Below, piece by piece: positions 1 to 64,000 of a DNA stretch of 64,000 bases (within the stretch, counting starts at the first letter, position 1; every line of letters starts with the position of its first letter). The stretch comes from a virus, in the IMG/VR virus record IMGVR_UViG_3300042691_027019, positions 1-64,000 of that record, one strand, 5' to 3'. Below the pieces are notes generated by a model. That model did no database searches. It was not told the DNA's origin and saw nothing but the letters and a program-made list of their open reading frames with translations. The position numbers and the translations under genes were made by a program.

Positions 1-121
1 TTGTTGTGTTATAAATTATTTGTCCATTTTTTCCAGCTGGTCTATCTGTCGTTGATGTATTAACTATGCCTAATGCCAGTGCTTGATCATTTATGGCGTA
101 GTTCTTTACGTATCTACCCAT
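1..121 (-). CDS. Virion structural/fibre-like protein, N-terminal fragment
   Basis: The gene starts at position 121 and leaves the window at position 1, so only 40 residues are visible. They begin MGRYVKNYAINDQALALG and contain a polar stretch with a DRPAGKNGQ motif. An AGGAAT Shine-Dalgarno-like sequence lies upstream of the ATG, in the end of the preceding gene. It follows two other minus-strand structural genes with a gap of only a few bases, so it is probably their co-transcribed partner. By context it is a tail fibre or other virion protein; the fragment itself has no diagnostic motif. Confidence 0.55.
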   Translation of the reverse strand, partial: MGRYVKNYAINDQALALGIVNTSTTDRPAGKNGQIIYNTT

Positions 122-124
122 GAA

Positions 125-445
125 TTAGATTCCTATAGTTGATATTGTGGCATTAAATTGTGCTGAAGAATCTGGAGAGGCAATATAGATTTTAGCACCG
201 TTTTCTAAAATTAATTTTTCAGAATCAATAATGTATGTGTCTTGAGATCTAATTAAAAGATTATTGTAAATTTTATGTTGTGGTCCTACTGAACCACCGT
301 TTGGTACCACATATACATCTACGTTACCGTCTGATGTTGTGGTATTTGTAATATAAATTACTGTGACAGCAACTTCGGCTCCTGTGGTATTGTTATACGC
401 TGCTGTTCCTGTTCCTGTTCCTACTGAATAATTTGTAATAGCCAT
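125..445 (-). CDS. Small virion-associated protein, probable beta-sandwich
   Basis: A 106-residue protein I do not recognise. It begins MAITNYSVGTGTGT and is rich in Thr, Val, Asn and Ile with alternating hydrophobic residues (VAVTVIYITNTT, VDVYVVPNGG), which suggests an all-beta fold. There is no signal peptide or membrane segment. The ATG at 445 has an AGGAT Shine-Dalgarno-like sequence upstream and sits 4 bases after the stop of the 280-residue structural gene, so the two look translationally linked. Small beta proteins beside fibre genes are often fibre-attachment or head-decoration proteins, but that is inference from position only. Confidence 0.6.
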   Translation of the reverse strand: MAITNYSVGTGTGTAAYNNTTGAEVAVTVIYITNTTTSDGNVDVYVVPNGGSVGPQHKIYNNLLIRSQDTYIIDSEKLILENGAKIYIASPDSSAQFNATISTIGI

Positions 446-449
446 ATTT

Positions 450-1292
450 TTATCCTAGAGCAATTGCATAAGCTCTTGCTTTCTTCTTACTTATCAATTC
501 TCCTTCTGTGCCAGAATCTACTGTTGAATTAACAAAAAATACGCCGGTTCCTCCACCGCCCACTGTTTTACTGTATACTTTAGTAATTGATCCTGCTGTG
601 GGTGTGGAAGCATTGCTGCTGAATGTTAAAATATTATTAATAGTTACACTGCCAGTACCGTTGGCAGTTAAAGTTAAATTACTGTTGCTAGAATCTGATG
701 TTATAGATGTAATGTTAATTAAATCGTTATTTAAATTAATTGTTGCTGTGTCGGGTTCAGATACTGCTGTGTTGATATTACTTCCTCCAGCAATTTTTAA
801 AGTGTCTCCGCTTTGCAATACTACAGCAGACGAATCGTCTCCCACTATGCTAAGATCCAACGAAGTAACTGCTGATAATTCAGTATCCACATAATTTTTA
901 GTAGCTGCATCTGAATTATCTGCCGGCTCTGCTACTCTAACATTTGCTAAAGTTGCTGATGTTAATGGACTAACACCTGCTCCATCGGTTGTGGTTGCTG
1001 CTTTAAATGCATCTTCGCTCTCGTCCCAATAGAATACAGAATTGTTACCAGCTGTGCCTCTGTTGACATATATTCCTGCATCTAGAGAAGCTCCTGAATT
1101 GTTTCTTGCTAATTCTACAAAAGTATCTTCTACAGATAAAGTGGCTGTGTTAACTATTGTTTGGTCACCATCAACTATTAAATCTCCGCGTACTCTAACT
1201 GTTTTTGAATCAAAATCTATTTGATTAGTGCCTGCTGTGCCGGCTCCTGCTCGTATTGTATAATCCCCTGATGTGCGTAGTGTTTTTGCCAT
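450..1292 (-). CDS. Tail fibre-like structural protein with shared 'VED-F-EL' module
   Basis: A 280-residue protein starting MAKTLRTSGDYTIRAG. Residues of roughly 35-90 carry a module reading approximately V-x-G-x2-T-I-x-N-T-x-T-L-x-V-E-D-x-F-x-E-L, then DAGIYVNRG and YWDE. The same module occurs in the large plus-strand fibre protein at 58273 and, in degenerate form, in the one at 54275. A TKNYVDTELS segment resembles the short coiled repeats of phage fibre shafts, and the C-terminus is Ser/Thr/Asn-rich beta sequence. It is therefore a probable fibre or fibre-connector protein belonging to a family with several copies in this genome. A late-promoter-like AATAAATA lies upstream (1303-1310). 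No strong ribosome binding site is visible. Confidence 0.7.
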   Translation of the reverse strand: MAKTLRTSGDYTIRAGAGTAGTNQIDFDSKTVRVRGDLIVDGDQTIVNTATLSVEDTFVELARNNSGASLDAGIYVNRGTAGNNSVFYWDESEDAFKAATTTDGAGVSPLTSATLANVRVAEPADNSDAATKNYVDTELSAVTSLDLSIVGDDSSAVVLQSGDTLKIAGGSNINTAVSEPDTATINLNNDLINITSITSDSSNSNLTLTANGTGSVTINNILTFSSNASTPTAGSITKVYSKTVGGGGTGVFFVNSTVDSGTEGELISKKKARAYAIALG

Positions 1293-1302
1293 ATGTTACT
1301 TG

Positions 1303-1310
1303 TATTTATT
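1303..1310 (-). promoter_or_regulatory. Possible T4-type late promoter (AATAAATA variant)
   Basis: On the minus strand this reads AATAAATA, one mismatch from the T4 late consensus TATAAATA recognised by gp55. It lies 11 bases before the ATG of the gene at 450-1292, just after the hairpin that follows the previous gene. The short distance leaves little leader, and in AT-rich DNA such a variant can arise by chance. Confidence 0.3.
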
Positions 1311-1316
1311 ACTGCA

Positions 1317-1342
1317 CAAGGGAGAGCCAAAACCCTCCCTTG
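1317..1342 (-). terminator. Intergenic hairpin, possible weak terminator or processing site
   Basis: An 8-bp perfect stem, CAAGGGAG pairing with CTCCCTTG, with a 10-base loop. It follows the stop of the 145-residue structural gene. There is no clear U-run after it in the minus direction, so it may be an RNA-processing or stability element rather than an intrinsic terminator. Confidence 0.4.
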
Positions 1343-1359
1343 CACTGTTAATATCGTTA

Positions 1360-1797
1360 TTAGATAACGTCGATAACACCCTGTCCAGATACTGGTGTAG
1401 AGTCTGCACCCGCAGTTTCTGAGCCTAGAGAGTATTTCACCCATCCTGATGTACCGTCGGTAAATCCGTCTGTAGAGTTTACACGATAGTGTACAGTGTT
1501 GTTGTAGAATTTTTCTACATACGCCACTGTAGAGTCATCCAGTATCACTCTCACGCAAAATTGACCTTCAGTCAAATTTGCTGGAGCAACTGCTCTCAAA
1601 TCTAAAACAGCATCAGTTGAATCGCTCTGTTGATGTATTTTAAATTTTCTAGAAGATCTTTGGCTAATGATAAAAGAATTATCACCTTGCTGTAAAGATC
1701 CACCTGTTTGATAGTAAGCAGTAACTTCAATCTTGCCTGCTGTACCTTCTGGTGTTGTTAGATCACTAAATCGTGATTTGTTTAAGGGTCTTCCCAT
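1360..1797 (-). CDS. Virion structural protein, unknown
   Basis: A 145-residue protein starting MGRPLNKSRFSDLTTPEG. The ATG at 1797 has a good Shine-Dalgarno (GGAG, about 8 bases upstream). The sequence alternates hydrophobic and polar residues (GKIEVTAYYQTGG, FCVRVILDD, VAYVEKFYNN), consistent with a beta-sandwich, and has no membrane or signal segment. It lies between the small membrane protein and the fibre-like genes downstream of gp23, so a head-decoration or fibre-associated role is plausible. I do not recognise the family with certainty. Confidence 0.6.
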   Translation of the reverse strand: MGRPLNKSRFSDLTTPEGTAGKIEVTAYYQTGGSLQQGDNSFIISQRSSRKFKIHQQSDSTDAVLDLRAVAPANLTEGQFCVRVILDDSTVAYVEKFYNNTVHYRVNSTDGFTDGTSGWVKYSLGSETAGADSTPVSGQGVIDVI

Positions 1798-1901
1798 TTG
1801 TTTTCTCCTTTGTTTAGGAGTCCAATGCCGGTTCTACCAGCTACGCGGTGGTTATCCGCATAAGTCCCCACACCATTGTGGAGCACAATTTGAACTGCTC
1901 T

Positions 1902-1909
1902 TATTTATT
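1902..1909 (-). promoter_or_regulatory. Possible T4-type late promoter (AATAAATA variant)
   Basis: The minus strand reads AATAAATA, about 105 bases upstream of the structural gene starting at 1797 and downstream of the hairpin that ends the preceding transcript. The one-base variant of the late consensus and the intergenic position make it plausible but unproven. Confidence 0.3.
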
Positions 1910-1942
1910 GAGATTTTAAAAAAATTAAGTGATGTGATAAAA

Positions 1943-1966
1943 GGGCGATGCACGTCTACACCGCCC
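1943..1966 (-). terminator. Rho-independent terminator after small membrane protein gene
   Basis: On the minus strand, GGGCGGTGTA pairs with TGCATCGCCC (10 bp including two wobbles, loop GACG) and is followed by TTTT. It lies about 20 bases after the stop codon at 1986, so it probably ends the transcript of the 77-residue membrane protein. Confidence 0.6.
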
Positions 1967-1985
1967 CCAGTTACTACTACATCAA

Positions 1986-2219
1986 TTACTTCTTGTTGTA
2001 GATGCCGTATAGAACATAGATTGCTACCAGTCCCACAAGACCTTCTGCTGAGAAGCCTTTGATGATCGCGGTGATCGTACCAATGATACTGCCGGTAGAC
2101 AAGAACGGTATTGCTTGTCCTTTGAACAGAATCTCTAACACGATTCCAAGGGCGATTAGGCTCACACCCACTTCTGCAAGTGTTGCAGCCCACGCTTTTA
2201 CTTGTTTCAAGATATCCAT
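1986..2219 (-). CDS. Small two-helix membrane protein (holin-like size), unknown
   Basis: A 77-residue protein with a short charged N-terminus (MDILKQVKAW), a hydrophobic helix at about 14-31 (GVSLIALGIVLEILF), a Gly/Ser/Thr-rich middle, a second hydrophobic helix at about 56-73 (GLVGLVAIYVLYGIY) and a short basic C-terminus (NKK). The ATG at 2219 has a strong AAAGGAG Shine-Dalgarno. It has its own terminator and sits directly after the gp23 terminator, so it is a single-gene unit. Size and topology fit a holin, but the location by the capsid gene would equally fit a membrane-associated assembly or superinfection protein. Function is not assigned. Confidence 0.65.
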   Translation of the reverse strand: MDILKQVKAWAATLAEVGVSLIALGIVLEILFKGQAIPFLSTGSIIGTITAIIKGFSAEGLVGLVAIYVLYGIYNKK

Positions 2220-2270
2220 ATCGTGGATCTCCTTTCACATTGTTGCGACGAACATAATTGTCCGTAGAAA

Positions 2271-2278
2271 TATTTAAA
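2271..2278 (-). promoter_or_regulatory. Possible late promoter variant (TTTAAATA)
   Basis: The minus strand reads TTTAAATA about 52 bases before the start codon of the small membrane protein. It differs by one base from TATAAATA. It is the only late-like box between the gp23 terminator and this gene. Confidence 0.3.
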
Positions 2279-2375
2279 TGGTATCTAGGAGAATTAAAAC
2301 TCTAGATTTGCTTTGCGATCCGTATGACAATGAAATATTTTGATTATGTGAGTATAAAATACTCTTCGGCCAATA

Positions 2376-2403
2376 AAAAAGGGCGACCGAAGCCGCCCTT
2401 TTT
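2376..2403 (-). terminator. gp23 terminator: Strong terminator after gp23, UUCG tetraloop
   Basis: On the minus strand an A-run leads into GGGCGGC, a TTCG loop and GTCGCCC, followed by TTTTTT. The loop closed by C-G is the very stable UUCG tetraloop. It lies 23 bases after the gp23 stop codon. A CTTCGG at 2364-2369 could pair with CCGAAG at 2387-2392, but only as an alternative to the terminator stem. Confidence 0.85.
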
Positions 2404-2425
2404 ACAAAACTCTCTAATCTTACGA

Positions 2426-3601
2426 TTATTTGAATTTTAAAGTTGTTGAGTCTACTGTTACTGTACCTAAGTAGTCTTGAGCATTACCAAGAGATGACGC
2501 AGTGTTTGTTAACTCTACGTAACCGTATCTTGTTAAGAAGCCTACTACTGGTTCAAAAGTAGATGGGTCTAGCACAACGCCAGATGACATCAACGGTATG
2601 TATGGACAATAGAACGCAGCAGCATCAGCTTCTGACGAACCTTTGTAACCAATTAATACAGATGTGTTATCTGAAGCGTAAGCGTTAACGTACACTCTCA
2701 TAGCTGAGTTCAATGTTCCAACAAATTTAGTGTTAGTTGGAGCTTCGAACGTACCTTCAGTTGATCTTGCGAACGCTGAAGTTGTAGCTGATTGAAGTAT
2801 AGTTAAAGCAGTTGGTGATACCACCGCCCAGTTACCTGCACCTCTTCTAGTTCTTTGTGCAATTGTGTTAGCAACTCTGTTGATCAAGATTGCAAGTGCC
2901 GCATGCTCATCGCCTACGAAAGTTGCAGTTCCAGATACAGCTGATTGGTCGAATGCTTGCTGGTTAGCAGATCCTGCCAATGTTAATAACGAACCGATGA
3001 TTTCTTGGTCGATTTCAGCAGTAATTTCTTGTGCTAAAGCGGCCATGATTTCAGCTTCGATATCGATACCTTGCTGTGCCTGAGCGTCTTGAGCAGCTTC
3101 AAAAGTCCATCTTGCAGATAGTTTTCTTGATTTTGCTTCAACAGCTTGTTTTAAGATCTGGATGCTTAATTTTTTTCCAGGAGTACCTTCTAAAGAAGCA
3201 GTTGCGCCTGCTTTTGTAGAAGAGTTGTCACCTGAATAAGCTTCAGCGATCTTGAATGGAGATAACGCTTCTTCACCAGCAGTTGTTGTAGTTGTACCGC
3301 TAGATGCTTCAGCATATCTTATTCTTAAAGTGTGGATTTGTCCCACTGGACCAGTCATAGGTTGTACACCAACTAACTCGTTAGCGATAACGGTTGGAAG
3401 TACTCGTCTGATTACTGGTAGTATTACTCTGTTTAATGTAGCAACGTTGCCGGCACTTGTAGCACCTGCAGTAGCAGACTCAGATAACGCTCTTCTAGTA
3501 TTTTCTAGAACGATATCTAAAGTCTTTTTTCTGTTACCACTTAAACCTTCGGTCAATGCGGCTTTTGTTTCGCCCCATTTTGATTCAAATAGTTCTGACA
3601 T
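2426..3601 (-). CDS. 23: Major capsid protein gp23
   Basis: A 391-residue protein that forms the hexameric lattice of the phage head. The N-terminus (MSELFESKWG) is followed by a helical pro-region and then the characteristic gp23 core around residues 60-110 (LNRVILPVIRRVLP, VGVQPMTGPVG). Ala/Thr/Ser-rich middle sections and a C-terminal TRYGYVEL segment match marine T4-like gp23 proteins, which are shorter than the T4 version. Family knowledge says the N-terminal propeptide is removed by gp21 during head maturation. It ends the gp20-21-22-23 head cluster and is followed by a strong terminator, as expected for the most abundant transcript. Confidence 0.95.
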   Translation of the reverse strand: MSELFESKWGETKAALTEGLSGNRKKTLDIVLENTRRALSESATAGATSAGNVATLNRVILPVIRRVLPTVIANELVGVQPMTGPVGQIHTLRIRYAEASSGTTTTTAGEEALSPFKIAEAYSGDNSSTKAGATASLEGTPGKKLSIQILKQAVEAKSRKLSARWTFEAAQDAQAQQGIDIEAEIMAALAQEITAEIDQEIIGSLLTLAGSANQQAFDQSAVSGTATFVGDEHAALAILINRVANTIAQRTRRGAGNWAVVSPTALTILQSATTSAFARSTEGTFEAPTNTKFVGTLNSAMRVYVNAYASDNTSVLIGYKGSSEADAAAFYCPYIPLMSSGVVLDPSTFEPVVGFLTRYGYVELTNTASSLGNAQDYLGTVTVDSTTLKFK

Positions 3602-3627
3602 TTGATCGTTTCCCTTTTTGTTTAGTG

Positions 3628-4695
3628 TTATATACCCGCTAATTTACGGATATTTGTTAAATCAGCATCTTCTCTTTGTGATCTGTCACCTTTGGCTTCA
3701 GATATAATCTTTTTGCCAGCAGCAGCAGTTGACTTATCGTCCATCACTGGAGCAAGATACTTCGCATAAGCAGATTTTAGGTCTTTTGTTTGAACTGATT
3801 CAAGCAATTGATTCATAACATCCGCTTTGTCTTTGCTCAACGGTTTGAGCAACTCAACCATCGTTTCCTTGCGTTCCATCAAATCTTTGGATCTAGCAAT
3901 TTCTTGCTCCTTAGATTCAATCACCGCTTGTTTCTCTTCGATGGATTTCTTAGCTTCCTCTATTTTCAGCATCTGCTCATCAACTACTTTTAATAGTCTA
4001 GCAGTTTCACTCTTCTCATTTAAGTAAGAAGATTGATATTCTGAAGCGAAAGCTTCGAAAACTTTTTTACCAAAGTTGATTTGTCTAGCAGCAGTGATAT
4101 CTTCTTTTAATTGAGTTAATTCTTCACTCAATTTTTTAGTCACTGCGTCTTCAACCACTTTGGCAGATTTAGTAATAAAAGCTTCTTTTAGTTTTTTCAT
4201 TTGTTCTTTAGCTTCTTTTACTAATTTAACTTTAGTTTCCACTACACCTTTTTTGTCTTCGTGGAATTCTTTGATTTCTCTAGCAAGAGCACTTACTACA
4301 AATTCTTCTAATTTAGAGAAGTTTTCGTGTACACTCTTTCTGTCAACATTAAGCTCGTTAAGCTCTTCTGCTAATTTGTTCATTACAAATGATTCTAATT
4401 TTGCAGAGTGTTTGCCTACGTTTTCTTTGTATGTTGCTTTTTCCATTGCAAGTGCTTTTCTGTCTTCAACGAACTTAGTGATTTCTTCACTTAACTTAGC
4501 AGTCATCATCTTGTCGATAGCTTCTACCATGTTGTTTTTGTCGTGTTCGTATCTCTTAGCGAATTCTTCTCTAAGTTCAGCAGCAGCCTGCTCTTTATTT
4601 TCTTTAACTTTGTTTTCCCAAGCTTCTTGGATAGACTTTTGAGTTTCTTCTCCGATAACGCCTGATTCAACCAGTTTTTGTATTGCGTCGAACAT
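3628..4695 (-). CDS. 22: Prohead scaffold/core protein gp22
   Basis: A 355-residue, highly charged protein. Nearly the whole length is Lys/Glu-rich heptad sequence predicted to be long alpha-helices or coiled coil (residues about 15-290), ending in a less charged tail with an RSQREDADLTNIRKLAGI motif. Position between gp21 and gp23 and composition identify it as the internal scaffold that templates the head and is digested by the gp21 protease. Its ATG overlaps the gp21 stop codon as TAATG, so the two are translationally coupled. Several internal segments look alike (K-A/S-L-E-x-F-V, and E-L-N/K-E-x repeats), suggesting growth by duplication. Confidence 0.9.
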   Translation of the reverse strand: MFDAIQKLVESGVIGEETQKSIQEAWENKVKENKEQAAAELREEFAKRYEHDKNNMVEAIDKMMTAKLSEEITKFVEDRKALAMEKATYKENVGKHSAKLESFVMNKLAEELNELNVDRKSVHENFSKLEEFVVSALAREIKEFHEDKKGVVETKVKLVKEAKEQMKKLKEAFITKSAKVVEDAVTKKLSEELTQLKEDITAARQINFGKKVFEAFASEYQSSYLNEKSETARLLKVVDEQMLKIEEAKKSIEEKQAVIESKEQEIARSKDLMERKETMVELLKPLSKDKADVMNQLLESVQTKDLKSAYAKYLAPVMDDKSTAAAGKKIISEAKGDRSQREDADLTNIRKLAGI

Positions 4696-5324
4696 TATTT
4701 TAGGTCCTTTATTATGTTGGTTAGCGCCTCTTTAAGGTACTTCTGTGCTTTTTTATCATCTCTAATCTCAGCAGCCAGACCCATTGCTCTATTTCCGCCC
4801 TTTGTATTCAACAAATGTTCGTAAATTGCAGTTGGGTAAGCACCTGGTGCTGAAGGTTGTGCCACTACGTCCACTGTTATAATCTCGAAATCACTAACTT
4901 GTCCTCCACCGTATTCTGAAACGTTTCCAGAACCTCGGCTAGATACACCTAGTTTAACTCCAGACTCTAACATAGTTTTCACTAGTTGGCCCATTGGTGT
5001 TGGCAGGATTTTCATCTTGCCGTATCCATTTGGACCGTCCATCCACATATCAGTAATCATGTGACTAACACGGTCCAAATTAATTTTTAAATCATCAGGG
5101 TGGTCCACTTCTCCTAAAACAGAATAACCTGATGTGATCTGATCATTAAGAGTTTTTACCGCTTTTTGTATTTCATTAATTGGGTAAACTCTTTGATTAG
5201 CATTCTTAATGCCGCCTTGGATGCAGATACCTTTCATGTAAAGGTCCTTGCCTTCCTTGCCTTCGTGCAAGACTTCCATCCTAGCCTGATCGTAGGTTAA
5301 ATGTTCTCTTAGATACAGTGACAT
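4695..5324 (-). CDS. 21: Prohead core protease gp21
   Basis: A 209-residue serine protease of the T4 gp21 / HK97-protease-like group that cleaves scaffold and capsid proteins during maturation. The sequence shows the His region GEVDHPDDLKINLDRVSHMI and the Ser region KLGVSSRGSG typical of this fold, with a following SDFEIITVDVVAQPSAPGA strand segment that is also conserved. The start MSLYLREHLT at 5324 has an AGGGAG Shine-Dalgarno-like sequence a few bases upstream. It sits in the canonical order prohead core - 21 - 22 - 23 and overlaps the gp22 start by one base. Confidence 0.92.
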   Translation of the reverse strand: MSLYLREHLTYDQARMEVLHEGKEGKDLYMKGICIQGGIKNANQRVYPINEIQKAVKTLNDQITSGYSVLGEVDHPDDLKINLDRVSHMITDMWMDGPNGYGKMKILPTPMGQLVKTMLESGVKLGVSSRGSGNVSEYGGGQVSDFEIITVDVVAQPSAPGAYPTAIYEHLLNTKGGNRAMGLAAEIRDDKKAQKYLKEALTNIIKDLK

Positions 5325-5352
5325 TTCCGCTCCCTTTTTTCTCTATTATTGC

Positions 5353-6273
5353 TTACTTCTTAGCAGCAGTAATTGGAGATTTTGCTGATTTGTCAGAACC
5401 ATCAGTATTGTCAGCTTTTACTTCTTTTTTGAAAGAAGTTGCTTTGTCTTTACCTGGTTCGTTTTCAAATGTAACACCCATATCTTTTGCTTTTGCAACA
5501 GATACTTTAGCATTATCTTCCTGAGCTTGTGCTACGTTTTTAGCAGTTCCGCCCATGTCGTTTTTCTTAGCGACTGGAGATTTTGCAGATTTGTCTGAAT
5601 GGTCAGCTGTGTCAGCGTTTTTCTTAATTTTGTACTCTTTCACAGTTTCCTTTTTCATATCATCTTTTTTAGCTTCTTGAGCTACTGGTGCAGCTACTTC
5701 AGCTTGAGCGTCTTGAGCAACAGCTACTGATTCTTCTGATTTTTCTTCAGAACCTTCTTCGCCGTTCATCATTTTTTCGAATTCTGCTTTTAATTCTTCT
5801 AAAGCATCTTCTAAGTCAACAATTTTGTTTTCGATTCCAGCGTCAGCTTGTACATCAGCAGCTGGTTCGTCACCGTTTGCTTCTGCACCCTGTTCTGCAT
5901 CGCCGTTTTCGTCACCTTCAACGTCAGAGATTAAGTCATCAGTAGCATCGCCACCAACTTCTTCAATTGATTCTTCTTCTTTTGAAGTTTCTTCAATTTC
6001 AACTTCTTCGTCAACTGTTTCGTCTTTTGATTCAGTTTCTTTAACTTCAGCAGTTTTTTCAGTTTCTTTTACTGTTTCTGCTTTTACTTCTGTTTTTTCA
6101 GTTTCTTTAACTTCTTCTTTAGACTCTTCTTTGGTTTCAGTTTCTGCTAAACCTTCATAGATGTCTCTAGATTTTTCTACAACGATTTCATGAAATAGCG
6201 CCTGCGCTTTATCATTCTCTTCGTTAATTAATAATTCAAGCAATTGCTCAAATTTGTTTGTTGATTGTGTCAT
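5353..6273 (-). CDS. 68: Acidic prohead core protein (gp68-like)
   Basis: A 306-residue protein with a conserved N-terminal helix region (NKFEQLLELLINEEN, AQALFHEIVVEKSRDIYEGL) followed by a very long Glu/Lys/Thr/Val low-complexity section (about residues 42-185) and a Lys/Ala tail. The N-terminus and the position directly before gp21 match the small prohead core protein of marine T4-like phages; the acidic expansion makes it much longer than T4 gp68. The C-terminal part repeats a ten-residue block, D-x-SDKSAKSP, once after residue 220 and once at the end, with related VAKKNDMG / VAKAKDMG blocks between. AAGGAG precedes the ATG. Confidence 0.75.
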   Translation of the reverse strand: MTQSTNKFEQLLELLINEENDKAQALFHEIVVEKSRDIYEGLAETETKEESKEEVKETEKTEVKAETVKETEKTAEVKETESKDETVDEEVEIEETSKEEESIEEVGGDATDDLISDVEGDENGDAEQGAEANGDEPAADVQADAGIENKIVDLEDALEELKAEFEKMMNGEEGSEEKSEESVAVAQDAQAEVAAPVAQEAKKDDMKKETVKEYKIKKNADTADHSDKSAKSPVAKKNDMGGTAKNVAQAQEDNAKVSVAKAKDMGVTFENEPGKDKATSFKKEVKADNTDGSDKSAKSPITAAKK

Positions 6274-6299
6274 TGCACGTGCTCCTTATTGGCAAGTTG

Positions 6300-6307
6300 T
6301 TTTTATA
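6300..6307 (-). promoter_or_regulatory. Possible late promoter variant (TATAAAAA)
   Basis: The minus strand reads TATAAAAA, one base from the late consensus, 26 bases before the ATG of the prohead core gene. A perfect palindrome, ACTTTATAAAGT, overlaps its upstream side (6307-6318). A late promoter here would drive the 68-21-22-23 head genes. Confidence 0.35.
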
Positions 6308-6361
6308 CTTTATAAAGTGTATTATTTAAGCGACCGGCGAAATAAAGCGGTACTTTTGGCT

Positions 6362-6379
6362 CAAAAACGGTGGTTTTTG
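6362..6379 (-). terminator. Stem-loop after GNG-motif gene
   Basis: CAAAAAC pairs with GTTTTTG (7 bp) around a GGTG loop, immediately after the stop codon at 6381. The stem is AT-rich and lacks a distinct U-run, so termination would be weak. Confidence 0.3.
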
Positions 6380-6380
6380 G

Positions 6381-7007
6381 CTAACTCTGTCTCTGTATAT
6401 TATGTATCTGTAGAAATTCGTCAATATCTAGGTGTTTAAAGTTTGTATTAAACTCCAAATCGTGCGGTTTGAACGCATTTTTAGGTACCACACGGAAAAA
6501 TTGTATGTGTTGATAGTCTGTTAGCACTCTTTTGGTTTGATTCATCCAATTACCATAATAAGTGGCCTCGTCTTTGCTTTTTTTATAGTTACGAGTGTCT
6601 TTGAATACATTATTAAAGTAGAAACTTTTCTTGCTGCCATCGCGTGGGTGTCCTTGATAATCAAACCCTAGTATATAAATTTTGGTAAATTTTTTATCTG
6701 ATGCCATTTTTAGAGCTGTAGGTCCTGAACTCCATCCTAGGCTGGGTTGAAACCATTTCACATAATTCTTGGCATTCTCATTTTTTGAATACTGATGATT
6801 GTAATTGCTCCATACTTCGTGAGTTTTAGGATATTCGGTTTCGGCTATCTCTAGAATCATTTTGGGATCTACTGCTATGAGATAATCGGGTTCTTCGGTT
6901 CTGTATACGCCGTTACAAGCAAACACAGTGCCATGTTTCTTTAAATCTGCAATTTGTATGCCTCTGCGTGATTCGCCATTGCCCAGTACAAAAGCTGTGT
7001 TGGACAT
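6381..7007 (-). CDS. Rossmann-like protein with GNGESRRG motif (MptE / GT42-like), function unknown
   Basis: A 208-residue protein from the ATG at 7007 (MSNTAFVLGNGESRRG). An upstream in-frame ATG at 7112 would run through the neighbouring gene and is not preferred: 7007 is 4 bases after that gene's stop. The N-terminal beta strand and glycine loop (FVLGNGESRRG), then CNGVYR, PDYLIAVDPKM and ILGFDYQG, resemble nucleotide-binding folds seen in MptE-like pyrophosphokinases and in CST-type sialyltransferases. The match is to fold-level motifs only. It lies inside the head gene cluster between portal and prohead core genes, an unusual place for an enzyme. Confidence 0.65.
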   Translation of the reverse strand: MSNTAFVLGNGESRRGIQIADLKKHGTVFACNGVYRTEEPDYLIAVDPKMILEIAETEYPKTHEVWSNYNHQYSKNENAKNYVKWFQPSLGWSSGPTALKMASDKKFTKIYILGFDYQGHPRDGSKKSFYFNNVFKDTRNYKKSKDEATYYGNWMNQTKRVLTDYQHIQFFRVVPKNAFKPHDLEFNTNFKHLDIDEFLQIHNIQRQS

Positions 7008-7011
7008 TATA

Positions 7012-7257
7012 TTAAAGTGATAGGTTGTCTTCGGCTGCTGCTGGTTGACCGTACATCTTTTGAACAAACTCTGCTTGTTCTCTTTGATCTTTGTCGTGTG
7101 CTTCGCTAGCAAGTCGCATTTTGTTGATATCTCGCAGTTTTAAACGAGTTTTACGAGTGTCATCAGAATCTAATATCGAAATATCGTCTTCTGCATTGTA
7201 ATTCTTGTTTTGTTCAAATCCTTGCGGAGTATATGACCACATTTCTGTTAAGCGCAT
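7012..7257 (-). CDS. Small protein in the gp67 position
   Basis: An 81-residue hydrophilic protein (MRLTEMWSYTPQGFEQ) with an acidic stretch (NAEDDISILDSDDTRK) and charged helices (KMRLASEAHDKDQREQAEF). T4 encodes a small acidic prohead core protein, gp67, between gp20 and gp68, and this gene has the right size and neighbourhood. The sequence similarity is not strong enough for me to assign it. The adjacent upstream gene (radical SAM, stop at 7266) is 8 bases away, so there is no room for a separate promoter outside that gene. Confidence 0.6.
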   Translation of the reverse strand: MRLTEMWSYTPQGFEQNKNYNAEDDISILDSDDTRKTRLKLRDINKMRLASEAHDKDQREQAEFVQKMYGQPAAAEDNLSL

Positions 7258-7265
7258 AATGTTAT

Positions 7266-8474
7266 TTATTGTATTAAACCGTAGAGTTCTGGAAATGTTT
7301 TTTCAAAATTTTCCCCACGATTTTTATCAACTTTTGCAATTTTATACATTAATTTCTCTTTCCAATCGGTAATATTGTAATCTTTGTTGTTCATATAATT
7401 CAAAGCAACTGTTATTTCATCGCTTTTTGTATGATTTTTAAATTTATCATTAATTTTTTCTTTAATTGCTTGTGGTATTCTTTGTACATCAAACTCAATG
7501 GGTTTGTGGAGTATATTAATATGCCAGAAGTCTGGTTTTAACTCTTTAATAAATTGCTCAATCTCGTCTAGATACAATATGTTCATGACATTTATTGTGG
7601 TACAAATCTGTGTAGAAAGATTATTCATACCTGCACTTTTTATTTTATAGATATTTTCTTTAACGTCACTCCATACAGCAGAGTGTCTTTGATATTCAAA
7701 TCTCTTTGCTACATCGTCGATACTGAATGCTAGTTCTATTCTTTTAAATTTAGGCCATATGTTTTTTATCGCATTTTCTGGATACACTGTGCCGTTTGTA
7801 TTATAATGTACTTCTATCATTGAAGCAGATCCTGTAGCGATACATTTTTGTAATATAGAAAATTGTTCTTCAATCAATAGAGGTTCTCCGCCTGTAAATT
7901 CAAAAAATCTAATATTTTCTAATACTGAATCTAAATCTTCAAAATATTTTACAGATTGTCTAGGCCATTGTCCTAATTGATTAATTTTTTTAAGACGTTC
8001 AACTGCAACAGTATTATTTTTATTCTCTTTTATTTTCTCATTGGACCACTGAGAACTAGAAATTTCATTACATATCCTACATTTTAGATTACAGATATTA
8101 CCTAAACGCATGGTTAAATCGTATAGAGTGTTTATGTTTTTTTCAATGTTATATTTTCCTAATAGATTAAAATTTGGTTTTTCCCAGATGTGCATTCTTT
8201 GTGATTTTTTTCCGGCTGATTCTTCTTTCCAGCATGCTTCGCACTGTTTGGGTTTACTACCAGATAGAAATTCTTGTCGAAGATTGTTCATGTAATTGGA
8301 ATTTATAACATCATTGATAGAACTGTTATGCACAGAAAGATTGTTGCCTTGATCGTCTTTGATGGGTTCGTTGTATATGCAACAGGGTCTAAATTCTCCC
8401 ATAGGATTTACATCCAAAGAAGTCCATGGTCTATGACAAATGTATTTTTGTTGATATTTTTTTATTTCGGTCAT
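7266..8474 (-). CDS. Radical SAM protein with extra Cys motifs (twitch/SPASM-like)
   Basis: A 402-residue radical SAM enzyme. The core motif C128-NLK-C132-RI-C135 binds the 4Fe-4S cluster that cleaves S-adenosylmethionine, and FEFTGGEPLL near residue 190 is the GGEP SAM-binding element. Before the core are C13, a CC pair at 31-32 in the context GEFRPCC, and CEAC at 78-81; such Cys sets ligate an auxiliary cluster in SPASM/twitch proteins, here placed N-terminally. Members of this family modify peptides or other substrates. The gene sits between portal gp20 and the small prohead genes with very short gaps, so it is probably expressed with the head operon. Substrate unknown. Confidence 0.85.
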   Translation of the reverse strand: MTEIKKYQQKYICHRPWTSLDVNPMGEFRPCCIYNEPIKDDQGNNLSVHNSSINDVINSNYMNNLRQEFLSGSKPKQCEACWKEESAGKKSQRMHIWEKPNFNLLGKYNIEKNINTLYDLTMRLGNICNLKCRICNEISSSQWSNEKIKENKNNTVAVERLKKINQLGQWPRQSVKYFEDLDSVLENIRFFEFTGGEPLLIEEQFSILQKCIATGSASMIEVHYNTNGTVYPENAIKNIWPKFKRIELAFSIDDVAKRFEYQRHSAVWSDVKENIYKIKSAGMNNLSTQICTTINVMNILYLDEIEQFIKELKPDFWHINILHKPIEFDVQRIPQAIKEKINDKFKNHTKSDEITVALNYMNNKDYNITDWKEKLMYKIAKVDKNRGENFEKTFPELYGLIQ

Positions 8475-8487
8475 TTACTGTATTGTT

Positions 8488-10185
8488 TTATACAGTAGCC
8501 CCGCCGCCTGGTGTAGTGCCTGGTGTTCCACCTGGTCCTGTAGGTGCTGAACCTGGTGCTGCTGCTCCTGCTTCTGGAGTTGGATTTTCAAATTGATCTA
8601 GATCAGTTTGCACTGCTGATTGACTGACTCCAGCAGTCCTTAATTCTGTGGTTTTGGTCTGTTTCTTCTGTGCCACTGCATTCTCCTCAGACCATAATGT
8701 GCTGTTTTGTGCCATTTCTTCTTCAGATAATCCTAAGAATCTTTTCAATGCAAAACGTTTGCTCATGTAAGGCAACTCCGCCACTTGTACAAATGTTCCC
8801 ACTCGACTTTGATCCATCTCTGTTTGTCTGTATTGTGCAAAGTTTTGTGGTGGATTGAATTTAATTTCAAACGTGCTGTTATCGATACTGTAACCTTTAT
8901 TTTTAATCCATAGTTTAAACTCTTCGTCAAAAACTGGAGCAATCAAACTCTGTAATCTTTCGCAATATTTGTTAAATCTTAATTCTTGAATGTATGCTGT
9001 GCCCACTCTACCATCGTTGTATTGTTGAGCTCCGTCATCTGCACCTGTAGGCAAGTATGAGCTTGGAATTCTTAAACCTCTGTACAATTTGTTAGTGAAA
9101 TATCTTAAATCGTCAATCTCTCCTAGGTTAGTTCCACCTGGCAGTGTGTCCACTTTCGATCCACGACCTTCTGCTGTTTGTGGGAAGAAGTAATCTTCAT
9201 TGATACTCATTGGGTTATATGTGGCGTCGATATAACTCATTCCGCCCGATGTGCTAGGAATTCTTCTTTGATTGATCTCGTTTTTAACTCGCTCAACAAA
9301 TTGCATCGCCAAGTGTGTCGGCATGTTGCCCACATCGATATAGAATACTCTTCGCTCTGGTGCTCTTTGTACTCGATAAATGATGATTGCGTCTTCTAAT
9401 AATTCTTTTTGTTTGTAAACTTTGAATACTTGTTCCAACACTGATTGACCAAACGGGAATAGATTGTCCATACCATCTGATAGACTCATATGTACCACGT
9501 GTTCGGCTTCTATGTTGTATTGATTCATGGTTCTGTAGAATCTTCCGCCTGAGCCTCCGGTTGGATAGCTAGTGTTTAATCCTGTACCAGCACCTGCATA
9601 GTTCTGTTGATATGGTCCTGTGCCTGTGCCACCATACAATTGGTTGGGTGCAATCTGTGTCACAGATAATTTTTGTAGATTAGGATTGATGTCTCGAATA
9701 ATATATTGCTCTGGTACTTTGCCTTCAGATTCGTTAACGATAATCCTGTCAATCTTCGCAGGATCCATGTATAACCATTTGTTGGTTTCTGGATCTCTTA
9801 CAAAGAAACAATCTCCGTATTTTAGACAGTTTCTAAAGATACGAAATATTCTTCTAGTGAATCTGTTGCTCTTGGTCCACTGTTGTAGAGCTTTTTTTAA
9901 TAATTTTACTTCGGTCTCTGTGACATCGTCTTTGAACACAAGATCAAAAGGTGTTTCGTTTTCTTCATTGCTCTGTGTGCAAAATTCTGCAAGAATATCC
10001 AGAGCTGCATTGATCTCTGAATCATTGTCCATTTGATCATATTGAAAATATCTCTGTATTCTGTTCGGATGTCCTGTGTACACATCAGGCAGATACGATG
10101 AATAATTTCTTTTTGCGAAATTAGGTACCTTATCTCCGCTTATGGGCGATCCTTGTGGTTCTTTGAAATATTTTTTCCAACTCAT
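8488..10185 (-). CDS. 20: Portal vertex protein gp20
   Basis: A 565-residue portal protein that forms the dodecameric ring at the head vertex through which DNA passes and to which the terminase docks. Recognisable features are the N-terminal segment MSWKKYFKEPQGSPI, the helix DSEINAALDILAEFCTQ, the stretch YGDCFFVRDP, IIVYR-like portal strand (DAIIIYRVQRAPERRVFYIDV), and RIPSSYLPTG. It is a normal length for the family. The C-terminal 30 residues are a Pro/Gly/Thr/Ala tail (PGSAPTGPGG) that is probably disordered. It begins the minus-strand head gene series. Confidence 0.94.
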   Translation of the reverse strand: MSWKKYFKEPQGSPISGDKVPNFAKRNYSSYLPDVYTGHPNRIQRYFQYDQMDNDSEINAALDILAEFCTQSNEENETPFDLVFKDDVTETEVKLLKKALQQWTKSNRFTRRIFRIFRNCLKYGDCFFVRDPETNKWLYMDPAKIDRIIVNESEGKVPEQYIIRDINPNLQKLSVTQIAPNQLYGGTGTGPYQQNYAGAGTGLNTSYPTGGSGGRFYRTMNQYNIEAEHVVHMSLSDGMDNLFPFGQSVLEQVFKVYKQKELLEDAIIIYRVQRAPERRVFYIDVGNMPTHLAMQFVERVKNEINQRRIPSTSGGMSYIDATYNPMSINEDYFFPQTAEGRGSKVDTLPGGTNLGEIDDLRYFTNKLYRGLRIPSSYLPTGADDGAQQYNDGRVGTAYIQELRFNKYCERLQSLIAPVFDEEFKLWIKNKGYSIDNSTFEIKFNPPQNFAQYRQTEMDQSRVGTFVQVAELPYMSKRFALKRFLGLSEEEMAQNSTLWSEENAVAQKKQTKTTELRTAGVSQSAVQTDLDQFENPTPEAGAAAPGSAPTGPGGTPGTTPGGGATV

Positions 10186-10199
10186 ATTTTATTCACTTA

Positions 10200-12413
10200 T
10201 TATACTAGAGAAGGCCCCACTTTATCAACCATTTGATATGTTTTTTTGGTATTCTTCTCTGTAGCCACTGCTATTGCTACTTGCTTATTTAATAGCTCAT
10301 TGGTGGCTTTGGTAGCTTCCAATAGCTGTTTGGCTGTTTGGTTATATTCCATCATGTACTGAGTTTGACGTGCATCGGGTGCAGTTTTGTTATAATCAGC
10401 GGTTTCTTCCGGATTTAGCACTCTTTCGCCTGCATGCACCTTTAACATGGTGGTTTTGGGCTCAAATGGTAAACCTATTTCTCCTAGAGTTCCGCTAGCC
10501 CTGCTAACAGGGTGTACTTTGCCACTGTAATCGGCCTGTCCGGCCATGGACATTAATCCCCCTGCTACTGCTCCTACTGCAGTGCCGATTGGTCCAAAAT
10601 AAGATCCTACTGCGGCTCCGGTCAGCGCTCCAGATAACACTCCTAATGCTTTTCCAGTTTCAGTTTCCGATCCCGCTAGGTTTGATCCCACCCCGGCGAC
10701 CAGTCCGCCCACACCGTACCCCGCCATGGGTGATTTGATAAAAGATTTGCCTGCCTGTTTGGCCGTGCCTCCCATGCCGCTGAACATGCTGGCTCCTCCT
10801 GCCATGTTGGCCTGCTTCAGTGCCATGAATGTGCCCGCGTACACCACTCCTATCTGTGTGGCTTTGTCTAGAATGTAACTGGATAATTTCGTTCCTACAT
10901 AAAGCAATGCTTTGGTAGCAGGACTCATGGAATTTATGGTTGCTGCCAACATTTGGACTCCCATGTTTGTGCCATCAATGCCTTTGCCCAGTGTTCCGCC
11001 TAGATAGGCAAAAAATCCAGTTTCGATTGATTGGAAGCTGGCGCTGAGTGTTTTTGAAGCATTTTCAAATTGGCTCAATGAATTGGTTAGTGAGCTCTGT
11101 CTTTTCAGTGCTTCTGCAGATACTGAGTCAAGGTTCATTTGAGCTGTAGCAAATCTATTAACTCCCCCAAGCAGTTTATCTATAAAAGGTACCACGCCAT
11201 AGTCCGCAAGATCTCCAAAAGTTTTCTTACTTGATTTGGCTTCATCCTGCATCATCCTTAGAGCCGTGGCAGTGTCGATCTGTCCGCTAGTTAATTGTTT
11301 TACTATGGCTCCAGACCCTCGCATGATCATCACTAATTCTTCGGCGGCTTTTGTAGTAGGCACTCCTTGGCTGGCAATTAAATCCAACAATCCGGTCTTA
11401 AGTTCTGGCGCAAAACTGGTTATACCTGCAGCGAAAGTCTGTAGTCTAAGCTGTGTCTCTTTGGTCTGCTTGCTCATGAATGACATAAAGTTGGTCTGTG
11501 TCATCTGAGCTTGTAATTCTTTTTGCAATGATTGGCGACTCTGACCTGTGAGTTTGGATAATTTGTCCATCTCTACAACTAATTCTCTTGCAGCAGCCTG
11601 CTGAGTTTTGGTATCTCTAATGTCAATACTGCCAGTCAAACGTGATATGTTCAGTGTGGTTAATAGTGCTTCGTTTAGATCGTCCACAGTCAAACCTAGC
11701 GGTGCTAGATATTCTATGTTGGCAGTTCTAAATTCTTTAGACAGCCTGCTAAAATTAGTGGCTCCTAGAGTGGTGCTGCCATACAGTGCTGACAGACTCT
11801 GACTGTTGTCTTTGATCAGTTTCGTAAAATCTTCTATGGGCAATCCTGCTGCGGCTGCTGTCTCTCTTAATTTAACAAGGTCTTGACCGAACGATGCTCC
11901 TACAGAACTCAATGTTCTATAGATATCTACGTTGCTCTGCAGGCTGGAACCTATGCCAACAACCACATCGCCAAATCCGCCTAATCTTCCTTTGAATACT
12001 GATGTATACTCGTCAATCTTGCCAGATCCTTTATGGGCAGCTGATCCAAATGCTTTTACAAACTCTGTGGCTTTTTTGTGTTTTTCTGCTGCTTCTGTGG
12101 CTGCTGCAGAACTTAATCCGGCTGCTCTGTATGATTGATAAAAACCTTTTTCTAATTTTTCTGATGCCTCTAACAAATCCAACTGTTTCTTAGTTCCTTT
12201 ATCAACAGCCGTGTTAAAATCTTCTAAATCTTTTTCTGACATTTTCAACATCAATGCGTGTTTTTTTAACTCTGTATTGATGTTGCGTATCTGTGCTGGG
12301 TTTAAATTACCTTTTTTTAGCTCTTCGGTTAGATCTTTTATGATTTTTTTATTCGTCTCTTGATTGCTCTTTGCTGAAGCTTCCAGTATCTTCTTAATAT
12401 CCTGCTCGTCCAT
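10200..12413 (-). CDS. Probable tail tape measure protein
   Basis: A 737-residue protein. The first half is Lys/Glu/Gln/Leu-rich helical sequence (LTEELKKGNLNPAQIRN), the middle has long amphipathic helices, and residues about 540-630 are a Gly/Ala-rich hydrophobic section (GYGVGGLVAGVGSN, ALTGAAVGSYFGPIG) like the membrane-active region of tape measure proteins. The C-terminal 60 residues return to charged helix. At about 0.15 nm per residue, known for tape measures, it would fit a tail of about 110 nm. Its divergent neighbour is gp26, a tail-assembly factor. T4 gp29 does this job; sequence similarity to gp29 is not evident to me, so I give no symbol. Confidence 0.7.
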   Translation of the reverse strand: MDEQDIKKILEASAKSNQETNKKIIKDLTEELKKGNLNPAQIRNINTELKKHALMLKMSEKDLEDFNTAVDKGTKKQLDLLEASEKLEKGFYQSYRAAGLSSAAATEAAEKHKKATEFVKAFGSAAHKGSGKIDEYTSVFKGRLGGFGDVVVGIGSSLQSNVDIYRTLSSVGASFGQDLVKLRETAAAAGLPIEDFTKLIKDNSQSLSALYGSTTLGATNFSRLSKEFRTANIEYLAPLGLTVDDLNEALLTTLNISRLTGSIDIRDTKTQQAAARELVVEMDKLSKLTGQSRQSLQKELQAQMTQTNFMSFMSKQTKETQLRLQTFAAGITSFAPELKTGLLDLIASQGVPTTKAAEELVMIMRGSGAIVKQLTSGQIDTATALRMMQDEAKSSKKTFGDLADYGVVPFIDKLLGGVNRFATAQMNLDSVSAEALKRQSSLTNSLSQFENASKTLSASFQSIETGFFAYLGGTLGKGIDGTNMGVQMLAATINSMSPATKALLYVGTKLSSYILDKATQIGVVYAGTFMALKQANMAGGASMFSGMGGTAKQAGKSFIKSPMAGYGVGGLVAGVGSNLAGSETETGKALGVLSGALTGAAVGSYFGPIGTAVGAVAGGLMSMAGQADYSGKVHPVSRASGTLGEIGLPFEPKTTMLKVHAGERVLNPEETADYNKTAPDARQTQYMMEYNQTAKQLLEATKATNELLNKQVAIAVATEKNTKKTYQMVDKVGPSLV

Positions 12414-12440
12414 GCTTTAAAAACCCCTAAAATATGCCCA

Positions 12441-12448
12441 TATAAATA
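12441..12448 (+). promoter_or_regulatory. Consensus late promoter for gp26
   Basis: An exact TATAAATA, the T4 late promoter element recognised by gp55-RNA polymerase, 44 bases before the gp26 ATG. It points rightward inside the 79-base divergent gap. Confidence 0.75.
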
Positions 12449-12474
12449 TAGACAGGCACATATATTATAGTGTA

Positions 12475-12482
12475 TATTTATA
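12475..12482 (-). promoter_or_regulatory. Consensus late promoter for tape measure and head genes
   Basis: The minus strand reads an exact TATAAATA, 61 bases before the ATG at 12413. Together with the plus-strand copy at 12441-12448 the two promoters face away through each other, so their transcripts would overlap by a few tens of bases at the 5' ends. Confidence 0.75.
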
Positions 12483-12492
12483 GAATACAAAA

Positions 12493-13350
12493 ATGACAGA
12501 AAACACAAACCCGTTAAAACGCTACTATAGACAACCGCAAATCAGCATACAGTTGCCTAGTAGAGAGCGATATTATCCTGCAAATGTGGTACAAAAAACT
12601 ACCACAGGCGAACACCCTGTGCTGCCCATGACTGCTATGGATGAATTAGCATTCCGTACACCAGACAGCATGATGAGTGGACAGGCCACTGTGGATGTTA
12701 TTCGTAGTTGTATCCCCACAATACAGGATCCATGGCAACTGGTGAATTATGATATTGACACTGTGTTGATTGCGATTAGAATTGCGAGTTATGGCGAAAC
12801 TATGGAAATGACTTCTGTAGTGCCTGGGACCAACGAATCAATAACTCATACAGTGAATCTACCACAGATGTTGGAGCAGATAAAAAAAGATCAAATCACA
12901 GATCAATGCACTCTACAAGACGGTTTAACTGTGCAGGTTAGTCCATTAACTTATAAACAGATCACTGAATCTCAATTAAAAACATTTGAACAACAGAGAA
13001 TCTATGCACAAGTGTCACAGAGCGAAATGACAGCGGAAGAAAAAACTCGAAGATTTACAGAAAGTTTCCGAATATTGAGTGACCTTAACATGAGTTTGTT
13101 AGTGAGTAACATACAAAAAATTACTCTACCGTCTGGAGAATCGGTAACTGATCGCAATCAAATCAAAGAATTTATACAGAATGCTGATGCTAAAACAATC
13201 AAAGATTTAGAGAACAAATTAGCAGACATAAGACAGCAGGGTTCGATCAAACCAGTTAGAATCAAATCCACAGAAGAACAAATCAAAGCAGGCGCTCCTG
13301 CCTCATACGAAGTGCCGATCACTTTTGATAACGCAAATTTTTTCGTATAA
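12493..13350 (+). CDS. 26: Baseplate hub assembly / tail chaperone gp26 (zero-frame product)
   Basis: A 285-residue protein of the T4 gp26 baseplate family. Conserved family features are RYYRQPQISIQLPSRERYYP at the N-terminus, LPMTAMDELAFRTPD, SGQATVDVIRSCIP and IAIRIASYGE. gp26 acts in assembly of the baseplate hub and is not a major virion component. It is transcribed divergently from the tape measure gene. The last codons (GCA AAT TTT TTC GTA, stop) contain the heptamer A-AAT-TTT, a canonical -1 slippery sequence, and the -1 frame is open for 77 more codons. I therefore infer two products: this 285-residue form and a 360-residue frameshifted form, as for lambda gpG/gpGT-type tail chaperones. 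Confidence 0.88.
   Translation: MTENTNPLKRYYRQPQISIQLPSRERYYPANVVQKTTTGEHPVLPMTAMDELAFRTPDSMMSGQATVDVIRSCIPTIQDPWQLVNYDIDTVLIAIRIASYGETMEMTSVVPGTNESITHTVNLPQMLEQIKKDQITDQCTLQDGLTVQVSPLTYKQITESQLKTFEQQRIYAQVSQSEMTAEEKTRRFTESFRILSDLNMSLLVSNIQKITLPSGESVTDRNQIKEFIQNADAKTIKDLENKLADIRQQGSIKPVRIKSTEEQIKAGAPASYEVPITFDNANFFV
13335..13341 (+). promoter_or_regulatory. Predicted -1 ribosomal frameshift site A_AAT_TTT
   Basis: The heptamer fits X_XXY_YYZ exactly in the gp26 reading frame (last base of GCA, then AAT, TTT). The gp26 stop is two sense codons downstream (TTC, GTA). After slippage, translation enters a frame that ends at 13574. No strong stimulatory stem is obvious downstream; a short CCTT/AAGG stem at about 13397-13411 is the best seen. 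Confidence 0.65.
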
Positions 13351-13574
13351 AACTACTCACACTCTCGGAATCTGACATTATAAAATATTTGAAAGACCTT
13401 GATAGTGAAGGTAAAAGTATCAAACACGAATTATTAAAAATCTGCTGGTACATGCGAGGCGGAGTAACTTACCAAGAAGCGCTGCATATGAGTGCTGGCG
13501 AAAGAAACATTGTGGCAGATATTGTGAAAGATAATTTAGAGACCACTAAGAAAACCGGACAACCATTCTTTTAA
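13341..13574 (+). CDS. C-terminal extension of gp26 reached by -1 frameshift
   Basis: This 77-codon open segment continues from the slippery site in the -1 frame and ends with KKTGQPFF. It contains a Trp/Tyr-rich helix region (LLKICWYMRGGVTYQEAL) and a charged helix. There is no ATG and no Shine-Dalgarno that would start it independently; the only alternative is a TTG at 13389 with no ribosome binding site, which would leave 61 residues. The conserved-looking WYMRGG section argues for real coding. In long-tailed phages the frameshifted C-terminal domain of the tail chaperone binds the tape measure protein, and the probable tape measure gene is the divergent neighbour. T4 gp51 might be the functional counterpart; I cannot show homology. 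Confidence 0.7.
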   Translation, partial: FRIKLLTLSESDIIKYLKDLDSEGKSIKHELLKICWYMRGGVTYQEALHMSAGERNIVADIVKDNLETTKKTGQPFF

Positions 13575-13577
13575 AAC

Positions 13578-14081
13578 ATGCAAGCCACAGAATACATAAC
13601 ACGCTGGATGAAAGAGTTTGTGGAGGTGGAACATCCTGTGTTTGCAGGATTACCAGCATGTCCTTATGCTCGTCAAGCTCGACTGCAGGGACGAGTGCGA
13701 ATGATACACATGACTTCAGCAGAACCTGACAGCAATTGCTGGCAGCATATTGAGAATACTGATTTTGATAAAACTGACGCACTGGTGCTGATACTGGATC
13801 CCAAACGATGGACTTTAAAATACACCCACGATGTGGTAGATCAATTAAACTCTGTGTTCATGCCAAAGGATGTGGTGGTATTGGAAGATCATCCTAGTCA
13901 AAAAGAAGAGATCCATGGAGTGACAGTGAACAACGGTCGCTACATTCTATTGCTATGTCAACGTCTCAGCACACTGAATCGATTCTCAGAAATATTGAAA
14001 AAAAAAGGCTACTATGATCAGTGGTCTAAAAAGAATATTGCTGATGTGGTTACTTGGCGCCTAGGTCAGCGATCCGAGTAA
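13578..14081 (+). CDS. Conserved hypothetical protein with CPYA motif (DUF1415-like)
   Basis: A 167-residue protein. The N-terminal half has WMKEFVEVEHPVF followed by PACPYARQARLQGRV, a Cys-Pro-aromatic-Ala motif reminiscent of DUF1415-type proteins. The middle strand DALVLILDP and the C-terminal LLLCQRLSTLNRFSE complete an apparent alpha/beta fold. No catalytic function is established for the family to my knowledge. The ATG is 3 bases after the frameshift extension's stop, so it belongs to the gp26 transcript. Its 3' end overlaps the convergent minus-strand gene by 32 bases. Confidence 0.65.
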   Translation: MQATEYITRWMKEFVEVEHPVFAGLPACPYARQARLQGRVRMIHMTSAEPDSNCWQHIENTDFDKTDALVLILDPKRWTLKYTHDVVDQLNSVFMPKDVVVLEDHPSQKEEIHGVTVNNGRYILLLCQRLSTLNRFSEILKKKGYYDQWSKKNIADVVTWRLGQRSE

Positions 14082-14805
14082 TCTCACTGTCTTTCATGCA
14101 GGCCTGTCGATACTGCTCCACATTCTTGCTCCACTTCTGACCAGTCCACCACTGAAATCCTGGAATCGAACTCTTGTAAATGGAACTCTTCTCATAGCCT
14201 GGCCCTAGGTAGAGATAACGACAGTGTTTCGCTGCTGCCCATTCAATCTCCATCTCCAGTGATATCATGCCGATGTCTTCTGTGTTGCAGTGCATGTGAG
14301 TCTCAATGCCGGTCATATAGGGCACATCATCGTCAAAATTTTCATCGTTTACATCATCTTGCCAGCGATATTTTTTAATTTTTGTAAAGCCAATCATGTT
14401 GCTCACATCGTCGATGTAGTATACCAGGAAGCTGTCTCGCTGATGTATGTGTCGCAGTGGATTGTAGAGGTCGCGATAGCCCTTCTTCTTTAGGAAAGAG
14501 TGATAGAGAGTTTCCATGCCGGTCAACTTCAACATGCTGTCCACTGGGCGTATCTCCAGCATCTGTATGGGCTGCCCACGCACTTCGCGTCTGCGCGGTT
14601 TTTTTAACAGGCCCGGTCGCAACTCTATGCGAGTGCTGCGCGACTGATACCAGCATTCATGACCCTGATAGGGAGTGTCATCTGCCAACCATCCCTGCTC
14701 CAATGGATCGTCTTCCTCATTGCCATCTAGATATGCACGCAATCGAAAATGTTGAAAATCCTGCTGTTCCTGTTTGCCGGTAATGTGATCGAATATTAAT
14801 TCCAT
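14050..14805 (-). CDS. Arginyl/leucyl-tRNA-protein transferase-like (GNAT fold) protein
   Basis: A 251-residue protein. The C-terminal half resembles the GNAT-fold domain of aminoacyl-tRNA-protein transferases (Ate1/Bpt): LVYYIDDVSNMIGFTKIKKY, then ISLEMEIEWAAAKHCRYLYLG and a YKSSIPGFQWWTG section, matching the family pattern Y-L-Y-L-G-x-W... Y-K-x-F-x-P. Such enzymes attach an amino acid to a protein N-terminus and mark it for degradation; in a phage they could target host proteins, which is speculation. The N-terminal Cys cluster of eukaryotic Ate1 is not visible. It is the only minus-strand gene of its immediate area and converges on the CPYA gene. Confidence 0.55.
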   Translation of the reverse strand: MELIFDHITGKQEQQDFQHFRLRAYLDGNEEDDPLEQGWLADDTPYQGHECWYQSRSTRIELRPGLLKKPRRREVRGQPIQMLEIRPVDSMLKLTGMETLYHSFLKKKGYRDLYNPLRHIHQRDSFLVYYIDDVSNMIGFTKIKKYRWQDDVNDENFDDDVPYMTGIETHMHCNTEDIGMISLEMEIEWAAAKHCRYLYLGPGYEKSSIYKSSIPGFQWWTGQKWSKNVEQYRQACMKDSEITRIADLGAK

Positions 14806-14828
14806 GTGTGATATTTAAACACTGTGAT

Positions 14829-14847
14829 AGATGTGCTCTGCACATCT
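14829..14847. repeat. Inverted repeat, 8-bp stem
   Basis: AGATGTGC and GCACATCT flank a TCT loop. The stem is perfect. Confidence 0.7.
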
Positions 14848-14894
14848 GAAACTCGCTTGCGCTCGTTTCATTTGTCTTCGATGTGATTGTAAGC

Positions 14895-14911
14895 ATGATG
14901 CGTAGCATCGT
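14895..14911. repeat. Inverted repeat, 7-bp stem
   Basis: ATGATGC and GCATCGT flank a GTA loop; one pair is a G-T wobble. Confidence 0.55.
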
Positions 14912-14940
14912 GCGTCGTATGTGGTAGATGAGCAGTCGTA

Positions 14941-14962
14941 ATTCAGCTGTTTCCAGCTGAAT
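14941..14962. repeat. Inverted repeat, 9-bp perfect stem
   Basis: ATTCAGCTG and CAGCTGAAT flank a TTTC loop. This is the strongest of the hairpins in the intergenic region. Confidence 0.75.
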
Positions 14963-15064
14963 CAACTTGAACTGACGCATGTGGTGAGTTCGCAGTCTCC
15001 ATACATCGCTGCTGACGCCGGGCGGTTGTGCTGTACCCGTTAGCTCATTCATTACAACGCGAGC

Positions 15065-15096
15065 CTGTGCGATCTCTGTATGATAATCTCGCACGG
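15065..15096. repeat. Inverted repeat, 8-bp stem
   Basis: CTGTGCGA and TCGCACGG pair (one G-T wobble) around a 16-base loop. Confidence 0.5.
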
Positions 15097-15284
15097 ACCT
15101 GGAGTTGGATCTGTTTCCCAGAGCTCCATCATTTGCCTGTTGCATCGAGTGATTCGCCGCCCACGCTAATGGGAGTAGTTCACTGTTTTACCAAAGATGC
15201 TATAGAGCCTATTGAAATTTTTTTTGATTTTAAAGTGCCTGTTTCATGTGTATATAATATGCGTATATTATTCTGGAGTGATTC

Positions 15285-15734
15285 TTGAGTTTAAATATGG
15301 ACATGCAGTGGATTTACAAAAATGAACCGGTGGAACAATTACCAACGGATTGTGTGGGATTCGTGTATCTTATTACCAACACAGAGTCGGGCAGAATGTA
15401 TGTGGGAAAGAAACTAGCTCGATTCAAAACTACGCGATATAAAATGCACACGCAAAAAAACGGAAAAAAAGTACGCAAAAAAATTAGAGGCGCTGTGGAC
15501 AGCGATTGGCAGGACTACTATGGCAGCAGTGATCAGTTGAATCGCGATATAGAATCCTTGGGTAGAGAACGATTTCGCAGAGAGATACTTTATTATTGTC
15601 GCAGCAAAGCAGAACTAAACTACGTAGAAGCTCGTGAACAATTCTCAAGAAAAGTGTTGGAATCAGATCAGTACTATAACGGACATATTCGTGTGCGAGT
15701 GCATGGATCACTTATTATTGGTAAAGACGTATGA
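15285..15734 (+). CDS. GIY-YIG family nuclease (Seg-like)
   Basis: A protein of up to 149 residues. The sequence GFVYLITNTESGRMYVGKK holds the degenerate GIY-YIG pair (VYL ... YVG), followed by YYGSS and a charged helix region, FRREILYYCRSKAELNYVE, typical of Seg-type phage nucleases; Arg and Glu residues in these segments would be the catalytic set. Such genes are free-standing homing endonucleases or repair-type nucleases. The TTG at 15285 has a GGAG 6 bases upstream; the first ATG is at 15297, where the same GGAG is 18 bases away, so I prefer TTG with reservation. The stop overlaps the next gene's ATG (ATGA). Confidence 0.75.
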   Translation: MSLNMDMQWIYKNEPVEQLPTDCVGFVYLITNTESGRMYVGKKLARFKTTRYKMHTQKNGKKVRKKIRGAVDSDWQDYYGSSDQLNRDIESLGRERFRREILYYCRSKAELNYVEAREQFSRKVLESDQYYNGHIRVRVHGSLIIGKDV

Positions 15735-15997
15735 AACAATATGGCACACCTAGAATCATAGGAGAATTAAAAACCCTGGGCGGGTACGAAGACGCATTTC
15801 AAGCACAAATACTATTTGAAGGATGGTTAGCACATTTTCCACATGTACAAGAATTATATTTAAAGAATCTCTGTAATATCTCTTTTGAACCAGGAAAGAT
15901 AGTAGTGAGAGCAAAATTCACTGACCGAGAGTGGACTATGTGGTGTTTAAAACATTCAACGCCTGTAGCAAGGAGATGGTTTAGGAATTCTATATAA
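15731..15997 (+). CDS. Hypothetical protein coupled to the GIY-YIG gene
   Basis: An 88-residue protein of unknown function. It starts MKQYGTPRIIGELKTLGG, has a helix with FEGWLAHFPHVQELYLKNL, a strand segment KIVVRAKFTDREWTMW and a basic C-terminus (ARRWFRNSI). There is no membrane segment or known motif. Its ATG overlaps the stop of the nuclease gene by 4 bases (ATGA), so translation is coupled. It ends 8 bases inside the convergent SGNH-like gene. Confidence 0.6.
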   Translation: MKQYGTPRIIGELKTLGGYEDAFQAQILFEGWLAHFPHVQELYLKNLCNISFEPGKIVVRAKFTDREWTMWCLKHSTPVARRWFRNSI

Positions 15998-17078
15998 ATT
16001 TTTGGATAATTTTTTTTATTTCATTTACAAAAAAAACATGATGTTTTTTGTGAGGATGTGCATTGTCATTGGAACGTTCTGTAAAAATGTTTAAATTAGG
16101 ATATGTTGGCAATAACACAATATTGTTATTATTTTGTAAATGATCATAAACATCGTTAGACCAACTAGAACAAAATAATTTGATATTTTTGTTATTACAA
16201 AATTTTATAATTTTATACAATATTTTTTTTGAGTATATATTATTATTATCTTTTAATATTTTTTCTTTTACTTTAATAATCTGTTTTTTGATATTAATAT
16301 CATGAAAGAAATAAAAATAATTGTCTTTTGTTTCAAGATTGTTTGGAAAATTAAAATAAAGATTATTAATTGTGTTTTTTATGACTCTTCTTTCGAAAGG
16401 GGGAAATAATATCACACATTCTTTAAATTTATATTTTGAATATAACAAGGTTAAATTGTTATAGATTAAATCTATTCCAGCTCCACATACACCTAAATTT
16501 AAAAATTTTTTTCCTGTTTCTTGTGCAAGTAAAAAAGGCCACGATTCTTTTTCTTTATGAAATGGACCATAGGTAAAAGAACAACCAAAGCAAGGAATAA
16601 AATAGGAATCAAATCCAATGTAATTTCTATCCTTGTAAACATTTGAAAAATTGTTATTGGTAAATTCATAATGAAATATAAAATCTTTTTTGTTTTTTGA
16701 TACGTGCCATCCCTGAGACCTGTGAGAGTTTATGTATAAATCATCTAATTCAAGGCGGAATAATCCATTAAAAGAAATAGCGTTGATAGATGTTAATTTT
16801 TCATTTTTTACATATTGATTGTTTTTCATTTCAAATGAGGTATTATAGAAAACATTCGTCTCTATGCCATTCATTTCAATTTTGGTAATATCTATACTTG
16901 CTGATCCGGCAAATACATTTTCAACCTCAAATGATGCTATATTTTCTGTAGGATAATTTAATTTCTGCTCAATAACAATATTTTTTTTGATTTTTATATT
17001 ATTATTATTAACTTTAAGAACAGGTATCTTGTTTTTCTGATTTATGTTTATTTGTAAAAAAATTTTTACTTCTATCAT
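15990..17078 (-). CDS. SGNH/GDSL-hydrolase-like protein, extremely AT-rich
   Basis: A 362-residue protein with a beta-rich N-terminal region (about 1-155) and a C-terminal SGNH-like domain. The nucleophile block is G165-C-S167-F-T-Y-G, the Gly block is NLGVCGAG at about 194-201, and D338-N-A-H341 gives the DxxH pair near the C-terminus. This set predicts an esterase/acetylhydrolase acting on carbohydrate or lipid esters. The gene is unusually rich in Asn, Lys and Ile with AT-rich codons compared with neighbouring phage genes, which suggests recent acquisition. No partner gene is in the same direction except the Hc1-like gene upstream, separated by a terminator. The substrate is unknown. Confidence 0.72.
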   Translation of the reverse strand: MIEVKIFLQININQKNKIPVLKVNNNNIKIKKNIVIEQKLNYPTENIASFEVENVFAGSASIDITKIEMNGIETNVFYNTSFEMKNNQYVKNEKLTSINAISFNGLFRLELDDLYINSHRSQGWHVSKNKKDFIFHYEFTNNNFSNVYKDRNYIGFDSYFIPCFGCSFTYGPFHKEKESWPFLLAQETGKKFLNLGVCGAGIDLIYNNLTLLYSKYKFKECVILFPPFERRVIKNTINNLYFNFPNNLETKDNYFYFFHDINIKKQIIKVKEKILKDNNNIYSKKILYKIIKFCNNKNIKLFCSSWSNDVYDHLQNNNNIVLLPTYPNLNIFTERSNDNAHPHKKHHVFFVNEIKKIIQKFI

Positions 17079-17088
17079 TTAGATATAA

Positions 17089-17122
17089 AAAAAGCCTGCA
17101 CAGTCGCATGTACAGGCTTTTT
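17089..17122 (-). terminator. Terminator after Hc1-like gene, works in both directions
   Basis: AAAAAGCCTG and CAGGCTTTTT form a perfect 10-bp stem with a 14-base loop. In the minus direction it follows the stop codon of the 63-residue gene and is followed by a T-run. It separates that transcript from the SGNH-like gene. Confidence 0.85.
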
Positions 17123-17139
17123 AAATTCCGTCTTGCTAA

Positions 17140-17331
17140 TTAGGCTGCGTTTTTCTCAGCGTTCTTAGTTTCTTGGATTTCTTTTCTTCTAGCTTTGATC
17201 AGCTTGCCAAGTTCTGCTAGAGCTTTTCTAGCTCTTGTTGCTGATGCTTTAATTCCCTTTTCAGTGAATTTTTGGTTCTCTTCAGAGTACGTCTGAATAG
17301 CTGCCATTATTGAGTCATGTGTATTTGACAT
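17140..17331 (-). CDS. Histone H1-like protein of the Hc1 family
   Basis: A 63-residue basic, helical protein. The segment KFTEKGIKASATRARKAL followed by LGKLIKARRKEIQETKN matches the pattern of Hc1-type proteins (G-x-K-A-x-x-T-R-A-R-K-A-L-x-x-L-x-K-L-x-K-x-x-R-K-E-I), known from chlamydiae and other bacteria, where they bind and compact DNA. Here only one Hc1-like domain is present and the Lys/Ala-rich tail is very short. AAAGGAG precedes the ATG, a sigma70-like promoter lies upstream and a strong terminator follows, so it is an independently and probably highly expressed single gene. The likely role is nucleoid binding, for the host or the phage chromosome. Confidence 0.72.
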   Translation of the reverse strand: MSNTHDSIMAAIQTYSEENQKFTEKGIKASATRARKALAELGKLIKARRKEIQETKNAEKNAA

Positions 17332-17369
17332 TTTTTATGCTCCTTTGTTAGATGCTAATTAATTAACAC

Positions 17370-17945
17370 ATGCACAATGATAGCTTAGATTTCGTGGTCA
17401 AGTCAATACAAAAAACACCGTTGGTAAACTTAAATGGTTTAATTTACCAAGAATACCAAGACTTTTTTGATGATATCTGGTTGGAAAAATTAAAGATAGA
17501 TTTAGAAAAATTAAAATTAACCACATTAGAGAAACAAGAGAAATTGGAAAAAAGTTTTAGAAGAAGAGTAGATTATTCTGAAAAGATTAGTAAAGAACTT
17601 AATATTTTTTTTAAAAATAAAAAGATAACCACATGTTTAGAAGAAATTTTTAGTATAAAATTAACTCCAGACACATCAGACATTTGGATAGATTATCCTG
17701 GTTATTATCTAATCCCGCATTTAGACGACACTAGAATTAAATTAGCCATACAAATCTATATAGGTGATCAACAACAGCCCGGCACAAGTTTGTACAGTTC
17801 TTCAAAAATTTCCAGCAAAGTACACGAAATAGTGTATAAAAGGAATAAAGGATATGCTTTACTCAATAATGATAAAAGCTGGCATGCTGTACAACCAGAA
17901 ATAGTAGACGGACAGAGAAGAAGCGTGTATATTAGATACAAATAA
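17370..17945 (+). CDS. 2-oxoglutarate/Fe(II)-dependent oxygenase
   Basis: A 191-residue protein. The iron-binding facial triad is readable as H117-x-D119 (LIPHLDD) and H172 (KSWHAVQP), with R183/R184 (GQRRSVYIRY) to bind 2-oxoglutarate, in a double-stranded beta-helix domain of about residues 95-191. The N-terminal 90 residues are helical and charged. The enzyme would hydroxylate or otherwise oxidise a substrate that cannot be named. It heads a three-gene plus-strand cassette; the next ATG is 1 base after its stop. No clear Shine-Dalgarno is present at 17370, and the start lies close to the divergent Hc1-like gene. Confidence 0.8.
   Translation: MHNDSLDFVVKSIQKTPLVNLNGLIYQEYQDFFDDIWLEKLKIDLEKLKLTTLEKQEKLEKSFRRRVDYSEKISKELNIFFKNKKITTCLEEIFSIKLTPDTSDIWIDYPGYYLIPHLDDTRIKLAIQIYIGDQQQPGTSLYSSSKISSKVHEIVYKRNKGYALLNNDKSWHAVQPEIVDGQRRSVYIRYK
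17377..17406 (-). promoter_or_regulatory. Possible sigma70 promoter for Hc1-like gene
   Basis: On the minus strand TTGACT (17406-17401) and TATCAT (17382-17377) are 18 bases apart, about 45 bases before the start codon. The site lies inside the first codons of the divergent oxygenase gene. It would give early, host-polymerase expression. Confidence 0.4.
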
Positions 17946-17946
17946 C

Positions 17947-18984
17947 ATGAGTACTTTAGGAAAAATAAAACATTATTCTCAAATTAATCCATTAAAAGAA
18001 ATATGGATTGGAGATACCTATCCACAAACTTTTTATAAGCATTTTGATAATCGTACAGAAGATATTTTTTGTAAGATAACAGAAATGACACAAAAAGAAT
18101 TAAAGAATATATGTAAAATATTAGAAAATCTAGGAGTAAACGTAGTTAGACCAAAATTTGAAAACTCTGTTGACCCATATCTAGATCAACAGGGTAATCT
18201 AATAAAACCCCCAATGTGTCCTTGTGATTGGGCCATGACAATAGATGATACATTATATATAAATCCTCAATATCATTCAGGAATAGAACCGTTTCAACAT
18301 GCAATAGATTCTTATAAAGATAACAATCAAAATGTTGTAATTATAGATCGATCTAAAGATCCAATAGCCTGGGTGAACTTTCCTTGTGTAGTTAGAATGG
18401 GAAGAGATATGTTTATTGATTACGATAATAGCAGACCAGAATTTAAACAAAATGCAATAATTGTTGCTGAACAACTTTCAATAAATCATAGAGTGCATAT
18501 ATTGAACACAGGAGATCACAGCGATGGTGTTTTTTGTCCTCTCAAAGAAAAAGAAATATTATCTAGTTTTTACAGAAACAAATATGACAAAAGTTTTCCA
18601 GAATGGAATGTTGCGTATCTAGAAGAACGCCCAATGGTACCAACTCATAATAATAATTGGTGGGTACCAGGAGCACATTTTGCAAATTATAATAAAGAAA
18701 TAATAAAAGTTGCTGATACATGGTTAGGTAATCCATGGGAAACTATATTCAGTGTTAATTGTATATTAGTAGATGAAAAAAATATACTTGTAATAAAAGA
18801 AAATAAAAAAATTTTTAAATATTTTGAAAGTATTGGTATAACACCACATGTGGCAAATTTTGATATGTGTTATTTTTGGGATAGTGGATTACATTGTTTA
18901 AGTTCGGATGTTTATAGAGAAGGCCCAATGCTAGATTATTGGCCAAGCAGAGGAGACAACGGAGTATACTATATCAATGAATAG
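17947..18984 (+). CDS. Amidinotransferase of the glycine amidinotransferase (AGAT/StrB1) family
   Basis: A 345-residue pentein-fold enzyme. The active-site segment GLHCLSSDVYREG places the nucleophile at C317 and closely resembles the GFHCWTCDVRRRG of vertebrate AGAT. Other matching blocks are NPLKEIWIGD, LGVNVVRP, RMGRDMF and HSDGVF, the last carrying the probable catalytic His in H-x-D. Family enzymes move an amidino group from arginine to an amine such as glycine or an aminocyclitol. By eye the third triad residue (Asp before the RAGRD block) seems not to be Asp here, so activity or specificity may differ. It overlaps the next gene by 8 bases and follows an oxygenase gene by 1 base, so the three are surely one operon. 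Confidence 0.85.
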   Translation: MSTLGKIKHYSQINPLKEIWIGDTYPQTFYKHFDNRTEDIFCKITEMTQKELKNICKILENLGVNVVRPKFENSVDPYLDQQGNLIKPPMCPCDWAMTIDDTLYINPQYHSGIEPFQHAIDSYKDNNQNVVIIDRSKDPIAWVNFPCVVRMGRDMFIDYDNSRPEFKQNAIIVAEQLSINHRVHILNTGDHSDGVFCPLKEKEILSSFYRNKYDKSFPEWNVAYLEERPMVPTHNNNWWVPGAHFANYNKEIIKVADTWLGNPWETIFSVNCILVDEKNILVIKENKKIFKYFESIGITPHVANFDMCYFWDSGLHCLSSDVYREGPMLDYWPSRGDNGVYYINE

Positions 18985-19777
18985 TGAATTAACAGACAAA
19001 TTGTGGCCGATTTCCGACAATCATATAAAAAAATTAAAAGAACAATGGTATTCTTCTAAACAAGAAAATCCATACAAAGAAAAATTTATAAAACACGCAG
19101 ATGCATGGTTTAAGTCTTCAACAATAAACGATCTTAGAGGATGGGAAGCATTTACTTGCAAAGATATCATAATAGGTTGTACAAATTTTATTGAGTCTGT
19201 TTGTTTGAAATATGCATGGAACATACAAATACTGCCATCTGAATACAGTTATTACTCTATAATGGGAATGAAATCAACTAACCCAGGCGAATTAAAACCT
19301 AAAATTCCATTGCTTGTCAGTGTGCCGTCTTGGAAATATTGTGATACAGATCCACACTGGAATGATATTTTAAAAGAATGTGAAGAAAAAAACATTGATA
19401 TACACATCGACGGTTGTTGGTTTCAATCTGCTAGAAAAATAGAATTTGATTTTGATCATCCAAATATTAAAAGTTTTGCTATGAGTATGTCAAAAGGTTT
19501 AGACTTAACATGGAATAGGATTGGATTGAGATGGTCGCGACAAAGAACAACAGATTCTATCACTTTATTAAATCACTTTGGTATGTATAATGAAAATTTA
19601 ACAGCTTGTGGTTATTTTTTAATGAATAATCTTGATAAAGACTATGCTTGGAATACTCATGGACAAGCACACAAGGCACTAGCAGAAAAACACGGTTTAC
19701 AAGAAACCAACAGCATACATGTTTTAAGAGATAAAGATAATAATCTATTTGGAATTGGAAAAATTTTAAGTACTTAA
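18977..19777 (+). CDS. Minimal PLP-dependent aminotransferase-like protein
   Basis: A 266-residue protein with the core of a fold-type-I aminotransferase. HID145-GCW corresponds to the Asp that contacts the PLP pyridine nitrogen, and SMSK173 to the Schiff-base lysine; R181, eight residues on, matches the phosphate-binding Arg of aspartate aminotransferase-like enzymes. The small C-terminal domain that normally holds the substrate carboxylate-binding Arg is largely missing, so the protein is about 100 residues shorter than usual. It starts inside the end of the amidinotransferase gene and ends 1 base before the convergent gp46 stop. A role in making or using the amine acceptor of the amidinotransferase is inference. 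Confidence 0.68.
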   Translation: MNSELTDKLWPISDNHIKKLKEQWYSSKQENPYKEKFIKHADAWFKSSTINDLRGWEAFTCKDIIIGCTNFIESVCLKYAWNIQILPSEYSYYSIMGMKSTNPGELKPKIPLLVSVPSWKYCDTDPHWNDILKECEEKNIDIHIDGCWFQSARKIEFDFDHPNIKSFAMSMSKGLDLTWNRIGLRWSRQRTTDSITLLNHFGMYNENLTACGYFLMNNLDKDYAWNTHGQAHKALAEKHGLQETNSIHVLRDKDNNLFGIGKILST

Positions 19778-21571
19778 TTATATAACAATGTCTACGTCAT
19801 TAGCGTAGCTTGTAAATCCGTTTTCTTTCACTACTTTTAGTACAGAATTTACTCGAGACACTAACTCGTCTTTGTGCGATATTAAGAATATATTTTTTGA
19901 TTGTGTTCGACTCATCTCTTTTAATACTGCCATTGAGCTTTCCACACCAGATACGTCCATACCAGCATCAATTAACTCATCTATAAACAATAAGTTGATT
20001 TGTTGATACAATCCTTCCCACACATCTCGGAATGCCCAGCTTAAACTTAATATCAATCGATTTCTTTCTCCTCGACTTAGATTATCAAAATCTAATTCTC
20101 TGCCTAACTCTTCAATTCTCACACTCAAATCAGATAAGAATACCACTGTGTGAGGTAACTTAACTTGTGTTAGATAGAATGCTAATCGTTGATTAAGATA
20201 AGTCAAATTTTGTTCTATGATTCTAGTTCTAATAAAAGAATCTTTTGCAGTTAGTAATTTGTATAAGAACTCTTGATGTCTGTATAAGTCTTCCATCTCA
20301 TTTGCTTTAGTATAATCTATTTTTTGCACTGCTGTTTTGTTTAATTCGTCAATCTGTTCTTGATATGGATTTTCTTTAGCACGAGTTTGTTCTAGTTGTC
20401 TTTTTAAATCTTCCACAGAACCTTTATGATTATATGCTTCATCGATTGAATCATAGTATGTGTCTGGCACAGAACCCAAATCTCCAATAGCTGTTATGCT
20501 ATTTTGTATTTCTTTTAATTTTGCAGACAATGTTTGTTCATATTGGGTTTGTTCCTCAAGATCTTTTTTAAGTTCGTCCACAAGATGCTCATGTTTCTCT
20601 CCATGTAAGTCTTGTTCGCAAGTAGGACAAGTGGCTTTTTCAGCATATTCTAAATCTTTTACAGTTTGTTCTTTCTGTCTAGTGGCTTTGGTTAATGAAT
20701 CTTCGTGATAGCTTTTCTCTTTTTCTAAATTTCTTAGAGTTTTAGAATCATCTGTATGTTTTGCCAGTCGTTTATGATTCTCTAACTCTGTTTGGATATC
20801 TACTCGCTCTAACTCTTCTATAGCAGATTCAAATTTCGCAATATCTTGATTCTTCTGTGTTTGCCACGCAGCACTCCTTAATTCAAATGTTTTGATAGAC
20901 TCTTCTACTTTTTTATTACTAACCAAAACAGCATCTAATCGCATCTTTTCTTCTGATAATTCCTGTTTAGCCACTCGCATCTGTTCTTTTAACAGTTCTG
21001 CCTTTTCGCTTAATAGAGTTATACCTAATAACTGTTCTATAATTTCTCTTTGCTCGGCTTGTTTGGTTGCTAAGAATGGTTGTGTATAAGTGTTAAGAGC
21101 TATGATATTCTTGAACATAGCATGAGTCATACCAATTAACTTATTAATCTCTTCTTGAGTTTCTCTATTCTCTCCCTGTGCCTCATTGTTATCTTCAGTG
21201 CCATCTGCTCCTGAGTTTTGTTCCACTTCATTGATAAAGAATTTCAATACCTGCGGTTTTCTTCCTCTTTCAATCTTGTAACTTACTCCATTCTTCTCAA
21301 AATTTACAGTGACCAACATATCTTTGCTGTTGGTTTTATTCACTAGATTGTCTCTTCTGATCTGTGTCAATGCTTCCCCAAAGAATACATAACTGATAGC
21401 ATTTATGATAGTGGTCTTACCAGTACCATTTCGAGCACCTGCGTCATCACCGCCCAAATCCATGTTCTCACCAATAACCAGCACTAAATTTTTGCCAGCA
21501 AAGTTCACTGCTTGAGTATGATTACCCACGCTCATAAAGTTTTTTACTGTAAGATCTCTAATGGTTAACAT
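19778..21571 (-). CDS. 46: Recombination endonuclease subunit gp46 (Rad50/SbcC-like ATPase)
   Basis: A 597-residue SMC-type ATPase. Walker A is GARNGTGKTT (45-54), the zinc hook is C315-PTC318 at the tip of long coiled coils (about 185-310 and 320-410), the ABC signature is LSRGERNRL and Walker B is INLLFIDELID near the C-terminus. With gp47 it resects DNA ends for recombination-dependent replication and packaging-related repair. It overlaps gp47 by 14 bases. An insertion of about 20 acidic/Asn-rich residues (GADGTEDNNEAQGEN) lies near residue 125. Confidence 0.95.
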   Translation of the reverse strand: MLTIRDLTVKNFMSVGNHTQAVNFAGKNLVLVIGENMDLGGDDAGARNGTGKTTIINAISYVFFGEALTQIRRDNLVNKTNSKDMLVTVNFEKNGVSYKIERGRKPQVLKFFINEVEQNSGADGTEDNNEAQGENRETQEEINKLIGMTHAMFKNIIALNTYTQPFLATKQAEQREIIEQLLGITLLSEKAELLKEQMRVAKQELSEEKMRLDAVLVSNKKVEESIKTFELRSAAWQTQKNQDIAKFESAIEELERVDIQTELENHKRLAKHTDDSKTLRNLEKEKSYHEDSLTKATRQKEQTVKDLEYAEKATCPTCEQDLHGEKHEHLVDELKKDLEEQTQYEQTLSAKLKEIQNSITAIGDLGSVPDTYYDSIDEAYNHKGSVEDLKRQLEQTRAKENPYQEQIDELNKTAVQKIDYTKANEMEDLYRHQEFLYKLLTAKDSFIRTRIIEQNLTYLNQRLAFYLTQVKLPHTVVFLSDLSVRIEELGRELDFDNLSRGERNRLILSLSWAFRDVWEGLYQQINLLFIDELIDAGMDVSGVESSMAVLKEMSRTQSKNIFLISHKDELVSRVNSVLKVVKENGFTSYANDVDIVI

Positions 21572-22580
21572 CTAAATTATTATAAATTGCCATTAATACT
21601 TTTTTATCATAGGTTTGTGAATCCACAGCTTCTAACTGTTTGATCACAATTTGATCCACAGAATCAAATTTTTCCACTTTAACCATGGGCTGATCTGCTT
21701 GATCCAACTGCTCTGGAATCAGTTGCAGTTCTCTCAATTGATATTTTTCCATGAATGTTTCTCTGATAAAATTAGCTTCTTCATAAGAAATCTTAATGTC
21801 CAATCCCACACGCACATACATTCGTGGCGCTAATATGCTGTCAGCATCAGATAATAACTGTGATATTTTTACATTTCGATATTTTGGCATGTTAGGATAG
21901 TTGATGTATTTGGGCTGCCCACCATATTCCAGCACCATCATACCACGCTCATCATCACCAGCATCAGCATAGTTGTGCGGAAATGCATTGCCGATGTAGT
22001 GTATATTGTTTCTTATTTGTCTCTTATGGAAGTGTCCTGTGAACACGTATTCTTGATTCACAAAGTGTTCTGCTTTGATTGTGCCCACATCTGGCATGTC
22101 CACCATGGCATTCATTTTAAAATAAGGCAATTCAAAATGTCCAAAAATATATCTCTGTTTTAAATCCTGTATCTTTCTCCATTCATCGTTGACTATCCAC
22201 GGTACTATTGCCACGTCATCGGTTAATAACCAGTTATTCACTATCTCGATGTTAGGAATATTTCTACAGTATTCCATGCTGTTAATTTCTCTCTTGTCTC
22301 TGTAGAATAGATCGTGATTGCCCATAATCACATAGACTTTTTCAAATGCTCTACCCAATCTTTCCATGTTGCTCACTGTGTAGTTCATGGTGCTGACGTT
22401 AGTAGCACTTCTGTGATGATGCCAATCTCCTAAGAATATGCAGGTTTCACATCCGTGTGCTTGAGCTTGTTCAATGAACCAATAACAGAATGCTTCTCCG
22501 TCATCATTGTGAACTCGGCTGTTGCCTTTTAATCCAAAATGTATATCAGTGAAACAAGCAGCTTTTTTAAAAAATGCCAT
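21558..22580 (-). CDS. 47: Recombination endonuclease subunit gp47 (Mre11/SbcD-like nuclease)
   Basis: A 340-residue metallophosphoesterase. Two-metal motifs are visible in order: FTDIHFG (D-x-H), FLGDWHHH, IMGNHD, GHFELP and TGHFHKR. It is the nuclease partner of gp46, processing DNA ends in T4-type recombination. The gene is translationally coupled to gp46 through a 14-base overlap and lies 9 bases after the gp55 stop codon, so gp55-gp47-gp46 is one minus-strand operon. Confidence 0.95.
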   Translation of the reverse strand: MAFFKKAACFTDIHFGLKGNSRVHNDDGEAFCYWFIEQAQAHGCETCIFLGDWHHHRSATNVSTMNYTVSNMERLGRAFEKVYVIMGNHDLFYRDKREINSMEYCRNIPNIEIVNNWLLTDDVAIVPWIVNDEWRKIQDLKQRYIFGHFELPYFKMNAMVDMPDVGTIKAEHFVNQEYVFTGHFHKRQIRNNIHYIGNAFPHNYADAGDDERGMMVLEYGGQPKYINYPNMPKYRNVKISQLLSDADSILAPRMYVRVGLDIKISYEEANFIRETFMEKYQLRELQLIPEQLDQADQPMVKVEKFDSVDQIVIKQLEAVDSQTYDKKVLMAIYNNLDVNH

Positions 22581-22589
22581 AGTTGGATA

Positions 22590-23519
22590 TTATTTTGTTT
22601 TGTCCTCTGTTGCAAGTGATAATTTGCCAGAATCTTTTAATTGTTTGTTTAATTCTTTAATGGCTGCCTTGCTGTAGACTTTGACTTCTCCATGCAATTC
22701 TTTTTGTCTTTTCTTTGCTGCCACAGTCTCACTTTCATTCTTAGCCTGTCGAGTATAACTTGGCATCATTTCATTCATTTCCAATATGTCATCACGAATG
22801 TTTTGATTTTTCTTCTCAATGTTTAGGATTCTTGTGAATGAGTTTGTGATAGCTGCTGTGTAATAAGCAAACGGATTCTCAGATTTAGATTCATCAAACT
22901 GTAAACCAATTTGACTCAACTGCATTAGTGCTTGTGATCTCATCTCGTCTACATAAGTGTAACCTCGCCAGTTGCTCCTTTGACTGTACCTCTCTGCTAA
23001 TTTTAAAAACATATTTGCTAGGTTAGGAGTGATCTTGCCGTGATCATTGCTGAAATGCCCGTTGCTCATACCACCCATCCAATGACTTTTGCCCACGCAA
23101 ATTAATTGTCCTTTTTCGTTGATCCTATAATGTTGGAATGGAGGAAAATTAACTTTTGTATGATGATCTGCTCGAGTTTTAGGATTTTTCTTTCTCTCGC
23201 TGTCCATAGTGATGTGATCAAACATCATCACTCGAAACACTAAATCAGTTTTTTTAACTTTTCTAGGAGATACTTCATAGTCACTCATTTTAATTCTTTT
23301 ATTGCCTAATTTTTTAGCAGCTTCCCACGCTCGAGCTGTTAATCTTTTTGCTTGTATTTTTCTTGCTTTGGCAATGTTGGCATTGTTAATCTTTTTAATG
23401 TCATTAACAATCATGTCATAATCGCTGTCTTCGGGACTAACATATGAGCAATAGGTATTCTTGCTCTTGTGTATCTCCGCCAGCAGATCGCGGTTATTTA
23501 GATAATTCACTCTTTTCAT
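22590..23519 (-). CDS. 55: Late transcription sigma factor gp55, expanded form
   Basis: A 309-residue protein. The N-terminus VNYLNNRDLLAEI matches the start of T4 gp55, and residues about 165-245 (FLKLAERYSQRSNWRGYTY, DEMRSQALMQL, NPFAYYTAAITNSF) match the sigma region that binds RNA polymerase and the TATAAATA box. Between them is an insertion of roughly 115 residues (about 45-160) that T4 gp55, at 185 residues, lacks; it is basic and contains HH, GKSHWMGGMSNGHF and other His-rich segments. The C-terminus is Lys-rich. An AAGGAAT Shine-Dalgarno precedes the ATG. It would direct transcription of the structural genes on both sides. Confidence 0.88.
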   Translation of the reverse strand: MKRVNYLNNRDLLAEIHKSKNTYCSYVSPEDSDYDMIVNDIKKINNANIAKARKIQAKRLTARAWEAAKKLGNKRIKMSDYEVSPRKVKKTDLVFRVMMFDHITMDSERKKNPKTRADHHTKVNFPPFQHYRINEKGQLICVGKSHWMGGMSNGHFSNDHGKITPNLANMFLKLAERYSQRSNWRGYTYVDEMRSQALMQLSQIGLQFDESKSENPFAYYTAAITNSFTRILNIEKKNQNIRDDILEMNEMMPSYTRQAKNESETVAAKKRQKELHGEVKVYSKAAIKELNKQLKDSGKLSLATEDKTK

Positions 23520-23586
23520 AGTAATTCCTTATTTTTGTTGTTTGCTTTGCTGCCTGGAGATTATAAAGTGCGCCTATTATGATGCC

Positions 23587-23594
23587 TATAAATA
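23587..23594 (+). promoter_or_regulatory. Consensus late promoter for the baseplate operon
   Basis: An exact TATAAATA, 59 bases before the first baseplate gene at 23654 and within the divergent gap with gp55. It would drive the long plus-strand structural operon. Confidence 0.75.
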
Positions 23595-23653
23595 TTGTTA
23601 TAGTATACTGAATTTTATATGAAAAAACAACCTATTAATAAACGGATTTAACA

Positions 23654-24559
23654 ATGGGACTATTAGACACAGCAGGCAAAGTTTTAGGTGTTATCGGCGG
23701 GGTTAATAAAGTTATCTCTTCCAATCCCACTTTAAATCGTTTATTTGGTGCAGGATTAGGCAGAGGCGCCGAAGCGTCTGATCAATTAAACACACATGCT
23801 ACGTGGACCACAAGAAACGGCCAAACAGATTTTAGAGTTAAGGTAACTTTACCATCAGAGAGTGATTTAAATAATATATTCTTTGGAGGATCTCGACAGC
23901 AATTCAAAGACAATAAACAGAAATCACCAAACAATGTACTTTGGCCACTAGCTTCTGAAGGCGGAGTAATATTTCCTTTAACGCCAAGCATTATCATTCA
24001 ACATGCTGCCAGTTACAATGCCATGGCATTGACGCACAGCAATTATCCTTTTTATGCCTATGGACACAGTGAGGTACCTTCATTCACAGTGACAGGAGAA
24101 TTTCCTGTACAAAATTATGAAGATGCTCAATATTGGGTAGCCATGTTACATTTCTTTAGATCAGTGACCAAAATGTTCTTTGGAGGACAGAACGATTCTT
24201 TAAAAGGAAATCCTCCACCGATTCTACAACTGAACGGATACGGCAGTTATGTATTCAATAATGTTCCTGTGGTAGTTACTAATTTTAACGTGGACATGAG
24301 AGCCGACGTAGATTATATTTGTACCACACAAAGTTCTATGGTGGGCAAAGGTGGAGTAAATTTAAATTCTTTGTATAGTGATTTAAGTGCAGGAGTAGTT
24401 GCCAATCCTGATAAGAACAACACCTGGGCTCCGGCTCTGAGCACAGTAACTCTACAATTACAACCGGTATATTCTAAAGAAACTATCAAGAAATTTAACA
24501 TGAGAGATTTTGTTAATGGTCGTCTTAATGGCAGCAGCAAAGAGGTAGGATTTATCTAA
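23654..24559 (+). CDS. 48: Baseplate tail tube cap protein (gp48-like)
   Basis: A 301-residue protein at the head of the baseplate operon. It opens with a Gly/Val-rich stretch (GLLDTAGKVLGVIGGVN), then has blocks typical of marine T4-like gp48: FPLTPSIIIQHAASYN, HSNYPFYAYGHSE, FTVTGEFPVQN, EDAQYWVAMLHFFRS and PPPILQLNGYG. In T4 gp48 and gp54 complete the baseplate and start tube polymerisation. The assignment rests on these blocks and on gp53 following directly: the TAATGG junction joins its stop to the gp53 start with one shared base. gp54 is the main alternative. Confidence 0.78.
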   Translation: MGLLDTAGKVLGVIGGVNKVISSNPTLNRLFGAGLGRGAEASDQLNTHATWTTRNGQTDFRVKVTLPSESDLNNIFFGGSRQQFKDNKQKSPNNVLWPLASEGGVIFPLTPSIIIQHAASYNAMALTHSNYPFYAYGHSEVPSFTVTGEFPVQNYEDAQYWVAMLHFFRSVTKMFFGGQNDSLKGNPPPILQLNGYGSYVFNNVPVVVTNFNVDMRADVDYICTTQSSMVGKGGVNLNSLYSDLSAGVVANPDKNNTWAPALSTVTLQLQPVYSKETIKKFNMRDFVNGRLNGSSKEVGFI

Positions 24560-24858
24560 TGGCTCAATACAGCAACACATCTCCTTATTTTAATACATTA
24601 GAGAATAATATTAGTTTGGATTTTTTAATCCCTAGGACTATAACAGCAGAAGCAGATGATATCTCTTACACCATTGATAGAATTTATGCTTATAGGCCAG
24701 ACCTATTAGCGTATGACTTGTATGGCACACCAAGATTATGGTGGGTATTTGCTCAAAGAAATCTAGATATTATTGAAGATCCTATCTATGATTTTTCTCC
24801 AGGCAAAGTAATACAGTTGCCTAAGTTAAGCAATTTAAAAAGTGATCTAGGCCTATAA
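24559..24858 (+). CDS. 53: Baseplate wedge protein gp53
   Basis: A 99-residue protein with the gp53 family pattern RPDLLAYDLYGTPRLWWVFAQRN followed by DPIYDFSPGKVIQLP. In T4, gp53 links the wedges around the hub. It is shorter than T4 gp53, as in other marine T4-like phages, keeping the LysM-like wedge part. The start overlaps the previous stop by one base and the next gene begins 3 bases after its stop. Confidence 0.88.
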   Translation: MAQYSNTSPYFNTLENNISLDFLIPRTITAEADDISYTIDRIYAYRPDLLAYDLYGTPRLWWVFAQRNLDIIEDPIYDFSPGKVIQLPKLSNLKSDLGL

Positions 24859-24861
24859 CAA

Positions 24862-27042
24862 ATGACGATTAATTCAGATGCTATGCAAGGAGCTCCGATT
24901 GGTACTGCCAGATGGAAGACGGCAACCGAAGAGAATGTTCTAGATAGATATGCTTCATACAATTATATTTTTACGTTATCCACAATACCTAGAGAGCAAC
25001 TTTTAAATCCTACCAGCATAATTGCGAGCAGACCTCGCGATGTTATCGCTAAATCTGCAGGCATAGGAGATGAAGGTAATTATTCTCCATTCAATGAAAA
25101 AGGACAAGTTGCTACATCGTCAGCAGCACGTTCAGGATATGTGGATAGAATGATCAATACATTAAAACCAGAAACAATAAAATCGTTAAATGAGTCCAAC
25201 AAAATACTTCAAAGGGGACATGACATATTTTTTAAAAGTGTCACTATAGAAGGACTGAACGCCGCTAATGAAGAAAGAAAATTAGTAAGTTTTAACTCGT
25301 TGAATATGACATTACAGGAACCATTTGGAATCACACTATTTGAAAAATTACGTGCTGCAGCTTTTAATAATGGGTATAGAGATTATATAGATTGTCCTTA
25401 TTTGATCAAGATAGAATTTCGAGGATTTGACACCAAAGGAAATCCTCTACAAGTTATAACTGCTAGGCACATACCAATTAAAATTGCAAGAGTAGAAATG
25501 TCTATCGATGCCGGTGGGACGAATTACGATGTGCAAGCAATGGCGTGGAACGAGTATGCAATGACAGATAAATTTTTATACACTAGAGGCACCGGCGGAT
25601 CCTATACTAATTCAACAAAAGACAAAGAACTCACAGGAGTGGATAAGAGAGCACAAACTCTCAACGGAGCTCTAACACTCTTAGAAGAGAATTTAAATGA
25701 ACAACAAAAGATAGAATTACGATACCAATTGCGAGACAACGAAGGAACACTGGATCGGTACATCATAGATGCAGCACCCGGGGTGTATCAATTCACAGAA
25801 TCTAGCGGAAACTCTAATTTTGATGAAACGAGTCCAGGACCGGGGTCTTATAAATTCACTATTAGGCCAAATCAAAGTATAGCACAAATTATACAAGACA
25901 TTGTGCTACAAACCGAGGAATATAGAAATATAGACAAGATTGTAGAAAAGTATTGGAAAGATATAGGAAACGCACAGGAATTAGAAGGACAAATAACAAA
26001 TGAAGAGCTCAAAACAATGATCCCAGATTTTATGGTGCCGTGGTTCAAAATTAAAACTTCTATATACAACACCGAAGCGTTTGATAGAACAACTAAGATG
26101 CATGCTAAAATAATACATTTCCAAGTGATTCCATATAGAATACACATATTAAATTTTGCAGTGCCAGGCCTCAGTGGTAGTCCATCATGGAATAGGAAAG
26201 CATTAAAAGCCTACAAATACATTTACACAGGAGAAAATACTCAAATATTAGATTTAAAAATTAATTACAATTATGGATTTTATCAGGCAGCATTATTGGA
26301 TGGATCTAGGAAAGATGCTCAAACTGCTAGAGAGGTAAAAGATTTATCATTGGTACAATATGCTAGACAATTTGGTAACAAATCACTAGACTACCCAGAG
26401 GAGATGTTGCCAATGAGGAAATATCCAACCACAGTGAAGAACGAAGACGTATCCACAGAAGACAGAGGCAGCAGGACACAGGTAGACGGATTCATGGAAT
26501 ATCTAACCAATCCTTTAGCAGACATGGTGAATGTAGAGATGACTATAATGGGAGATCCTGCATTCATAGGACAGGAAAACTATCTACCTATAGAAAGAAA
26601 AACCACGGCAACTGAGAACGGCGGAGGTCAAGTATCAGAGCAAGTGCCAAGATACAAAGGACTTTATTGGGATAAAAATTTAGGATGTTTTAATTATGAT
26701 CAAGCAGAGGCATTCGTCACTTTAGATTTTAGATTTCCTACAGATATAAATGAAAAGAAGGGTGTAATGGATTTTCAGTCAATGGAGAATGTATTTTTTA
26801 GTGGATTGTACAGAGTGACTAAAGTAACAAGTAATTTTGATCAAGGAAAATTTACACAAACACTAGCCCTAGTTAGATTTGACCAGCAAGGAAAAGAAAT
26901 TAATGTTGTGGAAAATATAAAAATATTGTCAGATGCTAAAGAGAAACTGATAAATTCTTTGAGTGGAACATACACATTGACCAACCAAGAGCTTGATGCC
27001 AAAACACAGGCAGATAATCAACTCGGAAGTGGAGGAGCATAA
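24862..27042 (+). CDS. Baseplate hub-like structural protein (gp27 position)
   Basis: A 726-residue structural protein between gp53 and gp5. The first 250 residues have NYIFTLSTIPREQLL, FFKSVTIEGLN, LNMTLQEPFG and YDVQAMAWNEYAM, consistent with a large beta-barrel hub-type protein that describes positions and deformation of the tube end. A later region, ILDLKINYNYGFYQAAL, and a C-terminal LYRVTKVTSNFDQGKF, resemble gp27/gpD-like hub features at fold level. No enzyme motif was found. Being directly upstream of gp5, with which a hub protein would form the central spike complex, it is the best gp27 candidate, but the identification is by context. Confidence 0.65.
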   Translation: MTINSDAMQGAPIGTARWKTATEENVLDRYASYNYIFTLSTIPREQLLNPTSIIASRPRDVIAKSAGIGDEGNYSPFNEKGQVATSSAARSGYVDRMINTLKPETIKSLNESNKILQRGHDIFFKSVTIEGLNAANEERKLVSFNSLNMTLQEPFGITLFEKLRAAAFNNGYRDYIDCPYLIKIEFRGFDTKGNPLQVITARHIPIKIARVEMSIDAGGTNYDVQAMAWNEYAMTDKFLYTRGTGGSYTNSTKDKELTGVDKRAQTLNGALTLLEENLNEQQKIELRYQLRDNEGTLDRYIIDAAPGVYQFTESSGNSNFDETSPGPGSYKFTIRPNQSIAQIIQDIVLQTEEYRNIDKIVEKYWKDIGNAQELEGQITNEELKTMIPDFMVPWFKIKTSIYNTEAFDRTTKMHAKIIHFQVIPYRIHILNFAVPGLSGSPSWNRKALKAYKYIYTGENTQILDLKINYNYGFYQAALLDGSRKDAQTAREVKDLSLVQYARQFGNKSLDYPEEMLPMRKYPTTVKNEDVSTEDRGSRTQVDGFMEYLTNPLADMVNVEMTIMGDPAFIGQENYLPIERKTTATENGGGQVSEQVPRYKGLYWDKNLGCFNYDQAEAFVTLDFRFPTDINEKKGVMDFQSMENVFFSGLYRVTKVTSNFDQGKFTQTLALVRFDQQGKEINVVENIKILSDAKEKLINSLSGTYTLTNQELDAKTQADNQLGSGGA

Positions 27043-29558
27043 TGCCAGGCGATACATCAACACCCAATAGACAGAATAGAACTTCTACCTACACAGAGGT
27101 CAATCCTGGCCCCTATATCGGCATAGTGAAAGACAACGTGGATCCTTCTAAAATGGGAGGATTACGAGTGCTGATACCCAGTCTATCAGGAGTTAACGAA
27201 GGGTTTGCTGGGCAGCTCTATGATGTGCAATACCTTATGCCATTCTATGGTGCTAAGAGTACCAATGCATTGTCTGGCAGCACAGCGGGTGACGTAGCCA
27301 AATATGAAGATGGAGCTCATTCTTATGGAATGTGGATGGTGCCCCCAGACATAGACAGTCGAGTGCTGGTTATATTTGTAGAAGGCAAAATTTCTCAGGG
27401 TTTTTGGTTTGGTTGTGTACAGGATCCTTTAACCAATCACATGATTCCAGGCATAGCAGCATCGAAAGACACAGTGGGAGAAACATCATCAGAAGATACC
27501 ACACAAGATCTTAAAAGAGAAATTTATGGCACAGATATAGTGCCAGCCGGAGAAATAAACAGGAAATTATATAATTTTAGTGGAGGAGCAGGAGGCACCG
27601 ATAGATTAAGGAAACCTATACATCCATTCGCAAATACTCTGAGAGAACAGGGATTGAGCCAAGACACAGTGAGAGGCACTACAACTAGCTCTGCACGTAG
27701 AGAGAGCCCTAGCGCCGTGTTTGGAATCAGCACACCAGGAAGAGTAGATCCTGAAAGAAGAAAAGCCAAATTAGGACCGGTAGATGCATTAGAAGACATA
27801 CCAGTGGTAAGAAATGCTGGACACACTTTTGTAATGGATGACGGAGATGCAGTAGGAGACAATCAATTGATACGATTAAGGACCAGTTCTGGTCATCAGT
27901 TATTGATGCATGATACAGCAGGAGTGATGTACCTAGCCAATGCTAAAGGCACTGTATGGATGGAGTTTAGTAACGATGGTGCAGTGGATATCTATGCTCA
28001 AAAAGGTTATAACATAAGATCTGGGGGAGACATAAACTTTCACTCAGAAGGTGATATTAATATGTACGCCAATAGGAATATTAAAATTAAAGCCAACGAA
28101 CATCTAGGAGAAGATCCATTAGATAGAACTATTAAAGGATTTGTCAGCATTGATGGTTCAATTATTAATCAAATAGCCAGCCGAGCAATGAATGTGACAG
28201 TGGACAAAGGATACTACAGTCTGCGAACCGGTATGAGCATCTACACACAAGCAGCAGGTGGGCAACAAATACATCAAGCATCAGGACAAGTGCACCTAGT
28301 GGGCAGTCAAGTCCATTTTAACAGTATGCCTGCAGATCCAAATCTAGTACAACCTTTGCAAAGAACTGCTTTCAATCAACCATATGGCACAGGAACTGGA
28401 GAAGTTCAAGTTCCCGATGTTACTCCTATTCTCAAAGGATCAGTTGGAGTGATGAAACAAGACAGAAGCATACCAGGCATGTCAGGCATGCGAGTGCCAA
28501 CACATGAACCATTCCTATGGCACTATGACAATTTTAAAGCGTTTTCAGCATCTGGTAAGAGAGAAGATGCCAATGTGCCAGGCACTCTTGGATATGCAGA
28601 ACAAAGAAATAGAACCAGCACAGTACCTACGGTAAGATTAGGACAATATCAAGCCGACTTAGAAAAATATATTAAGAACACGGTTCCAGGTACCACAGAT
28701 GTTGCGGCTATACAGAAAGCCACTGCTGATTTTACACAAAACTATTCAAGTATTTTCAACTTATCAGACTCAGGACCACTGGCTATCAGACCATTACTGC
28801 CAGGAATCAGTGATGTTTCGAATCAAGTTATTAATAGAATCACAGGCATTGCAGGAGGAGAAGTAGGCAATCTATTCAAAGATCAAATATTTGTGAATCA
28901 AGCTGGCACATTGTATACACTTGGAGACATGGGTAAAGTTATTAATAATTTGCCAGGAGGCAATGTTGTTGGCAATCTTGCTGCCACAGCACAAAATGCA
29001 GTAAACGCCACTGTTGGAAATGTGATCAATAATGCGATCAGTAGCGGAGTTAACAGTGTAGCCAACACTGTATTTTCTAATAGTAATGTATCTGCAGTTA
29101 AAGACTTTTTCCGAGGAGATGGTATAGACACGTATGCTCTCGCAAATGATATGTCTGTAAGCTCTTTTGTAGATCCTCAAGTATTTGGAGGAGGATTGCC
29201 AGACCTATTCAAAAATGTTGGAGATATATTTGGACAGGGAGCATTCGGAAACAATGTAATATCTGGTATAAATTTAAGCAATCTATCTCCAGAAGGATTG
29301 ATACAAGGACTGGGCACAGCAGCAATCAACACCGGCATAAGTATTGTGACAGATCAATTTAGAAATATTATTGGAGGAGAGATTACTTCTTTAACTAATA
29401 TAACAAGTGTACTGTCAGGAGGAATTGAAAACGTGCTAGGATCTGTGGCATCGAGTGTGGGAGATGTATGGAGTTTTGCACAAGGTGGATTTGCTTTCAG
29501 TGATGGCGCTGATATTTTAACAGTAGCAGATTTTGGATTTGGAGGATTTGGGTGGTAG
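27042..29558 (+). CDS. 5: Baseplate central spike protein gp5, no visible lysozyme domain
   Basis: An 838-residue protein with an N-terminal OB-fold (about residues 18-120: GPYIGIVKDNVDPSKMGGLRV, then a DIDSRVLVIFVEGKISQGFWFG strand pair) and, after an intervening segment, a beta-helix section near residues 275-410 (IRLRTSSGHQLLMHD, VDIYAQKGYNIRSGGDINF, GDINMYANRNIKIKAN). T4 gp5 carries a lysozyme domain between these two; no catalytic Glu/Asp/Thr lysozyme motif is apparent here, as in other marine T4-like phages. The C-terminal 350 residues are Asn/Gly/Val-rich and appear specific to this lineage. It shares one base with the hub gene (AATGCC junction). Confidence 0.85.
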   Translation: MPGDTSTPNRQNRTSTYTEVNPGPYIGIVKDNVDPSKMGGLRVLIPSLSGVNEGFAGQLYDVQYLMPFYGAKSTNALSGSTAGDVAKYEDGAHSYGMWMVPPDIDSRVLVIFVEGKISQGFWFGCVQDPLTNHMIPGIAASKDTVGETSSEDTTQDLKREIYGTDIVPAGEINRKLYNFSGGAGGTDRLRKPIHPFANTLREQGLSQDTVRGTTTSSARRESPSAVFGISTPGRVDPERRKAKLGPVDALEDIPVVRNAGHTFVMDDGDAVGDNQLIRLRTSSGHQLLMHDTAGVMYLANAKGTVWMEFSNDGAVDIYAQKGYNIRSGGDINFHSEGDINMYANRNIKIKANEHLGEDPLDRTIKGFVSIDGSIINQIASRAMNVTVDKGYYSLRTGMSIYTQAAGGQQIHQASGQVHLVGSQVHFNSMPADPNLVQPLQRTAFNQPYGTGTGEVQVPDVTPILKGSVGVMKQDRSIPGMSGMRVPTHEPFLWHYDNFKAFSASGKREDANVPGTLGYAEQRNRTSTVPTVRLGQYQADLEKYIKNTVPGTTDVAAIQKATADFTQNYSSIFNLSDSGPLAIRPLLPGISDVSNQVINRITGIAGGEVGNLFKDQIFVNQAGTLYTLGDMGKVINNLPGGNVVGNLAATAQNAVNATVGNVINNAISSGVNSVANTVFSNSNVSAVKDFFRGDGIDTYALANDMSVSSFVDPQVFGGGLPDLFKNVGDIFGQGAFGNNVISGINLSNLSPEGLIQGLGTAAINTGISIVTDQFRNIIGGEITSLTNITSVLSGGIENVLGSVASSVGDVWSFAQGGFAFSDGADILTVADFGFGGFGW

Positions 29559-29561
29559 ATT

Positions 29562-29969
29562 ATGGCATACGAAGATAAAAATAGCAATAGCAACTTAAGA
29601 CAAGTGTTCAAAGGTTTCAGTTCACGAGCCGATCAAAACAATTTTAGATTGTACGATTTTGAATTAATCAAACAGGATCTTATCAATAGATTGAGTGTAC
29701 GCAAAGGCGAGCGAGTGGAAAATCCTGAATTTGGCACTATAATCTATGATTGCATATTTGAACCTTTGACCAATGCTCTAAAACAAGCCATAGCCGATGA
29801 CATTACACAAAATTTAAATGCTGATCCACGTATTAGTTCATCTGATATCACTGTGAGCGAAACTGAAAAAGGCATTGCTGTACAAGCCACTATAACCTAT
29901 GTACCCTACAATATTACCGAGAAATTAACATTCTCATTCGACGAAAACTCTCTTTTACGCCTGTCTTAA
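29562..29969 (+). CDS. 25: Baseplate wedge protein gp25
   Basis: A 135-residue protein of the gp25/lysozyme-like W family, which anchors the sheath to the baseplate. The family core reads NRLSVRKGERVENPEFGT, IIYDCIFEPLTNALK and IADDITQNLNADPRI, with the conserved E-N-P-x-F-G-T motif. It follows gp5 by 3 bases and is followed by gp6, the usual order. Confidence 0.92.
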   Translation: MAYEDKNSNSNLRQVFKGFSSRADQNNFRLYDFELIKQDLINRLSVRKGERVENPEFGTIIYDCIFEPLTNALKQAIADDITQNLNADPRISSSDITVSETEKGIAVQATITYVPYNITEKLTFSFDENSLLRLS

Positions 29970-29989
29970 TCTACGCACTTAATAATATC

Positions 29990-29997
29990 CATAAATA
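29990..29997 (+). promoter_or_regulatory. Possible late promoter variant (CATAAATA) before gp6
   Basis: CATAAATA, one base from the late consensus, in the 43-base gap between gp25 and gp6, 15 bases before the gp6 ATG. The remaining leader would be very short. Confidence 0.35.
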
Positions 29998-30012
29998 TCC
30001 GTGTATTAAACT

Positions 30013-33000
30013 ATGTCCACTACTGATAGACAAAACCGATTGCTTGTAGCCGAAGATTGGCGCAAAATCTATACCAGTTTCCAACAAGCTGATTTTAAAT
30101 CCTACGATTTTGAGACACTGAGAAGGACCATGATTGCCTATCTTAGAGAAAATTATCCAGATGATTTCAATGATTTTGTTGAGAGTTCAGAATACATTGC
30201 GCTGATAGATCTTATTGCGTATATTGCTCAGAGTTTGAGTTTTCGAGTGGATTTAAATGCTCGAGAAAACTTTTTAGAAACAGCTTCTAGAAGAAACAGC
30301 ATACTGAGATTGGCACGATTAATCAATTACAATGCCAAAAGAAATCTTCCAGCCACAGGACTTTTAAAATTTCAATCAGTGTCTACCACCCAGGATGTTC
30401 GAGACAGCGGTGGCAACAGTCTAGCCAACGTTACAATTGTGTGGAATGATTCTACCAATGCTAACGCTAGAGAACAATTTATTACTATATTGAATGCAGC
30501 CAATGTGTCCGGTCAATTAATTGGAAAACCCAAAGAGTCGGGCAACATTGGTGGAATTAAGACAGAGACTTATATGGTGAATACCACTAATACAGACGTA
30601 CCAGTATTCACATTCACTAGAGGCATAAGTGGAATAGCAAGAAACTTTGAAATAGTGCCAGCCACAATATCCGATTCAGAATCTATCTATGAACAAGCAC
30701 CAGTGCCAGGCACAGGATTCACTTATGTTTATAGAAATGATGGAGCAGGTGACTCTAGTCCTAACACAGGATTTTTTGCTCTACTGAAACAAGGATCGTT
30801 GGCCAATCTTGAATTTTCTATAACTCAACCCACAACCAACTATGTTCAATCTATCAATGTTAACAACATCAACAACATCGATGTGTGGTTGTATGAGTTA
30901 GATGATTTTGGACAGATAGAAAAATTTTGGACCAAGGTACCCGATCTCAGTGGTAACAATGTCATCTATAACAGTTTAAATGCAGATGTTAGAGACATCT
31001 ACAATGTTGTCACTAAAACCAATGACGCAGTGGATCTTGTGTTTGGAGATGGCAACTTTTCTAACATACCATCGGGAAGATTTAGAGCATACTACAGAAC
31101 CAGTGCCAATTCAAATTTCTCAGTTCAACCAGCCGACATGCAAGGCATATCATTCAGTATGTCCTACACAGATGTCAATGGAGGAGAACAGACATTAACA
31201 GTCACAGCATCTCTACAACAGAGTATCTATAATGCTGCTGCAACAGAGAGCAACGACAGTATCAAAACCAAAGCACCACAGGTATATTATTCTCAGAATA
31301 GAATGATCACAGCAGAAGATTATAATGTGGTTCCTCTATCAGCATCACAGGAAATTATTAAAATAAAATCAGTAAACAGAAGTGCCAGCGGTATTAGTAG
31401 AGCCAAAGAGATCATAGATCCCACAGGAGCATACAGCAATGTATCAGTATTTGCTGATGACGGAATACTTTACAGAGAAGAGAGCACACCAGAATTTACT
31501 TTTACATTTACAAATAGAAATGAGATATTAGACGTAATTAATCGATTGGTAGAACCAACATTGTCTTTATCTTCTGCTAGACAATTTTATTATATCAAGT
31601 ATGACAGAAGAGATCTTAGTGCTTTAAATGCCTCTTGGGTCAGCACAACCACAGGCACCAATACTAACACAGGTTATTTTACAGCTGGTGGACCATTAGC
31701 AGTGGGAGATTTTGCAACCACTAATTTAAAATATGCTAAACCAGGAGCTCTAATTAAATTTACATCGCCAGACACAAGAAAATTTTTAAACGGCAAATTA
31801 GTATCTGCAAGTACAAACCTAGCACAGGATAGACAGTGGAGTAAAATTGCTGCAGTGGTAGGAGATGGTGCTAACGGAGGAGCAGGCAATCTAGAAACAG
31901 GAATAGGACCAATTACATTAAATGATATAGTGCCTGAAGATGCTGAATTAGCATCAGTTATTCCTCAATTCGTAACTGTATTTGATACTGCATTGAAAAC
32001 AGATTTGCAAGATAGAATAGAAATTTATGAAGAGTTTGGTCTACGATTTGATGAAGAAAACTCTGAATGGATAGTAATAACAGGTGCTAATTTAAATTCT
32101 TCTGAAGAATTTTCTTTGAACGATACAGGAGATAATACAAACACTAATCAAGATGCTAGTTGGTGGTTTAAATTTACCAACGACGGAAATACATACACAG
32201 TAACTTCTAGAGCATTGGATTATATTTTTGAATCAGAAGCAGATAATAAATTTCATTTTGATAGTCAAGAAAGAATATACGATTATATCACAGGAACATC
32301 AGTGAAGGACACTGTGAGAGTATTAAAAAGTAACACTGTGCCCAGCACAGGACTAGGCATAGGTTATCCAATTGATTGGCAGATTGTGGACACAGTGGAA
32401 GAATCAGATGGATATCAAGATAATAGAAAAGTTAAAGTCGGATTTTATGACAACGACGATGATGGAGTAGTTGATAATCCAGATATTTTTGATATTGTAG
32501 TAGAACCAGACGTATCTATCACAACAAAATTTGTATTTTTTGAAAAATATAACAGTTATGACAATATAGAAAGATACAGACCTTATTCAGCTACTAATTT
32601 TATAGTTACTTCTTTAGAATCTAATATTACAATACCGGGAGAGTACGAAGATGGACAACTATTTTATTTCTACACAGATGATGTGGTTAAAATCTACAAC
32701 AGTGAAGCAATAACATTGAACACTACTACAGATTATTATGCTAGAAGAGGCAGAAGTGCTATAGAATTCCTATATAGACACAATGCTGGACAAGGCACTA
32801 GAATAGATCCTTCTCAAACCAATATTGTTGATATCTACATGTTAGAAAGATCTTATGATCAGTTATATAGAACATGGTTATCTCAAGGTGGCACAGAACC
32901 TGCACCATCCACATCAGATCAATTAAGAATTTCTTACTCAGGAGTATTGAATCCATTAAAAGGATTATCAGATCAAATAGTATACCATCCAGTGAAATAC

Positions 33001-33492
33001 AAAATATTATTTGGATCCAAAGCAGAAGAACAATTCCAAGCCACATTCAAAGTGGTTAAAAACTCTCTAACCAATGTGACCAATGCAGTTATCAAAACTC
33101 GAGTTATACAGGCTATAAATGAATTTTTTGCTCTAAATAATTTTGATTTTGGAGATACTTTTTATTTCACAGAGTTAGCTACTTACATACACAATCAATT
33201 AGCACCAGATCTATTAACAGTGGTTATAGTACCCAATCAAAACGAACAAGCATTTGGATCATTATTCCAAATCAGTGGTGCTGCAGATGAAATTTTTATC
33301 AGTGGAGCGACTGTGGATGATGTTGTAATCATTGATGCTATAGGTGCCAATCAGTTAGCAGCTAGCGGTACAGTTGTAACTAGTACTACTGGTACCACTA
33401 CCAGCAATAGATCAACATCGGCAGTATCATCAGTTACCACAGGAAAATCTGGATCAAGATCCAACACAGGCAGTAGCGGAACAGGATACTAG
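30013..33492 (+). CDS. 6: Baseplate wedge protein gp6
   Basis: A 1159-residue protein, larger than T4 gp6 (660 residues). N-terminal blocks are LLVAEDWRKIYTSFQQADF, then DLIAYIAQSLSFRVDLNARENF and LARLINYNAKRNLPATG, which are characteristic of gp6/gpJ-type wedge proteins. A PQVYYSQNRMITAEDYNVVP segment near residue 420 is also conserved. The C-terminal third (about residues 1000-1100: KYKILFGSKAEEQFQATF, VIQAINEFFALNNFDFGDTFYF) is the J-like domain that forms the wedge ring. The last 40 residues are Ser/Thr/Gly-rich and probably disordered. The extra length comes from beta-rich insertions in the middle, about residues 500-950. Confidence 0.9.
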   Translation: MSTTDRQNRLLVAEDWRKIYTSFQQADFKSYDFETLRRTMIAYLRENYPDDFNDFVESSEYIALIDLIAYIAQSLSFRVDLNARENFLETASRRNSILRLARLINYNAKRNLPATGLLKFQSVSTTQDVRDSGGNSLANVTIVWNDSTNANAREQFITILNAANVSGQLIGKPKESGNIGGIKTETYMVNTTNTDVPVFTFTRGISGIARNFEIVPATISDSESIYEQAPVPGTGFTYVYRNDGAGDSSPNTGFFALLKQGSLANLEFSITQPTTNYVQSINVNNINNIDVWLYELDDFGQIEKFWTKVPDLSGNNVIYNSLNADVRDIYNVVTKTNDAVDLVFGDGNFSNIPSGRFRAYYRTSANSNFSVQPADMQGISFSMSYTDVNGGEQTLTVTASLQQSIYNAAATESNDSIKTKAPQVYYSQNRMITAEDYNVVPLSASQEIIKIKSVNRSASGISRAKEIIDPTGAYSNVSVFADDGILYREESTPEFTFTFTNRNEILDVINRLVEPTLSLSSARQFYYIKYDRRDLSALNASWVSTTTGTNTNTGYFTAGGPLAVGDFATTNLKYAKPGALIKFTSPDTRKFLNGKLVSASTNLAQDRQWSKIAAVVGDGANGGAGNLETGIGPITLNDIVPEDAELASVIPQFVTVFDTALKTDLQDRIEIYEEFGLRFDEENSEWIVITGANLNSSEEFSLNDTGDNTNTNQDASWWFKFTNDGNTYTVTSRALDYIFESEADNKFHFDSQERIYDYITGTSVKDTVRVLKSNTVPSTGLGIGYPIDWQIVDTVEESDGYQDNRKVKVGFYDNDDDGVVDNPDIFDIVVEPDVSITTKFVFFEKYNSYDNIERYRPYSATNFIVTSLESNITIPGEYEDGQLFYFYTDDVVKIYNSEAITLNTTTDYYARRGRSAIEFLYRHNAGQGTRIDPSQTNIVDIYMLERSYDQLYRTWLSQGGTEPAPSTSDQLRISYSGVLNPLKGLSDQIVYHPVKYKILFGSKAEEQFQATFKVVKNSLTNVTNAVIKTRVIQAINEFFALNNFDFGDTFYFTELATYIHNQLAPDLLTVVIVPNQNEQAFGSLFQISGAADEIFISGATVDDVVIIDAIGANQLAASGTVVTSTTGTTTSNRSTSAVSSVTTGKSGSRSNTGSSGTGY

Positions 33493-33494
33493 AG

Positions 33495-36400
33495 ATGGCT
33501 GATTCACCTATCAACAGCACAACTAATTACGAAGTTGTTACAGACAGTAACGGTGTGACTCTGAGAAGATCCATAGCTCATCTGCCATCGTTCTATAGAA
33601 CAGACAATAATCATAGATTTTTAACCAGCACTTTAGATCAATTAATACAACCAGGCAAATTAACAAGATTAGATGGCTATGTTGGTCGTCAATATTCTTA
33701 TACTAGACAAGCAGCTGACAGTTATATCGAAGCAACCAGCGAGGACAGAGCCAATTATCAATTAGAACCTGCTGTGACCTACACAGACAAAGATACATCT
33801 TCTATCAATCCAGAAGACCAAGTTAAATTCACAGCCACCTATGATGATTATATTAATCAAATAAAATTCTTTGGTGGCAATGTTGATAATCATGATAGAC
33901 TTAATAAAGAGATAGTGTATGCATGGAATCCTGCAGTAGACTTTGACAAATTAATCAATTACAGAGAATACTATTGGTTGCCAGAAGGTCCAAATCCCAT
34001 TTTAGTTTCTAATAACGGTACAAATTCAGTTACTGAGATATCAGTGGATCATGTGGGCAACACTGCTTATACTTTCAGCACATATGATGGTGTACAAAAT
34101 CCCACAATAACATTATACAGAGGTAACACTTACAAATTTGTATTAGATGTAGACGGTCATCCTTTCTATATTATGACCGAACCATTTACCACGGGCATAG
34201 CCGAGGATGGCAGCACATCAGTGATTTATTCTTCAGCTGTGTCAGGCAATGGCACTGAGGTTGGTATTTTAACTTTTACGGTACCATCAGATGCACCAGA
34301 CATATTGTATTATCAGTGTGGCAATCACCAAGCAATGCAGGGTATTTTAACAATTAAAACTATCACTGCTGTAACAAAAATAGATGTAGAGCACGAGATA
34401 GTAGGCACAAAGAATTATATCATGTCTTCAGGAATAAAACTGAGCAATGGTATGAAATTAAAATTTATTGATAATGTGACCAGTGCAACATATAAAAATA
34501 AAGAATTTTATGTGGAAGGAGTGGGCGATCATATTACTCTAACAGATACTGCTCGATTAATCACACCAGAATCTTATTCTGCAGAGACCACAGAATTGTA
34601 TGACACAGTGACTTACGATAGTAGACCTTATGCAATCAGTTTTTATAGACCCGAAACACCCGATTATATCACAATCAAAAGAGACAGTCCAGATAACAAT
34701 GCATGGAGTAGATATAACCGATGGTTTCATAAATCAGTAATAAAAACATCAGACGATGTTAATGGTAATATTACCGCTTTATTAGAAACAGCTAGAGCCA
34801 AAAGACCCATAATAGAATTTGACTCAGGCATACAATTATATGATCACGGAACAGAAGGATTAAACTCTGTGGCCTTGATTGACACAGTGACCACAGATGT
34901 GTTCTCCACAGTGGTCAACTCTTCAGGATACATTGTGGACGGTATTTCTTTAGCACATGGCATGAGAGTATTATTCACAGCAGACACCGATTCAATAGTT
35001 AAAAATAGAATTTATAAAGTGAATTTTGTCACAGTGGGAGGTAACTCAGTAATAAATCTTACGCAAGAAGCAGATGGCATACCACAAGATGGTCAAACTG
35101 TGTATGCAGAGTTAGGAGCAAACTACCAAGGAAAAACTTTTTATTACAGTGAGTCTGAAAATGCATGGCAGCAAGGACAGACAAAAACAGCTCTAAATCA
35201 AAAACCTTTATTTTCTTTACAGGATAATAATGATATAAAATTTAATGATCAAACAGTGTATCAAAATTCTTCTTTTGCAGGTGCTGCTGTTTTTGAATAT
35301 AAAATTTCAGAAACTTCTCCTGTGGATACAGTGTTAGGATTGAGAGTAAAATACAACACTATCAATAATGTGGGAGATATTACTTTTACTTCTGATCTTG
35401 GATCGGGATCATTCACTTATAAGAGTGGAGACAAAGTGATATCTAAAAATTTTGGCACAGGTCATGTGCATTATATTATCAGTAGAACAGAAAATGAAGC
35501 CAAAACATCTTGGATTAAACGACTTGAAGACAGCAAACAACGAGTAATAAGAACATTCATTGTTGAAGCTAATGAATTAAGATTATTTCCTATCGATGTA
35601 TTTGCGAACAGTGTGGAATTGGAAGATTTAGATGTACATGTAGATGTTAACTCTAAAGTACAGAATCTAAACACAGATTATACATTAGTAGATGGAACCA
35701 CAAACAAATATATAAAATTTTCATATGATCTTTTGGTGGGAGACATAGTTAAAATACAATGTTACAGTGCAGCCAAAAGAGTTGTCGGCAAAGGTTTATA
35801 TGAAATACCAGAAAATTTATCAGTCAATCCGTTCAACGAGCAGTTGAAAGATTTTACCTTTGGACAAATATTAAATCATGTGCATGATATAAATGAAAAG
35901 AATGTTGAACTAACAGGAGATATACCTGGAGACAGTAATTTACGAGATTTGCCTGATGTAAGAACCAAAGGTGGAACCATAATACAACATTCAGCACCAT
36001 TGCCTCAAGCTATGTTCTCATTAATAGATCAGAATGCCAATGCGATTTCTGCTATAGAATATTGTTCTTTAGAATATCAAAAATTTAAAGAAGGATTTCA
36101 ATCTAATATCGATATTGGACGGTCCTATGAAGGAGATCCTGCTGCAGCAGTGGACGAAATAATCAAAACCATGCATGGTGATCGCGGAATCAGTTTTCCA
36201 TTCTTCTATGAAGACATGATAGGTTACGGAGAAAAAGTCAGCACAAGAACATACACAGTACAAGACAGCACAGAAACAGAGTACGCTATTGACAGTCAGT
36301 TTGATATCAATGTTTCCAGCAATCGAGCAGTCTATGTTTACCTTAACAACACACAATTATTACAAGGTTACGATTACACTTTTAGTGAAACCGAAGATAG

Positions 36401-39400
36401 TGTGAATATAACTGCTGCTCTCGTTGAAGGAGATGTGATTAAAATTAAAGACTACAGTGATACCACAGGCAGTTTTGTGCCACTAACACCAACAAAGGTG
36501 GGAATATATCCTCGATTTAAACCAGAAAAAATTCTTGATGACACATATTTAGAATCAACCTACGTGATAGTGGGACACGATGGCAGCAAGACAGTGGCGT
36601 ATGGAGACTACAGAGACGATATCTTATTAGAATTAGAGAGAAGAATTTATAACAATTGTAAAATTGTTTATGATTCAGCGTTATTGCCAGAAACAGAGGT
36701 GAGACCTTCTGGATTTACACAGGGAGATTATACTATAGGTGAAATCAATAATATTTTAAGTTACGATTTCTATTCTTGGGCAGGTAGAAATGCTGTGGAC
36801 TATCAAAAGAATGAGATATATGATGATTCTAATGCTTTTACTTTTAATTACAGCAGCAATAAAGATTCTGTAAACAGCGAATATCTACCAGGACACTGGA
36901 GAGGCATATACAATTATTTCTATGACACGGATCGACCACACACTCATCCTTGGGAAATGTTAGGACACAGTGAAAAACCCACGTGGTGGGAAGATACCTA
37001 TGGTCCAGGACCATACAGCTCGGGCAACGAATTGTTATGGAATGATCTAGCAGCAGGCTATGACAGCGGCAAAGAATCAGCTGATCCTAGATATGTCAGA
37101 TCAGACTTGTTAAATTATCTACCAGTGGACGAGAATGGACAATTGCTATCACCTATAGATTCAGGATTGATAGACAATTACGTATCAGCAGGTATTAATA
37201 AAGTATGGAAATTTGGAGATCACTCGCCGACAGAAACTGCTTGGAGAAGAAGTGCTCAATATCCTTTTGCTGTAATAAAATTATTAGCATTAACTCGACC
37301 AGCAAAATTCTTTGGATTATTTTTTGATAACAGTAGATTGGGTTTGAATGTTTCAGGTAATGTTATTGACAGTGACACAGAAGTGGCACAGAATATACGC
37401 ACAGCCAAATATCATTTGGAAACATCAACAGATAATGAAACCGGCACAACCACTCGTTATATTACCGGAGGATATCAACCGTTTGTTGTGAACTATCTAA
37501 TTAAAAATGGATTAGATCCAGCAGTATTTTTCTATGATAAAATGAAAAATCTCAATGTACAATTAGCATACAAATTGGGAGGATTCACAGACAAACAAAA
37601 TTTAAGAATATTAACAGACAGTGTTAGTCCAGGATCCACAGCTGGCTCACAGTTTATACCAGATGAGAACTATAAAATACTATTTAGAATCAGTAATCCA
37701 ATAAACACATTTGAATATTCAGGAGTGCTGATAGAATTAAACACAGCCACCACAGGAGATGGCAGCACACTGGAAGGCGGATACAAAGTTATTGGTTATA
37801 ACACAATCAAACCATATTTTAAAATATTTGAACCATTAAAAAATGGCAACAGTTATTCCATTGAAGCAGGCAATGCTCGAGCAACCATTTACAAGGATTA
37901 TGGAAATGTAGAAAAAGTTGTAACCTATGGCACAGTGTTCAAAGATGTCCAATCGGTAGTGAATTTCCTAACAGGATATGGAAAATATTTAGAATCACAG
38001 GGATTTGTTTTTGATAAATTTTCTAGAGAATTAAAAGAAATTGCCAATTGGGAGATGTCATCCAAAGAATTCTTATATTGGACAAGACAAGGATGGGCTC
38101 CAGGATCGGCTATTACACTAAGTCCAGGAGCTGAAGGATTTCATCTCTCAACCAAAGACAGTGTGATAGGAAGATTAAAGAATCTACAGGGAGAATACAC
38201 AGTATTAGATTCTGCTGGTAGTACAGTTAACAGCAAATCAATTAGTACAAAACGCATAGGAACCACTTTTGAAATAATCAGCAAATTTCCAGAATCAGGC
38301 ATATACAATATCACAATGAATGCTGTACAGAAAGAACACATTCTATTATTTGACAATATCACAGTGTTTTCGGATATTTTATTACAGTTAGCAACAGGAT
38401 TCCGTCAACAGAGATTCCGATTAATTGGTTGGAAAACTGGAGACTGGAACGGTGATTATTATTCTCCAGGATTTGTTTTTGATGAAGCTCAAGTAGCAGC
38501 ATGGACAGCTAATACTGATTATCAAATTGGCGATACAGTAGAATACAATGCTAAATTTTACACTTCTAAAGTTAATCATAATTCTGGAAACACGTTCGAA
38601 TCAGATAAATGGCAGAAGAAGAAAGAAAAACCTGCTGCACAATTAATACCTAATTTTGATTATAAAATTTCTCAGTTTAATGATTTTTATAACTTAGAGA
38701 GCAATAATTTTGATGAAGGTCAACAGAGATTGGCTCAGCATCTTACAGGATATCAATCTAGAAGTTATCTAGACAATCTTTTCCTTAACGACGTTTCTCA
38801 ATACAAATTCTATCAAGGATTTATTAGAGAAAAAGGTACTCTTAATGCTATTAATAAATTGGTTAAAGCAAAATTTTATGGAGAAAATATTGATCTTACT
38901 ATCTATCCTGAATGGATGATTCGAGTGGGAGAATTTGGAAACACAGATAATAAAAAATTTGTTCAGATTCGTATGCCTGACGATACATTTACTAATAATA
39001 TACAGAGCATAGAAATATTAGACAATGTATCAGACTCGTTGGATTGGGAAAAATCTGTTAGAGTACTTACTTCTGAATTATATAATAAAACTATAGAATA
39101 TAACAGTCAAGAAACTTTCTCTCTGTATGATTACACTGAAGAAGGTACAGATAAAGACACAGTTCAAAAATTTAAAACAGCAGGATATCCTAGATTACTT
39201 GATGTGGATCACACTGCTTTTACGTCTACGGATCTGCTGAATCTTGATGTATCTTCTATAACCAAAAACGATCTAGTATGGGTAGCAAAAAAAGATAACA
39301 ATGATTGGGACGTATTAAGATTGACATCCACAGTTTTAAAAATTATTGCCATGCGATCCATTAACAATGCTACTCAATTAGAAGTGATACTAACTGGCAA

Positions 39401-42400
39401 TCATGATTTTGTGGCAGGCGATTATTTCTCAATACTAAACAGTCAAAGCACACAATTAAATGGAGTGTATAAAGTATACAGCACACCTACCACAGCATCA
39501 TTGATATTCAATTACAACAAATCGAATAGAATATCCAGCACAGTGGTATTATCAGATCAATCTACTATAAACACCTATGGTAACATTTACAAATGGGTCA
39601 GCGTGAGATTTGACAGCATGGACAATGTTAATGACCGAATACCTTATAGCGTTTACAGAGATGTGGACACAGCAAATTTTGTTAATGGTGATAGAGTGTT
39701 TGCTGACAACAGTACGGGCAAATGGGCAATATATGAAAAAACAGATCCATACGAAACAAAATTATTGTTATCCCCAGATTCTGTAAACGAGCAATATTTT
39801 GGTTATCAAATAGTTGCTAGAAATGATAGTAGAACATTAATAGTAGCATCGCCAGGTGAAGGTCAAGGACATATACATTTTCTCTATAGAGCAGAAAATC
39901 AACCAGGAAATTTATTCTCTTCTACCAGCAGTTATGAAATGAATGACGGAAATGATGCTACATCTCGTTTGGGAGAAACTTTAACAATTAGCACTGATGA
40001 AAATTACATTGCAGCAGGAGCTCCTTACACTAATACATTAGCAAATGACGGCAGTACCAGACACGAAAATGCTGGATTAATAAAGATTTTTGCATGGAAT
40101 AATGTAGACAAAAATTATTCTTTCTACAACACTGTGTTACCACCCACTGATGATAGCTCTACATTGATAGATATGAATTATGGATGGGCCTGTGCCATAG
40201 CAGAACCTTCAGATGCCAGCACAGTTTCAACTAGACCAAAATTTCTTTTTGCGTCAGCTCCTGGACTAAACAACAATTCAGGAGTGGTATATGTGCATAC
40301 TCTACAAAAAGATCTAGCAGACAGTACCATACCTGTATGGAGACAAGATTCTGCGATATACAGTACAGAATCAGGATCAGGCAAAAGATTCGGTCACAGA
40401 TTAGCAGTCAACGATAATGCAGATATAATAGCAATCAGTAGTGTTGCTCCAGGCACTGCTGGACAGGTAGAAATATTTACAAAGAATAGTGTGAATGATG
40501 ATGGCAGCAGCATAGAAGATGGCAGTACCAAACATATTTTTACTCATAGACAAACATTGAAAGGTGTAAATGCAGATGGTAGCACTCTAAACACCGCGTT
40601 TGGAGAAAGTATTTCTATGAGCATCAACGGAGAATTGCTCGTAATATCTGCTCCTGGAAAAGATCAAGGAGAGCAAAATGATGCTGGAGCAATCTATATC
40701 TATAAATGGAACGCTGATGGATCAACAAATACCTATACTCTACAACAGACTATTGTAGCTCCAGAGTCTTCTACTAATATGAGATTTGGATCCACAGTGC
40801 AAATTAATAGAGCAAATAATAGAATAGTGATAGGAGCTGAAAAATTTGGAAATAATAGAAGTATGCTTTTTGATAACGGAGCCACAACGTTTGATTTAGG
40901 AGATACAGATATAGTGGATCTTAACATAGGATCTGGAGGAGTGTTTACTGCTACAAAATATGATACAGAATTTGTAATAGATGACAAATTAGTTACAACG
41001 AATGTAGATGCCAATGACGATTTTGGCAGAGGAATATTCATAACAGACACAACAGTGTTTGTAGGATCACCTCAGGATGATGTTTTAACAAACGATGGCA
41101 GCACATATAGACTAGATGAAGGAACTGTAACAATATTTGATCTTAAAGTGAGAAATTCTTATGCATGGACGGCATTGTCTACTGAAACAAATCTTGTTAA
41201 TGATAAAAAAGTAGATTCTTCTTTTATTTTTGATAGTGCAAATAATGAAATAATTGATTATTTAGATTACTATGATCCTGTCAAAGGCAGAATACTGGGT
41301 ATAGCCGACAGAGAAATTAACTACAAAACTGAATGGGATCCAGCAATATACAATATCGGAACCAAAGATAAAACTGTCAATACAAAAACAGCATGGGGTG
41401 AAGAGCATGTGGGTGAAGTTTGGTGGAATATGAGCACTGTAAGGTGGGTTTGGTATGAACAACACGGTTTAGAATATCAAACTAAAAATTGGGGCAAATT
41501 ATTTCCAGGATCATCAGTGGACATATATGAGTGGGTAGAATCAACTCTGTTACCATCTGAATGGAATCTGAGAGCAGACACAGTGCCGGGATTATCACAA
41601 GGAGTCTCTGGAAAACCTCTACATCCAGACAATACAGTTTTTACAGTGAAACAAAAATACAACACTATTTCTGATAGTTTTGTTAATTATTATTATTTCT
41701 GGATAAAAAATTCTGTATTTTTGCCGGCAAAAAATAAATCAGCCACAGAAAGAAAGAACACTACAGCATACGTGTCCAATCTAATAGAGAATCCATTAGC
41801 ATCAGGAATAAAATATTATGCTATCACAGGAACAAACTCATTAATAACTTTTAATGTTAAAAATAGTTTAACTAATGATAATACAGTTCTTAATATAAAT
41901 TATAAAAATAATAATAATGAAGACACAGCACACAGTGTATGGAAATTAATTAGAGAAGGTGACAAAGATGATAGTCCAAATGCATTATTAGAGAAAAAAT
42001 GGTGGGACAGTCTTGTGGGCAAAGATACGTCAGGCAACGAAGTACCAGATCTAACATTGCCAATCAACCAACGATACGGAAATAGTGTTAGACCTAGACA
42101 GAGCTGGTATGTGGATAGATTTGCTGCTCTAAAAGAAATCGTAGATTACAGTAACAGCGTACTAAAAACAAAAGAATTAGCCAACAGTATCAGTTACGCA
42201 AATTTAAATTCAGCAGATCCAGAACCCACAGAAGCTTCAGGCGAATGGGATCGTAGAGTTGAAAGTTACGCAGATTTAACATACATCGATACTAGAGATA
42301 TCAGCGGCATAATTGATGTATTAGTAGCTAGCGATGAAGAAAACAGCAAAGGTTCTTGGGCAATCTATAACTGGAATCTTACAGAATGGATAAGAACGAA

Positions 42401-45400
42401 AGTACAGACATATAAGACGAGCACTTATTATAGTCTAGCTGATTGGTATGCTGATGGATATGACACAAACACTGTGATTGACAAACAGGTTAACTATCAG
42501 TATGAAGTTGAGACTATAGATTTAGAAATTGGAAGAATTGTAAAAGTATTAAGAGCCGACACAGGCGGTTGGAAATTATTTGAACAAACTGCAGAAGGAT
42601 TAAAAAATGTTGCCACACAAAATGGTACAATACAATTATCCAAAGCTCTGTATGACTATACTATTAAGAACACAGGATTTGATGCTGATGATACATTTGA
42701 TGCTAATTTCTTTGACCAAGAACCCACAATTGAAACCAGAAATATTTTAACAGCTCTAAGAGATGATATATTTGTGGGAGATCTAAAAATAGAATACAAT
42801 AATATATTCTTTATTGGATTAAGAAAAGTATTAGAAGAACAATTATACGTGGATTGGTTGAATAAATCTTCGTTTATAAACGTAACCAACAGTCTAAGAC
42901 CATTAGATCAGCGTAAGACTTATAGAGTGGGTAACGAAAACTTTGTAGAAGATTACATCAATGAAGTGAAACCTTTTCATACCAAGATAAGAGAATATAG
43001 ATTAGGATATACCACTACAGAAACACAAGATGGAATCAACACAGACTTTGATCTTCCAGCATTTTATGATGGCACTCGCATTAGGAATGTAGACGTGTCG
43101 GCAGATGTAGCATTAATGGCAAGTTACCCTTACCGTTTCTGGAGAGACAATTATAAAAAATATGTGGATTCTATTGTGGTAACCAAAGGTGGTAGTGGAT
43201 ATATCACTGCTCCTACAGTTACACTAGTTGGAGGAACAACCAAATCAGTGGGACCGTTCACAGTGTTGGGTAGAAGTAACAGTGGACCAACATCAGGACA
43301 ATCAGGATATTTTTATCCATTGTACACAGCAGCCGCAGATGCTGATCTAGCAGACAGTCAAGAGGGCGGAACAGGTACTAGCTCATTATTCACATTCAAT
43401 GAATACCCAAGCATAGAGTTTTATATGCCAGACTCTGATCAAAATACAGCCATCACAGATAGACCTACAGGATATGAAGTTTATACCACAGCAGACAATA
43501 CTCAAGCCACAGCAAGAGCGATAATACAGAATGGATCTGTGACAAGAATACAACTATTAACACCAGGCAGTAACTACACAGCCACACCACGAGTAGTATT
43601 AACAGGCGGAGGTTCTGGAGGAGTTACACCAGCAGATGCTGCTCGAGCCTATGCCAATTTAAGGAATGATCTTGTGAGAGATATCTCTACCACAATCAAA
43701 TTTGACCGAGTACAATCCACAGCCACAGTGTTGGATTGGGTAGCAAATACAGCCTATGCATACAATGATCTAATTAGATATGAAGACGGATTCTATAAAG
43801 TTAACAGTGGATTTACCAGCACAGAAGATTTCGATAACGGATTAACATATCTAACAAAATTGCGAGGCGATGAACCTTACATTACTGCTGCTGAAAGAAC
43901 TCTAGGATTGTACCAACCAGATGCTGGCATGCCAGGCAACGAGTTATCTCAAGTGATGACAGGAGTAGACTACGGCGGAGTTATGGTTACAGGATTAGCA
44001 TTCAACAGTGGACAGGGTTGGGATAGATCGCCATGGTACGATAATCCTTGGGACACATATGGTTTAAGCCGAGTGAAAACATTCTATGGAGATGGTAGCT
44101 CTACAGCATTTACATTTGCAACTGCTCCGAGTGCGACCGATGTATACACTGTATACATAAATGGTGTGAGACAAACGTCACTGGTATTCCGAGGCGATGG
44201 ATCTACCAAAACTTTCACAGTTATACCTGATGACAGCTCTGTGGTTGGCAACGGCGATGAAATACAGTTTATACCTTTTGATGATGACGGAGTACTAACA
44301 CCCACAGATGATAAAACTCTAGATTCATTGATCAGCGGTGGTCTTTTTGGATCAGCGGTGGGAATAGCACCGTCGGATATTATATTAGAAGGAGATGGAT
44401 TCATAACACCAGAAACCAGCTATGCTCCAGAAGAGAATGTGCCAGGTTCAATGTTTGACACTGTGGATATCAAAGTTTATACCACACCAGAGTCCGGCGT
44501 GCCGTTTATTGTGAACAAAAATTATATCGGTGATGGTTTAACTCTAACTTATAACATAGGACAATATCCAGGAACAGATGATTCAGTGATAGTGACTGTG
44601 GATGGTCAAACCATGAGGCAGAATGACGAATACACAGTAGATGCTGCTGCAAAAACTATTACTTTTTTATCAACACCGGTAAGTGGCAGCAAGATATCTA
44701 TCAAGAGTTTTGCTGTGTCTGGAAGTAATTACATGGTATTGAACACTTTCATTGGAGACGGATCCACAGCATCATTCACAACATCTGCTAGAGAGACTTT
44801 CCAATTGGACAGTGCGGCCAGCCAACTATATGTCACTGTAGATGGTCAACCCACAACAGCATACAATTACACAGTATCAGGCAAATTAATCACAATAACA
44901 TTACATACTGGTGATGGATCTACTCTGTTGCCTCCAGCAGCAGGCAAATTAATACAGATATCATCATTCAATCAACCTGCGGGCAGTGGTAGAGCTTATG
45001 CTGAAGTTAGAAGTGAGCAGTTGACACACGATGGTACCAACAGATATACTTTGACATATCCTGCAGGTGCTATTGGACCATATTCAGGATTGACGCTTTT
45101 AGAAGTAGGCGGAAAAATATTGAGAGGACCAGACAATACCTACTATGCAGGCGATGGCAGCACCACAAGTTACAGTCTAGGCACAGATCCTGCCAACACA
45201 GTAACAGTAGCCAATGAAGTAGAAGTTTATGTCAACGGTTCTAAAAAATATCAGTTCACAGATTACACAGTGAATATCGGTACACAACAGATACAGTTTG
45301 TGTCTGCTCCAAGTGGTACAGATGTTATTGCTGTGTCTGTACTATTGGATAATCATTATTACAACGAAGGATCAGATGTGATATTAAAACCAACACAACT

Positions 45401-46367
45401 GGCTGCTGATGGAATATCTTTGTCATCTGGAGATATATTTGTGGCCATAACATTTAACAATGCTGTGGGAATGAATCAAAGAAGAGAAACGTTTGCTGGT
45501 GTTGTGTCAGGAGAATTCTATCTAGAATATACGCCTCTTAACAGTGATTATGTGTTTGTATGGTTAAATGGAGAATCATTGACACAAGGATACAACTTCC
45601 TTTTAAATGGTAATAAAATAACCATAGGTGGAATTACTGTATCAACAACAGACAGAATAGACGTGATGTATTTTGCTGCGGAGAGTGCAGTTAATGCTAC
45701 AGGATTCCGAATATTCAAAGATATGTTGAACAGAACCTTCTTCAAAAGAATCAGTGCTGATAATACCACAACATTGGCTGCAGCACTGGCAGATGATGCT
45801 ATATCAATTACAGTGGCAGATGGTAGCGTATTAGCATCTCCTCCGGGTGGATCGGTACCGGGAGTCATATTCATAGACAAAGAAAGGATTGAATACTTTA
45901 TCAAATCCGGCAACACTCTATCTCAATTGAGAAGAGGCACACTAGGTACAGGTATAAAAGTACACGCAGCAGGCACACAAGTAGTGGATGCTTCAGGTTC
46001 TCAAACTGTGCCTTACGCAGAAACAGTTTACACAAAAACATCTATGGGAGATGGTAGCACCAGTATGTTCCCTACCACAATTGCAGCAGCAACACCATAT
46101 GAATTGGATGTGTTTGTGGGAGGTCGAAGATTGCCATACATGAGCGAAGATGGCAGCACTGTGAACTACACAGTGGATGGCAGTACTGCAAATGTGGCAC
46201 TTACTGATGCACCAGCAGCAGATGTACAGGTAAAAATCGTACAAAAACGTGGAGTAGTATGGTATACTCAAGGAGCGGGCACTGCAGCCGATGGTAAAGG
46301 ACTGCAAAAATCAACAACTAATCAAGCAAAATTCATAGCAGGAGAACCAACAAATGTACCTGAATAA
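33495..46367 (+). CDS. Giant modular baseplate/fibre protein, 4290 residues (gp7-like position)
   Basis: By far the largest gene of the window, coding for about 470 kDa. By position after gp6 it is the gp7-type wedge protein of marine T4-like phages, greatly extended. Modules read by eye: residues 1-160 wedge-like N-terminus; about 190-290 a cupredoxin-like domain with H222, C275, H278, M281; about 930-1010 a beta module like the C-terminal repeats; about 1665-1710 and 3410-3450 W-x-N-T-x-Y... sections like carbohydrate-binding CBM5/12 modules; about 2100-2555 a set of FG-GAP-like beta-propeller repeats; about 3225 and 3350 GGSGY-type strands; about 3530-4260 at least five GDGST-headed adhesin-like repeats. 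It runs uninterrupted without frameshift. The stop overlaps the next start by 14 bases. Confidence 0.85.
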   Translation: MADSPINSTTNYEVVTDSNGVTLRRSIAHLPSFYRTDNNHRFLTSTLDQLIQPGKLTRLDGYVGRQYSYTRQAADSYIEATSEDRANYQLEPAVTYTDKDTSSINPEDQVKFTATYDDYINQIKFFGGNVDNHDRLNKEIVYAWNPAVDFDKLINYREYYWLPEGPNPILVSNNGTNSVTEISVDHVGNTAYTFSTYDGVQNPTITLYRGNTYKFVLDVDGHPFYIMTEPFTTGIAEDGSTSVIYSSAVSGNGTEVGILTFTVPSDAPDILYYQCGNHQAMQGILTIKTITAVTKIDVEHEIVGTKNYIMSSGIKLSNGMKLKFIDNVTSATYKNKEFYVEGVGDHITLTDTARLITPESYSAETTELYDTVTYDSRPYAISFYRPETPDYITIKRDSPDNNAWSRYNRWFHKSVIKTSDDVNGNITALLETARAKRPIIEFDSGIQLYDHGTEGLNSVALIDTVTTDVFSTVVNSSGYIVDGISLAHGMRVLFTADTDSIVKNRIYKVNFVTVGGNSVINLTQEADGIPQDGQTVYAELGANYQGKTFYYSESENAWQQGQTKTALNQKPLFSLQDNNDIKFNDQTVYQNSSFAGAAVFEYKISETSPVDTVLGLRVKYNTINNVGDITFTSDLGSGSFTYKSGDKVISKNFGTGHVHYIISRTENEAKTSWIKRLEDSKQRVIRTFIVEANELRLFPIDVFANSVELEDLDVHVDVNSKVQNLNTDYTLVDGTTNKYIKFSYDLLVGDIVKIQCYSAAKRVVGKGLYEIPENLSVNPFNEQLKDFTFGQILNHVHDINEKNVELTGDIPGDSNLRDLPDVRTKGGTIIQHSAPLPQAMFSLIDQNANAISAIEYCSLEYQKFKEGFQSNIDIGRSYEGDPAAAVDEIIKTMHGDRGISFPFFYEDMIGYGEKVSTRTYTVQDSTETEYAIDSQFDINVSSNRAVYVYLNNTQLLQGYDYTFSETEDSVNITAALVEGDVIKIKDYSDTTGSFVPLTPTKVGIYPRFKPEKILDDTYLESTYVIVGHDGSKTVAYGDYRDDILLELERRIYNNCKIVYDSALLPETEVRPSGFTQGDYTIGEINNILSYDFYSWAGRNAVDYQKNEIYDDSNAFTFNYSSNKDSVNSEYLPGHWRGIYNYFYDTDRPHTHPWEMLGHSEKPTWWEDTYGPGPYSSGNELLWNDLAAGYDSGKESADPRYVRSDLLNYLPVDENGQLLSPIDSGLIDNYVSAGINKVWKFGDHSPTETAWRRSAQYPFAVIKLLALTRPAKFFGLFFDNSRLGLNVSGNVIDSDTEVAQNIRTAKYHLETSTDNETGTTTRYITGGYQPFVVNYLIKNGLDPAVFFYDKMKNLNVQLAYKLGGFTDKQNLRILTDSVSPGSTAGSQFIPDENYKILFRISNPINTFEYSGVLIELNTATTGDGSTLEGGYKVIGYNTIKPYFKIFEPLKNGNSYSIEAGNARATIYKDYGNVEKVVTYGTVFKDVQSVVNFLTGYGKYLESQGFVFDKFSRELKEIANWEMSSKEFLYWTRQGWAPGSAITLSPGAEGFHLSTKDSVIGRLKNLQGEYTVLDSAGSTVNSKSISTKRIGTTFEIISKFPESGIYNITMNAVQKEHILLFDNITVFSDILLQLATGFRQQRFRLIGWKTGDWNGDYYSPGFVFDEAQVAAWTANTDYQIGDTVEYNAKFYTSKVNHNSGNTFESDKWQKKKEKPAAQLIPNFDYKISQFNDFYNLESNNFDEGQQRLAQHLTGYQSRSYLDNLFLNDVSQYKFYQGFIREKGTLNAINKLVKAKFYGENIDLTIYPEWMIRVGEFGNTDNKKFVQIRMPDDTFTNNIQSIEILDNVSDSLDWEKSVRVLTSELYNKTIEYNSQETFSLYDYTEEGTDKDTVQKFKTAGYPRLLDVDHTAFTSTDLLNLDVSSITKNDLVWVAKKDNNDWDVLRLTSTVLKIIAMRSINNATQLEVILTGNHDFVAGDYFSILNSQSTQLNGVYKVYSTPTTASLIFNYNKSNRISSTVVLSDQSTINTYGNIYKWVSVRFDSMDNVNDRIPYSVYRDVDTANFVNGDRVFADNSTGKWAIYEKTDPYETKLLLSPDSVNEQYFGYQIVARNDSRTLIVASPGEGQGHIHFLYRAENQPGNLFSSTSSYEMNDGNDATSRLGETLTISTDENYIAAGAPYTNTLANDGSTRHENAGLIKIFAWNNVDKNYSFYNTVLPPTDDSSTLIDMNYGWACAIAEPSDASTVSTRPKFLFASAPGLNNNSGVVYVHTLQKDLADSTIPVWRQDSAIYSTESGSGKRFGHRLAVNDNADIIAISSVAPGTAGQVEIFTKNSVNDDGSSIEDGSTKHIFTHRQTLKGVNADGSTLNTAFGESISMSINGELLVISAPGKDQGEQNDAGAIYIYKWNADGSTNTYTLQQTIVAPESSTNMRFGSTVQINRANNRIVIGAEKFGNNRSMLFDNGATTFDLGDTDIVDLNIGSGGVFTATKYDTEFVIDDKLVTTNVDANDDFGRGIFITDTTVFVGSPQDDVLTNDGSTYRLDEGTVTIFDLKVRNSYAWTALSTETNLVNDKKVDSSFIFDSANNEIIDYLDYYDPVKGRILGIADREINYKTEWDPAIYNIGTKDKTVNTKTAWGEEHVGEVWWNMSTVRWVWYEQHGLEYQTKNWGKLFPGSSVDIYEWVESTLLPSEWNLRADTVPGLSQGVSGKPLHPDNTVFTVKQKYNTISDSFVNYYYFWIKNSVFLPAKNKSATERKNTTAYVSNLIENPLASGIKYYAITGTNSLITFNVKNSLTNDNTVLNINYKNNNNEDTAHSVWKLIREGDKDDSPNALLEKKWWDSLVGKDTSGNEVPDLTLPINQRYGNSVRPRQSWYVDRFAALKEIVDYSNSVLKTKELANSISYANLNSADPEPTEASGEWDRRVESYADLTYIDTRDISGIIDVLVASDEENSKGSWAIYNWNLTEWIRTKVQTYKTSTYYSLADWYADGYDTNTVIDKQVNYQYEVETIDLEIGRIVKVLRADTGGWKLFEQTAEGLKNVATQNGTIQLSKALYDYTIKNTGFDADDTFDANFFDQEPTIETRNILTALRDDIFVGDLKIEYNNIFFIGLRKVLEEQLYVDWLNKSSFINVTNSLRPLDQRKTYRVGNENFVEDYINEVKPFHTKIREYRLGYTTTETQDGINTDFDLPAFYDGTRIRNVDVSADVALMASYPYRFWRDNYKKYVDSIVVTKGGSGYITAPTVTLVGGTTKSVGPFTVLGRSNSGPTSGQSGYFYPLYTAAADADLADSQEGGTGTSSLFTFNEYPSIEFYMPDSDQNTAITDRPTGYEVYTTADNTQATARAIIQNGSVTRIQLLTPGSNYTATPRVVLTGGGSGGVTPADAARAYANLRNDLVRDISTTIKFDRVQSTATVLDWVANTAYAYNDLIRYEDGFYKVNSGFTSTEDFDNGLTYLTKLRGDEPYITAAERTLGLYQPDAGMPGNELSQVMTGVDYGGVMVTGLAFNSGQGWDRSPWYDNPWDTYGLSRVKTFYGDGSSTAFTFATAPSATDVYTVYINGVRQTSLVFRGDGSTKTFTVIPDDSSVVGNGDEIQFIPFDDDGVLTPTDDKTLDSLISGGLFGSAVGIAPSDIILEGDGFITPETSYAPEENVPGSMFDTVDIKVYTTPESGVPFIVNKNYIGDGLTLTYNIGQYPGTDDSVIVTVDGQTMRQNDEYTVDAAAKTITFLSTPVSGSKISIKSFAVSGSNYMVLNTFIGDGSTASFTTSARETFQLDSAASQLYVTVDGQPTTAYNYTVSGKLITITLHTGDGSTLLPPAAGKLIQISSFNQPAGSGRAYAEVRSEQLTHDGTNRYTLTYPAGAIGPYSGLTLLEVGGKILRGPDNTYYAGDGSTTSYSLGTDPANTVTVANEVEVYVNGSKKYQFTDYTVNIGTQQIQFVSAPSGTDVIAVSVLLDNHYYNEGSDVILKPTQLAADGISLSSGDIFVAITFNNAVGMNQRRETFAGVVSGEFYLEYTPLNSDYVFVWLNGESLTQGYNFLLNGNKITIGGITVSTTDRIDVMYFAAESAVNATGFRIFKDMLNRTFFKRISADNTTTLAAALADDAISITVADGSVLASPPGGSVPGVIFIDKERIEYFIKSGNTLSQLRRGTLGTGIKVHAAGTQVVDASGSQTVPYAETVYTKTSMGDGSTSMFPTTIAAATPYELDVFVGGRRLPYMSEDGSTVNYTVDGSTANVALTDAPAADVQVKIVQKRGVVWYTQGAGTAADGKGLQKSTTNQAKFIAGEPTNVPE

Positions 46368-47040
46368 ATACAACGCAATGACAGAACAAGAAAATAACAA
46401 AAATACTCAGCAAGAGCAGAACAATAAAAAGCCACAGGATCATTCCGGCATTAAAATGGAAGGACATATTAAAATATGGGATCCTTCTACAGGTGAAGTT
46501 ATTGTGGACAAAAGAAATGCTATTCATTATGAGAACATGAGCATAGCATTGGCTAACAGTCTTGCAAATAAGAGCACAGGATTCGTTCATGAAATGGCAT
46601 TCGGTAACGGTGGAACCACAGTGGATCCCACAGGTATTATAACATATCTAACACCCAACACCACAGGAACCAATGCATCACTGTATAATCAAACCTATTA
46701 CAAAGTTGTGGATGATAATTCAGCTACCAACAAAGACACTACCAGAAACAAAATGGAGATTCGTCACACTGCGGGAAACAAATACACAGACATAGTGGTA
46801 ACTTGCACACTGGATTACGGTGAACCCACAGGACAAGAAGCATTTGATAACACAACCAATTTTAATGGTGATTTCGTATTTGACGAGTTAGGATTAAAAT
46901 CTTGGGAAGGCACAGAAAATGGAACATCTAATAAATTATTGACTCATGTGATATTCCATCCTGTACAAAAAAGTTTAAACAGACTGATACAAATTGATTA
47001 TACTTTAAGGATACAATCGTTAACAACATTTACGGAATAA
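46354..47040 (+). CDS. Virion structural protein downstream of the giant wedge protein
   Basis: A 228-residue protein. After a Gln/Asn/Lys-rich N-terminus (residues about 10-30) it has GHIKIWDPSTGEVIVDKRNA, MSIALANSLAN and MAFGNGGTTVDP, a beta-rich arrangement seen in marine myophage baseplate/fibre regions, and it ends with QIDYTLRIQSLTTF. The start at 46354 (AGGAG 9 bases upstream) overlaps the giant gene; an in-frame ATG at 46378 without a ribosome binding site is the alternative. No enzymatic motif is visible. A short-fibre or baseplate-connector role is inferred from position. Confidence 0.68.
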   Translation: MYLNKYNAMTEQENNKNTQQEQNNKKPQDHSGIKMEGHIKIWDPSTGEVIVDKRNAIHYENMSIALANSLANKSTGFVHEMAFGNGGTTVDPTGIITYLTPNTTGTNASLYNQTYYKVVDDNSATNKDTTRNKMEIRHTAGNKYTDIVVTCTLDYGEPTGQEAFDNTTNFNGDFVFDELGLKSWEGTENGTSNKLLTHVIFHPVQKSLNRLIQIDYTLRIQSLTTFTE

Positions 47041-47045
47041 AATAA

Positions 47046-48266
47046 ATGGCTTATACAGTTAACAAATCTAATACTGCAGCATCGCCCAATCAGTACACAG
47101 TACAAGATTCTATTTTGAATACACAAACAGATCTAGAATTTGTGGGCAAAGGTTATGCTGGATACGGAGAAGTAATTGCAGAAAATTTTCTACACCTACT
47201 AGAAAACTTTTCTAACACTTCAGCTCCAGGAAAACCCATCAAAGGTCAGTTATGGTATGATGAATCATCTGCAAAAATAAAAGTTTACACAGGATCTTCG
47301 TTTCAACCAGTGGGTGGAGCAACCTATTCATCAGTGGCACCGGCAGGATTGAATGCAGGAGACCTTTGGATTGACAGCGACACGCAACAATTATTCTTTA
47401 ATAATGGAGCTGCAAACGTACTGGTAGGACCACCAGCTTCTTCAGGAACAATAAACGGTTTCGTTTACAGCACCATATCAGACAGCAGTGACAATGAAAG
47501 AAACATCACTAGAGTTTTCAACAGTGATGTGCAGGTAGCCATAATCAGTGATACCAGCTTCACACCCAAAGTGGCAATATCAGGTTTCGCTACTATTACA
47601 AAAGGTATAAATTTATCTACTGTTGTAACAGGATCAAAATTTACAGGCACAGCCACAAACTCAGATGCATTGGGAGGAGAAGCTGCTGGATCATATCTTA
47701 GAATTGACGGCGCAAGTACCAGCTCCACTACAAGATCTTTATCAATAATAAATGATGTAGGATTGACCATAGGAGCAGACAGTGATTTTAGAATATTGAT
47801 AGATCCGCTAGGAGTTCACATGCAGAATAACACAGTGGACGAAGACATAATATTTAGAGTGAACGATGGTGGAGTCGTTACCACAGTAATGACACTAGAT
47901 GGAACCACAGCTCGAGTAGGAATTGGAACCAGTTCTCCTACAACTAAATTAGATGTAGTAGGCACAGTGAATGCTACTGCCTTCACAGGACCTATCACCG
48001 GAACAGTAAATTCTTCTGAAATTAATATTCTAGCTTCTGGTACATTGGTATTTGAAGGATCTTCGGATGATATCTATGAAACTACACTAACAGTGGCAGA
48101 TCCCACAGCTGACAGAACAATAACTTTACCAAATAGATCAGGCACAGTGATAACGTCAGGAGATTCAGGCACTGTAACTGCTGCAATGTTAGCCAGTACG
48201 GTAACTTTGCAAATATTAGATTCTACAGGAACGGTATTAAAAACCATCTACGGCGCGGGTGCTTAA
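47046..48266 (+). CDS. Tail fibre-like protein, paralogue 1
   Basis: A 406-residue protein starting MAYTVNKSNTAASPNQ. Residues about 1-120 share a clear layout with the proteins at 54275 and 58273: NK... , F-x-G-K-x-Y-x-G-Y/F-G-E, N-F/L-x-x-L-L-E-N, then G-Q/E-L-W-Y/F-D, I/L-K-V-Y/W-x-G-x-x-F-x-P and a second G-D-L/T-W-x-D module. This duplicated W-Y-D/W-x-D pattern is common in phage collar or fibre proteins. The rest is Thr/Ser/Val-rich repeats of beta sequence including VGIGTSSPTTKLDVVGTVNA, a fibre-shaft type repeat. It follows the 228-residue protein directly. Confidence 0.75.
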   Translation: MAYTVNKSNTAASPNQYTVQDSILNTQTDLEFVGKGYAGYGEVIAENFLHLLENFSNTSAPGKPIKGQLWYDESSAKIKVYTGSSFQPVGGATYSSVAPAGLNAGDLWIDSDTQQLFFNNGAANVLVGPPASSGTINGFVYSTISDSSDNERNITRVFNSDVQVAIISDTSFTPKVAISGFATITKGINLSTVVTGSKFTGTATNSDALGGEAAGSYLRIDGASTSSTTRSLSIINDVGLTIGADSDFRILIDPLGVHMQNNTVDEDIIFRVNDGGVVTTVMTLDGTTARVGIGTSSPTTKLDVVGTVNATAFTGPITGTVNSSEINILASGTLVFEGSSDDIYETTLTVADPTADRTITLPNRSGTVITSGDSGTVTAAMLASTVTLQILDSTGTVLKTIYGAGA

Positions 48267-48291
48267 TACTGTATGGAAAATATTGTATTAA

Positions 48292-48320
48292 TTGACAGCA
48301 ATAACAAATACATTTATAAT
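48292..48320 (+). promoter_or_regulatory. Perfect sigma70 consensus promoter
   Basis: TTGACA (48292-48297), a 17-base spacer and TATAAT (48315-48320): an exact match to the bacterial housekeeping consensus, 20 bases before the ATG of the next structural gene. It lies in a 74-base gap between two fibre-region genes. Confidence 0.7.
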
Positions 48321-48340
48321 ATTATAGAGAGACTATAAAA

Positions 48341-49318
48341 ATGGCAGTTCGTAAACCTTTATATTATGATAGCGGAAATCTAAGAGAGATGACCGATGAG
48401 CAGATAGCTCAAATCAAAGCTAGAATGTTCTGGTCATACGTGTCAAATCCTTCTGTGGCACTAACAGTGGTTAACTCAGGTGGCACTCTAGGCACTATAA
48501 CAGATACTAGATTACAAGCGGGAGCAGTCAGTACAAGTGCTTCTTCAACTCCAACAGAAGCAGAGACGGCTGAACCCAGCATAGTGAATGTGGCAATTGC
48601 TAGAATACAACAGACCATAGCATCAGATCCAAATCCTGCTACCACGCCCACACAATACCCTGCCTACTACACAGCAGATGGCAACGTTAGAGCAATGAAT
48701 CTACAGGACATGTATGATACTTTTGCTATAGAAGTTTTCGACGGTGGATGGACGGCTGCAGATGGATCCACAGTATTTCCTTCATTGCTTGCTGCAGAAA
48801 TATACACCATACATACAACCACTTCCTTAACAGGTTACACAGCAGTGCCAGGACCAGATGGCAGCACCATAATACCGATATTCTCAGACACTCGAGCTGA
48901 TGTAGCAGCTTATGATGCAGGAAACATACCTGAAGATCAAGACCAACCAACCACCATACAAGATTATTATTTGTTAAAAAAAGATATTCCTGCTCTACCT
49001 GCTCTGCCTTCAATGGTTAGAGTCAATACTGACGGCAACGTGGTTGCCATGACAGGTGCAGCCATAGACACTGCTATAGGAGCAGCAATTAGATATTTGA
49101 TACAGGCTGAAACAGGATATAAAATACGTTACGAGTATGGAGTGAATGGGTCAGGCACAGGTACACCAGTTGGGTCGGCCATGACTGACAGTCGTTTGGA
49201 TGGTTCAGGCAATTATCAAACTCTATATGTTGGAGCAGATGATTACAGAGCTCAAGAATTTCCTGATGGTTCTCAACAGGTAATCAATGTATACACTTTA
49301 AAAGCAAGAGTGGATTAA
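48341..49318 (+). CDS. Virion structural protein, fibre-region
   Basis: A 325-residue protein starting MAVRKPLYYDSGNLREMTDEQ. It consists of beta-rich Thr/Ala/Asp-rich sequence with two DGST loops (AADGSTVFP, PDGSTIIP) and a duplicated theme: YYDSGNLREMTDEQ at the start, YYTADGNVRAMNLQD in the middle and VRVNTDGNVVAMTGAA later, three copies of an x-DGN/SGN-L/V-R/V-x-M unit. It is preceded by an exact sigma70 promoter rather than a late box. Its stop overlaps the next start (TTAATGAA). Function within the fibre complex is unknown. Confidence 0.7.
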   Translation: MAVRKPLYYDSGNLREMTDEQIAQIKARMFWSYVSNPSVALTVVNSGGTLGTITDTRLQAGAVSTSASSTPTEAETAEPSIVNVAIARIQQTIASDPNPATTPTQYPAYYTADGNVRAMNLQDMYDTFAIEVFDGGWTAADGSTVFPSLLAAEIYTIHTTTSLTGYTAVPGPDGSTIIPIFSDTRADVAAYDAGNIPEDQDQPTTIQDYYLLKKDIPALPALPSMVRVNTDGNVVAMTGAAIDTAIGAAIRYLIQAETGYKIRYEYGVNGSGTGTPVGSAMTDSRLDGSGNYQTLYVGADDYRAQEFPDGSQQVINVYTLKARVD

Positions 49319-49806
49319 TGAATTTAGATAAAGGAAAGTTTATTAATGCAGTATTTGCCAGCAGCAAAAAGAAATTAATTCTAGCAATTTGGCAAGACAT
49401 CGAAACCAAACAACAGCACGAAATAGCAATAGAAACAGATCTTAACAATAAAATGTATGTTAAATTATTAGAAACTTTCACCACAGACGAGATTTCTACA
49501 ATGACAGATCAAAAACGCAAACATGCAGCAAAAAGTTGGGAATTAATAGTGAAAGATATTGCTGAAAAATATGGTTTAATATATGATCCTTCAGCAACTA
49601 ATCCTCAAGACAAATTGGTTATAGATCATTTATTCAATCCTCCAGAGGGAGAAGCAGGTATGGAATTATTATTCAATACTAAATTAAAAATATTTGATCT
49701 TCCACAAGTAACTCAATCCACTAATTCTGAATTAAAGAAAAAACTTAGAGAAGCAAAAACTCCTTTAGAATCTCTATATATTGCCGGAAAATTTCTATAC
49801 GAATAG
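49318..49806 (+). CDS. Hypothetical protein in the fibre region
   Basis: A 162-residue charged protein, MNLDKGKFINAVFASSKKK, with alternating strands and helices and a C-terminal helix (KKKLREAKTPLESLYIAGKFLYE). No known motif is visible; it is not fibre-like in composition. It begins at the stop of the previous gene, so it is coupled to it, and its last 12 bases overlap the convergent glycosyltransferase gene. It marks the left border of the minus-strand island. Confidence 0.55.
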   Translation: MNLDKGKFINAVFASSKKKLILAIWQDIETKQQHEIAIETDLNNKMYVKLLETFTTDEISTMTDQKRKHAAKSWELIVKDIAEKYGLIYDPSATNPQDKLVIDHLFNPPEGEAGMELLFNTKLKIFDLPQVTQSTNSELKKKLREAKTPLESLYIAGKFLYE

Positions 49807-50493
49807 ATTATATTTTGCCCAATCATGAGGATGATTATCCATGTGGGTAAAATGAACAAATTTAATTTCAGGATAAAATTCATTGCCTAAGAACATATAA
49901 GGATTACCGGTTACTTCGTTATAGCGACGATTTAACATAGTTAATGTATGACGTGCAAAATGTCTTTCTCGAGCTTCCATTCTACAGAACCATGCTTTCG
50001 GCAGTGTTACTAGTTTTAATTGTTCTCTCACAGAATCTTCTATAAAATGCTGTTCGCCATTAACTGGTCCAGATGTATAACCTTCTTCGATATATTTCTT
50101 TTGCCAATGTATAGGGTCTTTTATAAACTTTTTATAAATGTAATGACAATCACGAGGATAGTATTTGTAGAATCCACCATTGATAGTAAATCTTTCTTTT
50201 TCTTCACCTTTAAGATCTCTCCACCAACCGGGTGCAGCTAAGAATTCTCCAGGCTGTATGGGATATTCAAATATTTTTTTATAATCATTGATTAATAGTA
50301 TATCAATATCTATGACACAAATAGGTTCATCTTGTTCCAGAGTCATGCCATACATTTTGTTCCATTGTAATTTAATGTTGTCAGACATAGGAGATCTGAT
50401 CCAATGAAACTCATATTCGGGTAATTTAGATTCCAAATATTTCTCATATTCAGGTCCGTATCTATCACCAATTCTAACTGCTATTATTTTCAT
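49795..50493 (-). CDS. Glycosyltransferase-like protein A (GT-A fold, DxD motif)
   Basis: A 232-residue protein. VRIGDRYGPEYEKYLESKL at the start and the CVIDIDILLI strand with a D-I-D metal motif at about residues 71-78 point to a GT-A nucleotide-sugar transferase. INGGFYKYYP and HFIEDSVREQL would form part of the acceptor site. It is a paralogue of the protein at 51674 (compare VKWGDKYSAEYVNRLY). It is the last gene of the minus-strand island, coupled to the methyltransferase by a TAATG junction, and converges on the 162-residue gene. Confidence 0.72.
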   Translation of the reverse strand: MKIIAVRIGDRYGPEYEKYLESKLPEYEFHWIRSPMSDNIKLQWNKMYGMTLEQDEPICVIDIDILLINDYKKIFEYPIQPGEFLAAPGWWRDLKGEEKERFTINGGFYKYYPRDCHYIYKKFIKDPIHWQKKYIEEGYTSGPVNGEQHFIEDSVREQLKLVTLPKAWFCRMEARERHFARHTLTMLNRRYNEVTGNPYMFLGNEFYPEIKFVHFTHMDNHPHDWAKYNLFV

Positions 50494-51674
50494 TATATTT
50501 TTTTGATAGCCATTTGATTATTTTTTGGTAAATTTAATATCTCTATGTTTTTAGAATATTTTTTTAAGAAATTGTCCACAGCAGGTTTAGGAGTTAAGTT
50601 AATATCTTCGTTGATTTCATTAGTATTAAAATTTTTAGATTGCCAACCATGTGCATCATCAATTAAGATTATTCCGTTTGTTGATAACATGTTATAACTT
50701 AATTCGAGATCATTACTCACAGTGTTTGATCGATGATCACCATCGATGTAAACAAAATCAAACTGTCTTTTAATTTCAATCATATGATTTAATGTTTCTA
50801 AGGATGAAAGTTTGTGGAAACATATATTTTTTTTATTTTTGCATATAGATAAATTGTTTCGCCAATTTTTTTCTACTTGATCAAAGTAATTCTGTTCAAG
50901 ATCATAGACCGAGCTATTAAATGGATCTATTGTGTCTATTTTTAAATCAGCATAGTGATCTGCCAACCAAAGTGTATATCTTCCTTCAAATGTACCTATT
51001 TCTAAAACGTTCTTAGGAAGTCCGTGATTTTTAAAAAGATATTTGGTATTTTCTATCGCTGATTTGGTCCAATCTGTGTTAAAAACATATTGATTAAATT
51101 TAGCAACATATTCTTGTATGGACATTCTTGGTCTGTCAAAGTTTTTTATATCACCTCTGTAATAAATGTATCTCCAGCTGTAAGGGTCTTCAGGTCTTTT
51201 CCCTACCAAATACAGCATAGGATCATCATTTATCCATCCAGACTGTTTAGGGAATAAAGTTTTAGATATGTTTTCTCCTGGATTTCTAGAGATAAAATAA
51301 AAATCATATTTTTTCATTTCTTTGCAATCATTATTGAAAAGTATATTTGAAGCATCAAGATAAATTTTTTTTAGTAACCACCATGGTGTGAGTTTGGAGT
51401 ATTTTGGGTTTGCAAAAAATTTAGTGCAACATCTTATTACATTCTCTTTGTATTTGCCACCATTAACTGCAGTGCATGAATAAGCTGGTTCCCCATTGAT
51501 AATAGCACACATAAAATATTCATCATCATTGGATCGAATAGCTTTGTCTGCTTTTTTTTGTTTAGCGATGTGTTGCAGATATTCAAACTCGTTATATAAT
51601 TGATCTCCAACCATGTATGTTACGTCAAATTTTAAGTTATTTTTTTCAATTTGATAATTCTGTTCAAAATACAT
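50493..51674 (-). CDS. Class I SAM-dependent methyltransferase with extra N-terminal domain
   Basis: A 393-residue protein from the ATG at 51674, which forms a TAATG junction with the preceding gene. The C-terminal half is a class I methyltransferase: VLEIGTFEGRYTLWLADHY is motif I (SAM binding), IDTIDPF the acidic loop, FDFVYIDGDHRS motif IV, and GIILIDDAHGW follows. This pattern resembles Methyltransf_24-type enzymes acting on small molecules or sugars. The first 190 residues (CAIINGEPAYSCTAVNGG, PWWLLKKIYLDASN) form a separate domain, possibly acyltransferase-like, that I cannot identify. Its neighbours are two glycosyltransferases, which makes a glycan or sugar substrate likely. Confidence 0.78.
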   Translation of the reverse strand: MYFEQNYQIEKNNLKFDVTYMVGDQLYNEFEYLQHIAKQKKADKAIRSNDDEYFMCAIINGEPAYSCTAVNGGKYKENVIRCCTKFFANPKYSKLTPWWLLKKIYLDASNILFNNDCKEMKKYDFYFISRNPGENISKTLFPKQSGWINDDPMLYLVGKRPEDPYSWRYIYYRGDIKNFDRPRMSIQEYVAKFNQYVFNTDWTKSAIENTKYLFKNHGLPKNVLEIGTFEGRYTLWLADHYADLKIDTIDPFNSSVYDLEQNYFDQVEKNWRNNLSICKNKKNICFHKLSSLETLNHMIEIKRQFDFVYIDGDHRSNTVSNDLELSYNMLSTNGIILIDDAHGWQSKNFNTNEINEDINLTPKPAVDNFLKKYSKNIEILNLPKNNQMAIKKI

Positions 51675-52342
51675 TATTCTACCCAATAGTCTTTAATCCA
51701 AGAATTAATTTCTTGCTGTTTGCTGCCATGATTCAATATACATACCTCATACTCTTTTCTCAATTTCTCAGGAGTGGTATCTTTGCCAAATCTAACACCT
51801 TGCCAATAAGAATAAGCAATGGAGGTAGGCAATAAGTCTACCTGCACAGGTTCATTGAAAAGATATCTGTCTATACCTTGATATTTGAACAATATCATGT
51901 CTTTATTTTTTTGAAAATAATCGTGTACTTCTAAACCTTGATTATCTTGCCATTTCATTATAGAGGAGTTATACAATGTTGGAAATTTTTCTGTAGCTCT
52001 GGGAGAAACATACCCTTCTTTCCATTGTGAATATAAAACAGATAGTGTTCTTGTTTTTACTGAGAACAAACGTTCTAAGGGATTGAGTATTAATACATCA
52101 AGATCAAATAGTATATTTTCTCCTTGATTGAATAATTTTAAAAGATCTAACTTTAACCACCAATGTGTAAGATCAGTTTTAATTTTTACAATGTTAACTT
52201 CTTTTCTAATATCCGTAGAATTTTCAGTGTAACAATAGAAATTAAATGGTTCTCCATGAGAATTTTTTAATACCATGGAATACAACCTATTCACGTATTC
52301 AGCAGAATACTTGTCTCCCCATTTCACGCACACTATATTCAT
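51674..52342 (-). CDS. Glycosyltransferase-like protein B (GT-A fold, DxD motif)
   Basis: A 222-residue protein. MNIVCVKWGDKYSAEYVNRL is followed by the FYCYTENS strand and ILFDLDVLILN with a D-L-D metal motif at about residue 80. The rest (TSIAYSYWQG, VCILNHGSKQQ) ends in a C-terminal NHGS typical of small phage and bacterial glycosyltransferases of this type. It is similar to the protein at 49795 in its first 15 residues and general layout, so the two arose by duplication. It lies between the PP-loop protein and the methyltransferase, sharing one base with the latter's start. Confidence 0.75.
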   Translation of the reverse strand: MNIVCVKWGDKYSAEYVNRLYSMVLKNSHGEPFNFYCYTENSTDIRKEVNIVKIKTDLTHWWLKLDLLKLFNQGENILFDLDVLILNPLERLFSVKTRTLSVLYSQWKEGYVSPRATEKFPTLYNSSIMKWQDNQGLEVHDYFQKNKDMILFKYQGIDRYLFNEPVQVDLLPTSIAYSYWQGVRFGKDTTPEKLRKEYEVCILNHGSKQQEINSWIKDYWVE

Positions 52343-52367
52343 GAATATATTATAGCAGTTTGATTAA

Positions 52368-53162
52368 TTAATTAAAAGAATATTTTGTTATATCGCTAAT
52401 TTTTGCTTGAGAAAATGCTTTTTTTCTTTCTTGGCAATTTCTACAATTACCACAATGATCTTCATTTTCTGAAACATCACAAGATTTTGTTTGGTATAAC
52501 TCATTTAATAAATTCATTTTATCATATAACTGTATGATTTCCATGTCATTTAAATTGCGAAATGGCCGAACCATAGAATAAAAACTTTTTTGTAGCTCAT
52601 TGAATTCTACCATGCTGTTTGTAAAAGGTATAGGAAGATTAAAATTCTCTATGGCATAATTTAATGTTTCGTATTTTTTTGCATTGTCTTTGACATATAC
52701 AGGTAATTGTCCTCGAGTAATTAATCCTTTGCTCCATCCACTCTCCGTCAGCATCTCCATGGTTTCTTCGTGTATCTTGCTGTATCCTGCAATGCTATAT
52801 TTTACGGAAGGAAATCTATTTAAAATTTTTTTACTTTGTTCTAGATGCATTTGTTTATGTATAGTGAATGATTCATTGCCAATTTCAAACTTGTGTATAC
52901 CACCTAATCTTTTGAAGCTATCCTCATGATTTTTTTTACTATATAATTTTTTAGAATTATTTTTAAAATTTCCATATGCGTCCATAGATATAAATCCAAA
53001 TATTATATTTTTAATGCCATAAAGCTCTTTAGCAATCAAAGCCACTAGAGTAGATTTTATACCTCCACTGAACAGGACTACTATTTTGTCCTCAGTATTG
53101 ATTTGTGGGAACTCTGCAAGATCAAATATCTTTTTATTTTTTAATTTATAAGAACTATCCAT
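52368..53162 (-). CDS. QueC-like PP-loop ATPase with complete zinc site
   Basis: A 264-residue protein from the ATG at 53162; a longer frame to 53228 would extend far into the upstream gene. VVLFSGGIKST (about 28-38) is the PP-loop that adenylates substrates, with Lys in place of the usual Asp. Near the C-terminus C228, C237, C240 and C243 keep the C-x8-C-x2-C-x2-C zinc spacing of QueC (7-cyano-7-deazaguanine synthase), followed by the R/K-x-A-F that QueC also has. QueC makes preQ0, a precursor for queuosine and for deazaguanine in phage DNA. Other preQ0 genes (queD, queE, folE) are not in this window. An altered substrate is possible because of the PP-loop change. It overlaps the radical SAM gene by 8 bases. 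Confidence 0.75.
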   Translation of the reverse strand: MDSSYKLKNKKIFDLAEFPQINTEDKIVVLFSGGIKSTLVALIAKELYGIKNIIFGFISMDAYGNFKNNSKKLYSKKNHEDSFKRLGGIHKFEIGNESFTIHKQMHLEQSKKILNRFPSVKYSIAGYSKIHEETMEMLTESGWSKGLITRGQLPVYVKDNAKKYETLNYAIENFNLPIPFTNSMVEFNELQKSFYSMVRPFRNLNDMEIIQLYDKMNLLNELYQTKSCDVSENEDHCGNCRNCQERKKAFSQAKISDITKYSFN

Positions 53163-54171
53163 TGTCAACTTTCTCTTCAGTGTGATGCCACAGTGTTTTT
53201 TGTGGTATCTTCTTTCCTTTTGATTCAATTACGTGAACCTGTGATCCTGTGCATCTCTGATGACATATAGATCCTAAATCTTCGTACATTGTTTTTAACC
53301 AATCATTGAACACTTCATCATTTAATATTTCAAAAATGCCTCTATGATGCAATGATATAGTGTATTTATCTTTGTGTATTTTCCAATTATTTGATTTGTA
53401 AAATTTTGATGCAGTCCAACAGCAAGGGAATAATCTACCCCATGAATCCACATAAATCTCTTTTCTGTGTTTGTGAAGACAGATCAGTGGTCCTCGGTGT
53501 TGCATGTGTTCTATATTAAATCTATCTGCTGTGGGAGGATAGATTGATTTCTTTTTATTGTTTTTATCTTCATATAAAAAGGGTTTTTTAAAATCTTTAA
53601 ATCGAGCAGATATTTTTAAAACAAAATCAGAGAAGCCCATTTCTTTAGCGATATTTTCAGCTTCTTCCACTTGATGTTCATTATGAAAAAAAGGTATAAA
53701 AAACCATTTGGCATTAGCACCGGTGCTTATGAATGCTCGAGCATTATCCATTAGTTTATTCCATTTTACTCCTATACGATATAGATGATTGGTATCTTCT
53801 AATCCATCGATGTGAAATTCCACAAAAGATTTAGGAGTTTTTTTATAAATTTCTCCCAGCTCTTGCCAAAATTCTGTAGTTCTTATACCTCCATTAGTGC
53901 TGAGTGTTATCAATATATCGGGATTAGATTCTAGAACGTATCGATGTATCTTTAAGAGATCTGTTGCCACTGCTGGATCACCAAAATTGCCACAAAATTT
54001 AATTTTTTTTAATTGAGCAATAAAATCTGATGAAAAGAATTTTTTAAAATCATTGAATGAAATCTCCGACTGATTATCCAGTATAATAGGGTTATTGGTT
54101 CTAGAACACATAGGACATTTAGCGTTGCAACGGCTGGTTAATTCTATGTGTACTGAGTCTATTTTATCCAT
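53155..54171 (-). CDS. Radical SAM / SPASM-domain enzyme
   Basis: A 338-residue protein from the ATG at 54171. C15-NAK-C19-PM-C22 is the radical SAM cluster motif; FCGNFGDPAVA is the SAM-binding GGEP equivalent (GDP form) and LSTNGG follows. A C-terminal cluster region includes CLHKHRKEIYVDSWGRLFPCCW and later a C-H-Q-R-C at about 305, the pattern of SPASM auxiliary-cluster domains. Substrate unknown; SPASM enzymes act on peptides, sugars or nucleotide derivatives. It is the first gene of the island and overlaps the QueC-like gene by 8 bases. It is distinct from the other radical SAM gene at 7266 in length and in the place of its extra Cys. Confidence 0.82.
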   Translation of the reverse strand: MDKIDSVHIELTSRCNAKCPMCSRTNNPIILDNQSEISFNDFKKFFSSDFIAQLKKIKFCGNFGDPAVATDLLKIHRYVLESNPDILITLSTNGGIRTTEFWQELGEIYKKTPKSFVEFHIDGLEDTNHLYRIGVKWNKLMDNARAFISTGANAKWFFIPFFHNEHQVEEAENIAKEMGFSDFVLKISARFKDFKKPFLYEDKNNKKKSIYPPTADRFNIEHMQHRGPLICLHKHRKEIYVDSWGRLFPCCWTASKFYKSNNWKIHKDKYTISLHHRGIFEILNDEVFNDWLKTMYEDLGSICHQRCTGSQVHVIESKGKKIPQKTLWHHTEEKVDNG

Positions 54172-54183
54172 GCTTATATTATA

Positions 54184-54191
54184 CATTTATA
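54184..54191 (-). promoter_or_regulatory. Possible late promoter variant for the minus-strand island (TATAAATG)
   Basis: The minus strand reads TATAAATG, one base from the late consensus, 12 bases before the start of the radical SAM gene. It is the only late-like box in the divergent gap for that direction. Confidence 0.35.
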
Positions 54192-54274
54192 TATGGACAA
54201 CAGCAAGGGTCTATTGGACTAATATGCTCATATAAACTAAAAGACCCAATCTACGGAAAGACAATAAATACGGT

Positions 54275-55777
54275 ATGGCTTATATTGTTAACAAAACAGA
54301 CGGTACAGTACTCACAACAATCGTAGATGGTACAATTGATAACACCACTTCATTAACACTTTTTGGTAAGAGTTATTCAGGATTTGGAGAATTATTAAAC
54401 GAAGATTTAGTAAGATTATTAGAGAATTCAGCATCTACATCTAGTCCAGCAGCACCATTGAGAGGTGAGCTTTGGTTTGATACGTCAACCAATCAATTAA
54501 AAGTTTATGATGGTTCTTCATTTAAACCAGCCAGTGGAGCCAAATCACAAGCTACAGCACCAACATCTCCTACAGCAGGAGATCTTTGGGTGGACAGTGA
54601 TGACAAACAATTATTTTTCTACACAGGATCTGCATGGCAGTTGGCAGGACCAGTTTACACAGATGGACAACAATTATCAGGATTCAAAATTGAAACGGTG
54701 GGCAGTTCAGGCGGAGATAAAGTTATTGCTTCTATGTATTCTGGTACAATTAGAGTCGCAGTACTGAGTGCCAGTGCATTCACACCATCAGCAGGTTCAC
54801 CATCAAGCACTCCATTATTAACCAATGGCTTTGCACAAATATATCCAGGTATAACATTAAATTCAAACATCAGTGCTGAGTTCTCAGGCACAACAACCAC
54901 AGCAACTAATTTAAATATTTCTGGAACATCAAATCCATCAGGCACAGTGATTGCCGGCGGCAACTTCATGAGAAAAGATACAGCACAAACCACTCAAGGT
55001 GCTATCACAATCGATGACAATGCTGGTATTATCGTTGGAGAGAATCAAGAAGGTGAGATCAATGTCAGCTCAAATAATTTAATAATTGCCAACACATCAG
55101 AAGACAAAAATATTTCTTTAAAAGTTAACAATGGTGGTTCCGCAGTGGAAGCCATCACAATAGATGGTGATAACAGCAGAGTGGGTATTTTTACAACATC
55201 ACCTACTGTACCGTTAGAGATCACAGGTAACGTTAAGATCACAGGTAACCTATCAGTATCAGGAGAGTATGATACCACTTCTACAACTAATGTGTTGATG
55301 AATGATGTATTTGTTAAATTAAACAATGGCAATAATTCAAATGTTGATTCTGGAATAGTAGTAGAGAGAGATTCTAGCAGAGAATCAAAACTTTATTACA
55401 ATGCCACAGCAGGTTATTGGGTAGCAGGCAAAAGCGAGAGTGGAACATATTCGCAAATCATTCGAGATGAAGACACAGTTACAGATGGCAATGCTAACAC
55501 AGGAAAAGTTTTAAAGACCACAGCTGGTGGTAATGTTAAAGTAACCACGCTAACACTGGCAGCGGTAGGATCAGTTTCAGCCACAGACACATCAAATTTA
55601 AATGTACCAACCACAGGAGCAGTAGCAGAATCTATCAAAAAATGGGGAGGTAGTTATATTACACCTGATGCTGGTTCCACAGGAAACACTGTTGCTGGCA
55701 ATAGATATGTTGAGACAGTAGCCCCAACTAGTGGTCAAGGCGCAGACGGGGATCTTTGGTTCGTTAGGGAGGCATAA
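54275..55777 (+). CDS. Tail fibre-like protein, paralogue 2
   Basis: A 500-residue protein beginning MAYIVNKTDGTVLTTIVDG. It shares the N-terminal layout of paralogues 1 and 3 (SYSGFGELLNEDLVRLLEN, RGELWFDTSTNQLKVYDG, AGDLWVDSDDKQLFFYTG). The middle is repeated Thr/Ser/Asn-rich beta sequence; a segment near residues 310-380 has NVLMNDVFVKLNNG and SGIVVERD, the degenerate form of the module also seen at 450 and 58273. The C-terminus contains TTGAVAESIKKWGGSY, like the TKNYVDTE shaft repeats. A late-like AATAAATA (54264-54271) lies just before the ATG, too close to be a normal promoter. Confidence 0.78.
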   Translation: MAYIVNKTDGTVLTTIVDGTIDNTTSLTLFGKSYSGFGELLNEDLVRLLENSASTSSPAAPLRGELWFDTSTNQLKVYDGSSFKPASGAKSQATAPTSPTAGDLWVDSDDKQLFFYTGSAWQLAGPVYTDGQQLSGFKIETVGSSGGDKVIASMYSGTIRVAVLSASAFTPSAGSPSSTPLLTNGFAQIYPGITLNSNISAEFSGTTTTATNLNISGTSNPSGTVIAGGNFMRKDTAQTTQGAITIDDNAGIIVGENQEGEINVSSNNLIIANTSEDKNISLKVNNGGSAVEAITIDGDNSRVGIFTTSPTVPLEITGNVKITGNLSVSGEYDTTSTTNVLMNDVFVKLNNGNNSNVDSGIVVERDSSRESKLYYNATAGYWVAGKSESGTYSQIIRDEDTVTDGNANTGKVLKTTAGGNVKVTTLTLAAVGSVSATDTSNLNVPTTGAVAESIKKWGGSYITPDAGSTGNTVAGNRYVETVAPTSGQGADGDLWFVREA

Positions 55778-55782
55778 TCACC

Positions 55783-57234
55783 ATGCCAATTATTACTAAA
55801 ACATTCACATACACAGGAACAACTCAGCAGGCCACAATTCCAGCTGGAGCATCTTCAGTAACTTTTTATATCTGGGGAGGAGCAGGTGGTGGCGGCGGTG
55901 GAGACAGTGCTGGCCCAGGTAGAGCAGGAGCAGCAGGACATTATGCTACAGGTACTATAGATCTTACATCACACGTGGGATCAACTTTAACGTTGGGAGT
56001 AGGCGGAGGAGCTGGTGGAAAAAGTAATGGTAGAAGTTTAACAGGATATTCAGGCGGTATAGGTGGAACACAAGGACCTTCTGGATCATCAGGTGCTGGT
56101 GGAGGTGGAGGTGGAGCCACAGTAATAAGAATTGGAGCTACAGATATGGCCATAGCAGGTGGTGGCGGTGGTGGCGGAGGAGATGGACAACACAGTACAG
56201 GAACAGACGGAATTAACAGTAACGATCCTACTCTAGCATCACCAGGCACACTAGGAGAAAACGGAGCCGACCACTCGGGAGATGGTGCAGGAGCTGGAGC
56301 TGGTGGTGGTGGAACAGATGGCGGAAGAAGCGGCAACGGACCAGGAGGAGATGATGGAGCCACAGGAGGATATTCAGGTTCAAATTTAATACCAGTCGGA
56401 GGCACACAAAATAATGGTTCAGGCACAGTGCCATATACAGGTTCAGGATATTATCAATCAGGAGTAGCTGTGGGAGGAACGTCAGGTTCTGCAGGCGGAA
56501 ATGGACTGGCAATATTGGTATTCAATGTTAGTGTAGAATCAAAAATTAAAGTAAGCAATGCATGGAAATCTATAACTGCAATGAAATTTAAAAAAGCAGG
56601 AGTATGGAAAGATATCACAGCAGCCTATGTTAAAATAAACGGTGTATGGAAAGCTATATTCAATTCAGGAATAAATTTTGCAAGCACTGCTGCAGGATTT
56701 GGAGATAATACAGGCAATCCTTCTTCAGGCACACCAGGATCAGGTGGAACAAGTGGGGGTGGAGGAGGTGGATGCTCTATTATCTGCACTAAATTACACG
56801 AATTAGGTTATCTATCAGATGAGATCTATCAAGCAGATGAGCTTTTTGGACACTGGCTAAGACAGACAGATCCTGATGCTTATTATGGATATTTAAAATG
56901 GGCACGAGTAGTTGTGGATTGGATGAGCAACGAAGGTCCACAATGTATGTTCTGGATTCAAAATAAAGCCCAAAGAAATGCTCGTCAAAGAGAAATGGCT
57001 GTGAGATGGGCAAGAAGAATTGCCACTCCATGGGCTCAGCACATGGCTTACAAAATGGGAGTGTTAAAAGAAGATAATCGAGCAGGCAGATGGATAATGA
57101 ATATTGGAATCTCTGTAAGCAGAATTGTGGGAAAATTTGTTAAACATACTAACCAGCCTACAAAAAATGTAGCCATAGGTTATACTATGTGGGCAATGTT
57201 TGGATTATTATACATAATAGCAGGAGTAAAATAA
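55783..57234 (+). CDS. Glycine-rich tail adhesin with C-terminal helical domain
   Basis: A 483-residue protein. Residues about 1-245 are Gly-rich (GGAGGGGGGDSAG and many similar runs), a polyglycine-sandwich-like domain of the type that carries receptor-binding loops in T-even gp38 adhesins. Residues about 250-300 repeat a K-V/A-W-K-x-I motif (SNAWKSIT, AGVWKDIT, NGVWKAIF), three copies. After a second Gly run (about 315-330) comes a 150-residue helical, Trp-rich domain (CTKLHELGYLSDEIYQADE, WARVVVDWMSNEG, ATPWAQHMAYKMG) that ends with a hydrophobic helix (GYTMWAMFGLLYIIAG), a candidate membrane-contacting tail. It shares one base with the next gene (TAATG). Confidence 0.78.
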   Translation: MPIITKTFTYTGTTQQATIPAGASSVTFYIWGGAGGGGGGDSAGPGRAGAAGHYATGTIDLTSHVGSTLTLGVGGGAGGKSNGRSLTGYSGGIGGTQGPSGSSGAGGGGGGATVIRIGATDMAIAGGGGGGGGDGQHSTGTDGINSNDPTLASPGTLGENGADHSGDGAGAGAGGGGTDGGRSGNGPGGDDGATGGYSGSNLIPVGGTQNNGSGTVPYTGSGYYQSGVAVGGTSGSAGGNGLAILVFNVSVESKIKVSNAWKSITAMKFKKAGVWKDITAAYVKINGVWKAIFNSGINFASTAAGFGDNTGNPSSGTPGSGGTSGGGGGGCSIICTKLHELGYLSDEIYQADELFGHWLRQTDPDAYYGYLKWARVVVDWMSNEGPQCMFWIQNKAQRNARQREMAVRWARRIATPWAQHMAYKMGVLKEDNRAGRWIMNIGISVSRIVGKFVKHTNQPTKNVAIGYTMWAMFGLLYIIAGVK

Positions 57235-58067
57235 TGGGAATATCAGTTGAACAATATCTACATGACAGACAGGCCTGTGCTCAATGTCGAGAGCATGGCG
57301 ATGAAGAACATTGTGTCTCTACACTATTGAGCAGAGAAGACAATTGTATTTTTTACAATGCTATACTGGCATATCATCTTCCAACAAGATCTCGAGATGC
57401 AGCATTTACCCCAGAAGAAGGCAACTTAAATGCACAAAGAGATTTCGTGCTGTTGCAAGGATTGAGAGACAGTGTGTATGAAGATAAGATGATAGAATAC
57501 TATGTGAGATCAGAAAAAATAGTAACACAAATTAAAGGCATACACAAAAATGATCAAACTGTGTGGAGTGGTTATTATGAGAGATATGTGAGAGCTATTC
57601 TAAATTCTTTAAGAAATGGTAATAAGAGTGAGGCTATTGTAAAAACAGCTGAAATGTTGGAAGCACTGGAATATACTAATGGACGAGTAATCTGCACTTG
57701 GTTAAGGAATAATGGTTTATTTTCTGCAGAAGATCTTGCAATTGATACCGAATTTAGTGTACAATATTTGAGTGACAATACCAAAATAGGTTATTGGTTA
57801 TGGGCATGCCCACTGGTACAATATATGGAAAGAAATTATAGAAACAATATTGATTCTCTGTTTGTAAAAACTGTTAGAATCATTGCTCAAGCTAGAGCTA
57901 ATGAGATTTCTCATCAAGTAGGATCTAGATCTAGAGGTGATATGCTGGGTAAAATAGTTAGAATAATAGGAGAGAGTGCTTGTTTTGTGTTGGGTTCTAT
58001 CGCTAGACCTTTTACAGAAGAGAAATTTAAACATTGGCTGTCTATGTACAGCTCAAAAATAGGATAA
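57234..58067 (+). CDS. Hypothetical protein coupled to the adhesin gene
   Basis: A 277-residue mostly helical protein from the ATG at 57234, which overlaps the adhesin stop by one base; an upstream in-frame start at 57189 lies inside the adhesin gene and is not preferred. The N-terminus carries Cys/His residues (QACAQCREHGDEEHC) that could bind a metal. The rest has no known motif, and the C-terminal part (KIVRIIGESACFVLGSIARPF) has a hydrophobic helix. Tight coupling suggests that it works with the adhesin, perhaps as a folding factor or partner subunit; this is inference. Confidence 0.6.
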   Translation: MGISVEQYLHDRQACAQCREHGDEEHCVSTLLSREDNCIFYNAILAYHLPTRSRDAAFTPEEGNLNAQRDFVLLQGLRDSVYEDKMIEYYVRSEKIVTQIKGIHKNDQTVWSGYYERYVRAILNSLRNGNKSEAIVKTAEMLEALEYTNGRVICTWLRNNGLFSAEDLAIDTEFSVQYLSDNTKIGYWLWACPLVQYMERNYRNNIDSLFVKTVRIIAQARANEISHQVGSRSRGDMLGKIVRIIGESACFVLGSIARPFTEEKFKHWLSMYSSKIG

Positions 58068-58086
58068 TTAATAAGGAGATACAACA

Positions 58087-58266
58087 ATGGCAATAACAAA
58101 ACAACAGGTGGCAGATTATATCAATGCCAATTATCAAACTGCTCTTTCAGAAGAAGATCTAGTTAAAATAGATCAAGCATTAACGCCTGAGCTGGCAGCG
58201 ATTTTAATCAAGTTACTAGGAGATGTAAGTTTCTTAGTGCATGTGAGAGATAACGAAAGCAATTAA
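58087..58266 (+). CDS. Small 59-residue hypothetical protein
   Basis: A complete short gene, MAITKQQVADYINANYQT to HVRDNESN, just under 60 residues. Its strong AAGGAG Shine-Dalgarno about 11 bases before the ATG and its exact fit between two genes (6 bases before the next ATG) support real coding. It is acidic and helical with a hydrophobic stretch LAAILIKLLGDVSFLV. Function unknown. Confidence 0.7.
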   Translation: MAITKQQVADYINANYQTALSEEDLVKIDQALTPELAAILIKLLGDVSFLVHVRDNESN

Positions 58267-58272
58267 AAAAGA

Positions 58273-59898
58273 ATGTCTTATACCATAAACAAAACCGATG
58301 GAACTAAACTAGTAGTACTGAAAGACGGTACAGTGGATATCACCACTACGGATTTGGCTCTATTCGGAAAAAGTTATGCAGGATTTGGTGAAAGATTAAA
58401 CGAAAACTTCGTTAAAATGTTGGAAAATTTTGCCAACACCACAGCACCTGCTAATAAAATTCGAGGTCAATTATGGTATGACACTCTAACCAATCAAATC
58501 AAAGTTTGGAATGGCAATAAATTTAAACCAGTAGGATCCAGCACCAATGCTAGCAGTGCTCCAACCAATGCCAATCTAGGAGACACATGGTTTGATACCA
58601 ATAATCTTCAGCTGTATGTTTATAATGGCACTGCATGGACTTTGATTGGTCCTACCACAGTGGCAGGTTCAGGCAATACATCAGTGGTATCAGATTCTAT
58701 CAGAGACAACGTAGGTGTATTCAAGTCGGTTCTAAAATTTGTAACCAATGACATTATAGTGGCCATGGTGAGTGCAGAAGAATTTATACCTCTCACAGCT
58801 ATCACAGGATTTGCCACAATATATAAAGGTATCACACTTTCAACATCAGTGAGTCAGGCTAGATTCAAAGGTATAGCTACCACAGCACAGAATTTAATAT
58901 TAGCGGATTTAACCACAGTGGTACCAGCAGATAATTTTGTAAGAGCTGATGTCAATGACACTATGGCAGGTACACTGACTATATTCAATGATGGCGGAAT
59001 GAGTTTAGGAGCAGGAGCAGATTTAACAGTCAGCGTGTCAGGTGGACAGGATGTGGTTTTTCAGAACAATACACTAAACGGAGACATAATTTTCAAAGTC
59101 AATGATGGCGGAGTGACCAAAACTGTGCTAACCATGGATGGCAGCGAAGGTGTAATCAAAGACCTTGTGGTGCAAAATTTAACAGTAACAGGAACAGAAA
59201 CAATATTCAATACCACCACACTGGCAGTGGAAGACAACTTTATAGAATTAAACCTTGGCATATCTGGTGCGGCTTTCATGCCCAATTACACAGGATTAAA
59301 AGTCAACCGAGGAGAAACATCCACAGCTCTCGAATCAGATCTGTATTGGGTATGGGATGAAACATTTGCAGACGATTTTACAACCATATATGGCAACACT
59401 GGCGGAGCATGGACAGCATTCCGATCACAGGGCAACATCAATGACTCGGCTCCAACACTGGTAGATATTCGAGCCAACATAGTGCATGGTCGAGCTACCA
59501 CAGCACAGTACGCAGATCTTGCAGAAAGATACGCAGCAGACATGCTATTAGAAGCAGGCGATGTAGTGATACTTGGAGGCTCACAAGAAGTAACCAAATC
59601 TACACAAGAGTTAGATACTCGAGTATTTGGAGTGGTATCAGAATCTCCAGCATTTTTAATGAACAACGACGCAGGCAACAATGATTCACACCCTATGATA
59701 GCATTAAAAGGCAGAGTACGAGTAAAGGTAGAGGGTGTTGGTAAAGCAGGAGATCGTATTGTAAGCAGCAGTACGGCTGGTATAGCTAGAGTGGCAGATC
59801 TAGCAGAATGCACTGCTTTTAATGTATTAGGACGACTAATTCAAGATAAATACTCGCAACAGACACAATTAACAGAGTGTGCAATAGGAGTTAAGTAA
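58273..59898 (+). CDS. Tail fibre-like protein, paralogue 3, with auto-processing-like C-terminus
   Basis: A 541-residue protein beginning MSYTINKTDGTKLVVLKDG. The N-terminus matches paralogues 1 and 2 (SYAGFGERLNENFVKMLEN, RGQLWYDTLTNQIKVWNG). Residues about 300-355 carry the V-x-G-T-E-T-I-F-N-T-T-T-L-x-V-E-D module. The last 150 residues (ADLAERYAADMLLEAGDVV, GVVSESPAFLMNND, GDRIVSSSTAGIARVA) resemble the Peptidase_G2-like C-terminal domain of other phage fibres, in which self-cleavage after trimer folding is known. Conservation of a catalytic residue cannot be judged by eye. The next gene follows after 1 base. Confidence 0.78.
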   Translation: MSYTINKTDGTKLVVLKDGTVDITTTDLALFGKSYAGFGERLNENFVKMLENFANTTAPANKIRGQLWYDTLTNQIKVWNGNKFKPVGSSTNASSAPTNANLGDTWFDTNNLQLYVYNGTAWTLIGPTTVAGSGNTSVVSDSIRDNVGVFKSVLKFVTNDIIVAMVSAEEFIPLTAITGFATIYKGITLSTSVSQARFKGIATTAQNLILADLTTVVPADNFVRADVNDTMAGTLTIFNDGGMSLGAGADLTVSVSGGQDVVFQNNTLNGDIIFKVNDGGVTKTVLTMDGSEGVIKDLVVQNLTVTGTETIFNTTTLAVEDNFIELNLGISGAAFMPNYTGLKVNRGETSTALESDLYWVWDETFADDFTTIYGNTGGAWTAFRSQGNINDSAPTLVDIRANIVHGRATTAQYADLAERYAADMLLEAGDVVILGGSQEVTKSTQELDTRVFGVVSESPAFLMNNDAGNNDSHPMIALKGRVRVKVEGVGKAGDRIVSSSTAGIARVADLAECTAFNVLGRLIQDKYSQQTQLTECAIGVK

Positions 59899-59899
59899 A

Positions 59900-60925
59900 A
59901 TGGGTTATGTAGCAGGCGATAGAATTACCGTAACAGAATACAATCAGCAATTATTAAGTAATGCTACACTTGGAGGATATGGTATCAATCATATCATAGG
60001 ACAAGGAGAATTGTATCATGGTTTAGGAGAAGTAGGAGTAACCGCAATATCCCAAGGACAAGAAGTCACTGCCACTCAATGGAATTCACTGTTCACTGCT
60101 ATGGATAACCTAGCCAACCATACCAATGACACTCTAACTTCCACAAGTCAAAGATCCGCAGGTGACCTTATCGAAGTTAAATCCGCTCTAATAGCAGATC
60201 TACAAACTCTAGCAGCATCGGTACAGGCAGGTTGTCCCAATGCCACAGCATTAACTACCACAGCAGCTCAGCAGACCACAGCAGCATCGGCTCGTTGGAA
60301 CGTGTCTCATATCGTAGAGCAATCAATCACATTTAATGCTCCTGATGCAATGAGATGGTTTTTTAATGCGGGAGGAAAAATACAGATCAACGTGACCAGA
60401 ACCAGTAACTCAGGCAACGTAGCATCTGCAAAAGACCAAGCCATTGATGACTTAATCGATTCACTGGGAGATTTTAAAATCAAATCTCAATCATCAGAAT
60501 ATTCCAATGATGGATCAACTAATACAAACACCCTAGGAGACGGCAGCTCAGCCTATGATTTAAACATTGGTTTTTACGATCTTACTACCAACTATCAAAC
60601 CATACTGATATTAAGACAAGACTGGCAGACCTATGAGTTTATGAACATTAAAATTGAAGCAAAATTAGATGCTGCTCCAGGCACAGCAATGACAATGACT
60701 GTGAGAACCTCTCTGTTAGATCCATTTATTGATGGATCATCAGCTGCAACAGCAGACAACACATATACCTCAGGCAACACAGCATCGGTAGATCAGTATG
60801 CCAACTGGATTGGTGTTACCAACGTAGTTTTATACTTTGTAAATCCTACCACAGCAGAAGGATTGAACACAGTATACACACCTGCCTCATCAGCAGTGAT
60901 TTCCAACAATATCGTTACAATATAA
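59900..60925 (+). CDS. Virion structural protein, fibre-region
   Basis: A 341-residue protein, MGYVAGDRITVTEYNQ. The N-terminal half has helical and Thr/Ala/Gln-rich sequence (TATQWNSLFTAMDNLANH, repeated TT-AA-QQ), and the C-terminal half is beta-rich with NDGSTNT, GDGSSAYDL and LRQDWQTYEF. No known catalytic motif. It sits at the end of the fibre block immediately before the glycosyltransferase-rich tail and starts 1 base after paralogue 3. Confidence 0.65.
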   Translation: MGYVAGDRITVTEYNQQLLSNATLGGYGINHIIGQGELYHGLGEVGVTAISQGQEVTATQWNSLFTAMDNLANHTNDTLTSTSQRSAGDLIEVKSALIADLQTLAASVQAGCPNATALTTTAAQQTTAASARWNVSHIVEQSITFNAPDAMRWFFNAGGKIQINVTRTSNSGNVASAKDQAIDDLIDSLGDFKIKSQSSEYSNDGSTNTNTLGDGSSAYDLNIGFYDLTTNYQTILILRQDWQTYEFMNIKIEAKLDAAPGTAMTMTVRTSLLDPFIDGSSAATADNTYTSGNTASVDQYANWIGVTNVVLYFVNPTTAEGLNTVYTPASSAVISNNIVTI

Positions 60926-60939
60926 AATATTTTACCAGG

Positions 60940-60968
60940 TTGATTTTTTCCATAATTAGCTGTACAAT
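60940..60968 (+). promoter_or_regulatory. Possible sigma70 promoter giving a near-leaderless transcript
   Basis: TTGATT (60940-60945), a 17-base spacer and TACAAT (60963-60968). The expected start site is within a few bases of the ATG at 60975, so the mRNA would be almost leaderless; no Shine-Dalgarno is present in the short gap. Confidence 0.45.
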
Positions 60969-60974
60969 TGAGCT

Positions 60975-61289
60975 ATGGATATACGATCCCTCAAACAGCA
61001 ATCTGATCACAGTTTTAATCTAGCAGTGGCTAAAAAGAATGCTCTAGAACGAGCAAAAAGTCGACAACTGTTTGCTTATAAAGATCATCTATTTCGTGCT
61101 GATGCTGATACCATAAATCTTGTGCATGCCTTGAAGCAGAACAATAGGAAGTTTTTTCTTCTAGATGCTAACGACAATCCTTGTGAAATTGCTAATCCAG
61201 AAGAATTCTTACAGTTGTTAATAGAACGTAATCAAGAGACTCTTAATCAATATCATCAATTGCAAGAGCAATTAAAGAGCAAGGAGTAA
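60975..61289 (+). CDS. Small hypothetical protein (DUF4376-like layout)
   Basis: A 104-residue charged protein, MDIRSLKQQSDHSFNLAVA, with a long first helix, the segment FAYKDHLFRADADTINLV and a Glu/Gln-rich final helix (NQETLNQYHQLQEQL). The pattern of a helix followed by F-x-x-x-x-x-F-x-A-D resembles DUF4376-type tail-region proteins. No function is known. It probably opens a new transcript (see promoter just upstream). Confidence 0.6.
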   Translation: MDIRSLKQQSDHSFNLAVAKKNALERAKSRQLFAYKDHLFRADADTINLVHALKQNNRKFFLLDANDNPCEIANPEEFLQLLIERNQETLNQYHQLQEQLKSKE

Positions 61290-61290
61290 T

Positions 61291-62049
61291 ATGTCCACAG
61301 GAGCATTAATCTATTGTTTTAACTCTGAACAAGTACAGTATCATAGAACGACTAATTTTTGTATCGAATTAATAAAAAAGAATCTATCGTTACCTGTGAC
61401 TGTAGTCACTAACAATGCAACCAAAGAACATATTAAAGGTACAGATTCGTTAGTCGTAATAGATAATCAAAAGAACAATCAACGTTTTTATAAAGATAGA
61501 ACGATACCTTGGTACAATCTTGAGAGATCTCATTCTTATGATTATTCACCCTATGATACTACTGCACTGTTAGATTCTGATTATTTTGTTTATACTAAGA
61601 ACTTATTAGAAACAATCAACAGCAGTTACGAATTTCTTCTGCATGACCGAGTGCATGATTTAACTGGTCGAGGCAGTTTTGAATACAATAATAGAAGTAT
61701 GATACCGTTGGTATGGGCCACAGTAACCGTTTTTAAAAAAACACAGAGAGTAAAAAAAATATTTGATATGATCAAACACATACAACAAAATTATAGGTAT
61801 TTCTGTAAACTATACAGAATAGATTTTGCTAATTTTAGGAATGATTATGCTTTTGCCATGGCATTAAATCAGCTGGATGGATTCAATCAACAGTATTTCA
61901 TGCCCACTGCTATGAGCATGATACCCACAGATACCAAAGTTTTAAAAATAGATCACACAGGCATTATATTTCAATACGATAAATTTGTTAATCTAGTCAC
62001 AGAACAGGATGTGCATGTGTTAGACAAGGAGATTCCGATTAATGTCTAA
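61291..62049 (+). CDS. Glycosyltransferase-like protein C
   Basis: A 252-residue protein. MSTGALIYCFNSEQVQYHR is followed by the strand/loop LPVTVVTNN and the acidic metal-type motif TALLDSDYFV at about residues 91-100, a GT-A layout. The C-terminal half has NDYAFAMALNQLDG. It has the same general order as protein D that follows. It may glycosylate a phage or host surface component. It starts 1 base after the 104-residue gene and overlaps protein D by 8 bases. Confidence 0.65.
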   Translation: MSTGALIYCFNSEQVQYHRTTNFCIELIKKNLSLPVTVVTNNATKEHIKGTDSLVVIDNQKNNQRFYKDRTIPWYNLERSHSYDYSPYDTTALLDSDYFVYTKNLLETINSSYEFLLHDRVHDLTGRGSFEYNNRSMIPLVWATVTVFKKTQRVKKIFDMIKHIQQNYRYFCKLYRIDFANFRNDYAFAMALNQLDGFNQQYFMPTAMSMIPTDTKVLKIDHTGIIFQYDKFVNLVTEQDVHVLDKEIPINV

Positions 62050-62839
62050 AGGTTTTCTATGGTTTGCACAGAACAATGCTACCACTGATTATGCTAAAAT
62101 TAGTGTGGAGTTAGCTAAATCTATTAAACTCATTAATAGAGATAATAATATTTGTGTAATAGTAGATAAGAATACTGCTTTGAACAGTGAATATATAGAT
62201 CAAGTTGTTGTATTAAAAGATGATGCCAGTGCAAACGCTGAAACTAAATTTGCCAATGAGCACAAGGCTTTTCGATTATCTCCATTTACTCACACTATAA
62301 AACTTGAAGCAGACATGTTGTTCACTGCCAATACTGACTGGTGGTGGCATCATCTATGTCAGCACGATCTTGTGTTTGCAGTCAATTGTAGAAATTATAA
62401 AGATAAGATAGTTAAAAATACACCTTATAGAAGACTATTTCAATTGAATCATCTGCCTGATATCTACAACGGATTAACATATTTTAGACGCAGTCAACGA
62501 GCTATGAAATTTTTTGATATTTGCCAATCAATCACAGAAAATTGGACTGCTGTACGAGAACAATTATTAATAAATTGTCATGATCTATACCCCACCACCG
62601 ACGTAGTCTATGCTCTAGCATATAGAATAATGGATCCTTTTAATCACAATTTAATAGATTATCCATGGTTTAAATTTATACATGGAAAATCTTCTGTGAA
62701 TGAGATAACTGTAGCTGCTGATCAGTACAACTATCTTTATCCCGTAAAGTTAGCAGACAGAATCTATCTTGGAGGTAAGAGATTGGACAGAATTTGGCAT
62801 TATCATGACAAAAAACTAATGGACACTATAAATGGATGA
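62042..62839 (+). CDS. Glycosyltransferase-like protein D
   Basis: A 265-residue protein, MSKGFLWFAQNNATTDYAK, with NICVIVDKN, HTIKLEADMLF (E-A-D metal-type motif at about residues 89-92) and WWWHHLCQHD, and a NGLTYFRRS acceptor-side segment. The layout is GT-A-like and parallels protein C; the two are distant duplicates. It overlaps protein C and the next gene by 8 bases on each side, so the group is one operon. Confidence 0.65.
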   Translation: MSKGFLWFAQNNATTDYAKISVELAKSIKLINRDNNICVIVDKNTALNSEYIDQVVVLKDDASANAETKFANEHKAFRLSPFTHTIKLEADMLFTANTDWWWHHLCQHDLVFAVNCRNYKDKIVKNTPYRRLFQLNHLPDIYNGLTYFRRSQRAMKFFDICQSITENWTAVREQLLINCHDLYPTTDVVYALAYRIMDPFNHNLIDYPWFKFIHGKSSVNEITVAADQYNYLYPVKLADRIYLGGKRLDRIWHYHDKKLMDTING

Positions 62840-63170
62840 AATATTCAAAGCATTAAATAGTTTTAAATCAACATCTGTTAATGATAACTTTTATATCGAA
62901 GTTAGAAACAAAGAAATAATAACTCTATGCAGAGAACCAAACGATAATACTGTTAAAATTTCACAACAGGACTATAAATTTCTATTAGACAAAGGTATAG
63001 AACGTTTCGTATACGATCATGGAATCGTAAAAAAACCTAAAAAGAAAACACAAAGAGTTTTTGAAACCTTAAAAAAAGATATGCAAGGATACAATTTACA
63101 AGACAATGATCCTTATTGGCCTATAGAGATAGTGAAAGGAGGTTATACATGGCAAACACCGTGCGAGTAA
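62832..63170 (+). CDS. Hypothetical protein between glycosyltransferase genes
   Basis: A 112-residue charged protein, MDEIFKALNSFKSTSVNDN, with a Lys-rich centre (KKPKKKTQRVFETLKKDM) and a C-terminus YWPIEIVKGGYTWQ. No known motif. Its last 22 bases overlap the start of the final gene, whose AAGGAGG Shine-Dalgarno lies within its own codons, another tight coupling. Confidence 0.6.
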   Translation: MDEIFKALNSFKSTSVNDNFYIEVRNKEIITLCREPNDNTVKISQQDYKFLLDKGIERFVYDHGIVKKPKKKTQRVFETLKKDMQGYNLQDNDPYWPIEIVKGGYTWQTPCE

Positions 63171-64000
63171 CTGATTTAGATTTTGTTTTTATTAGCTACA
63201 GAGAGCCCAATGCTGATGAAAATTATGCTGATCTATTGAACATAGTGCCATGGGCAAAAAGAATACACGGAGTTAAGGGATTTGATAATGCTCATAAGGC
63301 TGCTGCTGAACTAGCAGAGACAGATTTCTTTATCAGTATTGATGGAGACAATAGAATAGATCCTTTATTCCTATTACAAACTCTAGACTGGACTAAAACT
63401 AATCCTGCTGCTGTGCATCGTTGGAGAGCAAGAAACATTATTAATGGATTAGTGTATGGCAATGGAGGTATTGTGGGATGGCCTCGCAAAACCTGTTTGA
63501 ACATGCGTACTCACGAAAATGCTGTGGATGAACGAGCCAAAATAGATTTTTGTTGGACTGTGCCACATGAGAATTTGCACAATGTATATTCTACAACACA
63601 CATTAACCATACTCCTGAACAGGCTTTTATTGCAGGATGGAGAGAAGGTGTAAAAATGAGTCTCAACAATGGACAGAAAGTGGATCCCGGCCTGTTCATG
63701 CAAACAATTCCTCAAAACAATCTAAGAAATTTAGTCACATGGATGAGTGTGGGTGCTGATGTGGACAACGGACGATGGGCTATGTTGGGTGCTAGATGTG
63801 GCTGTTATATGGCCACAATAGATTCAAACTATGATGTTACACTGGTTAGAGATTTAGAATTCATGAGCGACAAATTTTCCCGCATGATGTATGATATAGA
63901 ATCTGATATTATAGCTCATGGCAACTCTTTACGACAGAGATTGGGATTGCCTGTGGCAGATTTTGATGCAGAACAGAGTCGATTCTATAAGTTTTGTCAA
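63149..64000 (+). CDS. Glycosyltransferase-like protein E, C-terminus outside window
   Basis: At least 284 residues, open to the window edge. The strong AAGGAGG Shine-Dalgarno ends 6 bases before the ATG at 63149. MANTVRVTDLDFVFISYREP is followed by the VPWAKRIHGVKGFDNAHKAA helix and FFISIDGDNRID, with the D-G-D metal motif at about 65-68, a GT2-type nucleotide-sugar transferase layout. The later EFMSDKFSRMMYDIESD is helical. It is the fifth glycosyltransferase-like gene of this window. Confidence 0.72.
   Translation, partial: MANTVRVTDLDFVFISYREPNADENYADLLNIVPWAKRIHGVKGFDNAHKAAAELAETDFFISIDGDNRIDPLFLLQTLDWTKTNPAAVHRWRARNIINGLVYGNGGIVGWPRKTCLNMRTHENAVDERAKIDFCWTVPHENLHNVYSTTHINHTPEQAFIAGWREGVKMSLNNGQKVDPGLFMQTIPQNNLRNLVTWMSVGADVDNGRWAMLGARCGCYMATIDSNYDVTLVRDLEFMSDKFSRMMYDIESDIIAHGNSLRQRLGLPVADFDAEQSRFYKFCQ

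Follow-up and report, generated by a model that had tools for sequence, protein, structure and literature searches.

At the locus under study, gp26 is followed by an extension in the –1 frame, two slippery heptamers overlap at the junction, and a large gene lies beside them on the opposite strand (Table 1). The window, that is, the whole stretch of DNA that we analyzed, spans 64,000 nucleotides (positions 1 to 64,000 of an IMG/VR virus record of 66,342 bases). The virus is a marine relative of phage T4. We found that the gp26 protein matches PF12322 (E 3.1e-12, 46.9–47.1 bits with a cut-off of 24.5) and phrog_150, named 'baseplate hub' (E 6e-16). The AlphaFold model of gp26 has a pLDDT of 85.5 and resembles a 'baseplate hub assembly protein, T4-like' in BFVD (TM 0.81, E 6.1e-24), and the model of the extension has a pLDDT of 90 and consists entirely of helices; the alignments for AlphaFold were built from IMG/VR loci only. 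Neither gp26 nor the –1 extension has a sequence relative among solved structures, and a PDB fold search gave no significant match for either model. As for homology to lambda-type TAC proteins, the one Foldseek hit was weak, to a 'tail assembly chaperone' of an Arthrobacter phage (E 6e-3, TM 0.27). In Pfam and PHROG, no family matches the extension of the window clade.

Table 1. Features of the gp26 locus in the window, with the corresponding loci of Ackermannviridae.
Feature	Position	Strand	Remarks
gp26, short form (TAC-N-like)	12493..13350	+	285 aa, 32.3 kDa
Heptamer A_AAT_TTT	13335..13341	+	clade-specific; overlaps T_TTT_TTC in the same frame
Heptamer T_TTT_TTC, primary –1 shift site	13338..13344	+	in frame in relatives
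Zero-frame stop TAA	13348..13350	+	one sense codon past T_TTT_TTC
–1 frame extension (TAC-C-like domain)	13344..13574	+	omega 0.10; AlphaFold model
Divergent neighbor, candidate for the tape measure or another structural virion protein	10200..12413	–	737 aa
Ackermannviridae gp26-extension loci	L261 2444–2617; L262 2729–2905; L171 3163–3366; L174 2989–3195		

The in-frame codons at the 3′ end of gp26 (13333–13350) are GCA AAT TTT TTC GTA TAA. An earlier note on this DNA had placed A_AAT_TTT within GCA AAT TTT, with gp26 ending two sense codons later, and both the heptamer and the codons that follow it (TTC GTA TAA) agree with this description. As the proposed shift site, A_AAT_TTT stands in part: it is fixed in the clade, and a –1 slip at either heptamer gives an identical protein (...ANFFRIK...), but the heptamer that is widely kept is T_TTT_TTC, which the note did not mention. 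Starting at the slip site, the –1 frame meets no stop until 13572–13574, as the note had also observed; its length, given there as 77 codons, is 78 residues when counted from the FF of the T run, 74 of them beyond the gp26 stop. The predicted fusion joins gp26 residues 1–284 to the extension and has 360 aa (41.0 kDa). Diagnostic peptides predicted from the sequence are AGAPASYEVPITFDNANFFR (tryptic) for the fusion and AGAPASYEVPITFDNANFFV for the short form. The –1 frame was further said to have neither an ATG nor a ribosome binding site of its own. A Shine-Dalgarno-like motif is indeed absent from the 25 nt upstream of the shift site in all relatives (0/88 with a motif), but the window does have an ATG in this frame, the first being extension residue 39, the M of WYMRGG.

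When we shuffled the bases of the segment, the 78-codon frame stayed open in 0.16% of shuffles, and a mechanical scan of 73 ORFs of at least 90 aa found five, including gp26, in which a heptamer lies in frame close to the stop and the –1 frame continues open beyond it. Given these chance and scan figures, the evidence from a single sequence is weak, and conservation decides. The capsid gene at 2426–3601 (minus strand) has T_TTA_AAA near its end and 49 open –1 codons, which we attribute to chance, the heptamer being present in 1 of 75 relatives. An A_AAA_AAT at 57162, in the ORF at 55783–57234, precedes a long open –1 frame, which is accounted for by the next gene, whose start overlaps the stop as TAATG (57234). 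The remaining candidates of the scan are at 49297 and 16016.

To compare the junction among relatives, we used gp26 and the extension as queries against IMG/VR and obtained 152 loci, many of them from the same contigs; the 88 distinct relatives that we analyzed form 53 clusters below 85% nucleotide identity. Every IMG/VR locus with an intact junction has both heptamers and the –1 extension. Thus, in the alignment of gp26 loci that the earlier note had suggested, heptamer and extension are kept together in all such clade relatives, and we found no close relative in which the heptamer is lost while the extension is intact. The ten bases AAATTTTTTC (A_AAT_TTT_TTC) are invariant in 88/88 distinct relatives. 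Across the 284 codon columns compared, and leaving Met and Trp aside, the third base is invariant in just four, namely the columns of the shift site (286–289). Elsewhere in these genes, Phe is encoded by TTT (49%) and TTC (51%), and AAT accounts for 42% of Asn codons. The codon that carries the first A of A_AAT_TTT alternates between GCA and TCA, and its third base is constantly A (88/88). Because T_TTT_TTC alone would not need this A, A_AAT_TTT also appears, from these alignments, to be under selection in the marine clade.

We then calculated omega for the extension, for which the earlier note had expected a dN/dS below 1. The value is 0.10 (95% bootstrap 0.05–0.16; 24 independent pairs), far below 1 and similar to that of gp26 (0.11), while the same DNA gives 1.3 and 3.2 when read in the other two frames. 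In extension codons 6–25, which lie ahead of the first ATG of the window, omega is 0.18. Judged by these values, the extension is under strong purifying selection as a –1 frame protein. Comparison of the relatives shows both that the shift site is conserved and that the –1 frame evolves under purifying selection.

With the extension as query, we found the same –1 arrangement in Atu_ph07 (Agrobacterium), Phosso (Sinorhizobium), Vibrio phage 2.275.O, RaK2, GAP32 and CBB, and reading the gp26 loci adds PA5oct, Munch, 121Q, XaC1, RAS14, SCTP-2 and XacN1. All of these jumbo-type phages have T_TTT_TTC except RAS14 and XacN1, which have T_TTT_TTT. The T run is common to all of these distant phages but A_AAT_TTT is not, and it is missing from most cyanophage-like and jumbo phages. 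In the cyanophage-like group, 77 of 77 distinct loci have T_TTT_TTC together with a –1 extension; here the heptamer is one codon ahead of the stop and the preceding codon always ends in T. KVP40-like, PhiW-14 and ZPAH1 phages also carry T_TTT_TTC, and Melnitz has a longer T run (T_TTT_TTT). Relatives with a normal start for the downstream frame were named by the earlier note as a finding that would speak against a frameshift. There are indeed some jumbo and KVP40-like phages whose gp26 stop is overlapped or followed by an ATG, near the start of the extension (as a TAATG overlap at the junction in VAP7, 121Q and KVP40-like phages), so that reinitiation is possible there, but the slippery run is kept in all of them.

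In the public records of 121Q and Atu_ph07, the extension appears as a hypothetical protein of its own whose start is arbitrary, and in those of RaK2 and PA5oct it is missing; the annotations of the extension in these four phages are probably incomplete. Ackermannviridae have a conserved –1 extension after gp26, yet their junctions (ATT TTC ATT TAA, GTT TTC ATC TGA or GTT TTT CGC TAATG) hold no canonical X_XXY_YYZ heptamer. In the Ackermannviridae phages 241, T765 and 3M, the extension is unannotated.

PF12322 covers both gp26 and gp51 of T4, two proteins that are listed as hub assembly chaperones on the basis of T4 genetics (review PMC3004832). In cyanophages, the –1 extension is the small ORF behind gp26 that annotations name baseplate hub assembly catalyst, and phrog_634, 'baseplate hub assembly catalyst', takes in both this extension and the C terminus of T4 gp51. 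An HMM of the cyanophage extension matches gp51 of T4 (E 7e-5) and of Phi1 (E 2e-6) but not gp26. Since gp26 and gp51 both belong to PF12322 and the extension HMM finds gp51 only, these matches indicate that in T4's group the short and long forms are separate paralogous genes, while elsewhere there is one gene with a shift site. T4 is thus like the phages described here in having a short and a long PF12322 protein, the long one with the C-terminal domain of the cyanophage extension. It differs in that T4 and RB49-like phages carry two paralogous genes and in that T4 gp26 ends in GLKEFFELL and has no T_TTT_TTC. Between the extension of the window clade and the C terminus of T4 gp51, HMM and hhalign comparisons found no significant similarity.

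The best explanation of these data, and in our judgment a very probable one, is that a –1 ribosomal frameshift at gp26 makes short and long tail-assembly chaperones in the style of lambda G/GT. The earlier note had proposed such a chaperone, and it is supported by the constancy of the shift site and by the low omega of the –1 frame. We infer ribosomal slippage as the mechanism, as well as the ratio of short to long form, the protein products and, from T4 genetics and the analogy with lambda, the chaperone role. The simplest reading of the site is tandem tRNA-Phe slippage on U_UUU_UUC. Most ribosomes would reach the TAA of gp26 and make the 285-aa short tail-assembly chaperone. A minority, with tRNA-Phe on UUU and UUC, would slip one base back on U_UUU_UUC, so that translation bypasses the stop and continues after NANFF into a helical domain of 76 residues; the resulting long form would have 360 aa. 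If the two forms act like lambda gpG/gpGT, the part common to both would coat the tape measure protein, the extra domain would recruit tail-tube subunits or hub parts, and a low slip frequency would set the ratio of short to long form.

The same fusion could arise if RNA polymerase slipped on the six T's, such that mRNAs one base shorter (or two longer) encode it. The conserved element does hold a homopolymer of six T's, and we found no RNA stimulator of ribosomal slippage: in the 60 and 100 nt downstream of the site in relatives, no hairpin is conserved (mean z +0.2, no consensus pairs). Six T's are, however, short for polymerase slippage. In addition, the fixed bases of the clade reach A_AAT before the T run, which fits tRNA re-pairing on X_XXY_YYZ and would be superfluous for a polymerase, and even very distant phages share the codon register NNT TTT TTC. 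We consider polymerase slippage improbable. That a homopolymer error in sequencing or assembly splits one continuous gene here has next to no probability. Homopolymers are prone to indel errors, but a like junction recurs in over 160 distinct metagenomic loci as well as many isolated phages that different groups sequenced, and this comparison refutes such an error.

The downstream frame could also be a small gene of its own, with reinitiation behind the gp26 stop and an incidental T run. It is annotated as such in 121Q, Phosso, GAP32 and KVP40-like phages, and the TAATG overlaps described above would suit it. We nevertheless hold this to be highly improbable: the first ATG of the window comes 39 residues into the extension and start codons are scattered among the relatives, none of the 88 has a Shine-Dalgarno-like motif, the codons ahead of that ATG are themselves under purifying selection, the T run is invariant at the nucleotide level, and T4 gp51 naturally joins the domain to a gp26-like N terminus. 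Returning to ribosomal frameshifting, the lack of a conserved hairpin and of a Shine-Dalgarno-like motif suggests that the usual stimulators are lacking or situated elsewhere. A more speculative proposal, which we regard as possible but rather doubtful in its two parts together, is that the composite A_AAU_UUU_UUC offers the ribosome two successive chances to slip, which would make the rate sufficient even with no RNA stimulator downstream, and that the C-terminal domain of the clade and the jumbo phages is non-homologous to that of gp51.

In its abstract, the 2022 study by Vladimirov, Gautam and Davidson reportedly describes frameshifting as conserved in several groups of T4-like phages, whereas T4 uses genes 26 and 51. 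For T4-like tail-assembly chaperones, PMC12846349 and PMC10885494 cite that study (Virology 566:9-15) and describe T4-like chaperones with poly-T slippery sites and some T4-like phages with separate short and long genes. The TAC-N/TAC-NC proteins are like the window locus in that they belong to the gp26/PF12322 family, have a short and a long form and a poly-T –1 shift near the 3′ end, and have their extension where gp51 has its C terminus. Compared with these descriptions, the window clade adds the invariant overlapping A_AAT_TTT and an extension outside Pfam and PHROG families. In phage Adele (Vandenendeviridae/Andersonviridae), a –1 shift in the TAC locus was likewise deduced, on the grounds that a poly-T motif is conserved and the –1 frame lacks stops, but the motif is GTTTTT rather than T_TTT_TTC (PMC12846349). 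In lambda, a –1 frameshift near the end of the tail chaperone gene gives gpGT as a minor extended form of gpG (PMC5009743), and the window resembles it in that a shift close to the end of a chaperone gene gives an extended form; in contrast, the slippery site differs and lambda has no detectable sequence relation to the window gp26. PMC5009743 describes the tail chaperone frameshift as widely conserved with T4 excepted, and T4 is addressed by the 2022 study.

Frameshift-made T4-like tail chaperones are thus already published. Because the 2022 study of T4-like chaperones precedes our analysis, the frameshift in the window is not novel in kind; it is a well-supported further example. The clade-specific ten-base site and the wide survey of jumbo phages are modest additions. 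They add a marine lineage to the range of frameshift-made tail chaperones, together with jumbo phages in whose public records the extension is entered as a distinct hypothetical protein or left out. Outside the group to which T4 belongs, T_TTT_TTC is almost universal, although Ackermannviridae include clear exceptions. The gp26 shift site also yields a simple annotation rule. In this set of phages one can test the frameshift, the site at which it occurs and the way two paralogous genes take its place.

The divergent neighbor of gp26 had been called the probable tape measure, and we consider it a plausible candidate for that role. It weakly matches phrog_14121, 'virion structural protein' (E 6.7e-6), full-length members of which occupy the same place in RaK2 and 121Q. 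A BLASTP comparison with the neighbors in RaK2 and Phosso gave no significant match. A divergent ORF of at least 200 aa adjoins gp26 in 86 of 88 relatives. Near gp26, the ORF at 15285–15734 resembles a homing endonuclease of the GIY-YIG/SegE type; PHROG names its family (phrog_447) 'NAD synthetase', which is at odds with the Pfam match. Further along the window, after the baseplate wedge gene, positions 33495–46367 are occupied by a single ORF of 4,290 aa.
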